Below, piece by piece: positions 1 through 64,000 of a stretch of 64,000 nucleotides of DNA. Below the pieces are notes generated by a model. That model had not been told where the DNA came from. It did not search any database and saw nothing but the letters and a program-made list of their open reading frames with translations. A program made the position numbers and the translations under genes. The DNA is from Anaerophaga thermohalophila str. Valhall (GTDB lineage: Bacteria > Bacteroidota > Bacteroidia > Bacteroidales > Marinilabiliaceae), in the NCBI RefSeq assembly GCF_000250735.1, contig NZ_AHZV01000350.1:1-64000 (forward strand), read 5' to 3'. Within the stretch, counting starts at the first letter, position 1, and every line of letters begins with the position of its first letter.

Positions 1-397
1 GAAAACTTATGAATAAAGCAGGTTAAATCTAACATCTAAAAATCTAATGATCTATTTTAAAGAAGTTTCAACCTTTTGCCTTAAACTATTGCTGTTTTAT
101 CCTGTCTTAAACTATGATTCTAGTTTTTACTTTTTTGAAATAATACAAAATCAAAAATTTGCCAACGTAAAGATTGTCTATGTTAATTGATCAGAATTTT
201 CTTAAGGGATTCGAAGAGCATCGTAAAACCGCTTACATCCCGGTTCTCCTGATTAATTGAGGCAGACTTCAGAATAATAACTTAGACTAATTTTATACTG
301 ATGAAACGAGCATGGCAAAGGTTGCCACAACAAGAACATGTATAAGTTTTTGCATGCGAGTTCCATTAGAACAACAACTTAAGTAAATTTTATACGA
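1..397. other. Non-coding leader region with duplicated start context
   Basis: No convincing gene lies here. The stretch is A/T-rich. The segment 285-310 (an AATTTTATACTG box followed by ATGAAACGA) is nearly repeated at 384-409, where the second copy carries the real start of the first adaptor gene. The first copy opens a 14-codon reading frame, 301-345, ending in TAA; it resembles a duplicated initiation region or a short leader peptide rather than a known gene. No clear TAnnTTTG promoter was found. Confidence 0.5.
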
Positions 398-1807
398 ATG
401 AAACGACTTCTTAAGCCGGTTTACTACATCCCTGTAATTATTCTCGTGGCCATTCTGCTTATATGGTCGATGGGAGACAAGGTTGTAAATGAAAATATTA
501 TGATTACCGCTCCTGTTGAGCGCGGTTCCTTTGTTTCCAAAGTTATTTCAACGGGTCAGCTACAGGCCGAAAATGCTACTTCTATTGAAGTGCCCTCCGC
601 TTTATCGGGAAGGAGACTTGGTATTTATGAAATTCAGGTTACAGATATTGTTGAAGAGGGGACGGTTGTTGATTCCGGCGATGTTGTAGCCGTTCTGGAT
701 CACAGTGCAGTGGATGAATTAATGACTGAAGCACAGGACGAACTTGAGCAGGCTATGGAAGCTTATCAGGATGCCAGGATAGATACCAATATAAACCTAA
801 GTAATCTCAGAGACGGACTGCTGGATGCCCGTGTGACTGTAGAAGAGAAGAAACTGGTAGTTGAGCAGTCGGTTTATGAATCTCCTGCAGTACAGCGTCA
901 GGCCAGGCTGGACCTTGAGCGCGCCAAACGCAGCCTGGAACAGGCCCTGAGAAATTACGAGTTGAAAAAGCAGCAGGCCGCCTACGATGTGAACAGGGCG
1001 TGGGAAGAAGTGAGAAAAAGCCGGGAAAGGATTCAGGAAATAGAGGCACTGTTTGAGGCACTGGATGTCAAAGCTCCAAAGCCCGGAATGGTTATTTACA
1101 GTTACGACAGATTTGGCAACAAAATACAGGCAGGTTCCACTGTAAGCCGATGGGCACCCACCATTGCTGAACTTCCGGACCTGTCATCCATGATTTCAAA
1201 AACTTTCATCAATGAGATTGATATTTCTAAGATTAAAGCAGGGCAAAAAGCCAAAGTCGGAATTGATGCATTCCCCGAAAAGTCGTTTGATGGAATAGTT
1301 GTTTCTGTTGCCAATATTGGTCAGGTGCTTCCCGACGGTGATTCCAAGGTGTTTGAGGTAATTATTAAACTAAACTCGACCGATTCGGATTTAAGACCTG
1401 CCATGACAACAAGCAATGAAATTATAACAGACTCATTGGCAGAGGCTTTGTATATTCCCCTGGAAGCGGTTTTTAGTAACGATACTGCCGAATTCGTCTA
1501 TAAAAGAAAAGGACATGACTGGATAAGACAAATAGTCCGTTTTGGTATTGAAAATGCAAATTTTGTGGTTGTTGAAGAGGGGCTTGAAGAAGACATGGAA
1601 GTTGCTTTGACTGAACCGGCCAATTCAGATGAGCTTCCTTTTGCAGGATATGATATTTACAAAGCCTTAAGAGATGAGGCTTTAGAAAGAGAAAAGAAAG
1701 AAAAGGAAGAACAAGATAAGGCCCGGGAACCAGGAGCTCGGGGAGAGACCCCGCCCTGGCAACGACAAGGAGGTGAACGTATGGAGGAAGGGAGGAGACC
1801 ACAATGA
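398..1807 (+). CDS. Efflux periplasmic adaptor (HlyD/MacA-like membrane fusion protein)
   Basis: Membrane fusion protein that would link an inner-membrane transporter to a TolC-type channel. An N-terminal membrane anchor (residues about 8-25) is followed by a split biotinyl-lipoyl domain, a long charged coiled-coil hairpin (about 105-220) and a beta-barrel domain containing the adaptor-like stretch DISKIKAGQKAKVGIDAFPE. The last 45 residues are an unusual highly charged Glu/Lys/Arg/Gln tail. Its stop overlaps the start of the permease gene (ATGA), so the two are translationally coupled. It shares its layout and several phrases, such as VEQSVYES and AGSTVSRW/VGSTVSRW, with the second adaptor at 4816-6033, so the two are paralogues. 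The transported substrate cannot be told from sequence. Confidence 0.88.
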   Translation: MKRLLKPVYYIPVIILVAILLIWSMGDKVVNENIMITAPVERGSFVSKVISTGQLQAENATSIEVPSALSGRRLGIYEIQVTDIVEEGTVVDSGDVVAVLDHSAVDELMTEAQDELEQAMEAYQDARIDTNINLSNLRDGLLDARVTVEEKKLVVEQSVYESPAVQRQARLDLERAKRSLEQALRNYELKKQQAAYDVNRAWEEVRKSRERIQEIEALFEALDVKAPKPGMVIYSYDRFGNKIQAGSTVSRWAPTIAELPDLSSMISKTFINEIDISKIKAGQKAKVGIDAFPEKSFDGIVVSVANIGQVLPDGDSKVFEVIIKLNSTDSDLRPAMTTSNEIITDSLAEALYIPLEAVFSNDTAEFVYKRKGHDWIRQIVRFGIENANFVVVEEGLEEDMEVALTEPANSDELPFAGYDIYKALRDEALEREKKEKEEQDKAREPGARGETPPWQRQGGERMEEGRRPQ

Positions 1808-3150
1808 GAAGAATTAAATACCTGATATCGAGATATTATCACGATGTACTCATAGCTGTGGAGGCTATTTTGGCCAACAAGCTGAAATCGTTCCTCACAG
1901 CGCTGGGTATTATGTTTGGTGTTGCCGCCGTAATAAGTATGCTCGCTATAGGACGAGGCGCACAGCAGGAAGTCCTGGAGCAAATAAAACTGGTAGGCGT
2001 TAATAATATTATTGTAACACCTACCGAGATGGCTATTGATGGAGGTAATGGCAGCGGAAGCGGGGAAAGTACCAAGCGGTTTTCTCCGGGATTGACCCTT
2101 CTGGATGCCCGCTCGATTAGGGAAACAATTCCCTCGGTTGCCAAAGTTAGTCCTGTTGTATCACTGAATTATCATGCCATTCTTGGTGCCAGGAGTTATC
2201 CTGTGGTACTTGAAGGCGTTTCACCGGAGTATTTTGAGCTTCTGAATATCAATCTTGTTTCAGGAAATATATTCAGCGAACAGCAAGCCGAGGCAGGAAA
2301 ACCAGTGGCAGTTATCGGCGATAATATCAGGAATCGGTTTTTTAACACTGAGGACCCTATTGGGAAATATATAAAATGTGGCGAAACATGGGTAAAGGTT
2401 GTTGGTGTTATCGAAAGACGGGATTTTACTGCATCTGCATCCGACGAACTGGGTATCAGCAGTACGGATAACAAGATTATTGTTCCTGTGAAAACCATGT
2501 TACTCCGGTTTAAAGACCGCGCCCGCATAAATCCCGAAGTTCTTGAGCAGGTTTCACGTGGCGGTGGAAATGGAGAAGAGAATAATAACACTGATCAACC
2601 AAAGGATCAGCTGGATAAAATAATAGTACAGGTTGACGAAACGGAGTTTTTAAGCTCAACTGCCAACATCATTAAGAGAATGTTGCTACGCAGGCATTCC
2701 CGAATATATGATTTTGAAGTGACAGTTCCCGAACTTTTGCTTAAGCAACAGCAAAAGACCAATGATATATTTAATATCGTTCTGGGGGCTATTGCAAGTA
2801 TTTCGCTTATTGTGGGTGGAATCGGTATTATGAATATTATGCTTGCGTCGGTTTGGGAACGTATTCGTGAGATAGGAACACGTCAGGCAATAGGAGCTTC
2901 CCGCAAAGATATCATTGTCCAGTTTCTTTCCGAATCAACCCTGATAAGTGTTAGCGGAGGTATGATAGGAATTGTACTGGGTGTTGTGATGGCTCACCTT
3001 ATTCATGTAATGGCCGGTATAGAAACGATTGTTACTTTATTTTCGGTCGTTGTGGCCTTTGGTGTTTCGGCTACTGTAGGCATTGTTTTTGGGTATCTTC
3101 CCGCAAAAAGAGCTGCCGAACAGGATCCCGTGGAATCCCTCAGAGCATGA
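1804..3150 (+). CDS. MacB-like ABC transporter permease (FtsX family)
   Basis: Inner-membrane permease of the MacB/FtsX type. The N-terminus has the usual KLKSFLTALGIMFGVAAVIS transmembrane entry, then a large periplasmic MacB_PCD domain (about residues 50-300), then three C-terminal helices with the family phrase GGIGIMNIMLASVWERIREI and the coupling-loop residues GTRQAIGAS. It lacks the ATPase domain that true MacB carries at its N-terminus, and no separate ATP-binding gene is in this operon, so the ATPase must be encoded elsewhere, perhaps upstream of the window. It overlaps the adaptor gene by 4 bases and precedes the TolC-like gene by 52 bases. Length, 448 residues, is slightly longer than typical stand-alone permeases because of a Gly/Asn-rich insertion near residue 260. 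Confidence 0.88.
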   Translation: MRRIKYLISRYYHDVLIAVEAILANKLKSFLTALGIMFGVAAVISMLAIGRGAQQEVLEQIKLVGVNNIIVTPTEMAIDGGNGSGSGESTKRFSPGLTLLDARSIRETIPSVAKVSPVVSLNYHAILGARSYPVVLEGVSPEYFELLNINLVSGNIFSEQQAEAGKPVAVIGDNIRNRFFNTEDPIGKYIKCGETWVKVVGVIERRDFTASASDELGISSTDNKIIVPVKTMLLRFKDRARINPEVLEQVSRGGGNGEENNNTDQPKDQLDKIIVQVDETEFLSSTANIIKRMLLRRHSRIYDFEVTVPELLLKQQQKTNDIFNIVLGAIASISLIVGGIGIMNIMLASVWERIREIGTRQAIGASRKDIIVQFLSESTLISVSGGMIGIVLGVVMAHLIHVMAGIETIVTLFSVVVAFGVSATVGIVFGYLPAKRAAEQDPVESLRA

Positions 3151-3202
3151 TGCTGTTTAAAAATTGGATTCAGACAAATTTAAATCTTAGAAAATATTAC
3201 CA

Positions 3203-4732
3203 ATGATGACGACCAGATTGCTATTGATGTCATTTTGTGTTTTCTGTTTTTTTGGACTGATTAAAGCTCAGGAACAGGAAAACTATTTTCTTGAAGAACC
3301 GGAAGATGCGGTACATGTGGAAATGACTCTGGAAGAGGTGATTGACCTGGCCCATGAGCAATCGCTTTACAGTTTCCGTTCCAGGAATATGTATCTGGCC
3401 CGTTATTGGGAGTTCAGAAGCTATCAAGCCGACCGTCTGCCAATCCTGAGCCTGGATGCAACCCCCGTGAATTACGATAAATCTGTCGTAAGCCGTTTTG
3501 ATGAGGAACGGGGCGAATATTTTGACCAACGGTCATATTTCACTTCGGATGCGTCTCTGTCGGTGCGCCAGAATGTCCCCTGGACAGGCGGTGTATTTGA
3601 TATTACCTCATCATTATCGCGTTCACAAAACCTGGATGACAGTGATGATACACAATACGCTAGTGTTCCGGTAAGCATTGGTTTTACCCAGCCACTTAAC
3701 GGCTATAACCGGTTTAAGTGGGAATCGCGTATTGAGCCTTTACAATTTGAAAAGGCCAAACGCGAGTATCTGCAGTCGTTGGAGTCCATTGCCATCCAGG
3801 CTACCGATTATTTTTTCGGACAGGTAACAGCCGAGATTAATTTGAAAATTGCCGAAACAAATTACTCCAATGCCGATACCTTATATAATATCGGAAAGGG
3901 CCGTTTTGAAATAGGGACGGTTACCCAGGACGAACTCCTCGACCTTGAACTCGGTTTGCTAAATGCTCAAATGGAAGTGACCAGAGCCAAAATAGACCTG
4001 CGACAGGCAAGAGCGGCTTTGAACTCTTTTTTGGCCCTTGAAGACAATGTGATAATTGATTGTGTTGTTCCGGATGAAGTGCCTGCTCTGAAAATTGAGC
4101 CCGAAAGAGCCATGGCCCTTGCTATTGAAAACAATCCGGAAATTCTTGATTACCAACAACGCTTAATGGAAGCAGAGCAGAACATTGCTCGTGCCCGCTC
4201 CGAGAGCGGACTGAGTGCCGATATAAGAGCCAATTTCGGTATCAATAAAAATTCCGACGATTTTGGCCTGGCTTATGGTAGTCCCTTTGGAGATCAGCAA
4301 CAGATCAGAGTGTCGCTCAATATTCCAATACTTGACTGGGGATTAAGGAAAGGGCAAATACAAATGGCCAGGTCTAATCGCGATGTAACCGAAGCAACAG
4401 TAAAGCAGGAAAGAGTTGATTTTGAGCAGGATTTGTTTATTCGAATCATGGAGTTCAATATGCAGGAAAAGCAGGTGGAAATTTCGGCAAAGGCTGATAC
4501 AATTGCTCAAAAAGGATATGATGTTACCAAGCAGCGGTTTTTGATAGACAAAGTTGATGTTATTAAGCTAAACTCAGCAAGAAATTCTTTGGATGCAGCA
4601 CGCAGGAATTATATTTCTTCGTTGCAGCAATACTGGAGAAGCTATTTTCAGATGAGACAGATCACCTTGTACGATTTTGTTAATGACCGGCCTTTGATGA
4701 AGGAACTGGATGAGTTGTTGCAACAGCAATGA
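3203..4732 (+). CDS. TolC family outer-membrane efflux protein
   Basis: Outer-membrane channel of a tripartite exporter. A signal peptide (about residues 1-22, ending IKAQ) precedes two internally related TolC/OEP halves rich in long amphipathic helices; features include LTLEEVIDLAHEQS-like entry (here MTLEEVIDLAHEQS), GRFEIGTVTQDELLDLELG and IPILDWGLRKGQIQMARSN, the latter being the usual conserved loop before the second coiled coil. The length of 509 residues is normal. Position between permease and second adaptor fits an operon that makes a complete envelope-spanning export line. Substrate unknown. Confidence 0.9.
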   Translation: MMTTRLLLMSFCVFCFFGLIKAQEQENYFLEEPEDAVHVEMTLEEVIDLAHEQSLYSFRSRNMYLARYWEFRSYQADRLPILSLDATPVNYDKSVVSRFDEERGEYFDQRSYFTSDASLSVRQNVPWTGGVFDITSSLSRSQNLDDSDDTQYASVPVSIGFTQPLNGYNRFKWESRIEPLQFEKAKREYLQSLESIAIQATDYFFGQVTAEINLKIAETNYSNADTLYNIGKGRFEIGTVTQDELLDLELGLLNAQMEVTRAKIDLRQARAALNSFLALEDNVIIDCVVPDEVPALKIEPERAMALAIENNPEILDYQQRLMEAEQNIARARSESGLSADIRANFGINKNSDDFGLAYGSPFGDQQQIRVSLNIPILDWGLRKGQIQMARSNRDVTEATVKQERVDFEQDLFIRIMEFNMQEKQVEISAKADTIAQKGYDVTKQRFLIDKVDVIKLNSARNSLDAARRNYISSLQQYWRSYFQMRQITLYDFVNDRPLMKELDELLQQQ

Positions 4733-4815
4733 ACATTTTCGGGCAGAGAACAACATGAAACAAATCCCGATTACTTCTTTACCAGGCCAATCACTTAGAT
4801 AAATTTAAATTTTAT

Positions 4816-6033
4816 ATGAAGCAACGTTTGTGGATATTGTTACCTCTTGTCTTGGTTATTCTTGCTTTTATCGGTTACAGACTTTTTTGGGCTGATGAGA
4901 CCGACGGAGTAGAGGTGGCAGAAGTAATTCGCGGTAAATTTGAGCAATATGTTACCTCTATTGGAGAACTTGAAGCTCATAAATCTACAGATATATTAAT
5001 CCCGGATGTTTTGACAGACCGTACTGTCAGGATTAGGGATATAACCATAAACGACCTGGTAAGGGAGGGTACCGAAGTAGAAAAAGGCGATTATGTTGCC
5101 ACTCTTGATCCCTCAGGGGTTGAAGAGCATATAAAAAGTACCAGGGAAACTCTTGATATGCTTGAAGCCAATCTTGAACAGGCCAGAATGGATAGCTCGT
5201 TAAATCTTTCGGAAGCAAGGGATGCCATTCGTCAGGCAAAAGATAATGTTCTTGACAAAGAGATCAAGGTAGAGCAATCTGTTTACGAAAGCAAAGCAGT
5301 TCAACGACAGGCACAGATTGAACTGGAAAAAGCGCAACGTAATCTGGAACAGAAAAAAAGAAATTACCGGCAGTTGAAAAGAAAAAATGAAATAAGTGTA
5401 CAACGTATTGAGGAACAATTCCGTCAGGAAGAAAATAACCTAAAAATTTTAATGCAATTAAAATCAGACCTGATCATTAGAGCGCCGGCATCGGGGATTG
5501 TGGTATATGTACGAGAATGGAACGGAGAAAAAAGGAAAGTAGGCTCCACTGTAAGTCGATGGGACCCCCGGATAGCTATTCTTCCTGATTTATCCACCAT
5601 TCTCTCGGTTACCTATGTGAAAGAAATTGATGTGACCAAAGTTTATGTGGGAATGCCCGTGAAGATAACTATTGATGCTTTCCCCGAAGAAGAATTTAAT
5701 GGAACAGTCAGGACTGTCGCTAATATAGGAAAAGAGATAGAGGGACAATTTCTTAATGGTTTTAAAGTGGAAATAGAGGTGGATCCTAAGGGGTTTGAAC
5801 TTCTGCCCGGAATGACCTCCGTCAATCGTTTTATTATCCGGGAAATGGATGATCAATTGATGGTACCGCGCGAAGCCGTTTTTGTAGAGGGGGCCGAACA
5901 GGTTGTTTACAAAAAAACGCCTTTGGGTATTGTAAAACAAGAAGTGGAGACAGGGGGCGAAAATGATGAATTCATCAGGATTGTGAAAGGATTGAACGAA
6001 GGTGATAAAGTAGTGTTAACGCCACCTGAATGA
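4816..6033 (+). CDS. Second efflux periplasmic adaptor (HlyD-like)
   Basis: A second membrane fusion protein in the same operon. A transmembrane anchor (about residues 4-24) is followed by lipoyl, coiled-coil (about 95-215) and beta-barrel domains; phrases VEQSVYESKAVQRQAQIELE and VSRWDPRIAILPDLS mirror the first adaptor, showing an old duplication. It lacks the charged C-terminal tail of its paralogue. The start is chosen at the ATG that follows the A/T-rich leader AAATTTAAATTTTAT. It is the last gene of the operon: a strong hairpin terminator lies about 70 bases downstream. Two adaptors around one permease may mean adaptor heteromers or an extra transporter partner encoded elsewhere. Confidence 0.87.
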   Translation: MKQRLWILLPLVLVILAFIGYRLFWADETDGVEVAEVIRGKFEQYVTSIGELEAHKSTDILIPDVLTDRTVRIRDITINDLVREGTEVEKGDYVATLDPSGVEEHIKSTRETLDMLEANLEQARMDSSLNLSEARDAIRQAKDNVLDKEIKVEQSVYESKAVQRQAQIELEKAQRNLEQKKRNYRQLKRKNEISVQRIEEQFRQEENNLKILMQLKSDLIIRAPASGIVVYVREWNGEKRKVGSTVSRWDPRIAILPDLSTILSVTYVKEIDVTKVYVGMPVKITIDAFPEEEFNGTVRTVANIGKEIEGQFLNGFKVEIEVDPKGFELLPGMTSVNRFIIREMDDQLMVPREAVFVEGAEQVVYKKTPLGIVKQEVETGGENDEFIRIVKGLNEGDKVVLTPPE

Positions 6034-6103
6034 TCAATAGTTCTGTAATAAGAAAGTTTTTATTACCAGAGATTCTTTTGATAAATTATTAAAATACTGA
6101 ACA

Positions 6104-6150
6104 AACCGCTATTGGCCTGTGTTTAATGCCAGTAGCGGTTTCTTGTTTTT
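6104..6150 (+). terminator. Rho-independent terminator of the efflux operon
   Basis: Arms 6104-6116 and 6128-6140 pair over 13 bases with one G-U pair and an 11-base loop, followed by TCTTGTTTTT. It lies 70 bases after the second adaptor gene and nothing is encoded nearby on the other strand. Confidence 0.85.
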
Positions 6151-6283
6151 GGATGATGGATTTGTATGCTCTTTACTTACAAGCGGTTTTGCCTGGTTGC
6201 GGCTTGTAAAACCTTCTCTGTCTTGCCCGTGTTAAATCAATATAAAAAATGAAGAAATTTTTCTGTAATTAAAATGGCTTGTT

Positions 6284-6291
6284 TATATTTG
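6284..6291 (+). promoter_or_regulatory. Candidate -7 promoter box (TATATTTG)
   Basis: Exact match to the Bacteroidota -7 consensus TAnnTTTG. No clear -33 TTTG is visible at the right distance. If active it would give malate dehydrogenase a leader of about 275 bases containing the palindromic element. Confidence 0.4.
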
Positions 6292-6358
6292 CCCCCTGAA
6301 AAAATGGACATGAAACAAGTCCCGATTATCCGGGACGATTTCTTTTCGGCTTTAATAA

Positions 6359-6504
6359 ATGAGTGCGGTCCAAAAAGCATCTTTGTTGCCAAACTCTTTG
6401 TCGTTTTAAATTTTTGCATCCTCATTAACAATGAGTTAACTCCGGTACAAAAATTTAAAACGTCTTGATTTTGACAAAAATATGTCTTTTTATACCACCC
6501 TCAT
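6359..6504. repeat. 146 bp palindromic dispersed element, copy P1
   Basis: The whole segment is an imperfect palindrome: ends ATGAGTGCGGT and ACCACCCTCAT, inner arms GTTTTAAATTTTTG (from about 6403) and CAAAAATTTAAAAC, and a GTTAACTC-containing centre. Its reverse complement is nearly identical to 26076-26220. It contains no convincing reading frame. It looks like a miniature inverted-repeat element or an extended intergenic palindrome. Confidence 0.8.
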
Positions 6505-6568
6505 AAATAAATTTTATACGAATAAGAAGTAAAAATAGTAATTTATAAATTCTCAAAAGTTTAATTTT

Positions 6569-7498
6569 ATGAAAGTAACCGTTGTTGGCGCCGGGAATGT
6601 TGGCGCGACTTGTGCCGATGTTTTGGCCTATCGTGAGATTGCCAATGAAGTGATTCTTGTTGATATCAAAGAAGGTATGGCCGAGGGAAAGGCTTTGGAT
6701 ATTTGGCAGAAAGCACCAATAAACCTGTATGATACACACACTTCAGGGGTAACCAACGATTATTCAAAGACCGCCGGTTCTGATGTTGTTGTTATCACAT
6801 CAGGTTTGCCACGTAAACCTGGAATGACAAGGGATGATCTGATCGAAACCAACGCGGGAATTGTTAAATCTGTTACCGGGCAGGTTATTAAATATTCTCC
6901 GGAGGCAATTATCGTGGTTGTGTCCAACCCACTTGATGTGATGACTTACCAGGCCCATATCACCTCAAAAATGCCACGCACAAAAGTAATGGGTATGGCC
7001 GGTATTCTTGATACTGCCAGGTATAAAGCTTTTCTTTCTGAAGAGTTAAATGTTTCCCCAAAAGATATTCAGGCTGTACTGATGGGAGGGCATGGTGATA
7101 CTATGGTACCACTCCCCAGGTATACAACCGTTGGTGGCATTCCTGTTACCGAGATGATTGAAAAGGAGAAGCTTGATGCCATTATTGAACGTACAAAATT
7201 CGGGGGTGGAGAGTTGGTTAAGTTGATGGGTACTTCTGCATGGTATGCCCCCGGATCAGCTGCTGCCCAAATGGTTGAAGCTATTGTTCGCGATCAGAAA
7301 CGCGTGTTCCCGGTATGTGTGAAACTCGAAGGCGAATACGGGATTGATGATTGTTACCTTGGAGTACCGGTGATCCTTGGCAGGGAAGGTATCGAAAAGG
7401 TTATTGAACTCGACCTTAACGAAGATGAAAAAACACTTCTTGAGAATAGCCGGCAACATGTCAAAGAAGTAATGGCTGTATTGGAAAGACTTGGCTGA
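6569..7498 (+). CDS. mdh: Malate dehydrogenase (NAD-dependent, LDH-like type)
   Basis: Oxidises L-malate to oxaloacetate in the TCA cycle, cytoplasmic. The Rossmann motif GAGNVGATCAD is at residues 7-17, the NAD-selecting Asp in VILVDIKEG, substrate-binding arginines in GLPRKPGMTRDDL, the conserved VVSNPLDVMTY, and the catalytic His175 in GGHGDTMVPLPRY. Length of 309 residues is standard for the LDH-like MDH of Bacteroidota and other bacteria. The start is the first ATG after TTTAATTT. A textbook terminator follows 46 bases after the stop, so this is a single-gene unit. Arg-Lys-Pro in the active-site loop (rather than Gln) argues for malate over lactate. Confidence 0.95.
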   Translation: MKVTVVGAGNVGATCADVLAYREIANEVILVDIKEGMAEGKALDIWQKAPINLYDTHTSGVTNDYSKTAGSDVVVITSGLPRKPGMTRDDLIETNAGIVKSVTGQVIKYSPEAIIVVVSNPLDVMTYQAHITSKMPRTKVMGMAGILDTARYKAFLSEELNVSPKDIQAVLMGGHGDTMVPLPRYTTVGGIPVTEMIEKEKLDAIIERTKFGGGELVKLMGTSAWYAPGSAAAQMVEAIVRDQKRVFPVCVKLEGEYGIDDCYLGVPVILGREGIEKVIELDLNEDEKTLLENSRQHVKEVMAVLERLG

Positions 7499-7544
7499 CA
7501 CACCGCTTTAACCTGAAGATGGTCTGTTTACCTTATTTCTTAAG

Positions 7545-7571
7545 AGGGACCCTGTGAGGGTCCCTTTTTTT
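7545..7571 (+). terminator. Rho-independent terminator after mdh
   Basis: Perfect 8-base stem AGGGACCC / GGGTCCCT with a 5-base loop followed by six or more T. Confidence 0.93.
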
Positions 7572-7623
7572 GTCCGTTTACGAACATATTTTTTCAATAA
7601 TGAACATATTTTTGACATTTCTT

Positions 7624-7631
7624 TATCTTTG
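7624..7631 (+). promoter_or_regulatory. Candidate -7 promoter box (TATCTTTG)
   Basis: Exact TAnnTTTG match, 88 bases before the start of the GIN-domain lipoprotein gene and after the mdh terminator. No clear -33 box. Confidence 0.5.
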
Positions 7632-7718
7632 TCATGAATGTAAAATATTTAAGGTTAGTGCTTTGTTGTTTTTGGCCCGGAATCTGATATATTTCAGAAA
7701 AAACTGAGGAGGATAGTT

Positions 7719-8444
7719 ATGTATCGAAAAATTTTTATTTTGACAGTTTTGCTTGTACCGTTTGGTCTTTCAGGCTGTGTATACGATGGTCAGTCTTCTT
7801 TTTCAGACGAAACGTTTGTTTCCGAAGAAAGAGCACCTGGAGAATTTAATGCGCTGGAATTAGATGGCAACTACATTGTGAGACTGGAAAATTCAGACTC
7901 GTGTATGCTTGAGATTTCCGGAAATGAAGAAATGAAAAGTCTGGTAATTACCCAGGTTGTTGACGGGGTTTTGAAAATAAATATAATAGACAGGGACAAT
8001 TGGAAGAACAATCCGCCAGTTAAGCTCACTATAAAAGCTCCCACACTTCGAAGAATTAGTGTTATGGCATCGGCAAAATTTTACAGTGAAAAACCTTTTG
8101 TATTTGAGGAATTATACATAGAAAGTGCCGGTGCTTTAAAAATGGATATGGTTTTAAAGGGAGACCGGCTTGAGGGAAAGCTTGCAGGCGCTACCGATCT
8201 GAATTTGAGAGGAGAAGTGAAAGAAGTTGATCTTAAGATACCCGGTGCAGGGAAGATTTCGGCTTTTGAATTATTTACCGAGGATATTACTCTCAATTTA
8301 TCCGGAGCCGGAAAGGCTGAAGTGTTTGCCTCCGAAAAGCTGAATGTTGACCTGTCCGGGGCCTGTACTGTCGATTACAAAGGGAAACCAGCTGAAGTGT
8401 TTACCAATATTTCAGGGTTGGGCAGAGTAAAGGAAGCAAACTAA
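7719..8444 (+). CDS. GIN-domain (DUF2807) lipoprotein
   Basis: Predicted lipoprotein: hydrophobic signal with lipobox GLSGC near residue 19. The rest matches the head GIN domain (DUF2807, putative auto-transporter adhesin head) common in Bacteroidota: an entry like FNALELDGNYIVRLENSDS followed by short right-handed beta-helix rungs marked by Gly-Ala-Gly turns (LAGATDLNL, IPGAGKISAF, LSGAGKAEVF, LSGACTVDY). Function is unknown for the family; a cell-surface or periplasmic structural role is usual inference. Preceded by GAGGAT, one of few SD-like sites here. Its stop codon overlaps the stop of the convergent permease gene. Confidence 0.85.
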   Translation: MYRKIFILTVLLVPFGLSGCVYDGQSSFSDETFVSEERAPGEFNALELDGNYIVRLENSDSCMLEISGNEEMKSLVITQVVDGVLKINIIDRDNWKNNPPVKLTIKAPTLRRISVMASAKFYSEKPFVFEELYIESAGALKMDMVLKGDRLEGKLAGATDLNLRGEVKEVDLKIPGAGKISAFELFTEDITLNLSGAGKAEVFASEKLNVDLSGACTVDYKGKPAEVFTNISGLGRVKEAN

Positions 8445-9598
8445 TCGTTTTTATTGTGGTTGGCAGGCAGACGGTCTGATTGTATCGGCTCTCTTATTAC
8501 AAAACGCCTGTAGTATGAAATAATAAGCGTTGTAAGAGGAAGTGCAAGCAACATGCCCAGTAATCCCATAATAGATCCCCATATTGAAAGAGATAACAAA
8601 ATGAGAGCGGGATTCATATTGTAAGCCTTTCCCATAATTTTAGGAACTAAAATGGTATCCTGGATGATTTGTACAATGGCAATCACGACAAAAACCGAAA
8701 GAAGTATCTGCCAGAAGCTGTCTCCGGTTTCCATCGACTTGAGTAGGGCCAGAAGTATAGCCGGCAAAAATCCGACCATTTGAAGGTAGGGAATGATATT
8801 GAGCACTCCGATGAACAGGCCGAGAGTGATCCCCATGGGCAAATTGATAATCTTAAAACCTATAGCCATTAGTATGCCCACTGTCATAGCTATCAGAAAC
8901 TGATTCCTGAAGTAGATACGCATGTTAAGTTTCAGGTCTTCGGCAATTTCTTCTGCCAGGGGTCTGATTTTGGCAGGAATGAGTTTTGGCCACGAGGATT
9001 CCAGTTTTGGATAGTCGATAAGGATAAAAACCAGATACAGAATAATAATCAGTAAGCCCAGCGTCCCGAATAAAATGCTCAGCGATCCTGAAAATATTTT
9101 CAATATCGGTTTCGATATATCCTTAAGCGTTTCAGTGATGTCTGATGTATTGATCAGTTTCTGAAGGTCCTGCTGAGCCAGCAGGTCACGTAGCCACTGA
9201 TCGATGGCGGGAGGTAAAATATCCTGATATGAGGTATTCTGGAGATACGATTTTACCAATTGCGCCATTTTTTGCATTTCTGTGATAAATTGTGGTACCA
9301 GCCACCACAATATAAGTGAAACAATCAGAGACAGAAACAGTAGCGACAAAATTACCGAAGTACCGCGGTGTTTTACACGCATTTTTCTTTGCACAAAACA
9401 AACCAGAGGATCAATCAGATAGGCAAGCAAAACTGCAATAAAAAAAGGAATAAGTACGTTGCTTAAATAACGGACCAAAAGAACCAGTCCGGTAATAATT
9501 AGCCCTGCAATGAGCATACGAACCACCTTATCGAAGGTGTATGGTTTCCCTGAAAAAAAATTGTCGAAATCTTCAGGCGTGGTTTTTGTTGTTGACAT
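8441..9598 (-). CDS. AI-2E family transporter / PerM-like permease
   Basis: Polytopic inner-membrane protein of the AI-2E exporter superfamily (PerM/YdiK/TqsA type). About eight membrane segments arranged as in the family: two or three at the N-terminus, a long soluble stretch (about residues 115-165), then a cluster of helices with the family phrases GLFIGVLNIIPYLQMVGFLP and IQIIQDTILVPKIMGK and GSIMGLLGMLLALPL. 385 residues is normal. Members move varied small molecules or Na+/H+; substrate here is not known and AI-2 export should not be assumed. It converges on the GIN lipoprotein with a 4-base overlap. Confidence 0.88.
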   Translation of the reverse strand: MSTTKTTPEDFDNFFSGKPYTFDKVVRMLIAGLIITGLVLLVRYLSNVLIPFFIAVLLAYLIDPLVCFVQRKMRVKHRGTSVILSLLFLSLIVSLILWWLVPQFITEMQKMAQLVKSYLQNTSYQDILPPAIDQWLRDLLAQQDLQKLINTSDITETLKDISKPILKIFSGSLSILFGTLGLLIIILYLVFILIDYPKLESSWPKLIPAKIRPLAEEIAEDLKLNMRIYFRNQFLIAMTVGILMAIGFKIINLPMGITLGLFIGVLNIIPYLQMVGFLPAILLALLKSMETGDSFWQILLSVFVVIAIVQIIQDTILVPKIMGKAYNMNPALILLSLSIWGSIMGLLGMLLALPLTTLIISYYRRFVIREPIQSDRLPANHNKND

Positions 9599-10052
9599 GA
9601 GGAAATTTTGGTTAAAATGGGATGTTTTCTTTGGCTTTTATTGATTAAGTTGCTGTATTAATAATTCGTGGCTGTTCATAAAGTACCATTTGCTGTGTTA
9701 CGCTCGCCGCCAAAAAACTCATTTACGAAGAGTAAACTCCGTTTTTGTCGGCTTCGCAAGCCTTGCAACTGGCACTTTCTGAACAGACACACATAGTGTA
9801 AAAATTTTTTGCTAATTTATAGACACGCACTAATTACACGTTTGTTCTTTGAAAAAAATCACATTTTGAAACTTAAATATAAAACAAACGTACAATTTCA
9901 TTGTTAATATTTGTAAAAAATAGTTGGTCTTTAATAAAAAAACCTTTGTGTTTTCAGGAATACTTGCTTATTTTGCAGGTGTGTAAGAGAATGCAAAATA
10001 AAAATTTTAGATTATTTTAAGTAATTGAAATCAAGGGGCTAATAAATTTTAT
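9599..10052. other. Divergent intergenic region with dispersed repeat
   Basis: Separates the divergent permease and beta-helix lipoprotein genes. Most of it is repeat copy R1 (about 9664-9836); the remainder is A/T-rich. The lipoprotein gene start is preceded by the A/T leader AATAAATTTTAT. No gene seen. Confidence 0.6.
9664..9836 (+). repeat. Dispersed inverted-repeat element, copy R1 (longest form)
   Basis: Left end has GCTGTTCATAAAGTACCATTT and, in inverted form, the right part has TGGCACTTTCTGAACAGAC; between them are GTTACGCTCGCC, AACTCATTTACGAAGAGTAAACTC and GGCTTCGCAAGCCTTGCAA. A tail of about 50 bases ends in TATAGACACGCACTAA. The core matches 17239-17367, the reverse complement matches 53675-53843, and the right half plus tail matches 28331-28401. 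Confidence 0.8.
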
Positions 10053-11486
10053 ATGTCTTTCCGCTTTTCCATAATACTCTTTTTTCTTTCTTTCACTCTT
10101 TTTTGGGGGTGTGAAAGAGAGTATGTTTTCCGGGGAAGCAGTCAGGAATTAAGTTTCAGCACCGATACAGTGGCCTTTGACACGGTTTTTACTTCAATCG
10201 GGTCTACTACTCAGAACTTCAGGGTTTATAACCCGGTACAGGAAGATGTGATAATTGATGCTGTTGAACTTGTGGGTGGCGATGATTCGGATTTTATTCT
10301 TAATGTAAACGGAACAGCCGGAAGTATGGTTCATGATGTTCCGGTTCGCGGAAACGACAGCTTGTTTGTTTTTGTTGAAGTAAATGTAAATCCTACTTCA
10401 GAAAATTCGCCATTTGTTGTATCCGATTCCATCTTTTTTTATACACGTGATCAAATTTACACCATACATTTACTGGCTTACGGGCAAAACGTGATTCCGT
10501 TAAGAAAAGAGACGCTTAAAACGCAGACCTTTACCAAAGACAAGCCTTATCTGATATACGACTGGGTTGTAGTAGATACTACGGAAACTTTGACTATTGA
10601 GCCGGGAACAAGATTGCATTTCCATAAGGATGCCTCTCTGATAGTGTTTGGTTCATTGCAGGTTAATGGTGAAGTGGATGAGCCTGTTACTTTTACCAGC
10701 GACAGGCTTGATGAGTGGTACAAGGATAAACCCGGTCAATGGGGATACATTCAATTGATGCCGGGCAGCAGGGATCATGTGATTAATAATGCCGTCATCA
10801 GCAATAGCACGATGGGGCTTGTTGTTGATTCGGTTGGCATTGAGGAGGAACATCCCCCGCTGTATCTCAACAATGTCAGAATTGAGCATATTGCATCACA
10901 GGGGCTTATTGCTCAGAATTCTTCTATAGTTGCATCCAATTCGGTTTTTGGTGATTGCGGTAGTGCTTCGGTGGCATTAACGGTAGGAGGGGACTATAAA
11001 TTTTATCATTGCACCATTGCCAATTATTTTACGTGGAATTATCGTAGTACACCGGCTCTGGTTATTTCCAACTATTATACCGATGCCAATGGTAAAGAAT
11101 GGCCTTATACACTCAACGCTGCTAATTTTTACAACTGCATCGTTTACGGACGAAACGACAATGAACTAAAGCTTGATTTCAAGATTGATGAGAATAAAGA
11201 TTTTGCTGAATGGATCAATGTTAATTTTGATCATACGCTTCTGAAAGTGAGAGAGGAAGCAAAAACAGCCTGGTCTCATGCATTTGGTGAGGGTGTTCTC
11301 TTTAATGAAGAGCCGGCTTTTATCGATATTAATAAGTATAATTATCAACTTGATTCCGTTTCTGTAGCTCGCGATGCAGGTGCATGGGACGTGGGACGAG
11401 ATTATCCCGAAGATATTCTCGGCAACTCCCGTACCAGGGATAAGGCACCGGACCTTGGCGCTTATGAGAGAATTGATAAGCAGTAA
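10053..11486 (+). CDS. Lipoprotein with right-handed beta-helix region
   Basis: Predicted outer-membrane or surface lipoprotein: signal with lipobox TLFWGC near residue 20. The N-terminal third (about residues 25-165) resembles an Ig-like/ASPM-type beta domain (FDTVFTSIGSTTQNFRVYN). From about residue 180 short repeated beta strands typical of parallel beta-helices appear (LTIEPGTRLHFHKDASLIVF, GSLQVNGEVDEPVTFTS, NNAVISNSTMGLVV). The C-terminal phrase DILGNSRTRDKAPDLGAYE is the common end of such beta-helix proteins. Homologues are usually called hypothetical; no enzymatic residues can be assigned. It precedes the endonuclease/phosphatase-fold gene by 55 bases and may share a transcript. Confidence 0.75.
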   Translation: MSFRFSIILFFLSFTLFWGCEREYVFRGSSQELSFSTDTVAFDTVFTSIGSTTQNFRVYNPVQEDVIIDAVELVGGDDSDFILNVNGTAGSMVHDVPVRGNDSLFVFVEVNVNPTSENSPFVVSDSIFFYTRDQIYTIHLLAYGQNVIPLRKETLKTQTFTKDKPYLIYDWVVVDTTETLTIEPGTRLHFHKDASLIVFGSLQVNGEVDEPVTFTSDRLDEWYKDKPGQWGYIQLMPGSRDHVINNAVISNSTMGLVVDSVGIEEEHPPLYLNNVRIEHIASQGLIAQNSSIVASNSVFGDCGSASVALTVGGDYKFYHCTIANYFTWNYRSTPALVISNYYTDANGKEWPYTLNAANFYNCIVYGRNDNELKLDFKIDENKDFAEWINVNFDHTLLKVREEAKTAWSHAFGEGVLFNEEPAFIDINKYNYQLDSVSVARDAGAWDVGRDYPEDILGNSRTRDKAPDLGAYERIDKQ

Positions 11487-11541
11487 CTGGTGTCTGTTCA
11501 TAAAGAAGGGAAAATAAACCGTTAATTCTAATCCCTAAAAA

Positions 11542-12567
11542 ATGACCCGCTTCTTATTATTATTTTTTCTCTACTTCTGTTTGGCATGTGGAACCATTTT
11601 TTCCCAGACTCCTGAAACAGCAAACATCCTTTTTTATAATGTGGAAAATCTTTTTAATCCTGCTAAGAATGAAGGAAAACTCGATGATGAGTTTTTGCCT
11701 GATGGCCCGCGTCACTGGACGCATAGCAGAAAAAGTGAGAAACAGGTCAACATCTCAAGGGTCATTTTATTTTCCGGAAAATGGAATCCTCCGGTTCTCG
11801 TGGGATTATGCGAAGTAGAAGACCGCAAGGTTTTGGATGGGTTGATCTGGGATACAGGACTGGATCGGTTTAAATATTCGGTTATTCATTTTGAGTCACC
11901 CGATCGCCGGGGAATCGATGTAGCTCTACTATACCGCCAGGATCGTTTTAGCGTGCTGGATGCTTTTCCCCTTGCTGTTGAGATGCCGGAGAATTCTCGT
12001 CCTACCCGGGATATTCTTTACGTTAGTGGCGTGCTTGACAATAACGATACGTTGCATATCATGGTTAATCACTGGCCGTCACGATGGGGTGGCGAGGGCA
12101 CAACCCGATCAAAGCGCTTGATCGCAGCCAAAACATTGAAGAATATTTGTGATTCCATCCTTTCTGATGCGGCCGGGTCCAAAATAATTGTGATGGGCGA
12201 TTTCAACGATAATCCGTGGAATGAAAGCATGAGACTGATAAGCCGGAAACCTTCGGAGAATCGGGAGGGACTTGTGAATCTTGCTTATAATATTGACGGC
12301 GATGTTCCCGGTACTATAAAACATCGGCACGAATGGAGTTGTTTTGATCAGGTATTAGTTTCGGAATCATTACTGAAACCACTCAACAACAGTTATGCAG
12401 TTACAGATTCGGTGATGCATATTGTAACTGCTCCGTTTCTTCTTGAAGATGATCCCGATTTTCCAGGAAGCAGACCATTCAGAACCTATGCCGGATACAA
12501 TTATCTGGGCGGATTTAGCGATCATTTACCTGTCATGGTTGAGCTGAAAAAGAGAGCTATCGAATGA
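11542..12567 (+). CDS. Endonuclease/exonuclease/phosphatase-fold protein, secreted
   Basis: Member of the EEP superfamily of metal-dependent phosphodiesterases. Signal peptide of about 22 residues ending IFSQ, so probably periplasmic or exported. Active-site blocks in order: FYNVENLF (Asn of motif I), GLCEVED (metal-binding Glu), HIMVNHWPSRWGG, VMGDFNDNPW (Asp/Asn pair) and GFSDHLPVMVEL (terminal Asp-His). Such secreted EEP proteins in Bacteroidota may degrade nucleic acids or phospho-esters for phosphate; substrate is not known. It converges on the CvfB-like gene, overlapping it by 11 bases. Confidence 0.88.
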   Translation: MTRFLLLFFLYFCLACGTIFSQTPETANILFYNVENLFNPAKNEGKLDDEFLPDGPRHWTHSRKSEKQVNISRVILFSGKWNPPVLVGLCEVEDRKVLDGLIWDTGLDRFKYSVIHFESPDRRGIDVALLYRQDRFSVLDAFPLAVEMPENSRPTRDILYVSGVLDNNDTLHIMVNHWPSRWGGEGTTRSKRLIAAKTLKNICDSILSDAAGSKIIVMGDFNDNPWNESMRLISRKPSENREGLVNLAYNIDGDVPGTIKHRHEWSCFDQVLVSESLLKPLNNSYAVTDSVMHIVTAPFLLEDDPDFPGSRPFRTYAGYNYLGGFSDHLPVMVELKKRAIE

Positions 12568-13390
12568 GACGAATGCCATCCTCTTCCATAATAATTTTTC
12601 TTTTTTTATAGAGCATTCCCGCCGCTTTTTTGAAAGCCTTTTTACTCATTCCCAGTGTAAGTTTAATTTCTTCAGCTGCCGATTTGTCGGTTAATGGCAA
12701 AAAGCCATTGTTTTGAGCCATTTCGGTAAGCAGTTTCTGCGAATTGTTTTCAATAGCATTTAATCCCAGGGCATCAAGAGAAATATCTATTTTTTCGTCC
12801 TCCCGGATTCGTTTTATGTACCCTGTGGTTTTTTGTCCTGCTTTTAAAGGGCTTTTTATTTCGTTGCTATAGATTAATCCTGTATGCGCGTGGTTAATAA
12901 TGGATTTGTATCCCAAATCCGTAGGTCCGACTATAAGAAGCTCAACTTTTTCCCCGGGCTTGTAATTGGGGGAAACATTATCCAGAAATTTTTCGATCTT
13001 AGCCGATGCAACGATTCTTTTAGTAGCATCGTCGAGGTAAACATAAACAATATGGCTTGTACCTTCCTGCATTTTTTGCTTTTGTTCTCTGAAAGGAACA
13101 AGTAAATCTTTTGGAAGCCCCCAATCAAGAAAAGCCCCAATATTGGTAACGGAGGCTACCCTGAGCCAGGCAAACTGATTGATCATCACCTTTGGCCTTT
13201 CCGTTGTGGCTACAAGCCGGTCGTCGGAGTCAAGATAAATGAATACATTGATCTCATCGCCAATTTTTAGCTCCCCGGAGACATAACGTTTGGGAAGCAG
13301 TATTTTTCCGAGGTTTTCACCGTCGAGAAATGCACCGAACTGAGAAATTTCCAGTACCGGTAGCCGGTTTATTTTTCCTATTTGAGTCAT
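12557..13390 (-). CDS. CvfB-like S1-domain RNA-binding protein
   Basis: Cytoplasmic RNA-binding regulator of the CvfB/YitL family: an N-terminal S1-like domain (QIGKINRLPVLEISQFGAFL), two further S1-type modules (ASVTNIGAFLDWGLPKDLLV and GQKTTGYIKRIREDEKIDIS) and a C-terminal winged helix (KLTLGMSKKAFKKAAGMLYK). Length of 277 residues fits. A start seven codons earlier (13411) is possible in frame, but a TAnnTTTG box sits at 13416-13409, so transcription would begin after it; MTQIG at 13390 is preferred. It is divergent from panB and convergent with the EEP gene. Confidence 0.87.
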   Translation of the reverse strand: MTQIGKINRLPVLEISQFGAFLDGENLGKILLPKRYVSGELKIGDEINVFIYLDSDDRLVATTERPKVMINQFAWLRVASVTNIGAFLDWGLPKDLLVPFREQKQKMQEGTSHIVYVYLDDATKRIVASAKIEKFLDNVSPNYKPGEKVELLIVGPTDLGYKSIINHAHTGLIYSNEIKSPLKAGQKTTGYIKRIREDEKIDISLDALGLNAIENNSQKLLTEMAQNNGFLPLTDKSAAEEIKLTLGMSKKAFKKAAGMLYKKRKIIMEEDGIRLIR

Positions 13391-13408
13391 GAACAACAAA
13401 TGTAGCCA

Positions 13409-13416
13409 CAAAAATA
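13409..13416 (-). promoter_or_regulatory. Candidate -7 box (TATTTTTG) for the CvfB-like gene
   Basis: Exact TAnnTTTG on the minus strand, ending 19 bases before the preferred ATG. It overlaps the alternative upstream start and therefore argues against it. No good -33 box found. Confidence 0.45.
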
Positions 13417-13551
13417 ATAATTTGCCTCGATTATGATCTAAACCAATAAGACCTTATATCCGACTTCCATTAGATATTGAAAAATCAAAATTTACCTAAA
13501 CTCAATATCCATAAATTCAACGATCTGTTGCAAATCTGGTCATCAATAAAA

Positions 13552-13580
13552 TTGTGTCCTCAGGAAAAGTGGTAACTTTG
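13552..13580 (+). promoter_or_regulatory. Candidate panB promoter
   Basis: TTG at 13552-13554, 18-base spacer, TAACTTTG at 13573-13580: a good Bacteroidota -33/-7 pair, with the -7 box 26 bases before the panB start. Confidence 0.65.
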
Positions 13581-13606
13581 CCATTTGGATATAAAAAAGA
13601 TGAAAT

Positions 13607-14425
13607 ATGTCTGCTGCAAATGAAAGACCGAAAAAAGTGACCACTCACGTTTTGAGTGAGATGAAAATGAAAGGTGAGAAGATATCGATGCTCACTGCTT
13701 ACGATTATTCCCTGGCTAATATTGTGGATCAGGCCGGGATTGATGTTGTTCTGGTAGGTGATTCGGCATCGAATGTTATGGCGGGTTGGGAAACTACGCT
13801 TCCCATCACTCTCGATCAAATGATATATCACGGGGCATCTGTTGTTCGTGGCGTGAAGACCGCTCTTGTGGTAGTTGACATGCCATTTGGATCATATCAG
13901 GGAAACAGTCGTGAAGCATTGCAATCAGCCATTCGTATCATGAAGGAGACGGCGGCCGATGCTGTAAAGCTTGAGGGGGGTGTTGAAATTATCGAATCGG
14001 TGAAACGGATACTTTCAGCCGGAATTCCTGTGATGGGTCATCTGGGACTAACACCACAGTCGATTCATAAGTTCGGGACTTATACTGTCCGTGCCCGTCA
14101 GGAAGAAGAGGCCAAAAAGCTTGTTGAAGATGCGCATCTTTTGGAAGAAACCGGATGTTTCGGGGTGGTTTTGGAAAAAATTCCCGCCAAACTTGCCGGA
14201 AAGGTAGCTTCCGGGTTGAAAATTCCGGTGATCGGTATTGGAGCCGGAAACCAGGTGGATGGTCAGGTTCTGGTTCTTCACGATATGCTGGGTATAAACC
14301 AGGCATTTTCTCCACGGTTCCTGCGACGGTACCACAATCTTTTTGCCGAGATATCGGGTGCTGTAGGGAGCTATATCGAAGATGTGAAATCGGGAGATTT
14401 TCCCAATGAGAGAGAGCAGTATTGA
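13607..14425 (+). CDS. panB: 3-methyl-2-oxobutanoate hydroxymethyltransferase
   Basis: First committed step of pantothenate (coenzyme A) synthesis: transfers a hydroxymethyl group from methylenetetrahydrofolate to 2-oxoisovalerate. Motifs: [38 protein letters not shown] (Asp metal ligand), [17 protein letters not shown] (Lys/Glu), [12 protein letters not shown], and [20 protein letters not shown] with the catalytic region. Length of 272 residues is typical. Cytoplasmic. No panC or panD gene is adjacent, so the pathway is scattered. Confidence 0.95.
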
Positions 14426-14469
14426 TTCATTCCCCTTTCTTTCAGATGGTTCTTACTCATGAGTTTATC

Positions 14470-14535
14470 GGTGGCGTTCCGCTAACGCGGCGAACGTAAC
14501 ACAGCAAATGGCACTTTATGGACAGACACTAATTA
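14470..14535. repeat. Dispersed element, half copy R2
   Basis: Carries a part (CGAACGTAACACAGCAAATG) and one end (GGCACTTTATGGACAGACAC) of the element family, next to a short GC-rich hairpin at 14474-14495. It lies immediately before the pseudouridine synthase start. Confidence 0.7.
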
Positions 14536-14546
14536 ACAACACAGAT

Positions 14547-15236
14547 ATGGATTTAGAGATATTATACGAAGACAATCATTTGATAGCCGTCAATAAAACC
14601 GGTTCGGACCTGGTCCAGGGCGATGAAACAGGAGACGAGCCTCTAAGTGAAAAAGTGAAAGCCTACCTGAAAAAGAAATATAACAAGCCGGGTGATGTCT
14701 TTCTGGGCGTTGTTCACAGACTCGATCGTCCTGTCAGCGGAGTGGTCTTATTTGCCCGTACCAGTAAAGGATTGAGCCGAATGAACAAAATGTTCCAGGA
14801 AAAGGATGTGAAAAAGGTATACTGGGCCATTGTTAAAGAAATTCCGCCGGAAGACCAGGGGGAACTAAGACATTTTATGCTGAAAGACAGCAATAAAAAC
14901 AAGTCGTATGCTTTACCCAAAATGCGGCCCGGTTCTAAAGAAGGCATTCTGCATTACAGGTTAATTTCGAGTTCGGCCAATTATCATCTTCTCGAGGTGG
15001 ATTTGAAAACCGGCCGTCACCACCAAATACGTAGTCAGTTGGCCAAAATTGGCTGCCCGATTAAGGGCGATCTGAAATATGGCTTTCCCCGTTCCAATCC
15101 GAATGGTGGCATTTCTTTGCACGCAAGACGTATTGAATTTGTACATCCCGTAAAAAATGAACAGGTTGTGATTGAAGCGCCCGTTCCGCGAAATGACAAC
15201 TTGTGGGAGGAATTCGAGAATGTTTTGAAGAAGTAA
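14547..15236 (+). CDS. RluA-family RNA pseudouridine synthase
   Basis: Converts uridine to pseudouridine in rRNA or tRNA. The motif HRLDRPVSGVVLFART holds the catalytic Asp60; later blocks KKVYWAIVKE, LLEVDLKTGRHHQIRSQL and GDLKYGF complete the RluA/RluC/RluD signature. There is no S4 domain at the N-terminus, so it is a short RluA-type enzyme (229 residues) with unknown target base. An in-frame ATG at 14508 exists, but those 13 codons are made of repeat R2 sequence; the ATG before DLEILYEDNH fits the family start. The downstream region carries structured hairpins. Confidence 0.9.
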   Translation: MDLEILYEDNHLIAVNKTGSDLVQGDETGDEPLSEKVKAYLKKKYNKPGDVFLGVVHRLDRPVSGVVLFARTSKGLSRMNKMFQEKDVKKVYWAIVKEIPPEDQGELRHFMLKDSNKNKSYALPKMRPGSKEGILHYRLISSSANYHLLEVDLKTGRHHQIRSQLAKIGCPIKGDLKYGFPRSNPNGGISLHARRIEFVHPVKNEQVVIEAPVPRNDNLWEEFENVLKK

Positions 15237-15287
15237 GAGAAAAATTGCTGGTTTCATTAACTTTTCATATATTGAATTCTGTAAAGG

Positions 15288-15328
15288 ATGAGCCTTTTCC
15301 TAAAAGAGATTTTTAGGAGTAGACTCAT
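15288..15328 (+). other. Nested hairpin in 3'/5' untranslated region
   Basis: TCCTAAAA (15298-15305) pairs with TTTTAGGA (15311-15318) over a 5-base loop, and outer arms ATGAG/CTCAT (15288-15292, 15324-15328) can close the structure. There is no T-tract, so it is not a classical terminator. It precedes the ThDP enzyme gene. Confidence 0.5.
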
Positions 15329-15367
15329 AGGATTTTCAGCTAAAGGGTTAAAGGTGTTTTTATAATC

Positions 15368-15417
15368 TTCCGGGAACAATAATACAGGGAAGCGCCCATA
15401 TTATTGTTTTTGCCCGG
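15368..15417 (+). promoter_or_regulatory. Imperfect inverted repeat in leader of ThDP enzyme gene
   Basis: Left arm CCGGG plus AACAATAATA can pair with TATTATTGTT plus CCCGG on the right (ending about 15417, with a small TTTG bulge). It ends 22 bases before the start codon and could fold in the leader. It does not match the TPP riboswitch consensus. Confidence 0.4.
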
Positions 15418-15439
15418 TAAATAACCTTTAATTTTTAAT

Positions 15440-17137
15440 ATGAAGAAACGCGTTGTTAATGTCATTGCCGAAGAACTTATCAATGAGGGGGTTGATTATT
15501 TATTTGGTGTAACAGGAAAGACTATTGCTCCGCTTCTGGATGCAACACTCGATTATGACAAATTAGAATTTATAGCTGCCAGACATGAGTCAGGGGCCGC
15601 ACTTATGGCTTACGGATTTGCTCAGGGTAGTGGTAAGATAGGTGTTTGTTGCGGCTCCACCGGGGGTGGCTCCACGAACCTGGCTACAGGGGTGGCAACA
15701 GCCTATATGAATTCAGTTCCTTTGCTGGTTATTACCGGACAAGTTTCTACAGCCGATTTTGGGAAAGGAGCATTTCAGGAATCTACAGGATTTGGTCAAA
15801 CCATTGATACAGTCGATTTTTTCAGAGCCATTACCAAAGAAAGTTTTTCGCTCATAAACCCCCTGAAAGCTCCAGAAATTATCAGGTATGCCATCAGAAG
15901 TGCCATCTCGGGACGTATGGGGCCGGTCCACGTTAATATTCCATTCGATGTTCAGTTGGCTGTCGTAGAGTACGAGTTTCAGACCAAAAAGAGTACTTTC
16001 CCGATAAGTGATCTATATAGTGAGGTGCCCGGAATGAGACAAGCCGTTAACCTTATAAACAAAGCGCAAAGACCGGTCCTTCTGGCAGGGTGGGGTGCAG
16101 TTTTTTCAGGTGCCCGTAAAGCGGTAATTCAAATTGCCAGGCGCTTTGAGATACCGGTTGCTACAACCATTCAGGGCAAAGGAGCCATTCCGGCCGATCA
16201 TCCTTATTATCTGGGAGTGGTCGGAATTTGCGGTCATCCGGTCGCTTCAGAATATATCTTCAATAAATCGGATTTGCTTATTGCCATTGGAACCAGTTTT
16301 GGTGAGTTCTCAACCTATGGTTGGGATGAACGTTTTTTGAAAAACAAAAAAATTATCCAAATCGATATCGACAGTCGCGAGATAGGAAAAAATTATCCTG
16401 TTGAACTGGGTTTAGTTGGTGATGCTAAGTCACTTACCGAACAGTTGTTTAAAGCGCTCGAAAAGAACAATATTGATGTTAAAATTTCAGGAAGAGAAGT
16501 GACTGCTTTGATTAAAGAGAAGGGCAGGCTGATTGATCCCCTGAAAATGAAGGATAACAGTGTGCCACTTAAACCTCAGCGATTACTGGCCGAAATTGGA
16601 GAAAAAGCGCCGGATAATACCTTTTTTCTTGCCGATTCGAGCTCCCACTGGGCCTGGGCTATTCATTATTTGCCCATTGGACAGAAGGGTAACTTTTTCC
16701 CTACTTTGAGCCTGGGGGCAATGGGAGCATCTATCAGCTCGGCCATCGGTATAAAACTAAGCAATCCTGATAACCCTGTGGTTTGTATTTGCGGCGACGG
16801 TTCTTTTCTTATGGGGGGCAACGAAGTGGCGACCACCGCACAATATAATATTCCGGTTATATGGATTGTCTTTAATGACGAACGTTACGGGATGCCGGAT
16901 TTCTCTAATAAAAAAATCTATTCCAGAACTACAGGTACCAAATTAAACAAAACAGACTTTTCCCTAATTGCCCGTGGCTATGGGCTAAAGGGCTTTCGGG
17001 TTGACCACCCTGACCAGTTGAGAGAAGTTCTGGATCAGGCCTTCGACTGTAATTGTCCGGTGGTTATTGACGTTTTAATTGATCCCGATGAGATGCCTCC
17101 TGTTGGTCAGAGAAAACTGATTAGAGTCCAGTCATAA
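15440..17137 (+). CDS. Thiamine diphosphate-dependent enzyme (acetolactate synthase-like)
   Basis: Member of the ThDP-binding acetolactate synthase/benzoylformate decarboxylase superfamily. N-terminal PYR domain with catalytic Glu50 in ARHESGAALMA; a central nucleotide-binding-fold domain (about residues 190-325, LLAGWGAVFSG, PVATTIQGKGAIPADHP); C-terminal PP domain with the metal/diphosphate motif CGDGSFLMGGNEVATT and a following Asn (FNDERYGM). 565 residues is normal. Without ilvN or other branched-chain genes nearby it is probably not the biosynthetic acetolactate synthase; oxalyl-CoA decarboxylase, sulfopyruvate- or other 2-oxoacid decarboxylase-like roles are open. The next gene downstream encodes a 2-hydroxyacyl-CoA dehydratase-like subunit, separated by repeat R3. 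Confidence 0.8.
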   Translation: MKKRVVNVIAEELINEGVDYLFGVTGKTIAPLLDATLDYDKLEFIAARHESGAALMAYGFAQGSGKIGVCCGSTGGGSTNLATGVATAYMNSVPLLVITGQVSTADFGKGAFQESTGFGQTIDTVDFFRAITKESFSLINPLKAPEIIRYAIRSAISGRMGPVHVNIPFDVQLAVVEYEFQTKKSTFPISDLYSEVPGMRQAVNLINKAQRPVLLAGWGAVFSGARKAVIQIARRFEIPVATTIQGKGAIPADHPYYLGVVGICGHPVASEYIFNKSDLLIAIGTSFGEFSTYGWDERFLKNKKIIQIDIDSREIGKNYPVELGLVGDAKSLTEQLFKALEKNNIDVKISGREVTALIKEKGRLIDPLKMKDNSVPLKPQRLLAEIGEKAPDNTFFLADSSSHWAWAIHYLPIGQKGNFFPTLSLGAMGASISSAIGIKLSNPDNPVVCICGDGSFLMGGNEVATTAQYNIPVIWIVFNDERYGMPDFSNKKIYSRTTGTKLNKTDFSLIARGYGLKGFRVDHPDQLREVLDQAFDCNCPVVIDVLIDPDEMPPVGQRKLIRVQS

Positions 17138-17238
17138 AGTTCCAATAGTAAGTTAAAAAAGCCTAAACACAGAGACGCAATGATGCAAAGTTTTTAATAT
17201 GAGATAGTTGTCGTTTGTTTTGTTTTACAAACAATTAA

Positions 17239-17367
17239 TTAGTGTCTGTCCATAGAGTGCCATTTACTGTGTTACGCTTGTCGGAAAATTACTCATTTAC
17301 GATGAGTAAACTCTGTATTTTCGGACTTCGCAAGCCTTGTAAATGACACTTTCTGAACAGACACTAA
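17239..17367. repeat. Dispersed inverted-repeat element, copy R3 (complete short form)
   Basis: A 129-base element whose 27-base ends, 17239-17265 and 17341-17367, are inverted repeats of each other with about five mismatches; both begin/end with TTAGTGTC/GACACTAA. The interior carries TTACTCATTTACGATGAGTAA, itself a hairpin, and CTTCGCAAGCCTT. No coding capacity. This layout is that of a miniature inverted-repeat transposable element. Confidence 0.82.
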
Positions 17368-17419
17368 ATTTGTCGGACAGCAGTGATTATTTAAGTGTTA
17401 TTCAGCAAACCCTGGTGAG

Positions 17420-18745
17420 ATGAAAAATTTTGAAAAAGCAGATATTATATCCAAAGTTGCCTTCAACAAGAACAAAGCAAGATTTCTTCCCCGAACAGAA
17501 CAAATGAAGCTTAATGCGGCGATGAAAAATAAACTATTACGTTTTGCTTCTGAGATAGCCGCAGAAAAAGAACGTCCGCAAACCATGAAATTGATCGACG
17601 AAATGATGAACGGGATGCACGGACAGCGCGTGAAAGATCTGTATAACTACCGGAGAGAAGGCAATCATGTGATGGCATTGCTTTGTAATTCCATTCCACC
17701 TGAGGTTGTTTACGGTTTGGGCAATTTCGTACCGGTAAGCGTTTGTATGGGGGCAGGAGAAGTGGAACCCTATGCCGATGAGTTCACAAAAGGAATGTGC
17801 TCTGTTACCAGGTCAATGATCGGATTTCTTAAAACCGGAATGTGTGTATTCTTTAATCTTGCCGACCATGTTCTGGCTTCTGATATGTGCCCGACAGTTA
17901 AAAAAGCTGCCGATATTATTCCTCAGATATCCGATGAGTTTGAATTGTATTGTCTGGAGACCAATGAGAAATATGGTAAATTGAATGTAGATGTGAATGG
18001 ATTAAAGAAGTGGGTGGCTAAAATAACTGGCAGTAAGGGTTTTGATAATAAAAGACTACTCAAATATGCCCGTTTGTTTTCAGACATTCGGCATGAATAC
18101 AAAGCTATTTTTTCTTTGCGAAGGCACTCAAATCCGCCCCTTAACGGTAAAAACGGTTTGTGGATACAGCAGCTTGCTTTGGTTGAAGAACCTGAGAAAT
18201 TGCTTCATGTACTTAAAAAGCTGCGCCGGGAGCTGGAAGAGAATGTCAAAAATAATAAGGGGTACAATCCCAACGGAACGAAAAAACGGGTAATGCTGAT
18301 CTCTCCCCGTATTATGCCCCCCTTCGGTGAAATTTACCGGCTTATAGAGAAGTGTAATGCACTGATTGTTTGTGAGGAAATTGATATGGGCATTACAAAT
18401 ATCGATTATGATTTTGACCATTTTGCTGGTCTGCTTGGGGAAAATGATGCTTTTCCGGATAAGGCTTTGAAATACATTTTGGAGAGTATTGATATTACGT
18501 CAACTTCTTGTGTTGAGGAGTTTTATTTTCAAAAAATTATGAATAAGGTAAATAACTACGGTGTTGATGCAGTAATAGCCTTTTCTTTTAAAAACTGCCC
18601 TGTAATGTGGCAAAAGACAAAGAAGATTTGTAATTTGTTAGAAGAAAGCGGAATTCCTTCAAAAACAGTTCAGTCCGGTTATATGGAAATTTATGAACAG
18701 GAGGAAATATTCGTAGAAGAGATACACAACTTTTTATCACCCTAA
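17420..18745 (+). CDS. 2-hydroxyacyl-CoA dehydratase-like subunit (HgdB/BadD family)
   Basis: Belongs to the family of iron-sulfur subunits of 2-hydroxyacyl-CoA dehydratases and benzoyl-CoA reductases. Cys89 (LLCNSIPPEVVYGLGNFVPV), Cys127 (GMCSVTRSMIGF) and Cys157 (ASDMCPTVKKAAD) lie at the places where family members bind a [4Fe-4S] or double-cubane cluster. The C-terminal half has VMLISPRIMPPFGEIYRLIE and VIAFSFKNCPVMWQKTKK. Only one such subunit is seen and no activator ATPase (HgdC type) gene is in the window, so it is an orphan and may belong to the less studied double-cubane subfamily. The histidine kinase gene follows after 10 bases. Strict anaerobic or microaerobic life is suggested. 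Confidence 0.82.
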   Translation: MKNFEKADIISKVAFNKNKARFLPRTEQMKLNAAMKNKLLRFASEIAAEKERPQTMKLIDEMMNGMHGQRVKDLYNYRREGNHVMALLCNSIPPEVVYGLGNFVPVSVCMGAGEVEPYADEFTKGMCSVTRSMIGFLKTGMCVFFNLADHVLASDMCPTVKKAADIIPQISDEFELYCLETNEKYGKLNVDVNGLKKWVAKITGSKGFDNKRLLKYARLFSDIRHEYKAIFSLRRHSNPPLNGKNGLWIQQLALVEEPEKLLHVLKKLRRELEENVKNNKGYNPNGTKKRVMLISPRIMPPFGEIYRLIEKCNALIVCEEIDMGITNIDYDFDHFAGLLGENDAFPDKALKYILESIDITSTSCVEEFYFQKIMNKVNNYGVDAVIAFSFKNCPVMWQKTKKICNLLEESGIPSKTVQSGYMEIYEQEEIFVEEIHNFLSP

Positions 18746-18755
18746 AACCAATCTC

Positions 18756-20702
18756 ATGGCAACCCGGGAGCAATTAAACGAAGAGCAAAAGAAAATTCTC
18801 TATCTTGAAAAAAAACTTGCCGATGCTCAGCAAAAAGAAAAAGAACTTTTTGATATCATAGATACCCTGGATGGTCATATTTTTCGTTGCGGAAAAAATG
18901 ATAAGGGAGAATTTATTCTTTTGTTCAGCGAGGGAGAGATTGCCAGAGAGTATGGTATAAGAACAGATCAGGTAAAAGGGAAGACCGTCAGGCAGATAAT
19001 AGGAGACGAAGCTTATAGAAGAATAGAACCATACTACAAGAAGGCATTCGGTGGAGAATTTGCGGAATACAGGGAATTCTTGCTCGATAATCGCTATTTT
19101 TCAGTTAAACTGATCCCCTCTCAAATTAGAAGCGATGGAAGAATTGTGGAAGTAGTTGGTATAACACAGGACATTACTGAGGTTCGTACCTTTCAGGCTG
19201 AGACACGCAAAATGGCCGAAGTCCTTGACCGGATTATTGAATTTAACCCTTACAGTATCCAGATATTGAACCCCCGGGGACATCATGTCAGAGCAAATAA
19301 AGCCTTTTTAGAGCTTTTTAAAACAGAGCCCGATAAGGGATGGTCTATCTTTGACGATCCTCAAATAAAACAACAGGAATTTTATGATATGTTATTGCGT
19401 TCATTAAAAGGGGAGGTGGTTCAAATTCCGCCAATCTGGTACAATGCCCATCTTTCCGACCCCAAATATCCGAATAATCCGATTTGCATTGGCTCTGTTT
19501 TATTTCCGGTCTTTTTGTCAACCGGAGAACTGGAGTATATTGTACTCATGCATGAGGACATCACTGACAGAATGAAAGCACAGGAGGCACTTCAGAAAAG
19601 CGAAAAGCGGATGAAGCATTTACTGTCATCCAATCCTGCTGTTATTTACACATCAGAAGTCGAAGAACCATGGAACTGGACTTTTATCAGTGAGAATGTT
19701 ACTAATCTGACAGGGCATGACCCCGCCGACTTTCTTAGAAATGACGGATTCTGGACCAACCATATTCATCCGGAAGACCGTGAAAAGATCAAAAAGGAAA
19801 TCCCTCGTGTTTTTCGCAGCGGGCATCATATCATGGAATATCGTTTTAAATGCAAGAACGGAAAATATATCTGGGTACTTGATGAAACAAAAATTGTGTA
19901 TACCGAAAATGGCGAACCTGTTGAATTAATCGGATATTGGATTGATATTTCGAAACGTAAGAAGGCAGACAGGGAATTGGTGATTGCCAAGGAGCGGGCC
20001 GAAGAATCTGACCGTCTGAAGTCGGCTTTTCTGGCCAATATGAGCCATGAAATACGAACTCCTATGAATGGAATTATGGGATTTGCCGATTTGCTGAAGG
20101 ACCCTGATCTTTCAGAAGATGAAAGAAACGAATATATCGGTATCATCCGAAAAAGCGGGAATCGGTTACTTAACATTATTAACGACCTGATTAATATTTC
20201 AAAGATTGAATCGGGACAGATGAGCGTTAAGTATGAGGAGACCAATATTAATGAGCAGCTTGACTTTTTATTTCGTTTTTTTGAGGCCGAAACCAGACAA
20301 AAAAACCTTGAGCTTACTGTTGTAAAGTCGCTTAAAGATTCTGAGTGTGCAATAATGACAGATAAGGAAAAGGTATATGCCATATTAACCAATCTGATCA
20401 AAAATGCCATCAAGTTTACTGAGGAAGGTGCCATTCAATTCGGTTATTTCATCAGGGGAGAAAATGTTGAATTTTTTGTAAAAGACACAGGAATAGGCAT
20501 CAGTAAAGAAAATCAACACGCTATTCTCGAGCGGTTCATTCAGGTTGACAGTGGTTTCTCAAGCGGGTATGAGGGGGCCGGACTGGGACTCTCCATTTCT
20601 AAAGCCTATGTGGAGCTACTGGGCGGTAAAATTTGGATTGAGTCAGAGTTGGGTAAAGGTTCGGCTTTTTATTTCCTACTTCCCTTAAAAAAACATTTTT
20701 GA
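18756..20702 (+). CDS. Triple-PAS sensor histidine kinase
   Basis: Cytoplasmic-looking sensor kinase without membrane segments. A short coiled coil (residues 1-30) is followed by three PAS domains (about 35-140, 145-275, 285-405; the third ends with the PAC phrase GYWIDISKRKKAD), then HisKA with the phospho-accepting His431 in FLANMSHEIRTPMNGIMGF, then HATPase_c with N box TNLIKNAIKFT, G1 DTGIGIS and G2 GAGLGLSISKAYVELLGGK. No receiver domain is attached and no response regulator gene is adjacent, so its partner is unknown. It starts 10 bases after the dehydratase-like gene and is likely co-transcribed with it, which hints at redox or metabolite sensing (inference). Confidence 0.92.
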   Translation: MATREQLNEEQKKILYLEKKLADAQQKEKELFDIIDTLDGHIFRCGKNDKGEFILLFSEGEIAREYGIRTDQVKGKTVRQIIGDEAYRRIEPYYKKAFGGEFAEYREFLLDNRYFSVKLIPSQIRSDGRIVEVVGITQDITEVRTFQAETRKMAEVLDRIIEFNPYSIQILNPRGHHVRANKAFLELFKTEPDKGWSIFDDPQIKQQEFYDMLLRSLKGEVVQIPPIWYNAHLSDPKYPNNPICIGSVLFPVFLSTGELEYIVLMHEDITDRMKAQEALQKSEKRMKHLLSSNPAVIYTSEVEEPWNWTFISENVTNLTGHDPADFLRNDGFWTNHIHPEDREKIKKEIPRVFRSGHHIMEYRFKCKNGKYIWVLDETKIVYTENGEPVELIGYWIDISKRKKADRELVIAKERAEESDRLKSAFLANMSHEIRTPMNGIMGFADLLKDPDLSEDERNEYIGIIRKSGNRLLNIINDLINISKIESGQMSVKYEETNINEQLDFLFRFFEAETRQKNLELTVVKSLKDSECAIMTDKEKVYAILTNLIKNAIKFTEEGAIQFGYFIRGENVEFFVKDTGIGISKENQHAILERFIQVDSGFSSGYEGAGLGLSISKAYVELLGGKIWIESELGKGSAFYFLLPLKKHF

Positions 20703-20763
20703 GGTAGGGTAAATTCTATCTCATGCGGTATCTGTATAAACACAAACTTAAAAATTTTGAGTT

Positions 20764-21711
20764 ATGAAAAAGTTAGTTATTAGTTTGGCTTTTGGTACCG
20801 CAGTATTATTTACAGCCTGTAACGAAGATGAGGTAGTGCCGGCTACCGATTATACAACTCCGGATTTTAATGTAACCGTGGAATCGGTTGTGACAACCGA
20901 TGCAGCTGTTGAAGATGCCGTTGAATCAGCAGATTATGAGGTTGACCTGTACACGGGAACTACTACAATCATTGACGAACTGAGCGCCGATGCTCTGATG
21001 GATGATCAGCTTAAATCGGGCACTACTTTCAGGGAACAATTGCGGGAACGCTATCGGCTTGGGAATATGCCGGATGTAGCCGTTGATTGGACTGACGGTG
21101 ATTTCCCCCGCACTGTAACGCTCGATTACGGAGAGGAAACAGAGTTGATCAATGGCCGTATTCTTAGCGGAATTATAGAAATTGTTGTATCGGCTCCGAT
21201 GAATACAGAAGGGGCCGTGCGAACAGTAACTTTTACTGATTTTAGCGTCGACTCATTAATGATCAACGGAACCATTGAAAAAACTGTTATAAGTGTGACA
21301 GATGGTCGGGAAGTACATATTATCCGCGACCTGGTAATAACATTGCCTGATGGAACCGAAGTTGAGTGCTATGCCGAAATTACACGTACCTGGGAACAAG
21401 GTATGGGTACACCATTCTATTTTGCAGATGATGTAATGACAATATCCGGGTTTGGTTTATGTACAGATTCCGATGGCAATGAATATCGCCGTGAAATAAC
21501 CCGGCAATTACAGAAGCGGGGAGGCTGCCGGTTTATCGTCAGCGGTGAGGTTGTTTATTCGGCTAACGGACAAGCATTCGGAACAGTCGATTATGGCGAT
21601 GGTACCTGTGACAATAACGGAACTTTCAGGTGGGCAAACGGAGAAAAAGAATTTGTTATTGGTCAACGAATAAGAGAACGGATATCCAACCGAAATCAGT
21701 CGGGACAGTAA
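20764..21711 (+). CDS. Hypothetical lipoprotein
   Basis: Not recognised. A signal peptide with lipobox VLFTAC (Cys near residue 19) is followed by an acidic, Thr/Val/Asp-rich stretch (about residues 20-75) and a mature domain of about 230 residues rich in beta strands (VDWTDGDFPRTVTLDYGEE, NGRILSGIIEIVVSAPMN, ITRTWEQGMGTPFYFADDVM). The acidic spacer may mark surface export (lipoprotein export signals in Bacteroidota are acidic), which is inference. It is closed by its own terminator at 21723-21754, so it is separate from the sigma factor operon downstream. Confidence 0.7.
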   Translation: MKKLVISLAFGTAVLFTACNEDEVVPATDYTTPDFNVTVESVVTTDAAVEDAVESADYEVDLYTGTTTIIDELSADALMDDQLKSGTTFREQLRERYRLGNMPDVAVDWTDGDFPRTVTLDYGEETELINGRILSGIIEIVVSAPMNTEGAVRTVTFTDFSVDSLMINGTIEKTVISVTDGREVHIIRDLVITLPDGTEVECYAEITRTWEQGMGTPFYFADDVMTISGFGLCTDSDGNEYRREITRQLQKRGGCRFIVSGEVVYSANGQAFGTVDYGDGTCDNNGTFRWANGEKEFVIGQRIRERISNRNQSGQ

Positions 21712-21722
21712 GAAAGCAATAC

Positions 21723-21754
21723 GTCCGGGGCTGACATGCTCCGGACTTATTTTT
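21723..21754 (+). terminator. Rho-independent terminator
   Basis: Arms 21723-21731 and 21738-21746 form a 9-base stem with one G-U pair and a 6-base loop, followed by TTATTTTT. It lies 11 bases after the lipoprotein stop. Confidence 0.85.
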
Positions 21755-21755
21755 G

Positions 21756-21763
21756 TATCTTTG
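21756..21763 (+). promoter_or_regulatory. Candidate -7 box (TATCTTTG) of the ECF sigma operon
   Basis: Exact TAnnTTTG directly after the preceding terminator and 23 bases before the GTG start at 21787. It lies inside the longest possible reading frame (ATG at 21736), so that longer start is unlikely. Confidence 0.6.
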
Positions 21764-21786
21764 TGCTACGATCAAGATTTCTCCAG

Positions 21787-22293
21787 GTGACAAAAGAGTT
21801 TTTTAAATTTTTGTTTGATAACAATTTCGATTCCCTTCGGAATTATCTTTATTACCGGTCTGGCAATAAGGAGCTGGCCACCGATATAGCACAGGATTGC
21901 TTTCTGAAACTCTGGGAAAAACAGCCCGGGGGCGATGAAGTAGCTATTCGAAAGTTGCTCTACAAGATGGGACACGACATCTTTATCTCCAGATACCGGC
22001 ATTCCAGAGTTGAAAAAGAGTTTGCTTTTAAACAGAATTTTTCGAATGAAACATCCCGTTCACCTGAAGATGAGCTGAACTATTCGGAACTGAAAAAGAA
22101 ATATCAACAAGTATTGAACGAAATGCCTGAAAATTGGCGCGTAGTTTTTTTGATGAGTCGTACTGAAGAGTTAAAGAACCGCGAAATTGCCGAGCGACTT
22201 GGATTAAGTGTTAAAGCCGTGGAAAAACGGATGAGCAAAGCGTTACGTATGTTAAAAGATGCTTTGATGGCAGAAGAAACAAACCCCGGGTAA
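21787..22293 (+). CDS. ECF-type RNA polymerase sigma factor
   Basis: Extracytoplasmic-function sigma factor. Region 2 includes the -10 binding stretch LYYRSGNKELATDIAQDCFL and KLWEKQ; region 4 is LNEMPENWRVVFLMSRTEEL with the helix-turn-helix REIAERLGLSVKAVEKRMSK. About 168 residues from the GTG start at 21787; an in-frame ATG 51 bases earlier (21736) is rejected because a promoter box and part of the terminator lie between. It is followed by fecR-like and STN-TonB receptor genes, the standard cell-surface signalling trio in which substrate binding by the receptor releases the sigma factor. It probably activates its own operon. Confidence 0.9.
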   Translation: MTKEFFKFLFDNNFDSLRNYLYYRSGNKELATDIAQDCFLKLWEKQPGGDEVAIRKLLYKMGHDIFISRYRHSRVEKEFAFKQNFSNETSRSPEDELNYSELKKKYQQVLNEMPENWRVVFLMSRTEELKNREIAERLGLSVKAVEKRMSKALRMLKDALMAEETNPG

Positions 22294-22338
22294 TCGGGAT
22301 GAGTTTTATATCGCCTTGAACAAACAGATTTTATTCGG

Positions 22339-23202
22339 ATGAGAAGCAGTAAAAATATTGGCCGAAATGACATGGAGCAGATGCTCCGCAATCTTCCTGG
22401 TCTTGATATGACTTACCGGAAGTCGCATCAGGATGTGTGGAATGAATTATCGGAGTCCATCGATTCCGATAAAGAGGATATTCCACTGAGATATTTGTCA
22501 TCAGGAAGAATTTGGCTTTCGTTGGCTGCCTCGGTTGTCGTTCTGGTGGGAGTAATTGCTTTTATGCGGCTGTATTCAGAAGAGATTGTTGCAGTGCACG
22601 GAAAGCACCTTGCCACAACATTGCCCGATGGTTCGCAAGTAACACTCAATGCCGGTACAAGAGTGGCGTATCATCCCTTTTGGTGGATACTTGAAAGGGA
22701 AGTAACATTGGAAGGAGAAGCTTTCTTTGAAGTAGAAAAGGGGGAAAAGTTTGAAGTGATCTCCTCTCATGGTAAAACAACAGTACTGGGAACCAGTTTT
22801 AATATTTATGCCAGAAATAATCATTACCAGGTTACTTGTTATACCGGTAAAGTCAGGGTAGTTTCTCGCGTCAGCGGTCATTCGCTCGATATACTGCCCC
22901 ACGAACAGGCAAGTCTGAACAGTGACGGTTCACTTCGGCTGTCCAGACTGAAAGATGCCGGGATGCCGGTATCGTGGATGAACAACATGTTTGTTTTTAC
23001 AGCAACCCCGCTTGATCTGGTTTTCGGAGAGATTGAACGGCAATATGCGGTTGAAATAAAAATTGACAGTGAATATTCGTATCTTTATACGGGTAATTTT
23101 ACAAGGAACCAACCTGTGGAACAGGTTTTGAAAACTGTTTGCAGACCTTACGGACTAACCTTTGAAAAAACTGAAAATGGTTATTTGATTGTAAAGAAGT
23201 AA
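22339..23202 (+). CDS. FecR-family anti-sigma factor
   Basis: Inner-membrane anti-sigma protein. A cytoplasmic N-terminal part of about 55 residues is followed by one membrane helix (about 57-77, IWLSLAASVVVLVGVIAFM), a periplasmic FecR domain (HGKHLATTLPDGSQVTLNAG, GEAFFEVEKGEKFEVISSHG, GTSFNIYA) and a C-terminal DUF4974 domain (FTATPLDLVFGEIERQYAVE) that contacts the receptor's STN domain. Located 45 bases after the sigma gene and 2 bases before the receptor gene, so the trio is one operon. Confidence 0.92.
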   Translation: MRSSKNIGRNDMEQMLRNLPGLDMTYRKSHQDVWNELSESIDSDKEDIPLRYLSSGRIWLSLAASVVVLVGVIAFMRLYSEEIVAVHGKHLATTLPDGSQVTLNAGTRVAYHPFWWILEREVTLEGEAFFEVEKGEKFEVISSHGKTTVLGTSFNIYARNNHYQVTCYTGKVRVVSRVSGHSLDILPHEQASLNSDGSLRLSRLKDAGMPVSWMNNMFVFTATPLDLVFGEIERQYAVEIKIDSEYSYLYTGNFTRNQPVEQVLKTVCRPYGLTFEKTENGYLIVKK

Positions 23203-23204
23203 TT

Positions 23205-23750
23205 GTGTTACAGAAAACCGGTTTTTTACTTGTTTTTCTTTTGCTCATACCTTTTGTTCTTAAAGGCCAGCCATACGAAGTGAGCTGCAAAGAACGGCCG
23301 CTGAATAAATTGCTGGTCGAGCTTCGTGAACGTTATGATCTGCATTTTTCTTTTGATGACGGACTCCTTTCCGGGTATTCGATTACCATTGATGAGACGT
23401 TCTCATCTCCTGAAACTCTTGTTGAAGCTCTTCTTGCCGGTCTTCCGCTTAGTTATGAAATAACCGGAGAGGTGTTCGTTATTTTTCCGGTGGAGATTTC
23501 ACCCCGACGGAAGGAATATCTTGTTAAAGGTCAGGTTCTTGAAAGATCGAGTGGTGAACCGCTCCCTTTTTCTCACGTGCTTATCGACGATCATCCTTTG
23601 GTGACCGACCTGAAAGGGGCTTTCAGTTATACTACCTTCAATGATTCGTTGTTTAAAAGTAAAAGCATCCCATCTGGGGTGCTTTGTTTTGGACACAACT
23701 TTAAGCGCAGGCCGGTTTCATACACTTTATCTGACACCGTCGGTTTATGA
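23205..23750 (+). pseudogene. STN-TonB-dependent receptor, N-terminal part (frameshifted)
   Basis: First part of the receptor that completes the sigma/FecR trio. GTG start 2 bases after fecR; signal peptide (about residues 1-22, ending LKGQ), STN signalling domain (about 24-98, VSCKERPLNKLLVELRERYD) and the start of a carboxypeptidase-D-like domain (YLVKGQVLERSSGEPLPFSH). The frame should leave this reading at the AAAA run 23655-23658: removing one A joins FNDSLFK to VKASHLGC in the frame of the downstream part. Beyond that point the tail of this reading frame is spurious. The gene is either broken or mis-sequenced by one base. Confidence 0.85.
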
Positions 23751-25701
23751 TCTGCCGGAGATTGTGGTGAAGGATAACCGGGTGGAGCGTTCGGTGCAGA
23801 TGGGGGAAGCCCCGGGACTCATTAAATTGAATTCTTACATTTCAGGTTACCTGCCTGGCAATGGAGACAATGCCGTATTCAACCTGTTGCGGTTACAACC
23901 CGGAATAGTTGCTGCCGGTGAACAGCCCAACGACCTGATTATCTGGGGTAGTTATGAGGGGACAAGTCGCGTCACTTTCGACGGTTTTACAATTTGGGGT
24001 CTTAAAAATTTTAACGACAATATTAGTGCTGTAAATCCTTTTTTGGCCAAGGATGTGGAAGTATTTAAGGGTGGATATGATGCCTCAAAAGAAGATGTGG
24101 TAGGAGGTTTGGTCAGTATTACCGGTAATACCGGGCACAGGTCAAATACCGATGTTCATCTTTTTGTTAATAATCAAACCCTGAATGGTATGTTGGAGGT
24201 GCCTGTTTCACACCAATCTTCACTTGTACTGGCAACCCGGCACACCTACTATAACCTGTTTGATGAGGATGATGTGCCTCTGTCATCGGTGAACGCGTCT
24301 GAAAATTTACGTTACAGGATAGATGTTGAGCCCGATTATGCTTTCCGGGATGTCAATGCAAAATATTCATGGTTTGGAGATGACGGAAGCTTGTTCTATG
24401 TAAGCATGATGGGTGCTGCTGATAATTTTTCGTATACCGCGCGTCAGGAGCGGCAGCGTAATATTATTTTTCAGGAAACTTCTGAAGATAATAAACAAGG
24501 AGGTGCGTCTCTTTTTTGGGGAGAAAACCTGAACAATGGTGATCGCTCTCACTTGAAAATTGCCTGGTCGGCTCTTCAATCGGATTACAGCATAAGCCGC
24601 TATTTGGAGAATCTGAGGTTTAACAGAACATTTCAGGGCTTAGATAATCGTTCCAGAACAGTTGTGGGAGAAATGTCAGCCGATTATCAGTACATTTTTA
24701 CCGGGAACCGGTCTCATCAACCAGGTGCAGGGATAGCATGGATCAGGAATAATATCGATCTTAGAGAAGATTCGTCGGGCGTAGAATATTTATCTATGAC
24801 CGGGGAAGGAAACCGTTTGGCCGGTTTTGTCCAGGACAGAATTACTTTAGGCTCTGGATTTGATTTAACAGCCGGGCTTCGAATCAATCATTCTTTTTTT
24901 ACCAATTCCACTCATTTTGATCCGAGGCTCAGGGTAAAATGGGAGCATCCGGCAGGAATAAAACTGAATGCTGCATGGGGACATTACCATCAGTTTCTAA
25001 TAAAAAGCTCTTTGTTCGACGAAACAGGAAATTTTCGATATAGCTGGTCGCTGGCCGATGAAGATGAGGTGCCTGTGCTAAAATCACAGCACTGGGTGGC
25101 TGGTGCTACCTGGTCGGGGAACGAGCTGATGATTAGTCTTGACGGATATTATAAAACGGTAAACGGTTTTACCAGATATGTCCGCCTGGCCACCGGAGAT
25201 GAATCCGTTTATTCGGGCAAAGGACGGAGCTATGGGATCGATCTTTTTATCAAGAAGGATTTTAAGGGGCATACGTTCTGGACTTCTTATTCGCTTGGAA
25301 GAGCAGAGGAACTTTTTCCATACTTCCCTGAACAGGAATATCGCCGGGCACCTCATGATCAGCGTCATGAGTTGAAGTTGACGGGTCTGGTGCATTTCCT
25401 GAAAAATTTCCACTTTTCGGCAACCTTCGTTTTTGGTTCAGGCTTTCCCTTGTATGCCAATTATATCAGTGAAAAATATACAGAACCTGATTATTCAAGG
25501 CTGGATTTAGCGCTGGTTTATCGTTTTCCTTTTCAGAATTTTAAAGGGGAAGCTGGCATCTCTCTGTTAAATGCATTGGATAATTACAATGTAAAATATT
25601 CAAGTTTTGAGCGGATTCCGCTGGATCAGTTGAATACAGCTTATATCGATGCGGAGGCAGTGGAATTCACACCTCTTGTGTTTTTGAAAATGGAATTTTA
25701 G
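23659..25701 (+). pseudogene. STN-TonB-dependent receptor, plug and barrel part (frameshifted)
   Basis: Continuation of the receptor in the +1 frame (open from 23641). It has the end of the carboxypeptidase-D-like domain (VKASHLGCFVLDTTLSAGRF), the link LPEIVVKDNRVERSVQMGEA, the plug (NAVFNLLRLQPGIVAAGEQ, VEVFKGGYDAS) and a beta barrel to a C-terminal Phe (FLKMEF), the usual outer-membrane signal. The joined protein would be about 830 residues. No SusD-like partner gene is adjacent, so a siderophore, small glycan or other ligand is possible. In the receptor's natural operon the STN domain signals to the FecR protein encoded immediately upstream. Confidence 0.85.
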
Positions 25702-26075
25702 CAGATTCTTAAAAAGTATCTTCATTACGCGTTGGACGGCAGAACTTTCTTGTTGCAATTTTCTGAAAAAAACGCTTGCCATTAATAAAACAATTGTTGT
25801 AAATTGTCTTTCAATTATACATTCTCATTTATAGGATATTATCCTCAACAATTACCTGGGTTGCGGAAATATTGAACATTAAAGGGGACCCATTGATTTA
25901 ACCGGCACCGAATGCCGGTTTGACCCACTGTAGTTAATTGATGTAGTGAATATTTGAGGGCCATATATTCAATACAAACTGCATTGAAAGCTGCCGAGTT
26001 TCTTTCTGGAAAACGCTTTTCCACTTTTTTATTTTCTGGTAATCGACCTGTTTTATCGGGGGTTGTAATTTATGT

Positions 26076-26220
26076 ATGAGTGCGGTATAAAAAGCATATT
26101 TTTGTCAAAATCAAGGCGTTTTAAATTTTTGTTCCGGAGTTAACTCGTTGTTAATGAGGTTGCAAAAATTTAAAACAACACAGAGTTTGGCAACAAAGAT
26201 GCTTTTTTGAACGGGCTCAT
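26076..26220. repeat. Palindromic dispersed element, copy P2
   Basis: Near-identical to the reverse complement of 6359-6504. It starts ATGAGTGCGGTATAAAAAGC and ends in GGGCTCAT, with the inner arms GTTTTAAATTTTTG and CAAAAATTTAAAAC around GTTAACTCGTTGTTAA. Confidence 0.8.
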
Positions 26221-26240
26221 GTATGTTATGTAAATACTCT

Positions 26241-26365
26241 GTTAAGCCTTGCGATCCCTTGCAAATCAATTCTTTGCGTTTAAAGAGGTTTATTAAAATT
26301 GTAGTATATCCAATTGTCCGTTAAACTTTTGCAATATACTGTAAATCAATTGTTTGTGGCCAAAG
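26241..26365 (+). repeat. Degenerate direct repeat, about 79-base spacing
   Basis: A unit starting GTTAAGCCTTGCGAT (26241) and a unit starting GTTAAACTTTTGCAAT (about 26320) share GTAAATCAATT/GCAAATCAATT, a TTTG and AAAG in register, ending in TTAATAAAAT or TATTAAAAT. It could be an old duplication or paired binding sites upstream of the phospholipase D-like gene. Confidence 0.4.
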
Positions 26366-26448
26366 GGTATTGTTTAATAAAATGCAGATTTTCAACGATA
26401 TAAGAATCATCTTGTATCTTATATCTAAAAATCTAACGATTTATTGTT

Positions 26449-28314
26449 ATGGCAAATACTGGTGTCTCCGGCCGCTTGGTCAATACCGAAGGAAATGGCA
26501 TTGGCGGATTGATTGTTGTTGTTTATGATGTTGAAGCGCTTGATGATGATGTAGTCCTGGGAACAACGACTTCTTCCGGTGATGGTAATTTCTCTGTCAG
26601 TTATTCTTCCTGGTCTTACGGATGGCTTGAGAGCGAACCCGATATACGTATCCGTGTTTTCGACCGCGTTGCTCGTCTGATTTATCAGTCCGATGAGTTT
26701 GAAAATGTCACGGACACGACTCTTGCACTCGGGAATATTACTATACCACGCAATGATTATGAAGGCTGGTTGGTGACGCTTCTCACAGGGATTCATGTCA
26801 GAATTTCGCAAAACCTGATTACACCCCGAATTGACAATAAAATTGCCTGGGAGGCCTTGATGCAGGATGTCAACAGTGCCGGCGATATTGTTGTTGCATT
26901 GCAATTATATTTTGACGTGGAAGAGTTGTTTTTAACTTTTTCTTCTCCCTCTCAGCCCGACCAGATGCCGGGAGGAGGTCAAAGACTTGAAGATGCACTT
27001 CTGAATGCCAACCGGAATCGTGATGTGGATGTTCAGTTCTGCCTCAATGATTTTATGGGATTTCCTTATCCGACCGATACTGCCGGAAGAGTTGAGTCAT
27101 TTTTCGATGACGAAAGCAATCATTCCATCGAGGTCAGAGGCTTCAGCCGGCCCGTCAATACACCTATGCATGCTAAGTTTTTTATTATTGACGGGAATTT
27201 CGGACATATTAATGCCTCGCCTTTGTTACAGGAATATTACGATGATCCCACGCATACCATCAATAATCCCCGGCGGGGTGATATGACATTTCCCCGCAAT
27301 GCCATCAGAGTTCCAGTTCATGATGTGAGTCTGACTATCAAGGGAGAGGCCATTCAGGATTTGCAGGATACTTTTAATATGCACTGGCTGCATTTGGGAG
27401 GGACTGAAAAGCCAATGACCATTGCACCTGCACCTTCTTCGAATGCCGCAGTCCAGATTGTCCGGACTTTACCGGGAAACCTTTTTGTGAATGCTCCATA
27501 TTCTGTGCCCGAGGGTGAAAAAGGAATCCTGGAGGCCTACCTGAGGGCAATAAAAAATGCCGAAGACTTCATATATGTTGAAAATCAATATTTTACTGAA
27601 AGAAAAATTGCCGATGCGTTGTTTCTTGCCATGCTGAGGAATACCGATCTACAGGTGATCATGCTCATCAATAATGCGGTTGATATTCCTTTTTATCAGG
27701 GGTGGCAGCGTTCTCTGGTTCGTCAGCTTCTGCGTCAACTTCAGGCGGCTAATGCCCGCGACCGTATCGGCATTTATACCCTGTGGAGCCATGAAACAAC
27801 CCCGCAACAAAGAATTATCAGGAATTATGTGCATTCGAAAGTAGCCATTGTAGATAATAAATGGGCTACTATAGGCAGTGCCAATCTGGATGGTGTTTCT
27901 CTTAATCTGAGTCAGCATATTATCCCTCCTGTCACTAATCGTGATGTTAGAGAAGAGCGGGCCATTGAGCTCAATGCCGTTATCTACAACAATGTTGATG
28001 GCCAGCCTGGCAGTGAAGTCCCTGATGATTTGCGACGCAACTTATGGTCAGAGCATCTGGGTATCTCCAATGTTAGTGATTCACAGCTTACCAACCGGCC
28101 TTCGCAGGGATGGTTGAAGCTTTGGAAAGATAAAGCGGCTGCAAAACTTGCCGGTCTTAGCAGTAATCCACCTGTACATAGCAGTTCAAAAATTTTGGAA
28201 TGGAATGCCGAAGAAGACCCGGACGATTTTTTGCGGGAAGCCGGTGTTCCACAGAACAATTTTAGTGTACTGGAAGTGATGACAGAGGTGAACTCGTTTA
28301 ATCTGGATTTTTGA
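26449..28314 (+). CDS. Phospholipase D-fold protein with transthyretin-like N-terminal domain
   Basis: Two HKD motifs mark the PLD superfamily: HAKFFIID (His241, Lys243, Asp248) and HSKVAIVDNKWATIGSANLD (His462, Lys464, Asp469), so both halves of the active site are intact. Residues about 4-105 form a carboxypeptidase-regulatory/transthyretin-like beta domain (VSGRLVNTEGNGIGGLIVVV, SDGNFSVSY-type strand). No signal peptide, so it should act in the cytoplasm or be exported unconventionally. PLD-fold enzymes cleave phospholipids, nucleic acids or join lipid head groups; which applies is unknown. It lies 98 bases before the DUF6603-like gene, the gap being filled by a half copy of the dispersed repeat. 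Confidence 0.85.
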   Translation: MANTGVSGRLVNTEGNGIGGLIVVVYDVEALDDDVVLGTTTSSGDGNFSVSYSSWSYGWLESEPDIRIRVFDRVARLIYQSDEFENVTDTTLALGNITIPRNDYEGWLVTLLTGIHVRISQNLITPRIDNKIAWEALMQDVNSAGDIVVALQLYFDVEELFLTFSSPSQPDQMPGGGQRLEDALLNANRNRDVDVQFCLNDFMGFPYPTDTAGRVESFFDDESNHSIEVRGFSRPVNTPMHAKFFIIDGNFGHINASPLLQEYYDDPTHTINNPRRGDMTFPRNAIRVPVHDVSLTIKGEAIQDLQDTFNMHWLHLGGTEKPMTIAPAPSSNAAVQIVRTLPGNLFVNAPYSVPEGEKGILEAYLRAIKNAEDFIYVENQYFTERKIADALFLAMLRNTDLQVIMLINNAVDIPFYQGWQRSLVRQLLRQLQAANARDRIGIYTLWSHETTPQQRIIRNYVHSKVAIVDNKWATIGSANLDGVSLNLSQHIIPPVTNRDVREERAIELNAVIYNNVDGQPGSEVPDDLRRNLWSEHLGISNVSDSQLTNRPSQGWLKLWKDKAAAKLAGLSSNPPVHSSSKILEWNAEEDPDDFLREAGVPQNNFSVLEVMTEVNSFNLDF

Positions 28315-28330
28315 TAAATACCGGTTCCCG

Positions 28331-28401
28331 TAATTGACACTTTCTGAACAGACACACCCTACTGTAAAAATTTTTTGCGAGTTTATAGACACGCACTAAC
28401 T
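28331..28401 (+). repeat. Dispersed element, half copy R4
   Basis: Right half and tail of the R1 type: TTGACACTTTCTGAACAGAC at 28334-28353, then ACTGTAAAAATTTTTTGCGA and TATAGACACGCACTAA. It fills the gap between the PLD-fold gene and the DUF6603-like gene. Confidence 0.75.
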
Positions 28402-28411
28402 AAAGCAAAAA

Positions 28412-31400
28412 ATGGAAGCTTCAACAATTGACATACTAACCAGGGAGATTGCCAGGTTACTTGCCCCTTTAAAGACCGGGCTGGCAGGCCCCCGGCAGGG
28501 CAGATTACTAATTAATAGTCTCGGATGGGAGCTTCCGCCTGGCGTTGAAGACCTTGGGATTGCTGTTTCGGGAATTGAAGATGTTCTGGAAAAGCTGAAA
28601 AACATCTTACAATCTACCTCCGAAGAGCAAAATGATATCATGCTGATGGCTGAGCGTTATGCCGGGTTATTGTCTGCATTAAGTACCTTGCTCAGAAATA
28701 TTCATAACTCCATAGATGTTGTTTCAGATATCAGCGGCGTAACGAATGATTATCTGTTAAAGACCAGGATCAAGGAGGAATTCTTTGTCAGGTTGATTGA
28801 TATGTTAATCATCAAATATCTGCAAAACAGTTATTATCCACTTTTTGCTTCTCTTGAGCTATTAGGAGTGATTTCGATCGAAAAGAAAGATGCAGACACG
28901 GATAATTTTCAGACCGGGCATCTTAGATATAAGATTGAATACCCGATGCTGCTTAAAATTTTCAGTGATCCGTTAAATATTGCTGAAGAGGTTTATGGCT
29001 GGGGTACCGATCACATTAAGTTAGAATTGTTCCTTACCAATCTGGCCAAATTTATTATTGCTTTCGGAGGAGAGGCTTATCTACGTGAACTTCCTTTGAA
29101 AGTGGAGGAAAAAATTACCGGAATTGCAGGAGGGGTTAATCCCTTGCCGCAAGTTGTTGTCCATTTGCTGAAAGGGCTTGGCAACGATGAAACCGATATC
29201 GGGTTGTCCCTTTTTGGACTGCGTGAAACATCTGCCGGTTCAACGGACGCAGGCATGGCCTTTTCACCTTTTATTAGGGGAACAGCGGATTTAACTTTTC
29301 CCCTTACCGATCGTTTGGCTTTTGAAGTGGAGTCGGAAATTGATTTGCAGGATGGCATTGTCTTATCAATAAGGCCCGATCAGGGAATGCAGATTCTTTC
29401 CGGTTTATTTTCAGAAGGGAGTGACGGATGGAGTTCCACGGGCAAATTGAAACTTATTTTTGCATTCAGTGAAAAGGAAGCCAACAAAATTACTATTTTG
29501 AGTCTGCCCGGTGGCTCAGACCTGACAGCAGAAAAACTTTATGTGGCTTCGGGCATTGGTCTGACCGGCAGCAATACCTTCGATTTTTTTGTTGAAGCCG
29601 GCATCCTGAAAGGCGTTTTCAGTTTTAAAGCGGAAGGTGCCGATGGCTTTTTATCTCAGATATTACCATCAGACGGGCTTAATTCCAATTTTGACATAAT
29701 TGTCGGATGGTCCGGGCAGCAAGGTGTTTATTTTAAAGGCAGCGGCGGGCTGGAAATAGAGCTCCCTGTCCATTTATCTCTCGGACCTCTTGATATTTCC
29801 GGATTGTATTTCAGGTTAGGAGTCGATGGTAAGGCTTTACCACTTGAAATATCGAGTTCCTTTGCAGCTAAAATGGGACCTTTGTTTGCTGCGGTTGATC
29901 ACATCGGGGTAGAGGCACGTTTTGGTTTTCCTGATAACCGGAAAGGTAATGCCGGCCCTGTTGATATTGATTTCGGATTCAAGCCCCCCAATGGGGTAGC
30001 ACTATCTGTGGATGCCACCGTTGTTAAAGGAGCCGGTTATCTTTTCTTTGACCATGACCGTGGTGAATATGCAGGCGCTCTTGAACTCACATTTCAGGAT
30101 TTTTTATCGCTGAAGGCTATAGGACTAATTTCCACCAAAATGCCCGATGGATCGGACGGATTTTCTCTTTTAATAATAATAACAGCCGAATTTACTATCC
30201 AGATAGGCATGGGGTTTGTTTTTCTGGGAGCCGGCGGATTACTGGGACTTCATCGTACTGCAAAACTTACGCCTCTTGCAGAAGGTGTAAGAAGCGGGGC
30301 TACTGCCAATATCTTATTTCCAACCAATGTTGTTGAAAATGCGCCCAGGATCATCAGCGATATCAAAGTCTTTTTCCCCATAGAACAGAATCATTTTTTG
30401 ATAGGGCCGATGATCAAGCTGGGATGGGGACAGCCGGCCCTGATCAGTCTTTCTGTCGGGATTATACTGGAAATAAAGACCGATGATGGAGGAAACCTTG
30501 AGCGTATTGCCATTCTTGGCGTCATAAAATGTATTCTTCCGGAAGAGGATAAAGCCGTTCTTGCTTTGCAGGTGAATTTTATCGGGGCAGTTGATTTTAC
30601 TACGAAACGGGCTTTCTTTTTTGCCTCTCTTTTCGACTCAAGAATACTTGCTTTCACGATAGAGGGAGAAATGGGCGTCCTGGTGGCCTGGGGGGACAAT
30701 CCCGATTTCATTATCAGCGTCGGTGGTTTTCATCCACGCTTTTCTCCACCGCCACTTCCTTTCCCGGTACCCAGGCGGGTTGCCATTAGTATCCTCAATA
30801 AATCCTGGGGAAAAATCCGGCTGGAAGGATATTTTGCCATCACAACCAACACCGTTCAGTTCGGCTCTAAAATAGATATCTGGTTCAAGTTCAGTGAGTT
30901 CAGAATTGAAGGGTATCTCGGCTTTGATGCTTTGTTTCAATTCGATCCTTTCTACTTCATAATAGAGATTTCCGGAAAGGTTTCACTGAAAGTATTCGGT
31001 GCCGGACTGTTTTCCATTACTGCGAAATTCTCGCTTGAAGGTCCGACTCCCTGGAGAGCTAAAGGTTATGGAAAAATTAAAATTCTGTTTGTCACATTTA
31101 AGGCCAGGTTTGATAAGAAGTGGGGAGAAAGTAAAAATACGACTCTGCCTCCGGTTGAAGTTATTCCAATTCTGGCAAAAGAATTTAACAACAGTCAAAA
31201 CTGGCAGGCCGTTCTTCCTCCCTACGGAAGTATTTTGGTTACCCTTCGCGACCTGGAAGCTCAAAATAGTGCAGGCGGAACGGATATTATCATGCATCCG
31301 GTGGGGCAGATCAAAATTAGTCAGCGGGCTGTTCTGCTCGATAAAAAGATCGACAAAGTGGGTAATCAGAAACCTGCCGATGCCAATAGATTTGAATTGA

Positions 31401-31933
31401 AGTTTGACGGAGGGAATTTCAGTTTTGATAAAGATGCTAAAGAATCGTTTGCGCCCGGTCAGTTCTTCGATATGGGTCCCAGTGAGTTATTGAGCAAACC
31501 GGCTACTAAGAAATACAAGGGAGGCGCTTATCTGAAACCCGATAACGGGAGCATCAGATCATCGACAGCGGTAGTGCGTCATGTACGCTATGAAGAAATT
31601 ATTATTGATACAGCGTTTAAACGTGTTTTCCATGGATTTATTCGAGGTGTTACGAGTTTGTTCTCTCTTTTCCTGCACAACAATGCTGCATCCAGGTCGC
31701 TGTTGTCCGACCGTTTTAGAAAGGAGCATCAGCCATTCGATAAAAAAGTAACCATCAGAGAAGGGAGTTTTATGGTTGTCAATGCCATGAACAATAAGCC
31801 ATACAAACCCGATGTTGCTTTCGATACTCACAGCGAGGCTGAGCATTTTCTTGCCAACGAAGTGATGAATAATCCTGAGATGACAGGTGCATTACAAATT
31901 TTACCGGCTAACGAAGTTAATATTACTGTATGA
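28412..31933 (+). CDS. DUF6603-like giant beta-rich protein (1173 residues)
   Basis: Residues 1-200 are helical and contain no signal peptide. From about 285 to 905 the chain is a long series of alternating amphipathic beta strands (for example FDIIVGWSGQQGVYFKGSGG, DISGLYFRLGVDGKALPLEI, FRIEGYLGFDALFQFDPFYF). The stretch around 600 (GMGFVFLGAGGLLGLHRT) followed by ILFPTN and GPMIKLGWG matches my memory of DUF6603, a family without known function. The C-terminal 200 residues look different and mixed. First gene of a tightly packed set: its stop overlaps the next start by 4 bases. The pattern of endless amphipathic strands recalls repeating beta-groove lipid-transfer proteins, but that is a guess. 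Confidence 0.7.
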   Translation: MEASTIDILTREIARLLAPLKTGLAGPRQGRLLINSLGWELPPGVEDLGIAVSGIEDVLEKLKNILQSTSEEQNDIMLMAERYAGLLSALSTLLRNIHNSIDVVSDISGVTNDYLLKTRIKEEFFVRLIDMLIIKYLQNSYYPLFASLELLGVISIEKKDADTDNFQTGHLRYKIEYPMLLKIFSDPLNIAEEVYGWGTDHIKLELFLTNLAKFIIAFGGEAYLRELPLKVEEKITGIAGGVNPLPQVVVHLLKGLGNDETDIGLSLFGLRETSAGSTDAGMAFSPFIRGTADLTFPLTDRLAFEVESEIDLQDGIVLSIRPDQGMQILSGLFSEGSDGWSSTGKLKLIFAFSEKEANKITILSLPGGSDLTAEKLYVASGIGLTGSNTFDFFVEAGILKGVFSFKAEGADGFLSQILPSDGLNSNFDIIVGWSGQQGVYFKGSGGLEIELPVHLSLGPLDISGLYFRLGVDGKALPLEISSSFAAKMGPLFAAVDHIGVEARFGFPDNRKGNAGPVDIDFGFKPPNGVALSVDATVVKGAGYLFFDHDRGEYAGALELTFQDFLSLKAIGLISTKMPDGSDGFSLLIIITAEFTIQIGMGFVFLGAGGLLGLHRTAKLTPLAEGVRSGATANILFPTNVVENAPRIISDIKVFFPIEQNHFLIGPMIKLGWGQPALISLSVGIILEIKTDDGGNLERIAILGVIKCILPEEDKAVLALQVNFIGAVDFTTKRAFFFASLFDSRILAFTIEGEMGVLVAWGDNPDFIISVGGFHPRFSPPPLPFPVPRRVAISILNKSWGKIRLEGYFAITTNTVQFGSKIDIWFKFSEFRIEGYLGFDALFQFDPFYFIIEISGKVSLKVFGAGLFSITAKFSLEGPTPWRAKGYGKIKILFVTFKARFDKKWGESKNTTLPPVEVIPILAKEFNNSQNWQAVLPPYGSILVTLRDLEAQNSAGGTDIIMHPVGQIKISQRAVLLDKKIDKVGNQKPADANRFELKFDGGNFSFDKDAKESFAPGQFFDMGPSELLSKPATKKYKGGAYLKPDNGSIRSSTAVVRHVRYEEIIIDTAFKRVFHGFIRGVTSLFSLFLHNNAASRSLLSDRFRKEHQPFDKKVTIREGSFMVVNAMNNKPYKPDVAFDTHSEAEHFLANEVMNNPEMTGALQILPANEVNITV

Positions 31934-34900
31934 GCAATAAACCGGACACATATTCATTTCTTCCCTGGCTCAGGGAAGGTATCGCCAATCAAACGGCAAC
32001 GGATCCTGATATTGACAAGCTCCGGGCCATACTGAATGTGGGTTTTTCCATTCAGGGAAGCGGTATCGGAGAGAATAAACCTGATGCCGATATTGCAGGC
32101 AGCATAAGGTTATACGGCCCCGGCGATGTCGTTGGTATCGACAGGAAGAACGTAATAAAGACCGAACCGCGGGATCAGATTACCAATTTTGAACCCAATT
32201 ATTTGCCATCCATCGATTTTTACGATGAGGATTTTCCTTGGCGCTATTCTCCGGTTCAGCCTGACGAACATGGCCGTTTGCGTCCATGGCTTGCATTGAT
32301 AGTACTCGAAGAGGATGTTTTTGAGAACGGGAAGGATATGACCAATAAGCCGTTGCCCTATATCGTGCTGAAAGAGGGTATAGAACCGGTCAATGTTTTC
32401 CAGCCATCCGGGGAATTGTGGGCCTGGGCACATGTTCATGTTAATCGTGATCTGATCACGAATGATGATCCGGACATTGAGGTGCCTCCCGATTTGTCAG
32501 GAGTAGAGACGGTAAAGGCTGATGCATCTGAAATGGAATCGGTACTTTCCCGATTTGAAGAAGTACGCGGTCAGGACCCCGATATGGCTTATTCCAGGGT
32601 TATTTGTCCCATTAAACTCAAAGAGAATACATCTTATCATGCGTTTTTGGTGCCTGCATTTGAAAGTGGGCGATTGGCCGGTCTGGGGCTCGATGTGGAA
32701 GATATTTTTGAAAATAATGACTATACGCCATATACACCGGCCTGGGCTTCTCAGGTAGATGAGACTTTGCAACGCGTAGAAGCTCAGAAATTTCCTGTCT
32801 ATTACAGGTGGCACTTTAGAACCGGTAAAGTTGGTGATTTTGAATACCTGGTGCGTTTACTTGAACCACAACCGGTTGATTCCAGAGTTGGGCGCCGTGA
32901 TATGGATGTAACAAGGCCCGGTGTTTATATAGACGGGATTTCGGATGATGAACTCAAACCGGATGGAGATAAATATCCGTCACTCAACGGCGTGCTTCGC
33001 TTAGGGGGTGTCCTGCGCATTCCGGAAATTAATATTTCGGGGGAAGACCGGGAAACGTATGAGAAATATAAGAACTGGGATGTCCCTTATCCTCGAAAAT
33101 TTCAAAAAGAGCTGGCTTCATTTATTAACTTATCTGAGAAATTTTCAAAACAGGGCGTAAAAAACAGTCTCTCCGATCCCCACTTACCAACAAAAATAAA
33201 ACAATTGGGTACAGAATCTTCCGATCCCGATCCTTTAATTACGCCTCCGCTTTATGGCCGTTGGCATGCGCTCAATCCTGAATTGCTGAAAGAGGGTGAT
33301 GGCATACCCGACAATAACTGGGTGCATCGACTTAATCTGGATCCCCGTTACCGGGTGGCCGCCGGTTTTGGCACCAAAATAATTCAGACCCATCAGGAAG
33401 AGTATATGGAATCGGCCTGGCAGCAGGTGGGCGAAGTTGTGGAAGCCAATCGTCGCATTCGGGAGGCCCGTTTGGCACAGTTTGCAGCACGTCGCTGGTA
33501 TAATAAATATTTGAAACCCATACGCAATGTGGATAGTGGTGCTTTCTTGTGGCTCACACAACCGCTCCAGTCCCGGGTTGTTTCGAAGGCAGGGGCAGAT
33601 AATGAAGAGGCAACCACTGTGAAGCATCAGGTAAAAACCGGCAAGGTACCGCCTGTTGTCTTTTCTTACAGTATGCGCAAATTTTCCAGGCCGGGCAGCC
33701 GGCTGGTACAGGCATTAGGACTGCAAAGCTCTTCCCAAAAGGCATCCGGATTAATTGAAAAGATAAATAACAGCGAAGTCTTGACAGCTCCTCCCAAAGA
33801 GGTGCCTGAGGGCATTGCCACCACCAGTGTAATGGAGGATTCGTTTCTTCCGCAAAAAGTTCCGGCTTTTCTTTTGCGATGGATCGAAAAATACAAATGG
33901 TTCAAATATCTTGTTCTGGCTGTTGCATTAATCATTCTTATCCTTTTGTCTGTTTTTGTGGCACCCGGACTGAGTTCTATAACACCCGGGTTGGGCAGTG
34001 TCTCAGGCGCTGCTTTATTGATTGCTTTGCTGCTCATCTATCTTTTTCTGTCCATTCGCAAGTGGGAAAAGAATATGAGTGCTTCACGAATGTTTGATAC
34101 GGAAAAACAGACGCCCGAAGCCATCGATGAATCACCGCAAAAGCCGGATTTCAGGTTGACCAATTATGGCGACTTCACTCATTTTTCGGTTGGTGACAGT
34201 GATAGCGATGAGTCGGCCAGGTTCAAAACAGCGCTTAGAGAAGTCAATGTTTTGTTGCAGGATTTTCTGGATGCTGTTCGTGGATCGGAGCAATATCGAC
34301 CGCCTCTGAAATTGGATGTTATTTCAGATGCTATTCTTGAAAAAACCGACCCCGATATTACCATTCCCGGCTATATTCTTCAGGCAAGAGTTTCGCTTCC
34401 TCCCCGTTTGGTGGCTGAATTTAAGAAGGAAGTATTCAGAGAAGCAATGGCCTATCCTGAGTTTGATATTCCTATGTATAAGCCGCTGCTGGATTTTTCT
34501 TCCGATATGTTTTTGCCTAATATCAATTACGTGGCTCAGAATTCTATTTCGCTACTTGAGGTAAACCAGCCTTTTATTGAAGCTTACATGACGGGGCTTA
34601 ATCATGAGTTTGCCCGTGAATTGTTATGGAGGGAGTATCCTACCGACCAGCGGGGCAGTTATTTCCGTCAGTTTTGGGACGTGTCCGATTTTATGTATGA
34701 AAAAGAAGAGCTGAATGCATTTTATAATAATGCCAAAGCCCATCTTGGGGAGGATGCTGACGAAAAAGAAATTAAGGCTTTTATTGCTGATGAAATACGT
34801 GAAAGCCTTAAAGATATTCCGAAACTTCATTTATGGTCTAAATTCTCCAACCTGGGCGATCATGATCACAGAGAGGCGTATAAAAAGCAAAAGCTTTCGG

Positions 34901-35583
34901 AAACCTTGCAAAGTGGAGATGTTGGAGATAAGACAGAAGTGGTTTTGGTCATTAGGGGAGAATTGCTGAAGCGTTATCCGAATGCTGTAATTTACGCCCA
35001 TAAGGCCAAATGGAAATACGACGATGAGGGGAATATTGACAATACAGAATCTCGCCTGCTGATGGAACTGGAAACAGAAGAGTTAAACAACCCACCCCGC
35101 ACTAAAGTGAAAACACCACTTTATGAGGCCAAAGCAGAACCAGATATTTATTTCTTCGGCTTTGATCTGGATGCTGACACAGCAAAAGGAGGCACTGGTG
35201 AAGATGGTGAAACGGAACCCGGCTGGTTTTTTGTTATTAAAGAACGGCCGGGTGAACCCCGCTTTGGTCTGGATGCAGGTGAAACTGTGCCTGAAAAGCT
35301 AACCTTCTGGAACGATCTGACATGGGGGAGTATTGCCGGGAGCGGTGATGATTCAGCGTCAAATTTCATCCGTATTGTCGAAGATATGCCTTCGTTTTCT
35401 ATTACCGGAGACGATCCTGAGGGTGAAAAGGATGAAGTTCGTCGTCAACATTTTGAAGATAAGCAGATAGAATGGTGTAATGGGGAAGGATGCCGCATCA
35501 ACTCATCCGACCTTGCTTACATTCTTTACCAGGCACCGGTGATGATGGCTGTTCATGGTAGTGAAATGCTTCGCAAAATTTAA
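31930..35583 (+). CDS. Giant protein of unknown function with central membrane hairpin (1217 residues)
   Basis: Not recognised as a named family. No signal peptide. Conserved-looking blocks: HGRLRPWLALIVLEEDVFE (about residues 115-133), LNLDPRYRVAAGFGTKIIQ, WQQVGEVVEANRRIREARLA (about 495-515). Two hydrophobic helices at about 660-680 and 685-705 form a hairpin, so the protein is probably anchored in the inner membrane with both large halves in the cytoplasm. The C-terminus (SDLAYILYQAPVMMAVHGSE) also looks conserved. The ATG overlaps the previous stop (ATGA), and the next gene starts 18 bases after this stop. Confidence 0.72.
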   Translation: MSNKPDTYSFLPWLREGIANQTATDPDIDKLRAILNVGFSIQGSGIGENKPDADIAGSIRLYGPGDVVGIDRKNVIKTEPRDQITNFEPNYLPSIDFYDEDFPWRYSPVQPDEHGRLRPWLALIVLEEDVFENGKDMTNKPLPYIVLKEGIEPVNVFQPSGELWAWAHVHVNRDLITNDDPDIEVPPDLSGVETVKADASEMESVLSRFEEVRGQDPDMAYSRVICPIKLKENTSYHAFLVPAFESGRLAGLGLDVEDIFENNDYTPYTPAWASQVDETLQRVEAQKFPVYYRWHFRTGKVGDFEYLVRLLEPQPVDSRVGRRDMDVTRPGVYIDGISDDELKPDGDKYPSLNGVLRLGGVLRIPEINISGEDRETYEKYKNWDVPYPRKFQKELASFINLSEKFSKQGVKNSLSDPHLPTKIKQLGTESSDPDPLITPPLYGRWHALNPELLKEGDGIPDNNWVHRLNLDPRYRVAAGFGTKIIQTHQEEYMESAWQQVGEVVEANRRIREARLAQFAARRWYNKYLKPIRNVDSGAFLWLTQPLQSRVVSKAGADNEEATTVKHQVKTGKVPPVVFSYSMRKFSRPGSRLVQALGLQSSSQKASGLIEKINNSEVLTAPPKEVPEGIATTSVMEDSFLPQKVPAFLLRWIEKYKWFKYLVLAVALIILILLSVFVAPGLSSITPGLGSVSGAALLIALLLIYLFLSIRKWEKNMSASRMFDTEKQTPEAIDESPQKPDFRLTNYGDFTHFSVGDSDSDESARFKTALREVNVLLQDFLDAVRGSEQYRPPLKLDVISDAILEKTDPDITIPGYILQARVSLPPRLVAEFKKEVFREAMAYPEFDIPMYKPLLDFSSDMFLPNINYVAQNSISLLEVNQPFIEAYMTGLNHEFARELLWREYPTDQRGSYFRQFWDVSDFMYEKEELNAFYNNAKAHLGEDADEKEIKAFIADEIRESLKDIPKLHLWSKFSNLGDHDHREAYKKQKLSETLQSGDVGDKTEVVLVIRGELLKRYPNAVIYAHKAKWKYDDEGNIDNTESRLLMELETEELNNPPRTKVKTPLYEAKAEPDIYFFGFDLDADTAKGGTGEDGETEPGWFFVIKERPGEPRFGLDAGETVPEKLTFWNDLTWGSIAGSGDDSASNFIRIVEDMPSFSITGDDPEGEKDEVRRQHFEDKQIEWCNGEGCRINSSDLAYILYQAPVMMAVHGSEMLRKI

Positions 35584-35601
35584 AACTTAACAGGATTTAT
35601 T

Positions 35602-35955
35602 ATGCATGAAGTCAATGTTTTGTGGCAGGAAACCGACCTTATAAAAAAGGAGCTGCATCTCAAAAAAGAAACGCTTAAAAAGGTTCAGAATCAGATGCTT
35701 GATCTGAAACGACATTTTCGTTCTGATGTGTCTGAACATCGGCTGAAGCTTGAGCAACTTGAGAAATCGAAAGAACAGCTGAATGCTGAAATAACGGAAG
35801 TTAAAGCGTCTCTTAATAATAAACTTAGTGGTCTGGATGAGAGCTGGAATCGTTTTCAGGAAACGGTTGCAGATCCGGAGAAGAATATGTCCAAATTTTT
35901 CAGCTCTCAATATCCGGTTTTGATGATGCCACTCAGAATTGAAACACAATTTTAA
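35602..35955 (+). pseudogene. N-terminal part of giant protein (frameshifted)
   Basis: A 117-residue reading frame: a long charged coiled coil (about residues 5-85) and then PVLMMPLRIETQF. From memory of related large proteins, the RIET-F phrase continues directly into an LWVRIYPDD-type phrase, which here appears at the start of the next reading frame in +1 frame. Dropping one T of the run 35950-35953 gives RIETQFKKIDSAEINHLWVR. I therefore read it as the N-terminus of the 1821-residue protein, separated by a one-base insertion, not as an independent small gene. If the split is real, the two pieces could still act together. Confidence 0.7.
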
Positions 35956-38900
35956 AAAAATTGACAGTGCAGAAATAAACCATCTGTGGGTGAGAATATT
36001 TCCTGACGATTGCTCCATCGATACTTTTGAAGAATTTCTTTCGGACGCAGAGATTGCAAATGCCCGTGATTTTTGGACAGACTGGGCCGTTGCCGCTGGA
36101 AATGAAACAAAAAAAAGAGGGGCCTGGCGAACATTGGTCGACAGTCATGGCGCCGGGCGGGCACAATATATTTATGATCATTACCAGCCCTTGAATAAGA
36201 ACGAATTTTTTGATGTCGAAGAGCATGACGGGAATTATGTGAAACTGGTCATTCCGGTGGTTCAGGGTGACCTTGAGGAGGAGGATAATGAAGAGAATGC
36301 ACTCTTGCTGTACTGGGAAGAGGTTTGGCGGGCCAACGGGAATGTGGAACGACTTGCAAGTGCCTTTAATACCTTTTCGGAAGGAAGGGATGCAGAACGG
36401 GTAAACTATTTGCTTTCGCATTTTGTGCCCAGGAATATTGGAGATGATTTTTCTTTCATTGCAGACAGAGATGGTGCGGAAGTTACCGTGATGTGTGTGG
36501 TTTTTTCTCCCGATAGTGATGTTGATTCTCAGCGGGATACCTGGACGCAGGTACCAAAGGTTCGTATCATGCCCGAGCGGTTTTATCTCATTGGTTACCG
36601 CGACAATGTTGAAAAGTTGAAAGTAATGGGCAATAAGGTGCCGCTGGTGTTGGAGTGTGGGCCCGATCCGTCAGCGGAGGAAGGGGATAAGATCGACTAT
36701 CTTGACGGCGAACTGGAAATAACACAGGGAATGAAATGGATGGTCGATTTTAATGAAGCTCAGAATGCAGGAATGGCTTTTGATATTTCCGACGATGACG
36801 ATTATGATCATGATGTAAAAAAAGGTTACGACCGGCTTATTGTTGTTGGCATCAGGTTAACTGCAGATAAAACAACCGGGAAAGAACTTGCTGAGAATCT
36901 TTTTCGCAATCATTATTTCGGTAATTCGGGCTTTAGCTTACTGCCAGTGGGTACTGCAACCAATAATATACAGGATAAAGAATCGGGATATACGGAGAGT
37001 GAAGATTCAAACGATTCTTTTGATTTGATGTTTCAGTCTGATGATGCTGCAAACGATGAGTCTTTTGAGGAGTCGGACAGAAAAGTATTCAATAAGCTGA
37101 TTGGATTTTCTGAAAATTTTCTGAAACATTCGAAATCAAAGGTCACTACCGATCAGCAGGAAGCAAAGGCCATGAATACGGCTCTTTGGCCGGCCACACT
37201 CGGTTATATGCTGGATACAATGTTAAGGCCGGTACTTAATGATGATCAGATTGAGAACGTTCGATGGTTTTTTACTCAATATGTGTCAGGACGAGGCCCG
37301 ATTTCTTCTATTCGTATAGATGATCAGCCTTATGGGATACTGCCGGTAACCGTTTTTTCGCGTATTTCCTGGTTTTATGAAATATTCGACGGGCAACTGA
37401 CCCACATGAAAAAAAATCTAAACTCATTTCACAATTTTCTGAATCAGTTATATGCCGTATTATTGAAAATTCAGGATGACTGGAAAGGGATGTCTTTATC
37501 GGTTCCCCACGTTGAACCAGGTGAGAATCCCCACCAGAAAATGATGGATATATTGGGACATCATGGCGGGTCTGTGGAATTTCACACACGGATGGCTCAA
37601 AGTCTCAATCATCTGTACAATGTGTTCAAATTATTGTACGAGGAATATGCTACGGCAACGACCGATATGGATATGACAAGACTTTATGAGGCCAGTAAAA
37701 ACTATCTGGATGCCTGGGCACAAAGCCATTCCGGTTGGGATTTGCTGGGTAAGCTGGGGTACGATCAACGTGAGATTCCTGAAATCTATGATAAATTTTT
37801 TACAGGTGAAGCGCTTCCGGTTGATTGTCTGATTGACGACCAACCCCTGTCGGAAGAAAAGAAGCTCAGAAACTATGCAACCATTACTATTCCCGGCAAT
37901 GAGCCTTCCGAAAAACAGGTCAATTATATTGAATGGTTGATGGATGCGGGTAAATCGCTGAGTAAGCTCCGGGCCAGAGAGGGATTCTCGGACAATAAGG
38001 AACCTCAGGCCTTATTATACAAAATGCTCCATCATGCAATGGAACTGGGATATTTTTCTACAGCTTTGCAACTCTATCAATCGCATGAATTGTTGACCAC
38101 TGAAGAAATGCTTCGATGTGCCCGGCGGGAGCCCGATTTTATTCACATAAGTGGACTGAAGAACAAAGACAACTCACAACCGGAAAGAAAACCGGCTCAC
38201 TCTGTTTTTCCCAGTGAAAGCAGATATTACTTTTTGGAACAGAAAGTAGAGGCCATCACCGGAAATCGTGAGCAGACCGTTTCCGAGTTCATTTCTGAAA
38301 GTCTTCACGGACAAGCCATTCCGGGAAGTTATCTGAATGATCAACTGGATGCTTTGACATATTTGAAAGATTTGCCAACTGCCCGGCTCGAAAGATTACT
38401 TTCCGAGCATATCGATTGCGTTTCATATCGTTTAGATGCCTGGAAAGAAGGACTGATTCATTATCACCTCAACCGGCTACGAGATCAGCAGCAGGAGCAT
38501 GAAGGTGATGATTATTCCGGGCAGGGTGGATTGTATCTTGGTGCTTATGGCTGGCTCGAAAAGGTGCGTCCTGAAAATAGAACCCTTACAGCCATTACCG
38601 ACTTTGACGATGATGACCTTCAGGATGCCTTTCATCCGGACGGAAATAAACCGATTTATAAAGACAATACCAATCAGGGATACATTCAGGCTCCGTCATT
38701 AAACCATGCCGTTACTGCAGCTGTGTTGCGTAATGCCTACCTGTCGCATGCTTCTGAAGAAAATGCTGAAATATATGGCATTAACCTGTCTTCAGAAAGA
38801 GTCCGGAATGCATTAGGTATTTTGGAGGGCATTCGCCAGGGGCAGGATATCTCTGCATTATTGGGATACCGGTTTGAAAGACATCTGCGGGATCAGGCAT

Positions 38901-41404
38901 TCATTAACGGAACTTTTCCGCACAGGCACATCTATTCTCTTCGACGTCAGTTTCCGCTTGTTGCAGATAAAATGAAGTCGACAACTACTGAGGAGGACGA
39001 CTATGTTAATGCGCCCATTCAAAATATTGAAGCCAACAATGTTGTAGACGGTGCTGCGCTTGTTGAATTTGTGGAAGCACGTATCGAAACAAACGGCGAA
39101 TCGGATTATTTTGATGCCCTGGAACTGACCAATCCCTCAGATAAAGAAAGAGAAGTGATTATTGATGCCATCAACAAAATACGGGATGTTAACGATGCCG
39201 TTGCCGATCTTGCACTTGCCGAAGGAATTCATCAGGTGGTTCAGGGAAATTATGAAAGAGCTGCCGGTACTTTTGATACCTTCAGCAAAGGTGGTTGCCC
39301 GGACATTCCGGAGGTGGTTCAAACGCCGCGCACCGGGGTGAATGTTACACACAGGATGGGCATTCATATTAATCCGGCCCCGGAGGAGACTTTTGAAAAC
39401 AGTAACTCGCCAAGGGCAATGACAGAGCCGGGATTGAATTTATTCGTGAAAGAGGTTCTTCCTGAGCTCGATAAAATTATATGTCATGTATCTGTGAAGA
39501 ATCCCCGATTAAACATTGAAGTGAAAAATCATCCTGTCAGCATGCAAATGTTAGGAGTAGAGCCCGTCGATCTTTTGTTTTTGACAGGTGATGAATCGGG
39601 TCGGTCGATGACAGGCCTCGATGACCTGATTGTTCATTATGTGCTGAACCATTTTACCCCTCAACCGGGGCTTGATGCTGACATCAGCATAAAATATTAT
39701 GTTCCCGGACTTGCCGCAGCCGGCGATGAAGTCTCTGTTTTTGAATTGGTTCCGCTGGTCAAAAGTCTTTATTCTGTTTTGTTACGTTCCCGCCCTCTGA
39801 GAGCTTCCGATGTCATGCTGCCCAATGAGAACATAACTTCTGAAGAGGACTCCGGTATTGGTTATGATATTCAAAGATTAGAAAGAGCATCGAATTATTT
39901 TGATAGAATATTAAATAAAAACGGAAGTGGCAAGTCATTGACTGATTTGGTTTCGAAAATTGAAGAAAACAGGAATAATGACACCTGGCTGAATGAAGAT
40001 GAGGTTTTAAATAATTTTGACGGATGGATATCTGATCTGAGGCAGGTATTGCACGCTCTTTCTTTGTCGGGCCTCCCTAATACCGGTTATGGTTTCCTGG
40101 CGGAATGGGAAAAGACTCAGATGTCTGCCCTGTCGGATAAAATTAGCGAAGTATTGGAGCGCTGGAATAATAAAATCACTGAGTTCGATGTGTTAATAAA
40201 CACATACGATACCGGTTTACCTGAGGGAGAAAAACTCAATATCCTTAAAAAGGCCTGGAATCTTATTTCCACGCAACTTCCTCAATGGTCCGATTCCGTG
40301 ACTTTCTATAATGAGGTTTTGGTGCAACGGACAGCTTTCGAGAATTATAAAGTAAAAGTTGATAAATTTCTGAAACAATCCTACCAGGGGGTCGGTTTTG
40401 CTCTGACTCAATTTCAAAATCAGGGGATTCCGAATTATGAATCCTTTGATGCCATTCCAATAGATGTCAGTGATATTCGCAAGGCTTGTATGATATTCGC
40501 CGAAGATGTCTATGCCAAAGCGAAATTATTGAAGGCAGATATTAGTGGCCGGCTCGAACGTTATTCTGTTTTAAGAGGTCAATACAACGAAGAAAGCATC
40601 CCGGCGGCAAAAGTGGAAATTGCTCAACAAATGTGTGCTGAACTGATGACCGAAGAGATGAAGATTATTCCATTTTTCAGGATGACTCCCGAAAGGAGTG
40701 AAGAATGGGCAAATGCCGTTGATTCCGATCGTATAGGAAGGCTACTGGCTTATCAGCAACAGGAATGTAAAAATCCACTGCCTGTGGATGATTGGTTCCA
40801 TGGGGTAGCTCGTGTTCGTGAAAAGGCAAGCCATCTTGAACAAGTCATGTTTTGGGCTGAAGCATTCAACAATATATCTGTTGATCTAACACCGGCCCAG
40901 TTTCCCTGTGTGGAACCATGTTCCTGGTTTGCCATGGAGTTTGGAGCTGTAACGGAGTCAGATTCTGAAAATTTAAAGAAAGTATTTCTGGAAAACGACC
41001 ATTTGCTCTACACAGCCTGGTACCATCATCCGTTTTCGGGGCATGCATCTTATTGTGGTTTGCTTGTTGATGAATGGACTGAGACTGTTCCGTTGGAAGA
41101 AGAAACAGCCGGAACCGCTTTTCATTACGACCGTCCCAATTCAGAACCTCCACAGAGCATGTTGCTGGCTGTGTCGCCGCAAACGAACTCCAATTGGATG
41201 TGGCAGGATTTGGTTGATGTTGTGAATGAAACACTCGATGAAGTAAAGATGCGCGGAGTGGAGCCGCAACAGATCGATAAAACGGGCTATGCCTGCTTTT
41301 TGCCGGCCACTATTGCTGCGATAACGGCCCGGCCTGTCAGTATTTCGGCCAATTATCTGTCATCCAATCAATATTACATGAACCATCAAACACCCATACA
41401 ATGA
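35939..41404 (+). CDS. Giant protein of unknown function (1821 residues; about 1940 if joined)
   Basis: Largest gene in the window, no known domain recognised and no signal peptide or membrane segment. Blocks that look strongly conserved: LWVRIFPDDCSIDTFEEFL at the start, ALWPATLGYMLDTMLRPVL and IRIDDQPYGILPVTVFSR (about 420-485), YRLDAWKEGLIHYHLNRLR and GAYGWLEKVRPENR (about 830-875), IQAPSLNHAVTAAVLRNAYL, NLSSERVRNALGILEGIRQG and LLGYRFERHLRDQAF (about 915-985). Much of the C-terminal half is helical. The ATG at 35939 overlaps the preceding coiled-coil frame and is probably not the natural start. Its stop overlaps the start of the 620-residue gene by 4 bases. Confidence 0.72.
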   Translation: MKHNFKKIDSAEINHLWVRIFPDDCSIDTFEEFLSDAEIANARDFWTDWAVAAGNETKKRGAWRTLVDSHGAGRAQYIYDHYQPLNKNEFFDVEEHDGNYVKLVIPVVQGDLEEEDNEENALLLYWEEVWRANGNVERLASAFNTFSEGRDAERVNYLLSHFVPRNIGDDFSFIADRDGAEVTVMCVVFSPDSDVDSQRDTWTQVPKVRIMPERFYLIGYRDNVEKLKVMGNKVPLVLECGPDPSAEEGDKIDYLDGELEITQGMKWMVDFNEAQNAGMAFDISDDDDYDHDVKKGYDRLIVVGIRLTADKTTGKELAENLFRNHYFGNSGFSLLPVGTATNNIQDKESGYTESEDSNDSFDLMFQSDDAANDESFEESDRKVFNKLIGFSENFLKHSKSKVTTDQQEAKAMNTALWPATLGYMLDTMLRPVLNDDQIENVRWFFTQYVSGRGPISSIRIDDQPYGILPVTVFSRISWFYEIFDGQLTHMKKNLNSFHNFLNQLYAVLLKIQDDWKGMSLSVPHVEPGENPHQKMMDILGHHGGSVEFHTRMAQSLNHLYNVFKLLYEEYATATTDMDMTRLYEASKNYLDAWAQSHSGWDLLGKLGYDQREIPEIYDKFFTGEALPVDCLIDDQPLSEEKKLRNYATITIPGNEPSEKQVNYIEWLMDAGKSLSKLRAREGFSDNKEPQALLYKMLHHAMELGYFSTALQLYQSHELLTTEEMLRCARREPDFIHISGLKNKDNSQPERKPAHSVFPSESRYYFLEQKVEAITGNREQTVSEFISESLHGQAIPGSYLNDQLDALTYLKDLPTARLERLLSEHIDCVSYRLDAWKEGLIHYHLNRLRDQQQEHEGDDYSGQGGLYLGAYGWLEKVRPENRTLTAITDFDDDDLQDAFHPDGNKPIYKDNTNQGYIQAPSLNHAVTAAVLRNAYLSHASEENAEIYGINLSSERVRNALGILEGIRQGQDISALLGYRFERHLRDQAFINGTFPHRHIYSLRRQFPLVADKMKSTTTEEDDYVNAPIQNIEANNVVDGAALVEFVEARIETNGESDYFDALELTNPSDKEREVIIDAINKIRDVNDAVADLALAEGIHQVVQGNYERAAGTFDTFSKGGCPDIPEVVQTPRTGVNVTHRMGIHINPAPEETFENSNSPRAMTEPGLNLFVKEVLPELDKIICHVSVKNPRLNIEVKNHPVSMQMLGVEPVDLLFLTGDESGRSMTGLDDLIVHYVLNHFTPQPGLDADISIKYYVPGLAAAGDEVSVFELVPLVKSLYSVLLRSRPLRASDVMLPNENITSEEDSGIGYDIQRLERASNYFDRILNKNGSGKSLTDLVSKIEENRNNDTWLNEDEVLNNFDGWISDLRQVLHALSLSGLPNTGYGFLAEWEKTQMSALSDKISEVLERWNNKITEFDVLINTYDTGLPEGEKLNILKKAWNLISTQLPQWSDSVTFYNEVLVQRTAFENYKVKVDKFLKQSYQGVGFALTQFQNQGIPNYESFDAIPIDVSDIRKACMIFAEDVYAKAKLLKADISGRLERYSVLRGQYNEESIPAAKVEIAQQMCAELMTEEMKIIPFFRMTPERSEEWANAVDSDRIGRLLAYQQQECKNPLPVDDWFHGVARVREKASHLEQVMFWAEAFNNISVDLTPAQFPCVEPCSWFAMEFGAVTESDSENLKKVFLENDHLLYTAWYHHPFSGHASYCGLLVDEWTETVPLEEETAGTAFHYDRPNSEPPQSMLLAVSPQTNSNWMWQDLVDVVNETLDEVKMRGVEPQQIDKTGYACFLPATIAAITARPVSISANYLSSNQYYMNHQTPIQ

Positions 41405-43263
41405 GTAACGGAAAACATTTTCAGGTTTTACCCGATTTTCAGGTTGGCATAAATCCCACCATTACTATGTGGAACCGCGTGGAAGGCCGTCCGAGAAGAG
41501 AAGACTTTTCCAGAGCTTTACGTGCGGAAATTCGCGATCCGTTATGGATGTTGACCCGGCAATGGCAGATGGGAGAATTTTTGGGCGATGATGCCGGGTC
41601 TCCGATACTGGCAAAAATTTATTGCAACAAAAAAAGACTGCGAAAATTTCAACCGGCCGGCAATGCTTCGCAAATGTACAGGAACAATATTCCGTTGGAA
41701 GGACTGGTTGAGCAGATGCCCGTTCCCTTTGTGATGAACGAGAAAGTGTTTTCACTGGATATAAGGATTATGATGGGCAGATACTGGCTTAAACTTATCG
41801 GAGCCAATAGGGAACTGGCGGGATTGTATGCCGGGAAATATCCTGTAAGAGTTCCTGAATCGCCTGTGGATGAACAGCATGCTGATATTCTTGCACATCC
41901 CGAAAGTTGGCAGAAATTTGCTGCAGCCGCATCGCGAAAAATGGACGGATATGAATTTTATCTGTATTTGACCACAGGTAAGCCGGGCGTTGATGAGGTT
42001 GAAATAGATGACGAAACAATCATCGAAGAATATCGCGAAGCGTTTATCCAATGGGTGAATAATTTCTTTCTTCAGCCAATGAATGAAGGACAAAATGCAT
42101 ATCTTCCTTCCAGGTTGGAATATCAATTCAGGTGTTCAGTACCATTTGAGGCAAGAGAGAAAGTCTACAAAGCAGATGGCTATCATTCGGGACACCTTGA
42201 CTGGTTTAACCTGACCCTGGATGATTCTGTTTCTGAGTTACATGTTGAAGGGGATACTTCTCCAAACGCAGAGGATGAAAAAGCTGAGAAAACAATTCCT
42301 GTTGGAGAATCCAAATTTACTTTTATCCCTGTAAATATCGATTATGAAGGAATGCCGGATACGCGTTGGTGGAAATTTGAGGACCGTAAAACTTTCCTGG
42401 GTGATATCAAACCGGATACAACCGATATCTCAAAACTCTTTCTGGAATTCACTCTTTTTTATGCCAACGACTGGTTTATGATTCCACAACCATTGCCTGC
42501 AGCATCTATTTCCGAAATAAAAGGATTAGTGGTGACCAACTGTTTCGGTGAGAGAACATTGATCGAACCTGCCGGAAGAGGGGCCGATAACGACTGGCAA
42601 CGGTGGACGATGTTCGCAGTGAACCGTGAAGGAACCGAGGCCGTCGCACAAGCGGATCATTCATTGTTGATGTTACCTACTGTTCTCAAAATTCAGGAGG
42701 GCCCTCCGATAGAAAGCGTTGTCTTTGTTCGGGATGAGATAGCAAATATGGTGTGGGCTATAGAAACGGATATTACTTTGCCCTCTGGCGATACCAAAAA
42801 AGGGATAGAAGCAGCCCGTGAGTTGTCATCTTTCTATGACCGTCTGTTTCAAGGAAATAACGGCGGTGATGACCAGGAGTCAATGGCCGATATTCGTTAC
42901 CAGTTAATGAATACTGTACCCGAAAACTGGATCCCTTTCATCCCTGTTCATGTTGATCATTCCCAACGTGAAATACAACTTCAGCGCGCTTCTATGCCGC
43001 GCATGAATGCCGATAATACATTCAATTCCGTAAAGCCGCGAACTACTATTTTGCGTATTGGTCTCGATGAAAATGAAAGAGTCCCCTATTTCGTCTTCGA
43101 AGAGGAGGTTCCTCGTGCAGGTATTCAGGTAAAAAAATCTTTCCAGCGAACCAGGTGGCATGGAGGAAAAGTATTTAACTGGATCGGCATCCATAAAGAA
43201 ACAGGTCGCGGAGAGGGTTTGAGCGGATTGAGATTTGATCAGATTATTGGAGAAAAACGCTAA
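41401..43263 (+). CDS. Conserved protein of unknown function (620 residues)
   Basis: No named family recognised. The N-terminal block WNRVEGRPRREDFSRALRAE, followed by LWMLTRQWQMGEFLGDDAG (about residues 49-67), and the C-terminal GRGEGLSGLRFD look like strong signatures; I recall similar signatures in large uncharacterised proteins of other phyla but cannot check. Also present: WVNNFFLQP and NWIPFIPVHVDHSQREIQLQ. No signal peptide or membrane segment. The start overlaps the 1821-residue gene's stop (ATGA), so production is probably coupled and the two may form a complex. It ends the giant-gene operon, 37 bases before the PHP-type gene. Confidence 0.75.
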   Translation: MSNGKHFQVLPDFQVGINPTITMWNRVEGRPRREDFSRALRAEIRDPLWMLTRQWQMGEFLGDDAGSPILAKIYCNKKRLRKFQPAGNASQMYRNNIPLEGLVEQMPVPFVMNEKVFSLDIRIMMGRYWLKLIGANRELAGLYAGKYPVRVPESPVDEQHADILAHPESWQKFAAAASRKMDGYEFYLYLTTGKPGVDEVEIDDETIIEEYREAFIQWVNNFFLQPMNEGQNAYLPSRLEYQFRCSVPFEAREKVYKADGYHSGHLDWFNLTLDDSVSELHVEGDTSPNAEDEKAEKTIPVGESKFTFIPVNIDYEGMPDTRWWKFEDRKTFLGDIKPDTTDISKLFLEFTLFYANDWFMIPQPLPAASISEIKGLVVTNCFGERTLIEPAGRGADNDWQRWTMFAVNREGTEAVAQADHSLLMLPTVLKIQEGPPIESVVFVRDEIANMVWAIETDITLPSGDTKKGIEAARELSSFYDRLFQGNNGGDDQESMADIRYQLMNTVPENWIPFIPVHVDHSQREIQLQRASMPRMNADNTFNSVKPRTTILRIGLDENERVPYFVFEEEVPRAGIQVKKSFQRTRWHGGKVFNWIGIHKETGRGEGLSGLRFDQIIGEKR

Positions 43264-43300
43264 CTTTATCTGTCTCAAACTTTATCATTTACTCTATACT

Positions 43301-44113
43301 ATGAATCGACGAACATTTTTAAAGAATGCCGGCATTGCCGGTGGCCTGATGGCTATGCCCTCCCTCTGGAGTTGCAATGCTTCCGGAGAAAAGTTTGATT
43401 TCCCTCTTACAGACTTGCACGTTCATCTTACCAGGGATTTTACCATCGACCATCTGATGGAACTTTCTGAAAAAAGAGGTGTTAGGTTTGGAGTCGTAGA
43501 ACATCCGGCTGATTGGGCAATCAAAGATGATGCCGATCTGAAAGCCTATATCAATAAGCTTCGGCAATATCCCGTTTATGTCGGACTTCAACCAATGACT
43601 CCCAACTGGACAAAAAGATTTTCTCCCGATTTATTAAAAAGCCTGGATTATATTTTAATGGATCCCCAAACCATTCCACTTGGACGAGGCAGATTTCAGC
43701 GCATTTACGAATTGTCATGCTATGTGGAGGATACCGATGAATTTATGCGTCGCTATATGGATTATACCATCTCTGTTTTAGAGAATGAACCACTGAATAT
43801 TTTTGGGTGGCCTCTTTTTCTGCCGGTTTGTATTGCACGCGATTATTACAAACTCTGGACACAGGAACGAATGCAAAAGATTATATCGGCAGCCAAAGCC
43901 AGTAATATTGCTATAGAGATCAACGATATGTCGCATACGCCACACAAAGAATTCATTCTGATGTGTAAAGAGCAGGGTCTGAAATTTACCTTTGGTTCCG
44001 ATTCACGAAATATGAATGCGGGACGGCTGGCTTATTGTAAAAGGGTTGCAAATGAATGCGGGTTAGCAAAAGAAGACTTTTATGTACCAGGAAAGGGAGA
44101 TGTTGTGGTTTGA
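43301..44113 (+). CDS. Tat-exported PHP-type metal-dependent hydrolase
   Basis: Start chosen at the ATG of NRRTFLKNAGIAGG, a twin-arginine signal, 22 codons after the longest possible start. SLWSCN at about residue 26 may be a lipobox, giving a Tat-exported lipoprotein. The mature part carries the PHP/amidohydrolase entry TDLHVHLTRDFTIDHLMEL (HxH metal ligands), GVVEHPADW, and a late GSDSRNMNAG block with further possible ligands. 270 residues is right for a small PHP phosphoesterase or metal-dependent amidohydrolase; substrate unknown. It follows the giant-gene operon by 37 bases and precedes the glycan locus. Confidence 0.75.
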   Translation: MNRRTFLKNAGIAGGLMAMPSLWSCNASGEKFDFPLTDLHVHLTRDFTIDHLMELSEKRGVRFGVVEHPADWAIKDDADLKAYINKLRQYPVYVGLQPMTPNWTKRFSPDLLKSLDYILMDPQTIPLGRGRFQRIYELSCYVEDTDEFMRRYMDYTISVLENEPLNIFGWPLFLPVCIARDYYKLWTQERMQKIISAAKASNIAIEINDMSHTPHKEFILMCKEQGLKFTFGSDSRNMNAGRLAYCKRVANECGLAKEDFYVPGKGDVVV

Positions 44114-44130
44114 AAATATGCTTATATTTG
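44103..44130 (+). promoter_or_regulatory. Candidate promoter of the hybrid regulator gene
   Basis: TTG at 44103-44105, 17-base spacer, TATATTTG at 44123-44130. Gives a leader of about 170 bases before the regulator start at 44308. Confidence 0.55.
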
Positions 44131-44307
44131 TGATATCTAAAAATTGAGAATATGTTGATATACAAACATTTCAACAATCTTTACAGGAAATACGGTATGG
44201 GTTTATTTGAGTGTTGGATTTATTAAACACGGATTCTTACACGTTAAAATCTTAACTTTTTTCAGGAATGTTTTTTGTATTTCAATGGTGTTTATTAGGA
44301 GACGTGT

Positions 44308-47300
44308 ATGAATCGATTGATTTGGTTGTTGTTTTTCTGCTTTTTGGCAACACTGGTTAAGTCTGAAATTAATTCTCCAGAATTTGTTCATTATACAAAT
44401 GAAGATGGTTTACCATCATCGTATGTAAAAAGCATCATTCAGGATGCCGACGGTTTCATTTGGTTTGCAACCAGGGCTGCAGTAACCCGGTTTGATGGGC
44501 AGGCGTTTAAGGAATTCCCTGCTTATGATAATGCTGATGAAAAAGTCCGGATTTTCGGTGATAGACTTTTTCTGGCCTTTGATTCTCTTCTGATTACCCG
44601 TACCATAAAAGAAAAATATTATTTCTTCGATGAGTATCAGGAGTGTTTTCGTCCTTATTCTCTTTTAAATCAATTGGGATCTGTCCTTGCTATTGTTCCT
44701 TCCAGAGGTGGTTTTTGGATTTGCCGGCCTGACAGAATAACTTTTCTGAATGCATCCACAGGAAATGAGCAACCTATTGAATCCGTTTTTGCATCAGTTT
44801 CTTTTCCGGAAAGGATGGGGTTTAATAATCTAATTGAATCCGGTAGAAGGATTGTTATTCTGACGGATAATGGGAAAATTGTTGTCATTGACAAGGAAAG
44901 GGATGCTGTTAAGAGCTATGATGTTCCTGAAGAATTAGGTGACCAGCAATCCACATTGTTTTTTATCGATTCAGCAGAAAATGCCTGGCTGGGAATGTTT
45001 GAGTACGGTCTGGTACGCTTTCATCTACCCACAGGGACGTATCGGGTGTATTCGCAAAAACTGGAGAAGCCTTATCATTTACCCCATAATCTGGTGCACT
45101 GCCTTACCGAGGACCATCAGGGGCGTGTTTGGATCGGCAGTGAAGACGGATTGGTCATTCACGACCCGGTTACAGGACATCTGTCGTTGCATAGTTTTGA
45201 TTTGCATGATCCAACCGGATTGAATAGTAATCCGATATATGACGTTTTTTGCGATACAGAGGGAAATATGTGGTTGGGAACTTATTTTGGAGGCATTAAC
45301 TTCTGGAGCAATAAAGAGAGCTTTTTCAGGACATGGAATCCCGGCTTGGGCGATGGAGAGTTGCGAGGTAATGTTGTTAGTTGTCTGACGGAAGATTCGG
45401 AAGGCAATCTTTGGATCGGTCTTGAGGATAACGGACTTAACAAATATGATCGCGATTCCGGCGTCATTACTCACTATGCTGAAGATAAAGGCCCCGCTCA
45501 TTTATCTTACAACAATCTTCACGATCTCCTTTTTGTTTCCGAACATGAACTATGGATGGCAACATACACAGGAGGGATTAACGTTTTAAATACCAAAACC
45601 AACGATATCAGGTTTCTTACCCCGGAAAACACAGAAGGTCTTACATCGAATGCCATATACTCTTTTTTGGCGGTCGGAGATTCTGTTTACATATCCACCT
45701 CGCTCGGAATCGTTATTTACGATAGAACAACCGAAAAATTTACACCCTTAAAGTCCGATGCTTTGGGCCTTTTCCAGTTCGAGAGCATGGCAAGGTCGTC
45801 CGGCAAACTGTGGTTTACCTCTGCTGCCGGCGTTTATGGTTATATTCCGCATAGCGACTCACTATTTACCTTCGATAAAGTTCCCGGGATGAATAACATC
45901 AACTTTGTGAAAACCGATTCGGAAGGAAATATTTGGTTTGGCGACTGTTATAAAGGACTTTGCAGGTACAATGAAGAAACCGGGAGAACAAAGTTTTTCA
46001 ACGAAGAGACCGGTTTTCCGGTTTCCTGGATTTTTAGTCTGGAAGAAGGTGAAGATGGATGGTTTTGGGCAAGCAGTGATAAAGGTCTTGTGAGATTTTC
46101 GCCTGAAGAGGAAATATATATATTATATGACAGTAACTCCGGAATACCTTTTAATCAGTTTAACTACAGGGCATCATTCATCGACAGCAAAGGGAATATA
46201 TATTTTGGCGGCAATAACGGGATGGTTTCTTTCAACGAGGATCGTCCCAGGCAGGAACGCAAAGATCTGCAGGTTATGTTTACCGGGATGAAGCTTTTTA
46301 ATGAATATGTTTTACCGGCAGAGGATCGCAGGCTGAAACAATCATTAAACAAATCGGAGAAAATTGTACTGGACTACGATCAAAATGTTCTGACTCTTGA
46401 ATATGCAGCTCTTGCTTATTCGGCTATTGGTCGTTGTCAGTATGCCTATTATCTGGAAGGATTTGAGGATGAGTGGAATTATGTTGGCACCCGAAACTTT
46501 GCTACTTATACAAACCTGAGTCCGGGAACTTATTATTTTCATGTCAAAGCCTCATCGGGCGATATTAGAAGTGCTTCAGGTGGACGGGTATTGCAGATTA
46601 TTGTCCGTCCTCCGTGGTGGCTCTCCAGAGGCGCTTTTGTCAGCTATTTTTTAGTGGCCATTTTGTTCTCAATATTGGTCTTAAGAGTGGGTAAGAATAT
46701 AGAGAAGTCGAAAGCCCAGTTAATGCTTGAACGAAGGGAACGGGAACATGCTGATGAAATCCACCAGGTGAAACTGGACTTTTTTACAAATATTTCGCAT
46801 GAGCTGAAAACTCCTTTAACATTGATTATCGGCCCCCTTAACCGGTTGATGAATGAAGAAAAGATGAGTCCTGCACTTCGAAAATGTCTCACCGGGATAG
46901 AGCGTAATGCGCAGCGGCTTTTTCATCTGATCAATCAGTTGTTGGAGTTCAGGAAGATTGAAACCGGAAAGGATAAACTCAGAGTTTCGTGTCACGATAT
47001 TTCCATTTTAACAAAGGATATAGCAGATTCTTTCATGGAGATGGCAGATGCACGTGATATTGAATTCTCCGTTTTTGTTCCCGACAATCCGCCAGAAGTA
47101 TGGTTCGATAGCGGGAAGATTGATAAAATTGTCATTAATCTGCTTTCCAATGCATTTAAGTTTACGAGCGAAGGAGGAAAAGTCGAGCTCTCTGTTGATG
47201 TTAAGCCAAGAGGTGGAAAATTCGCAAAAGAAAAACAGGATTTGAGCATTTGTGTGTCCGATACAGGTAAAGGTATTGAGCCTGAAATGATCGACAAGGT

Positions 47301-48345
47301 TTTCGACCGTTTTTTTCAGGTGGATGATGGTGATGGTCAATCATTCAACTCAGGAATTGGTCTGGCTTATGTGAAGAGTCTTGTTATGTTCCACCGGGGT
47401 ACTGTTAATGTTGAGAGCAAGCCTGGTGAAGGATCTGCTTTTACTGTTTCCATCCCGGCGTCACTGTCCGATTTTTCTGAAGATGAAATTGTAAACAAGA
47501 AGGAACAATATACTGATATTAGGCACGAGCCGGAGATGATTGTCCAAAGTCCATCACCTATTAATGGTTTCGATCCGTTAATTTCTGGTACCGGGAAGCC
47601 TTCGGTTTTATTGGTGGAGGATAATGTTGAACTGGTTAAGTTTCTGAACGAAATCCTGGAAGATAATTATCTTGTTGAATCGGTTTTTAACGGACAGGAA
47701 GCACTGGATAAGCTTGAGGAATTTAATCCGGACCTGATTATTAGCGATATTATGATGCCGGTTATGGACGGAATAACCTTTACCAAACAGATCAAAACCA
47801 GTCTTAACACTTCTCACATCCCGGTAATTTTACTTACTTCCAAATCGGGCGTTAAGAATGAACTGGAAGGTCTGATGACAGGGGCCGATTACTACATTGG
47901 AAAACCCTTCTATCCGGATATTCTTGTACAGGTTATCGAGAATATATTAAATACCCGTCAGCGTGTTATTGACCGTTTTCGTGATGATACGGCCTTTTCA
48001 ACAGGTGAGTTACAGTGCTCCGAGTCGGACAAAATTTTTCTTGAGAAACTGACAAACCTGGTTAAAGATAATCTTAGCTGCAAAGTACTCGATGTAACAT
48101 TTTTAATCAATGAGACTGGTGTAAGCAGGTCATTGCTCCACAAAAAACTTAAAGGAATTGTCGGCTGCTCAGCAACTGAATTTATCCGGATTATACGCCT
48201 GAAAGAAGCCGCAAAACTTATTGGTTCCGGTAAATGTAATATTACTGAAGCTGCCTATGAGACAGGATTCTCCAGTCCTGCATATTTTACACGTTGCTTC
48301 AGAGAGTTTTACGGTCAATCACCAAGAGAATATTATGGAGGGTAG
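44308..48345 (+). CDS. Hybrid two-component system regulator (HTCS) of the glycan locus
   Basis: One-protein signal system typical of Bacteroidota polysaccharide loci. Signal peptide, then about 14 beta-propeller (Reg_prop) blades (about residues 25-660; blades such as DADGFIWFATRAAVTRFDG, DSEGNLWIGLEDNGLNKYD), a Y_Y_Y domain (about 690-760, YAYYLEGFEDEWNYVG), a membrane helix (about 777-796), HisKA with His831 (FFTNISHELKTPLTLIIGPL), HATPase_c (NLLSNAFKFTSEGGKV, DTGKGIEPEMIDKVFDRFFQ), a receiver with Asp1147 (DLIISDIMMPVMDG) and a C-terminal AraC-type DNA-binding domain (EAAYETGFSSPAYFTRCFRE). AGGAG lies near the start. It likely binds the twin palindromes upstream of susC and activates the locus on sensing an oligosaccharide. 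Confidence 0.95.
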   Translation: MNRLIWLLFFCFLATLVKSEINSPEFVHYTNEDGLPSSYVKSIIQDADGFIWFATRAAVTRFDGQAFKEFPAYDNADEKVRIFGDRLFLAFDSLLITRTIKEKYYFFDEYQECFRPYSLLNQLGSVLAIVPSRGGFWICRPDRITFLNASTGNEQPIESVFASVSFPERMGFNNLIESGRRIVILTDNGKIVVIDKERDAVKSYDVPEELGDQQSTLFFIDSAENAWLGMFEYGLVRFHLPTGTYRVYSQKLEKPYHLPHNLVHCLTEDHQGRVWIGSEDGLVIHDPVTGHLSLHSFDLHDPTGLNSNPIYDVFCDTEGNMWLGTYFGGINFWSNKESFFRTWNPGLGDGELRGNVVSCLTEDSEGNLWIGLEDNGLNKYDRDSGVITHYAEDKGPAHLSYNNLHDLLFVSEHELWMATYTGGINVLNTKTNDIRFLTPENTEGLTSNAIYSFLAVGDSVYISTSLGIVIYDRTTEKFTPLKSDALGLFQFESMARSSGKLWFTSAAGVYGYIPHSDSLFTFDKVPGMNNINFVKTDSEGNIWFGDCYKGLCRYNEETGRTKFFNEETGFPVSWIFSLEEGEDGWFWASSDKGLVRFSPEEEIYILYDSNSGIPFNQFNYRASFIDSKGNIYFGGNNGMVSFNEDRPRQERKDLQVMFTGMKLFNEYVLPAEDRRLKQSLNKSEKIVLDYDQNVLTLEYAALAYSAIGRCQYAYYLEGFEDEWNYVGTRNFATYTNLSPGTYYFHVKASSGDIRSASGGRVLQIIVRPPWWLSRGAFVSYFLVAILFSILVLRVGKNIEKSKAQLMLERREREHADEIHQVKLDFFTNISHELKTPLTLIIGPLNRLMNEEKMSPALRKCLTGIERNAQRLFHLINQLLEFRKIETGKDKLRVSCHDISILTKDIADSFMEMADARDIEFSVFVPDNPPEVWFDSGKIDKIVINLLSNAFKFTSEGGKVELSVDVKPRGGKFAKEKQDLSICVSDTGKGIEPEMIDKVFDRFFQVDDGDGQSFNSGIGLAYVKSLVMFHRGTVNVESKPGEGSAFTVSIPASLSDFSEDEIVNKKEQYTDIRHEPEMIVQSPSPINGFDPLISGTGKPSVLLVEDNVELVKFLNEILEDNYLVESVFNGQEALDKLEEFNPDLIISDIMMPVMDGITFTKQIKTSLNTSHIPVILLTSKSGVKNELEGLMTGADYYIGKPFYPDILVQVIENILNTRQRVIDRFRDDTAFSTGELQCSESDKIFLEKLTNLVKDNLSCKVLDVTFLINETGVSRSLLHKKLKGIVGCSATEFIRIIRLKEAAKLIGSGKCNITEAAYETGFSSPAYFTRCFREFYGQSPREYYGG

Positions 48346-48746
48346 ATTTTCAAGACCATATAAAGCTCCTAAAATCTAATATCTTTTATCTGACTCAAGT
48401 TACAAAACACTCTATATCAATCATTTGTTTTGCGGAGTTGGATTTTTGTTTATCAGGCCAATTTTCGGTACTAACGGCAAAATTCTTATCTGCAAAACTT
48501 AACACTTCTGCCTTCTGCCTGGCAAACTTCTGCCTGTCGATTACTAACCTCTAACCATCTTCTGTCTAACCCTCTTTTTCCTCTTCCAAACTAATGTTAA
48601 AAAAATTCGCCATTAATACAACTTCCTGTTAGGAATAGAACAGCTTTTCTGGTTGTAAAAAGTAGAGATTACGGGCGGATATTTCTTGTCAGGCAAATGT
48701 TAAAATGAGTATCAAGTGACTCGTCTTTACAGCGCTTTTAAGGATT

Positions 48747-48781
48747 TTACACATTTGTGTAAGTTTTTTACACATGTGTTA
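48747..48781. promoter_or_regulatory. Twin palindromic operator candidate upstream of susC
   Basis: Two TTACACA-based palindromes: 48747-48762 (arms TTACACA and TGTGTAA, 2-base centre) and 48768-48781 (TTACACATGTGTTA). They repeat with a 21-base period, about two DNA turns, and lie 28 bases upstream of the -33 box of the susC promoter candidate, the place expected for activation by the adjacent HTCS. Confidence 0.65.
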
Positions 48782-48808
48782 TAGTTAACCTCTTCCAAAT
48801 AAAGAACC

Positions 48809-48839
48809 TTTGATTTACAAATTAAGTAAGGTCTATTTG
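48809..48839 (+). promoter_or_regulatory. Candidate susC promoter
   Basis: TTTG at 48809-48812, 19-base spacer, TCTATTTG at 48832-48839 (one mismatch to TAnnTTTG), 48 bases before the susC start. Confidence 0.5.
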
Positions 48840-48887
48840 TTGTTGACCCGGAAGTGTTTTGTAAATAAATAAAAATTTGAGTTGTCT

Positions 48888-51800
48888 ATGAAAAAGAAAT
48901 GTAATTGTATGAGACTTGAGTCTTATACGGTGATTCGAACCTTAATGATTGTGAAAATATCCGTGTTACTACTCGTGGCAGGATCAGTTCACATGTTTGC
49001 CGACAATCATCAGGATAAAGAATATCCGGATGATAGTGGAAAAAGAAATAATAGTGTTATTGAAACGCATTACTTATTTCAGCAGGATGAGAGAACCATT
49101 ACCGGAATTGTAACTGATGAAAATGGAGAGCCTATCCCTGGTGCAACTATTCAGGTAAAAGGTACCAGTAAGGGAACAATTACCGATATGGATGGTAATT
49201 ATTCAATTGAGGTTTCGCAGGAGGCTGAAGCCCTGGTTTTCTCTTTCGTTGGGATGAAAACCAGGGAGATTGTGATTGAGAATCAGACCCAATTGGATGT
49301 ATCCCTGGAACCTGAGGTGCACGGACTTGATGAAGTAGTGGTGATTGGATATGGAACCCAGCGAAAAGGAGATGTAACCAGTGCCGTTTCAAGTGTCAAA
49401 TCTGAAGATTTTATTCAGGGGAAAGTCTCAGATGCTGCGGAACTGGTAAAAGGGAAAATTGCCGGACTGACAATTTCAAAAGGAACAGGCGACCCAAACG
49501 CTGAGTCTACTATAAGGCTTCGTGGCGTTATATCGCTGGAAGGTAGTTCCACGCCATTGGTTTTAATAGACGGTGTTGAAGGAAGTCTTGGGACAGTTGC
49601 TCCCGAAAACATTGAATCAATTGATGTTCTGAAGGATGCATCAGCTGCTGCAATTTATGGTACGCGTGGTGCTAACGGGGTTATTCTCATAACCACTAAA
49701 TCGGGAAGACGTGAAACAAATACACGTGCTGGTTATTCAGGTTATATGTCGATGTCTGAGTTTGGCAAGACATTGGATTTCATGGGACCTGATGAAATAC
49801 GTCAGGGATTGACTGACTTTAAGGATAAGGGATATGATACAGATTGGCTGGATGCTGTTACGCGTAAAGCTTTTACTCATAATCATGACTTCTACATATC
49901 CGGAGGAAATGAGAAAACAACTTATTCAGCAAATATTAATTACAGGGATGAAGAAGGGGTTATTATAGATACCTATAATGAAGAGATGAGGTTGAATTTG
50001 GATATATCCCATTGGATGCTGAATGATATGTTAAAGGTGGACCTGAATATTGTAAAAGGACTTCATGAAAACAGTGCTACCAATGCCAGTAACAACGGAG
50101 CATCTAATATTTACAGGCAGGCCATTATCCGAAATCCGACAGAACCAATCTGGAATGAGGACGGAACCTACTACGAGGATTTCCAGGTCAATTATTATTA
50201 CAATCCTGTGGGAATGATAAAGGAAAGAAAAGGTACTTACGAGTCCGAGTGGACACGTATTACCGGGAATATTATTTTCGAGCCTGTCGAAGGGTGGGAA
50301 ACCAATTTGATGTTGGCTACCCGTAGATCAAATGCCCATGATAAAGGATATTATACATCAAAATATTACAGCCAGAAGATGGATAATCATACCGGTTATG
50401 CTTATCATTCACAATCAGACAGCAAAACGGATAATCTTGAGCTTACGTCAAAATATAACAAAAGAATTAATGATCATCGTTTGAATGCGCTTGTCGGCTA
50501 TAGTTATCAGTATAACCTGAATCAGGGATTCAACGCTAATAACTACGATTTTCAAACTGACTTTTTTAAGTATAATAATTTGTCTGTTGGTGCTGCTCTG
50601 AAAGAAGGTAAAGCAGGAATGGGTAGTTACAAAAATGATAACAAGCTGGTCGGATTCTTTGGAAGAATCAGTTACGGATATGCTGACAAATATAATGCAT
50701 TGATCAGTATCCGTCGTGAAGGCTCATCCAAATTCGGAGAAAATCATAAATGGGGTAATTTCCCATCTGCTTCACTGGGATGGACTATCAGTAACGAAGA
50801 CTTTATGAGCAGTTTAGAATGGTTGAATAATCTGAAGTTGCGTGCAGGCGTTGGTGTTACTGGTGTTATTCCCAATTCATCTTATTTGTCATTGACGCGA
50901 TATAATTTGGGTAGTTCTTACTATTACGAAGATGGTGAATGGATGCCCGGATTAGAAGTAGCTTCCAATCCGAACCCTGATTTAAAGTGGGAAAAATCTA
51001 CAGAGTATAATATTGGATTAGATTTTAGTTTGTTAGAGAATCGTTTGGGGGGGTCTATTGATGTATATAATAAAGAAACCTCCGACATGCTCTGGTGGTT
51101 TGATGTACCTACTCCTCCGAATTTGTATCCTCAAACGTTGGCAAACGTGGGAGAAATGAGAAACAGAGGTATTGAAGTTGCCATTAATGCCACACCTGTG
51201 AAAGCCGGGAATTTTGAATGGAATACTACTTTAACTGCTTCACATAATGCCAACAAGCTTTTGAGTTTATCCAATGATATGTATGAAACTGCCAATGAGC
51301 AGGATGAAGCCTGGTTAGGTGAACCCATTACCATCCCTACACAACGTCTGGAGGTAGGTGAAGAACTTGGTAATTTTTTCGGACTTAAATCTGTAGGTGT
51401 TTCCGAGAACGGGCTTTGGTTAATTGAAAACCCTCAAACCGGAGAAGCCGAAGAGTTTACTGACAATATGCTTAACAATGATGATTATCGTCAGTATCTT
51501 GGCAACGGAATGCCTGATGTGAATTTGGGATGGAGCAATTCATTCCGTTACGGAAATTTTGATTTAAGTTTTCAAATGATCAGCCAGTTAGGATTTAAAA
51601 TATTGAATGAGCCACGCGCTTTTTATGAAAACAATTCTATTGCCTATAATCGCTTGAGATCAGTAAAGAAGCCGCCTTATGGAGGCGAGTATACTTTGTC
51701 TTCTTCACAAAAACAAACCATCGTTAGTTATTACCTGGAAGATGGTGACTTTCTGAAACTTACCAATTTAACGATTGGATACACCATTCCTGTAGGCGAA

Positions 51801-51980
51801 AACAATTATATTAAGAAGATTCGTGCCTATGCTTCGGGTGATAATTTATTTTGTATCACCGGATATGATGGGCTGGATCCCGAACTTTCCAACAATAATG
51901 TACGTTCACTGGGAATCGATTGGAGAGATAAATACCCTGTAGTCCGTTCATTTACATTCGGGGTAAATGTCACATTTTAA
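48888..51980 (+). CDS. SusC/RagA-family TonB-linked outer-membrane transporter
   Basis: Outer-membrane importer of oligosaccharides, working with the SusD lipoprotein that follows. Signal segment (about residues 15-37), carboxypeptidase-D-like domain (about 65-140, ITGIVTDENGEPIPGATIQV), the TonB-box region LDEVVVIGYGTQRKGDVTSA, plug with VLKDASAAAIYGTRGANGVI, and a barrel of about 760 residues ending FTFGVNVTF. Length of about 1030 residues is typical. A TTG start two codons earlier is possible, but the ATG before KKKCN is preferred. The susD start lies 19 bases after its stop. Its expression is probably driven by the HTCS through the twin palindrome. Confidence 0.95.
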   Translation: MKKKCNCMRLESYTVIRTLMIVKISVLLLVAGSVHMFADNHQDKEYPDDSGKRNNSVIETHYLFQQDERTITGIVTDENGEPIPGATIQVKGTSKGTITDMDGNYSIEVSQEAEALVFSFVGMKTREIVIENQTQLDVSLEPEVHGLDEVVVIGYGTQRKGDVTSAVSSVKSEDFIQGKVSDAAELVKGKIAGLTISKGTGDPNAESTIRLRGVISLEGSSTPLVLIDGVEGSLGTVAPENIESIDVLKDASAAAIYGTRGANGVILITTKSGRRETNTRAGYSGYMSMSEFGKTLDFMGPDEIRQGLTDFKDKGYDTDWLDAVTRKAFTHNHDFYISGGNEKTTYSANINYRDEEGVIIDTYNEEMRLNLDISHWMLNDMLKVDLNIVKGLHENSATNASNNGASNIYRQAIIRNPTEPIWNEDGTYYEDFQVNYYYNPVGMIKERKGTYESEWTRITGNIIFEPVEGWETNLMLATRRSNAHDKGYYTSKYYSQKMDNHTGYAYHSQSDSKTDNLELTSKYNKRINDHRLNALVGYSYQYNLNQGFNANNYDFQTDFFKYNNLSVGAALKEGKAGMGSYKNDNKLVGFFGRISYGYADKYNALISIRREGSSKFGENHKWGNFPSASLGWTISNEDFMSSLEWLNNLKLRAGVGVTGVIPNSSYLSLTRYNLGSSYYYEDGEWMPGLEVASNPNPDLKWEKSTEYNIGLDFSLLENRLGGSIDVYNKETSDMLWWFDVPTPPNLYPQTLANVGEMRNRGIEVAINATPVKAGNFEWNTTLTASHNANKLLSLSNDMYETANEQDEAWLGEPITIPTQRLEVGEELGNFFGLKSVGVSENGLWLIENPQTGEAEEFTDNMLNNDDYRQYLGNGMPDVNLGWSNSFRYGNFDLSFQMISQLGFKILNEPRAFYENNSIAYNRLRSVKKPPYGGEYTLSSSQKQTIVSYYLEDGDFLKLTNLTIGYTIPVGENNYIKKIRAYASGDNLFCITGYDGLDPELSNNNVRSLGIDWRDKYPVVRSFTFGVNVTF

Positions 51981-51999
51981 AATCTTAAATTTTGTATCT

Positions 52000-53673
52000 A
52001 TGAAAGTGAATAAATATATATCCATCGTGGTGGCAGTAGTAAGCGTATTTGTGCTTTCCTTCAGTAGTTGTACTGATTTGGATGAAACCATTTATGATAC
52101 CATCGCTGCAGAAAAGTATGAGTTTTCAGAAAAGGATGCAGCCAGTATGTTTGCCCCTGTCTACAGTAATTTACGTAACCTTTATTGGGGATGGAACGGC
52201 TATTGCGATATTCAGGCTGAATCATCCGATCTTTGGTGTACCCCTTATCGTATAGGTATTGGCTGGGGTGATCTTTATGTATCCATGCATAAACATGAAT
52301 TCCATTCTCAGATTGGACATTACTGGACGGAATGGAATTATGGTTATGCAGGCATAAATGCCTGTAATAAACTTCTGGCCGTTAAGTCTGTGCAGGATTC
52401 AGAAGCTGCAGTTGCTCAGTTGAGAGGTTACCGTGCTTTATACTATTACATCTTGTTTGATTTGTTCCGGAATATTCCGCTGGATACTACCTATAATCAT
52501 CCGGAAGGATGGTTGCCTGATCAGGCAGAGCCGCAGGAAACCTGGGATTTTATTATTAGTGAATTAAAAGATATCAAAGGTAAAGTAGGTGAAGATAACG
52601 GTATGGGGCAAATTAACGATTATACCGTTAATATGATTCTGGCTAAAATGTATTTGAATCATAATGCATGGTTCAACGATCATTCGGATAACTCATACTA
52701 TGGTAAAGCCATTGACGAGATCAATGAAATAATAAGTAGTGGAAAGTACTCATTGGCACCCAGTTATTCCGATAACTTTAAGGAAGATATATCGGGATCA
52801 CCTGAAATTATCTTTGGCATTCCTTTCGAAGAGAAATATGCTTCTGGCAATTATTACGCCAACAAATGGATACATACTGCCGGAAGAGCTGTCTGGGGAT
52901 TTAATGGCTGGGCAACCGGTGGAAGTGCTGCTTTACCGCAATTCCTTGATACTTATGATGAAGATGACAGTCGCTTTAATGATTGCTGGACTGTTGGGCA
53001 ACAATACGATCAGAATGGAAATCCAATAATGGTTGACGGAGAACCATTAATTTATACAAAAGAACTTCACAGTATTGATAATCCTGGTTGCTATCCTTTC
53101 GAAGGAGCACGTTTAACAAAGTACGAGATTCTTCCAGGCGATTTTGGTACCAGTTATGATGATGTTCCTTTTTTCCGTTTAGCTGATGCTTATATGATAA
53201 AGGCTGAGTGTTTGTTAAGATTGGGCGGCTATAAAGGGGAATCAGAACAAGATGCAGCTGCTCTTGTAACACAGGTGCGTCAACGAGCCTTTAAAGACAA
53301 TCCGTCCAAAGCAGTACGTACTGTCGAAGAACTTAAGGGCGGAAGCGTTTATGATTACGGCTACCGTGAAAACCAGGGAAAAATGGGAGAAGAAGATGTT
53401 TGGATTACAACCAATGAAGGTGGAGAAGACATCGAATTAGGGGGTTTGTTAGATGATCTTGCATGGGAATTTGTTGCCGAACACCATCGCCGTCAGGATT
53501 TGGTGCGATTTAGAATAGAAGGTACAAATCAGAATGTATATAATGGAAAATCATGGTTTTGTAAAGAAGCTAAAGGTGATCCTTCAGACAATCATGCTGA
53601 TATCTTCCCCATACCCAAAGAATTTATGGACGGAAACCCGAATCTTATTCAAAATCCTGGTTACGGAAATTAA
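52000..53673 (+). CDS. SusD/RagB-family glycan-binding lipoprotein
   Basis: Surface lipoprotein that caps the SusC channel and binds glycan. Start chosen at the ATG before KVNKYIS; an ATG 33 bases earlier lies inside the end of susC and would spoil the signal peptide. Lipobox FSSC near residue 22. SusD-type TPR helices: QLRGYRALYYYILFDLFRNI, NMILAKMYLNHNAWF; C-terminal RagB block FRLADAYMIKAECLLRLGG and a closing stretch FPIPKEFMDGNPNLIQNPGY. 557 residues. A copy of the dispersed repeat directly follows and may separate it from the next gene. Confidence 0.95.
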   Translation: MKVNKYISIVVAVVSVFVLSFSSCTDLDETIYDTIAAEKYEFSEKDAASMFAPVYSNLRNLYWGWNGYCDIQAESSDLWCTPYRIGIGWGDLYVSMHKHEFHSQIGHYWTEWNYGYAGINACNKLLAVKSVQDSEAAVAQLRGYRALYYYILFDLFRNIPLDTTYNHPEGWLPDQAEPQETWDFIISELKDIKGKVGEDNGMGQINDYTVNMILAKMYLNHNAWFNDHSDNSYYGKAIDEINEIISSGKYSLAPSYSDNFKEDISGSPEIIFGIPFEEKYASGNYYANKWIHTAGRAVWGFNGWATGGSAALPQFLDTYDEDDSRFNDCWTVGQQYDQNGNPIMVDGEPLIYTKELHSIDNPGCYPFEGARLTKYEILPGDFGTSYDDVPFFRLADAYMIKAECLLRLGGYKGESEQDAAALVTQVRQRAFKDNPSKAVRTVEELKGGSVYDYGYRENQGKMGEEDVWITTNEGGEDIELGGLLDDLAWEFVAEHHRRQDLVRFRIEGTNQNVYNGKSWFCKEAKGDPSDNHADIFPIPKEFMDGNPNLIQNPGYGN

Positions 53674-53674
53674 T

Positions 53675-53843
53675 AAGTATTCGTCTATAAACGCACAAAA
53701 ATTTTCACCTTATGTGTGTCTGTTCAAAAAACGCCAATTGAAAGGCTTGCAAAGCAGCTAAAAACGGAGTCCCGACATTTTGGGATGAGTATTTTGGCAG
53801 TATGCGTAACGAAGCTAATGGTACTTTATGGACAGACATTAAT
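53675..53843 (-). repeat. Dispersed inverted-repeat element, copy R5 (inverse orientation)
   Basis: Matches the reverse complement of R1 along its length: ATTCGTCTATAAACGCAC, AAAAATTTTCACCTTATGTG, TGTCTGTTCAAAAAACGCCA, GGCTTGCAAAGCAGC, AAAAACGGAGT and AATGGTACTTTATGGACAGA. It begins two bases after the susD stop codon, inside the polysaccharide locus. Confidence 0.78.
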
Positions 53844-53881
53844 AAATAGTCAAATTTAATTTTGATATAAAAAAGATTAAT

Positions 53882-54880
53882 ATGAAAAGTAAATTATTAT
53901 ATATACTAATGAGTTGCCTGGTCTTCTCCTTTTACTCCTGCGAGGATAGTATTGAGGATGCAACAAGTAAGCATGTGTATGGAGAAGATGAGAATCCATA
54001 CCTCAAAACGGGCGTAGGAGCTACTATTACCAATGATATGGAATTTGAAGTTGGGCGTTATGAGGCACAAACTGTAAATCTGGAAGAATATACAGACCTG
54101 TTCCAGGAACAAATGAATATGACCGTTGATGAAGTTATTAACGGACTGAGTGACGGGAGCGTAGTATTCTATAACATCAACGTTACCCGTGGGCATTGGG
54201 ATAAGACAGAGCCGACTAAAGGCTCCACCGGATGGTACTATAATTCTGCCGGTGGTTTATCGGCCGATAGTGAAGATTATGTTGCGAGTCTTGATATTGA
54301 CAAGGATGCAAAGCAGTTGATTGTCGATGTGGCTGATGAAGCCGAAGCGGGTCATTCTTTTTCATTCAATGTTGGTTTTGCTTTGAATGGACCTGACTAT
54401 GACGACTATGTGCGCTTTACTTTTAATGTTGCCACTATTGATCCGTCACTGATTCTTGCAAATCTTAGTATTCCTGAAGGAGACTATGCGGCAGCAGGAA
54501 TTAATCTTTACGATTATGCCGATGTGATACAATATAATTTGGGATTAACTGTAGATGAATTCCTTGCCAATCTCGATAGTAACGAAGGTGGTACTATTCG
54601 TTTGTATGTAATAGACAACGAAACCGGAGAATGGGATACTTCAAGTGATTATACGGCTAATCCCCCCGGCTATTGGATGAATGCTGATGGCGAGGTTTGT
54701 TCCTGGGGGGATGATGGTTTTACTTTATACGCTGAGGTCAATGTCGGTGACGGTGTTTTAAATATCGGCAGAGCACCTGCATTATCAGCTGGTGAAACCT
54801 ACAAAATCAGATTGGGATTCAGAGATACAACTGATGAGATGAAGTTTATTCGTTTCATTATTACTGCCACATTGGAGTAA
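53882..54880 (+). CDS. DUF4859-repeat lipoprotein
   Basis: Lipoprotein (lipobox FYSC near residue 20) with two tandem copies of a beta-sandwich-like unit of about 140 residues that I recognise as DUF4859: first copy about residues 50-190 (VNLEEYTDLFQEQMNMTVDE, GWYYNSAGGLSADSEDY), second about 200-332 (INLYDYADVIQYNLGLTVDE, GYWMNADGEVCSWGDDGF, SAGETYKIRLGF). Likely a surface glycan-binding protein of the SusE/F position type, judging by its place after SusD; binding is inference. The next gene carries a third copy of the same unit. A long hairpin follows the stop. Confidence 0.82.
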   Translation: MKSKLLYILMSCLVFSFYSCEDSIEDATSKHVYGEDENPYLKTGVGATITNDMEFEVGRYEAQTVNLEEYTDLFQEQMNMTVDEVINGLSDGSVVFYNINVTRGHWDKTEPTKGSTGWYYNSAGGLSADSEDYVASLDIDKDAKQLIVDVADEAEAGHSFSFNVGFALNGPDYDDYVRFTFNVATIDPSLILANLSIPEGDYAAAGINLYDYADVIQYNLGLTVDEFLANLDSNEGGTIRLYVIDNETGEWDTSSDYTANPPGYWMNADGEVCSWGDDGFTLYAEVNVGDGVLNIGRAPALSAGETYKIRLGFRDTTDEMKFIRFIITATLE

Positions 54881-54938
54881 ATTATCTTTACAATTAATAG
54901 ATTGGTTCGAGTTTTTTATCTCTAATGAGAACATTATC

Positions 54939-54978
54939 CTGATTGATCACCGCAGTTTCTTTCTGCGGTGATCTCAGG
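54939..54978. other. Strong hairpin between DUF4859 and DUF6055 genes
   Basis: Perfect 11-base stem GATCACCGCAG (54945-54955) / CTGCGGTGATC (54963-54973) with a 7-base loop and extra outer pairing CCTGA/TCAGG. No T-tract follows, so it may protect or process the transcript rather than end it. Confidence 0.6.
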
Positions 54979-55054
54979 AATAATGATCTGTGAATGAATT
55001 TATCTTTAAGTTTCTCTCTAACTTTAGGTTTCTGTCAAGATTATCCAACAAGCT

Positions 55055-56932
55055 ATGAAAAAAATAAACTTTCATCATCCGATATTATATCTTTCAATTT
55101 TTGTTTTTCTGATGTTTTCTTTTGTTACTACTATCGGCTGTAGTGATGATAAACAGGAACTGGTTAATAAAGAAGAGGAAGAAATTATCGATGAAACCGA
55201 CACAAAAGATATTTACATCCCTCAGGAATTTAGTGACATAGATTTCAACGACGAAAACAGTACGTGGTGTTATCAACGGAGCCGGGAGTCGGAAAACTTT
55301 ATTGTGTTCTGGGGAAAAGGATATGGCGACAAAGATCCGGGCTCATCTGAAGTGCCGGAAACTTACCGTGTAGATATTGATGATTTGTTGGAAAAGGCTG
55401 AAGAATTTTATGATCTGAATGTCAATGAACTAAAATTCGCTGAAGTAGGAGTAGGAAAATCCAACCTTGATGAGTACAAAATGATGATATTCCTTTTCTG
55501 CCAGGAGGAATGGAATGCAACAGGGGCCGGATATGATGACGTTATCGGTGCTTTATGGTTAAGTCCGAATACCTGTCAGCCTGTAGGTTCGACAATAGCT
55601 CACGAAATCGGGCATAGTTTCCAGTATCAGGTGAATTGTGATCTGGGCGGAACTGCCGGATATCGCTACGGTTTTGGCGGAAACGATGGCAATGCTTTTT
55701 GGGAACAATGTGCTCAATGGCAGGCCTATCAAAGTTATCCTGAAGAAGTCTTTAATTCAAATCATTTTTCGGTTTATTGCGACAATTATCATCGCCATTT
55801 GTGTCATGAAGATTATCGATATGCCAGTTATTTTATTCATTATTACTGGGCTGAAAAGCATGGTATCGATATCATTGGAAAGCTTTGGAGAAAAGCTGAA
55901 AAACCTGAAGATCCTCTTCAGACCTACATGAAAATAACCGATATTTCCGTTTCGCAACTTAATGACGAAATTTATGAGGCCGCAACGAAATCGGTAACGT
56001 GGGATTTTGATGCCCTTCGGGAAATGGGAGAGGATTATATCGGAAAACAAACATTTAAGTATAATGAATTGGATGATGGGAGTTATCAGGTAGCTTATGA
56101 CCGCTGTCCCGGAACCACTGGCTATAATGTGATTCCTTTAAATGTGCCTGAAGCCGGGAGTGTTGTTTCCACTGAATTTACAGGTCAGGTAAATGAATCC
56201 GGTTTCAATCAGGTTGATACCCCCGACAGAGCTGGATGGCGTTACGGATATGTGGCTTTGCTGGCTGACGGAACACGGATTTATGGAGAAATGAATAGCG
56301 GTACAGAAAATATCGTTGATTTTACAGTTCCTGAAAATTGCAGCAAACTATGGTTTGTAGTAACCGGTGCTCCGAATACCTATTCCCCCCATGCCTGGGA
56401 TGATGATAATTCCAATGATGACCAGTGGCCATATAAAGTGAAATTTTCAAATACGGATATTTACGGGAATATTGCATTTGATGGTTCTGAAACACCAAAA
56501 GATATTCAGTTAACTTATGATATCAGCTTCCCTTTTAATTCATCTGAGTACACCGGAACTTCTGTTACCATCGAAGGCAGTGATCTGACCGATCTGGCAA
56601 AAGCTTTTGTCCTTCAGCCCGGAGATATTTCGGGTCAACTGGGCCAGGATGTCTCTTTTTATGCGGTTGAACCCGATGGCACTCTGAATGCCAATACCAC
56701 TGCAAATGGCTACGGACATTGGTTCAATGCCAATGGTAGTGTTTGTGAATGGGGCGCTGAAGCCAGATTGTTTTCTGAGTTTGATGAATCCAATTTCAGT
56801 TTTTCAATAGGGCAATATCCCGATCAGTGTTCTGTGGGTGATGAGTATACAATCCGACAGGCCCTGGTATATGAGTATGAAACGAATAAATCGGTTCAGG
56901 CTACTTTTGTTTTTAATGTCACAATAGAGTGA
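55055..56932 (+). CDS. Zincin-like DUF6055 lipoprotein with C-terminal DUF4859
   Basis: Lipoprotein (lipobox TIGC near residue 29) with an acidic spacer and a metallopeptidase-like domain: HEIGHSFQYQ gives His183, Glu184 and His187, with a possible third ligand Glu217 in FWEQCAQWQAYQ. This is the pattern of DUF6055 proteins, often found in polysaccharide loci. A second beta domain (about 335-480) and a DUF4859 unit (about 485-625, GHWFNANGSVCEWGAEARL) follow. It could cut protein parts of a glycoprotein or proteoglycan substrate, or be a binding protein with a relict site. No direct proof of peptidase action. Confidence 0.8.
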   Translation: MKKINFHHPILYLSIFVFLMFSFVTTIGCSDDKQELVNKEEEEIIDETDTKDIYIPQEFSDIDFNDENSTWCYQRSRESENFIVFWGKGYGDKDPGSSEVPETYRVDIDDLLEKAEEFYDLNVNELKFAEVGVGKSNLDEYKMMIFLFCQEEWNATGAGYDDVIGALWLSPNTCQPVGSTIAHEIGHSFQYQVNCDLGGTAGYRYGFGGNDGNAFWEQCAQWQAYQSYPEEVFNSNHFSVYCDNYHRHLCHEDYRYASYFIHYYWAEKHGIDIIGKLWRKAEKPEDPLQTYMKITDISVSQLNDEIYEAATKSVTWDFDALREMGEDYIGKQTFKYNELDDGSYQVAYDRCPGTTGYNVIPLNVPEAGSVVSTEFTGQVNESGFNQVDTPDRAGWRYGYVALLADGTRIYGEMNSGTENIVDFTVPENCSKLWFVVTGAPNTYSPHAWDDDNSNDDQWPYKVKFSNTDIYGNIAFDGSETPKDIQLTYDISFPFNSSEYTGTSVTIEGSDLTDLAKAFVLQPGDISGQLGQDVSFYAVEPDGTLNANTTANGYGHWFNANGSVCEWGAEARLFSEFDESNFSFSIGQYPDQCSVGDEYTIRQALVYEYETNKSVQATFVFNVTIE

Positions 56933-56998
56933 TAATCATTCGGAGTGCTCCTGGGCGTTTATAATGTAATAATGATTAGATGTTAAAATTCTAAGTTA

Positions 56999-58282
56999 AT
57001 GATTAATTGGAAGAAGCTGCTTGCGTCATTGATTTTGATATCAGGGTGTATTTTTATGAACGCTCAGGATATGACTTTTGATTCACCTGATGCAGGAAAT
57101 CCCATTTTGCCAGGATATTTTGCTGATCCAACCATCAAAAAATTTGGTGATACTTATTACCTGTATGCTACAACTGATGGAATAAAATTGGCTTCGGGAG
57201 AACCACAGGTGTGGATCAGTAAGGATTTTGTAAACTGGTTCAATTATGAGATGGATATGGATGTTCCCGAAGGACTTACAAATGTTTGGGCACCCGATGT
57301 TCAGAAGGGCGACGATGGTCGGTTTTATTATTACATGGGAAATTGTCAGTTCGGTTGCAATATTTACGGATACGTGTCTGATTCGCCAATGGGCCCCTGG
57401 AAGCCTGTGAATGCAGGAAAACCCGTTATTGAAGTCGGTACCGGCCTAAAAGAGCTGCCGGCTCTTGATGCTCAGTTTTTGAAAGACGATGACGGTTCGG
57501 TTTATAGTTATTTTGGTACATGGTGTCATCTATTCGATGGAATGGGATGGGCGGAGATCGACCCGGATGATATGACAACCATTCTCAGAAGCGGGGGGAT
57601 ACCTATGAAACAAGTTCCGAATGCCTTCGAAGCAGCCTATCCGCTAAAAAGAAACGATAAATATATCCTGATGTATTCTTCAGGTGATTGTCGCCTCAGT
57701 TCGTATGCTGTTCATTATTCTGTAAGTAAAAATCCGAATGGGCCGTATCGTTATGGCGACAATTCGCCGTTGTTAAAATCTTCTGAAGATGGAACGGTTG
57801 ATAGTCCGGGGCATCATTCTGTGTTGAAAGAAAACGACAATTACTATATTGTCTATCATCGGCATGACAATCCTCACAGTACCGGCGGTATGTTCCGTCA
57901 GGTGTGTGCCGACCGGATGTTTTTTCAAAACGATAGTACCATAAATAAAATTAATCCTACACATAAAGGTGTTGGATATTTGGGTGACAATCAGATTCCT
58001 TCTGAAAACCTGGCCAGTAGTTCTTCTATTTCTGCATCGTCTTTTTACCATTTAGTGTCGGAGGCCACTCGCTTTTCCAATGGGAAAATAGATCACAAAT
58101 ATCGTCCTGGTTATGCCGTCGACAATAATAACGGTACATTGTGGAAAGCTGCTTCGGCCAGTTTACCCCAGTCATTGGTGATTGATCTGGGACAAATAAG
58201 AAATATTAAGCGGATAATGACCCGTTTTGAATATCCGACTTTTTATATCAGTATAAAATTGAAATTTCTAAAAACAGTGTAA
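56999..58282 (+). pseudogene. GH43 glycoside hydrolase, N-terminal part (frameshifted)
   Basis: Secreted five-bladed-propeller enzyme of family GH43 (arabinofuranosidase, xylosidase or galactosidase types). Signal peptide to about residue 23 (FMNAQ). Catalytic residues: Asp43 (YFADPTIKKFGDTYY) as base, Asp157 (LDAQFLKDDDG) as pKa modulator and Glu211 (NAFEAAYP) as acid, all intact. From about residue 335 a coagulation-factor 5/8 type (CBM32-like) domain begins and is cut in the middle by a frameshift at the T run 58240-58244. Adding one T restores YQYKIEISKNSVTWSMFTD, a normal continuation of that domain. Confidence 0.85.
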
Positions 58283-58290
58283 CCTGGTCC

Positions 58291-59166
58291 ATGTTTACTG
58301 ACAGGACCGGTAATAGACGCTCGGGATCACCAATGATAGATGATAACGATGTGGATGCACGGTATGTCCGGCTTACTGTTACAGGAACAGAGAAGACAGG
58401 CTTGTTCGCAGCAGTCTGGGAAATGGAAATCTACGATTCTCTTTTTAATGTGCCTTCTTACGAGAATCCCGAAATATCAAACGGTCCCGGTAAGAGAAGT
58501 ACCCGGAGTTGTATTGTAAATCTGGATGCAGGTAGTCACCAAACAGGCATGATTGCAGATTCAGTAAAGAATGAGGGAACAATAGGTGGATATTTTAAAC
58601 CAACAACCCCGGTGAGGGTAAAAAAAGAAGATGGCATAAAAGCTTTTGTTTTTGAAGGAGATGGGGTCTTGAAACTTAGCAAAAATGCCCCGGGAAGTAT
58701 GTCATGGAATGCACCGTTTACTGTCGCGGCGTGGGTGAAAAATCCAGAAGTTGGAGAAAATGAATGCATCATAACATGGACTTCAAGGGAGAATATGCTT
58801 ATGGGGTCTTGTTCAGCTCTGATGTATGGAACCGGACACTATGGTGCCATTGCTCATGGCGATGGATATGTGGATGTAGCTTATGAAAATGTGCCTGTTG
58901 CAGGGGAATGGCATCACATTGCACTTGTTTTCGATGGGATGAAAGAAGTGCTTTATGTTGACGGAGAAGCGGTAAAAGAGCAGCCAATCAGCCTGTTTGT
59001 TAATAACGGGCCGGTCGTTATAGGTGGTTCCGGGCTGCCGCTGGAAAATTTTTCGGGATATATTGCCGGGATTAAGTTGTTCGATAAGTCATTAGTGGCA
59101 GCTGGTGTTAGAGAATTAATGATGGATACAGCACCACAGAAATACAAGAAGAAAAAGCATAAATAA
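58291..59166 (+). pseudogene. GH43 protein, C-terminal part: F5/8C end and LamG domain (frameshifted)
   Basis: Continuation of the GH43 gene in another frame. The open frame actually begins near 58244; the ATG at 58291 lies inside the F5/8C domain (RYVRLTVTGTEKTGLFAAVW, a typical end of that domain). After a linker there is a LamG/concanavalin-like domain (about residues 135-280, FTVAAWVKNPEVGENECIIT, GEWHHIALVFDGMKEVLYVD). The restored protein would be about 720 residues: GH43, F5/8C, LamG. Ends in a Lys-rich tail. Confidence 0.82.
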
Positions 59167-59195
59167 TTTATTCAATACGATAAAATCTTTTTAAC

Positions 59196-61112
59196 ATGAA
59201 GTTACTAAAGTCATGCAAGCATAAAGGGCTTAGCAGTAGAGCATCTCTGTCCTTCGTTTTGGGAGTTTTTGTTTTTGCCGGATGCGGAATTACTTCCAGG
59301 AAAGCCGTTGCACAGGAAAGTTCCCGTTCTCCTTCGGGTTTACTGGAATTATCAACTACTGCTTTCACTCTTTCCCTTAACAAATCCTCTCAAACAGCAA
59401 AAATATTATCCCCTGCTTCTGATCCCGAATTCAATTATACGACAGGCGAATGGTCGGATGTCCGAAAGGGCGACGGTTACTATGAACTGGGTGATGTTAA
59501 TTTCCGTGTGAAGACCAGTGAGGATGAAAAATGGACAAGTTATTCTACAGCAACCCGAAGGAAATCGGTAAAGGCTTTAAGCGGTTCCGGTGATGGTGTC
59601 CTGGCGGCTGCAAGTTTGAATTCTACCCTGCCGGATGATTTACCGCTGAGAGTGACGCGTTATTGGGAAAACAAAGACGGGAAGCTGGTTCTGCGCTTTG
59701 AACTGATCAATGAATCAGACAAAAATGTTGAAATCGGGGCACTCGGAATACCCATGATTTTCAATAATATACTTCATGAAAAGCATCTTGATGAGGTTCA
59801 TAAAGAGAATGTCTTTTTTGATCCTTATATCGGGATGGATGCCGGTTATCTACAAGCTGTTCGTTTGAGTGGTGAAGGCCCTGTTCTTTTGGTGCTTCCA
59901 CATAATAAAACCCCGTTCGAGGCTTATCGTCCCTTGCTTGACGATCCAATGCCCAGAGGGATCACTTTTGAAGGATTTCACGAATGGATGGTTCATAGCA
60001 AAGCCTATGCTGAGAATGAGTGGAGTGATGCAGAGCAGTGGAATCAGCCGACATCTGTTTCACTCTCTCCGGGAGAGACTTATTCAACAGGGGTTGAGTT
60101 TGTTTTAGCTGATAATGTTCAGACTGTTGAAGAAACACTGATAAAGCATGATCGTCCAGTTGCTGTCGGATTTCCCGGGTATGTTCTGCCAAAGGATGTA
60201 AATGGAAGTTTATTTATTAAATACGGAAAAAATATTCAGTCGGTTGAAGTGGAGCCCGAAGGAGCACTTTCTGTGGATGAAGGAGGGGAAACCCCCGGAG
60301 GCTGGAAGAAGTATCTTGTGAACGGAGAAAAATGGGGACGTGCTCGACTTTCCATTACTTATGATGATGGCACCCTTCAGACCATTAATTATAAAGTTAT
60401 TAAACCGGAAGAAGATGTTGTTGCCGATAATGGCCGGTTTCTTACCATCAAACAATGGTTTGATGAAGAGGATGATCCTTTTGGACGTAATCCATCTGTG
60501 ATTACTTATGATTATGAAGAAAAAAAGCAGGTTACTCAGGACGGTCGTGTCTGGATTGCAGGCCTGAGTGATGAAGGTGGTGCCGGAAGCTGGCTCAATG
60601 CCATTATGAAACAGCTGGTTCAACCCGATCCGGAAGAAGTTGCTAAAATGGAAGATTTTGTAAATCAGACCATGTGGGGTGGTATTCAATATAGTGAAGG
60701 TGAACATAAATATGGTGTTCGCAAGAGCTTGTTTTATTATGAACCCGACAGTATGCCTGAGGGAACATATAGTGACGACATCAATTACAATACCTGGGCT
60801 GCGTGGAGTAAAGAAGCATCAGAGACGGTAGGCCGTTCGTATAATTATCCACACGTGACGGCTGCCCATTGGGTGATGTATCGTTTGGCCCGTAATTATA
60901 AAGGATTGGTGACACAGCGTAACTGGGAATGGTATCTTGAAAATGCTTTTCACACAGCGATAGCTATGGTTGAGCAGGCACCGCATTATGCTCAGTTCGG
61001 ACAAATGGAGGGTACCATCTTTATTTTGGTGCTGAATGACCTGAAGCGGGAAGGTTGGACTGATCTGGCTCAAAAACTGGAGTCAACCATGCGCGAACGT
61101 GCAGAACACTAG
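59196..61112 (+). pseudogene. DUF5695 family lipoprotein, N-terminal part (nonsense codon)
   Basis: Exported protein (lipobox-like FAGC near residue 29) matching the Bacteroidota DUF5695 family, a large two-part protein common in glycan loci whose second half looks like an alpha/alpha-barrel. N-terminal beta domain about residues 50-400 (LRVTRYWENKDGKLVLRFEL, GFHEWMVHSKAYAENEWSD), helical region from about 410 (QWFDEEDDPFGRNP, NYNTWAAWSKEASETVG). A TAG at 61110-61112 interrupts AEH-ASLNYPFGSEM where the pattern of the surrounding sequence suggests Trp (TGG). Translation in the same frame continues normally after it. Confidence 0.8.
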
Positions 61113-61950
61113 GCTTCTTTGAATTATCCTTTTGGAAGCGAAATGCCCTGGGATTCTACCGGACAGGAAGAAGTATACATGTGGTCGAAGTATTTTGACT
61201 TTGATGAGAAAGCTGCTGTTACGCTGAATGCGATACTGGCTTACATGCCTACCGTGCCGCATTGGGGATACAACGGATGTGCCCGCCGGTATTGGGATTT
61301 CCTTTTTGTCCGGCAAATTGTCTCGTGTGGAACGCCAGCTTCATCATTATGGTTCTGCACTAAATGCTATCCCGGTTTTGCATGCCTACAAGGAAGTTCC
61401 TGATAATTTTTACATGTTACGTGTTGGTTATGGTGGTCTTATGGGGGCTTTGTCAAATATTACTCAGGATGGTTTTGCGCCCTGTGCTTTTCATTCATTC
61501 CCTTCTACATTACGTAATGATGGCATTTCTGGCGATTACGGCCCTGGTTTTTTTGGTTATGCCGTTAACACTGCTTCATTCCTTACCCGGCATGACGAGT
61601 TTGGATGGATTGCGATGGGTGGCAATATTATCGTTGAAGATGAGTGGATTACGATGAATTTGACAACTGCCGCTCGCTCCAGGGTTTTTATAGCGCCTGT
61701 GGGTGTTGAGTTGTCGCTTGATGCTGGAAAGTTTAAATCTGTCTCGTTTAATCCTGAAACCGAAGAGATAAAGGCGGTTTTGGATGTTGAAAACGAATTC
61801 ACACCTGAGGCATTAATGGAGGTTAAGTCTAATGATGTATCCGGGGAAGGTGCCTGGAAAGTTGCCAGGTTTACTAAAAACGACCGTAACCTTTATGAAA
61901 TCCCATTGAAAAAGAAAGAAAGAACTATCCGGGTTATCAAAGAGAATTAA
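61113..61950 (+). pseudogene. DUF5695 family protein, C-terminal part (second frameshift)
   Basis: The frame after the TAG encodes ASLNYPFGSEMPWDSTGQEE, MWSKYFDFDEKAAVTLNAIL and GYNGCARRYWDFLF, then loses frame at the T run 61303-61307; the +1 frame continues with SGKLSRVERQLHHYGSALNA, LRVGYGGLMGALSN and DYGPGFFGYAVNTASFLTRH to the stop at 61950. Removing one T joins both. The intact protein would be about 917 residues. The open reading frame 61228-61950 starts with a spurious stretch of about 25 residues. Confidence 0.78.
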
Positions 61951-61963
61951 GAGGGTAGAAACT

Positions 61964-62005
61964 CATCCGGTGATCCGGGATGATCGGATAAGGACGTCCT
62001 TTTTT
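61964..62005 (+). other. Two small inverted repeats before the GH27 gene
   Basis: CATCCGG (61964-61970) pairs with CCGGGATG (61975-61982, one bulged G); then the perfect palindrome AAGGACGTCCTT (61990-62001) runs into TTTT. Possible weak terminator or processing site, 19 bases before the GH27 start. Confidence 0.4.
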
Positions 62006-62023
62006 GACAAAATTCTAATTATT

Positions 62024-63226
62024 ATGAAAAAGTTATTATTCATTTTTCTTGTTTTACTCATTATTCAGCCTGTTTTTTCTCAGGAAAATAAAGGGCTGGC
62101 TCTTACCCCGCCAATGGGATGGAACTCATGGAACAAGTTTGGGTGTGACGTAAATGAAGAGATGATCATGGAGATGGCCGATGCAATGGTAGAGTCGGGA
62201 ATGCGCGATGCCGGTTATGAATACATCGTTATCGACGATTGCTGGCAGATCGGACGCGACAGCTTGGGGAATATTATTCCCGATCCAGAGCGTTTCCCTT
62301 CGGGAATGAAGGCTCTGGGCGATTACATTCATTCTCTCGGATTGAAATTTGGTGTTTATTCCTGTGCCGGATCGAAAACCTGCCAGGGACGCCCCGGGAG
62401 TCGTGGTTATCAGTTTCAGGACGCCCGGACGTATGCTGAGTGGGGTGTGGATTATCTGAAATACGACTGGTGTTACAATGAAGGACAGAATGCAGAAGCT
62501 GCCTACCAGACCATGAGCGATGCATTGAAAGCGACCGGTCGTCCAATTGTTTTTTCCATTTGCGAGTGGGGCGATAACGAGCCCTGGAAATGGGGAGAGG
62601 GAATTGGTCATTTATGGCGAACTACAGCCGACATCAGAGATTGTTTTGAATGTGAGTTTGATTGGGGCGGTCTTGGCGTTTTGGACATTATAGATGAACA
62701 GGCCGAGCTTTATCCCTATGCCGGACCGGGGCACTGGAACGATCCCGATATGCTTGAAGTGGGCAATGGCGGTATGACCAATACCGAGTATAAAAGCCAC
62801 TTTTCTATGTGGGCCATGTTGGCGGCTCCACTCATGGCTGGCAACGATCTGAGAGATATGAAGGAGAAAACCGTTGATATTCTTACCAATGAGGATGTGA
62901 TTGCTGTTAATCAGGATAAACTGGGCAAACAGGCACGACGGTTTATGGATATGGGCGATTATGAAATATGGGCCAAACCACTTTCCAACGGGGAAGTTGC
63001 CGTCTGCTTTCTGAATCGTTCCCATCATACCTGGCAGTTGGATTATGACTGGCAACAGTATACTATGTACTTTGTGAGGGATGTTAATGTGCACAAAAAC
63101 ACTTATGAAATATGGGATTGCTGGGAACATGAAAATATTGGAAATACCGACGAACAACTTTCGGTCGAAATCCCGTCACACGGTGTTTTAATGGTAACAT
63201 TAAAAAAGCAGGAAAATGAAGAATAA
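62024..63226 (+). CDS. GH27 alpha-galactosidase-like glycoside hydrolase
   Basis: Retaining exo-enzyme of GH27. Signal peptide about residues 1-20 (ending VFSQ). Family entry LALTPPMGWNSWNKFGCDV, VIDDCWQ, nucleophile Asp148 in YLKYDWCYN and acid/base Asp203 in WRTTADIRD; ends with a small beta-sandwich domain (residues about 300-400). 400 residues is typical for bacterial GH27. Alpha-galactosidase is the default; beta-L-arabinopyranosidase, also found in GH27, cannot be excluded. Start chosen at the ATG before KKLLFIF; the longer GTG frame from 61970 reads through the inverted repeats. Its end overlaps the start of the next gene by 11 bases. Confidence 0.92.
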   Translation: MKKLLFIFLVLLIIQPVFSQENKGLALTPPMGWNSWNKFGCDVNEEMIMEMADAMVESGMRDAGYEYIVIDDCWQIGRDSLGNIIPDPERFPSGMKALGDYIHSLGLKFGVYSCAGSKTCQGRPGSRGYQFQDARTYAEWGVDYLKYDWCYNEGQNAEAAYQTMSDALKATGRPIVFSICEWGDNEPWKWGEGIGHLWRTTADIRDCFECEFDWGGLGVLDIIDEQAELYPYAGPGHWNDPDMLEVGNGGMTNTEYKSHFSMWAMLAAPLMAGNDLRDMKEKTVDILTNEDVIAVNQDKLGKQARRFMDMGDYEIWAKPLSNGEVAVCFLNRSHHTWQLDYDWQQYTMYFVRDVNVHKNTYEIWDCWEHENIGNTDEQLSVEIPSHGVLMVTLKKQENEE

Positions 63227-64000
63227 TCAAAAGTTAATATTATCGGTGATCTCTCTGTTTCTATTGTTTGGTTGTGTTTTTTCTGATGCAACAAATACCG
63301 GAGAAGAGAAAGAAAAGCAATATAAAATTACAAAACCACCGGTCAAACTTCAGCTGGATGATTTTTATAAAAAGTATGTCAATGTTAATGGCATTCATAT
63401 AATAAGTTCTCATAGGGTTCCCGATTCGACTGTTTATGCCGCTTGCCAGATCATTGAATTTATGACCGACGGTTTACCTGGAGATGTGTTGGCACAGATG
63501 CAGGAAGAAAATACCCGCGTTGGTATTATGGCACGATATGAAGGAACTACAGATATACCTGAACACGCTCATCTTGAAAACGACACCAGTTTAAACTGGG
63601 ATGTCAGAGCCCGGGGATTGGGCGGAACTTTAGACCTTCCGCTTACCACTTGTGCTGAAGAAAATCTCTTGTGTTATCAGATCGATAAATATCACGCTGA
63701 AGATATTCTTATTCACGAATTTGCGCATACCATTCACGGGGTTGGAATTCTGCCCCTGAAACCAGGTTTTAATGATATGCTGCAGGAAATGCTGGATGCT
63801 GCTATCGCAGATGGGAAATATCACAATACTTATGCGGCAACTGATGTGTGGGAGTATTGGGCCGAGGGTGTTCAAAACTGGTTCAATGTTAATGCTGAAG
63901 TACCGCAGCCAGATGGCAAGCACAATCATGTGAATACCCGAAGTGAATTAAAGGAATACGATCCAGCTTTATATAATCTGCTTAGTGTGTACTTCCCGGA
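63216..64000 (+). CDS. Zincin-like metallopeptidase lipoprotein (cut by window end)
   Basis: Open from ATG 63216, inside the last codons of the GH27 gene, to the window edge (261 codons seen). Signal with lipobox LLFGC near residue 20. The zinc motif HEFAHTIH gives His167, Glu168 and His171, and EYWAEGVQNWF, with Glu217, is a likely third ligand as in gluzincins. Further blocks: NWDVRARGLGGTLDLPLTTC and HNHVNTRSELKEYDPALY. I recall similar uncharacterised secreted zincins in other phyla. The 11-base overlap with the GH27 gene argues for co-expression. The C-terminus is not in the window. Confidence 0.75.
   Translation, partial: MKNNQKLILSVISLFLLFGCVFSDATNTGEEKEKQYKITKPPVKLQLDDFYKKYVNVNGIHIISSHRVPDSTVYAACQIIEFMTDGLPGDVLAQMQEENTRVGIMARYEGTTDIPEHAHLENDTSLNWDVRARGLGGTLDLPLTTCAEENLLCYQIDKYHAEDILIHEFAHTIHGVGILPLKPGFNDMLQEMLDAAIADGKYHNTYAATDVWEYWAEGVQNWFNVNAEVPQPDGKHNHVNTRSELKEYDPALYNLLSVYFP

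Follow-up and report, generated by a model that had tools for sequence, protein, structure and literature searches.

Paired direct-repeat boxes before a susC-like gene as the predicted operator of the adjacent HTCS regulator

Two copies of the string TTACACA, one period of 21 bases apart, stand between the gene of an HTCS regulator and a susC-like gene, and the question is what reads them: the neighbouring HTCS, another regulator that recognises their palindromic form, or nothing at all. In the following, the window is the whole stretch of DNA analysed (64 kb). The features concerned are listed below.

44308..48345, plus strand: HTCS regulator of 1345 aa with Reg_prop repeats, Y_Y_Y, HisKA, HATPase_c, Response_reg and AraC-type HTH_18 domains
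48747..48763, plus strand: predicted operator half-site 1, TTACACATTTGTGTAAG, upstream copy of the direct repeat
48764..48767, plus strand: spacer TTTT between the 17-bp half-sites, four columns with only A or T in 13 of 13 aligned sites
48768..48784, plus strand: predicted operator half-site 2, TTACACATGTGTTATAG, downstream copy, period 21
48809..48839, plus strand: earlier promoter candidate TTTG-N19-TCTATTTG, weak, with a -7 part that is not conserved
48888..51980, plus strand: susC-like TonB-dependent transporter gene with its ATG at 48888, the predicted regulated gene
51967..53673, plus strand: susD-like gene, which as listed overlaps the end of susC and is presumably on the same transcript
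53882..54880, plus strand: DUF4859 protein of the same polysaccharide locus (domain match)
55055..56932, plus strand: DUF6055 and DUF4859 protein with a HEIGH motif (domain and motif match)
56999..58282, plus strand: GH43 glycoside hydrolase of the locus (domain match)

The motif TTACACA-N14-TTACACA occupies 48747-48774 and starts 141 bases before the susC ATG, just ahead of which an in-frame TTG is found at 48882. It forms the core of a 21-base direct repeat (48739-48759 and 48760-48780, 81% alike). Around a 2-base centre, the 7+7 arms of box 1 (TTACACATTTGTGTAA, 48747-48762) form a perfect palindrome. Box 2 (TTACACATGTGTTATA, 48768-48783) has 7-base arms that pair in six of seven positions at gap 0, and it contains a perfect 10-base palindromic core (ACACATGTGT, 48770-48779). 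Taken as 17-bp boxes, the two copies are identical at 13 of 17 positions with a period of 21. The preliminary description of this DNA had reported two TTACACA boxes at a 21-base period before susC, and they are present as described at 48747-48783. No Rfam match at gathering score was obtained for an RNA element in 48300-49000.

Several observations were made on the surrounding locus. Past the GH43 gene, the order continues with a laminin-G-like protein, DUF5695 pieces and an alpha-galactosidase-like gene. DUF5695 looks split into two ORFs in different frames (59196-61112 and 61228-61950, profile positions 2-582 and 649-854 of 857), which may point to a frameshift, to gene decay or to a fault in the assembly. 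On the other side, a block of about 18 kb (26449-44113), made up mostly of large genes (PLD-like, DUF6603 and unknown proteins of 1217, 1821, 620 and 292 aa), separates a gene with a weak TonB-plug match from the HTCS gene. The counterparts of those two genes adjoin in the related genome G053 (L140), and the block may be either an insertion in the window or a loss in G053. PADLOC returned weak DrmC matches alone for this block, for the PLD-like protein. Elsewhere, GAACATATTTTT occurs twice as a 20-base direct repeat (about 7578-7613), about 140 bases before a DUF2807 gene at 7719.

If the boxes serve the HTCS, they should be conserved with it. Among 71 family genomes, the HTCS protein found a match at E <= 1e-150 in 43, its own included. 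The closest orthologues outside the own genome are those of G039 (74% identity) and G053 (68%). Both genomes have the HTCS followed by susC, as in the window, with susC identities of 84% and 58%, respectively. An operator site precedes the orthologous susC once in G053 and twice in G039. The check proposed in the preliminary description, namely a search for the motif before homologous susC genes beside orthologous HTCS genes, was therefore passed in both of the genomes (2/2) that combine this order of genes with an HTCS at 68% identity or more, the closest comparisons covering three genomes. The doubled sites of G039 (L139:5225 and L139:5437, minus strand) both precede that one susC gene and are separated by 212 bases. 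The window also has pyrimidine-rich near-repeats, of the forms CTTCTGCCT and TCTAACC(A/C)TCTT, between the HTCS gene and the operator (48504-48576); none was seen by eye in the L139 (G039) or L140 (G053) sequences.

The pattern TTACACANTTGTGNAAGTNTTTTACACA, derived from the sites of the own genome, G039 and G053, was searched with up to 3 mismatches in the 71 family genomes. It occurred at four places, all in these three genomes, which are also the three with an HTCS of at least 68% identity; the reversed control gave 0. Recovery of the source sites is circular because the pattern was made from them, but its absence from the 68 other genomes is not. A matrix of the relatives' three sites, with the window site left out, gave the latter 41.9 bits against a background maximum of 16.1 over 2,293,448 positions. 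AT-matched simulations were added because the 80 background loci may be less AT-rich than the targets. None of 200 reached the score of the window site (largest 19.2 versus 41.1), the simulated stretches being 20 kb long and the window 64 kb. When the four upstream sequences are aligned, 49 columns are invariant; the 38-bp operator holds 23 of them, and the flanks drift.

The site was also followed in more distant orthologues. In G019, G006 and G008, which represent one genus and are not independent, the HTCS is 54% identical to that of the window. The window SusC has no match in their stretches (19.7-20 kb). In all three, a GH127 gene is nevertheless preceded by one site and a DUF6055 gene by another, the families having been run on the G019 copies (L141). 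The operator thus follows the HTCS, not susC, and DUF6055 proteins and GH127 enzymes become linked to the same regulator where the stretch examined has no susC match. With a four-site matrix, the best sites of L141 and L143 beat 100 of 100 simulations, and that of L142 beat 98. As only the top-scoring site of a locus entered the simulations, the second ones (before DUF6055) were judged by the background scan, in which 0, 1 and 1 of 2,293,448 positions score as high for G019, G006 and G008, respectively.

At lower identity, the support becomes uneven. G050:C399 (HTCS 45%) has a site before a divergent GH127 gene with a score reached by 2 of 100 simulations, and G048 (41%) has one before GH97, reached by 18 of 100, or by 2 of 100 with a six-site matrix. 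Extending the protein search to 393 order genomes (E <= 1e-230) added a single HTCS, in G101 (40%); the search of 395 class genomes (E <= 1e-215) returned the own HTCS gene only. In G101, the stretch between the HTCS and a sulfatase gene contains a 21-bp repeat that matches at 13 of 16 positions and whose matrix score is not significant (reached by 80 of 100 simulations, and by 23 with the six-site matrix). For the second HTCS of G050 (C33, L146, 40%), no site above chance was found, the score being reached by 77 and 71 of 100 simulations. In all, the ten HTCS loci may be graded as six well supported (three of them from one genus), two supported, one suggestive and one negative.

The DUF6055 proteins of these polysaccharide loci, as well as the counterparts in L143 and L140, have an HE-x-x-H motif (HEIGH, HELGH or HEMGH). 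They are located as follows.

Window 55055-56932; L141:10352-11695; L143:8332-9678; L146:2774-6073; L140:1014-3065: HE-x-x-H proteins

The fusion partner of DUF6055 is GH97 in L146 and DUF4859 in the window. In the accessible part of PMC11241649, DUF6055 is mentioned together with peptidase family M106, and the DUF6055 protein of the HTCS-linked loci can be regarded as a putative metallopeptidase.

Taken together, it is highly likely that the two boxes serve as operator for the HTCS whose gene precedes them, a prediction made from sequence comparison. The regulator itself is complete. Every listed domain scores above its own Pfam cut-off, which gives the full single-chain HTCS set, and both the context of the phospho-acceptor His (FTNISHELKTPL) and that of the receiver Asp (DIMMP) are present. 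PDB sequence relatives of its DNA-binding domain include the HTCS protein 12aw, XylR (4fe4), MarA (1bl0) and AraC (2k9s). Binding and its dependence on phosphate are inferred, as are an activating instead of a repressing effect, the ligand and how far the operon reaches. The extracellular sensor part of the HTCS would bind a glycan fragment, and the kinase would phosphorylate the receiver within its own polypeptide, so that the AraC-type DNA-binding domain would be released. The presence of GH127 and GH43 hints, as no more than a guess, at plant glycans containing arabinose as the ligand. The two domains of an HTCS dimer would then each occupy a 17-bp half-site in head-to-tail orientation, and the distance of 21 bp (two turns) between half-sites would place both on one DNA face. 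Bound in this way, the HTCS would switch on susC-susD and probably later genes too.

An HTCS that binds here but mainly represses would leave the same boxes. Such a case is on record: in the accessible text of PMC11253607, the non-consensus HTCS BT2391 is cited as repressing, and no promoter conserved with the relatives was seen from which the position of an activator might be read. According to the same excerpts, HTCS fragments bind DNA in a phosphate-dependent manner, receiver-DBD fragments bound susCD promoters in EMSA, and a consensus S/CHIP-DK motif, which BT2391 lacks, is linked to phosphate-dependent binding. The window HTCS has SHIP at residue 1169, and so do 9 of 9 compared orthologues, a result that covers the S/CHIP part, the D and K partners having been inspected by eye only. 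The window HTCS therefore carries the S/CHIP consensus of the phosphate-gated HTCSs described there, and mainly repressive action is considered unlikely.

As for the promoter, the preliminary description had proposed TTTG (48809-48812), N19 and TCTATTTG (48832-48839) for susC. Bacteroides-type promoters follow the consensus TTTG / TAnnTTTG, with -33 and -7 elements. In the alignment, the window TTTG is common to one relative, G039 (L139), and the -7 element to none; the proposal could not be upheld. Downstream of the proximal G039 site and of the G053 site, the best promoter pairs have 2 mismatches and lie at other positions, and one 1-mismatch pair in G039, with a spacing of 22, overlaps the proximal operator itself. 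Before the orthologous susC genes of G039 and G053, the search gave no promoter that is conserved. A sigma-70 scan gave 1 site versus 1.5 in shuffles, with a model that does not cover Bacteroidota promoters.

The form in which the boxes would be read was addressed with a table of 13 sites: one from the own genome, two from G039, one from G053, two each from G019, G006 and G008, and those of G050:C399 (G050a), G048 and G101. L146 was dropped, its candidates not being above chance. The agreement of G050a, G048 and G101 is partly circular because their sites were chosen by matrix score. Over the 13 sites, the 17-bp boxes share a mean of 10.5 of 17 positions at lag 21, whereas the other lags from 15 to 27 do not exceed 6.5, and lag 21 is the best direct register in every one. 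Columns 5, 7, 17, 18, 26, 27 and 33 are invariant. T2, A5, C6 and T12 repeat 21 bases on as T23, A26, C27 and T33; A7 (13/13) recurs as A28 (9/13), and G17 (13/13) as G38 (9/13). From the columns that recur at +21, the half-site T-n-[C/A]-ACA-N4-T-N4-G is obtained. Such a 21-bp head-to-tail repeat fits two AraC-type domains bound head to tail.

The symmetry is far less persistent. Full 7+7 symmetry of box 1 is seen in 2 of 13 sites (own and G039 distal), and box 2 pairs in more than four of seven arm positions at gap 0 in 3 of 13 (own, G050a and G048). In the three closest other sites, it pairs in 2-4 of 7. Dyad symmetry of both boxes, by which a symmetric-dimer operator would be recognised, is thus not kept across the orthologous sites. 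The palindromes were rejected as the operative feature, since the symmetry of box 2 is mostly lost elsewhere and the direct repeat is the best register throughout. The preliminary description had read the twin palindromes as the operator of an HTCS, placed before susC and made of copies spaced by two turns; that arrangement is supported, and the operative role of the palindromes is not.

The same data bear on the idea that the palindromes serve an unrelated regulator which binds as a symmetric dimer (Crp-like, LacI, TetR, etc.) and also controls susC. The perfect arms of box 1, here and in the distal G039 site, and the perfect 10-base core of box 2 in the window would suit it. However, neither the loss of box 2 symmetry in the other close sites nor the consistent lag of 21 would be expected, and the site accompanies HTCS orthologues even with GH127 or DUF6055 downstream instead of susC. 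Such a regulator is very unlikely.

By itself, the string TTACACA-N14-TTACACA, considered without its conservation, is mildly to moderately improbable and only moderately surprising. The own genome (4.54 Mb) has one exact match, where a hand estimate from base composition gives about 0.1 chance matches per genome, and five one-mismatch matches. The totals up to 3 mismatches (237+227) are below those of the reversed-pattern control (271+291). In the whole window, the motif is the sole match within 2 mismatches, and shuffled windows hold a mean of 0.44, with at least one in 36 of 100. The motif is considered more than chance because it is conserved in orthologous loci, not because the string is rare. 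A matrix scan of the window gave 52.1 for the operator; the next best scores (11.5 and 10.9) overlap it, and the following one is 6.4, in agreement with the earlier claim that the boxes are absent before other window genes. A 28-base operator pattern, allowed up to 3 mismatches, found only the window site in the own genome. The possibility, raised in the preliminary description, that the motif is equally common genome-wide is thereby set aside, with one exact match and one with the longer pattern. A chance AT-rich repeat without function, conserved through short divergence, is hardly credible and already largely refuted: matches like those in the shuffled windows do arise, but invariant columns concentrate in the operator between drifting flanks, the 54% orthologues have the site in front of other genes, and no simulation reached its score.

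The sites differ in one half-site position that may be connected with the regulator. Base 4 is C in 8 of 8 half-sites where the first recognition helix is LLHKKL (own, G039 and G053) and A in 12 of 12 where it is LLHLKL (G019, G006 and G008). With the other three helices, which have T, I or M at that place, base 4 is T/A, A/C and A/A in boxes 1/2. By AraC-family alignment, we take the variable residue to match the base-contacting Arg46 of MarA. This HTCS group may keep one grammar (T-n-[C/A]-ACA-N4-T-N4-G, +21) while its targets change by genome, from susC to a GH127 arabinofuranosidase, a putative DUF6055 metallopeptidase and perhaps GH97 and a sulfatase. Base 4 would then track one helix residue, and its role as a specificity switch is a tentative suggestion. 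The link is confounded by descent because, although the pattern LLHKKLK has 12 matches in the 71 genomes, only those of the own genome, G039 and G053 are inside an HTCS; no independent case was found among the 71. The literature search, as far as the retrieved excerpts go, gave no recognised treatment of HTCS recognition-helix specificity.

The generality of the spacing was assessed in 299 upstream regions of 80 loci fetched for encoding an HTCS relative, using 16-bp windows, at least 13 matches and lags of 14-35. Repeats were found in 14 of 299 regions at lag 21 and in 13 of 299 at lag 22, against 0-5 at other lags and 0.25-0.9 in shuffles (block shuffles of single bases). These counts include duplicates from both genes of divergent pairs (L053 and L090 at 21; L048 and L082 at 22) and simple repeats (L036, L049 and L063 at 21). 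After cleaning by hand, lag 21 retains 9 regions and lag 22 retains 11, the other lags being left as counted. The repeat sequences vary from locus to locus, as is expected of many different HTCSs. A direct-repeat rule of 21-22 bp is therefore visible in loci picked solely for encoding an HTCS relative, and it makes it possible to predict from sequence what unstudied glycan sensors control.

Compared with known systems, the window HTCS shares the kind of DNA-binding domain (HTH_18) of the AraC/XylS family, and AraC binds head-to-tail half-sites about two turns apart. In contrast to that family, the window domain is fused to a kinase and a receiver and would be gated by phosphate instead of a ligand pocket. 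Two further sources were of little help in the parts available, PMC12125979 concerning a Vibrio XylR-like regulator and PMC4942465 giving no HTCS site. A putative Crp-like global palindrome of Bacteroides, wwwTATGTTnTAnAACATAwww, is given in the accessible part of PMC3878776 (Ravcheev et al. 2013). The window likewise has a palindrome before carbohydrate genes, but its sequence differs from this single 22-bp palindrome, and its conserved feature is the direct repeat. The closest likeness is with the HTCS operators in the same excerpts, where motifs were predicted for 16 of 36 HTCSs of Bacteroides thetaiotaomicron, all of them direct repeats, for HTCS genes co-located with susC/susD genes. Their repeat distance averages 21 bp, which was read as dimers on one DNA side two turns apart; the HTCS_Man example consists of two 16-bp sites with a 5-bp spacer. 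The window has the same elements: a direct repeat of 21 bp, a susC/susD pair beside the HTCS gene, and conservation before the orthologous targets (2/2). Box 1 differs from the B. thetaiotaomicron motifs in being palindromic, and the likeness is one of arrangement. The window operator is very probably a further case of the arrangement already described in gut Bacteroides.
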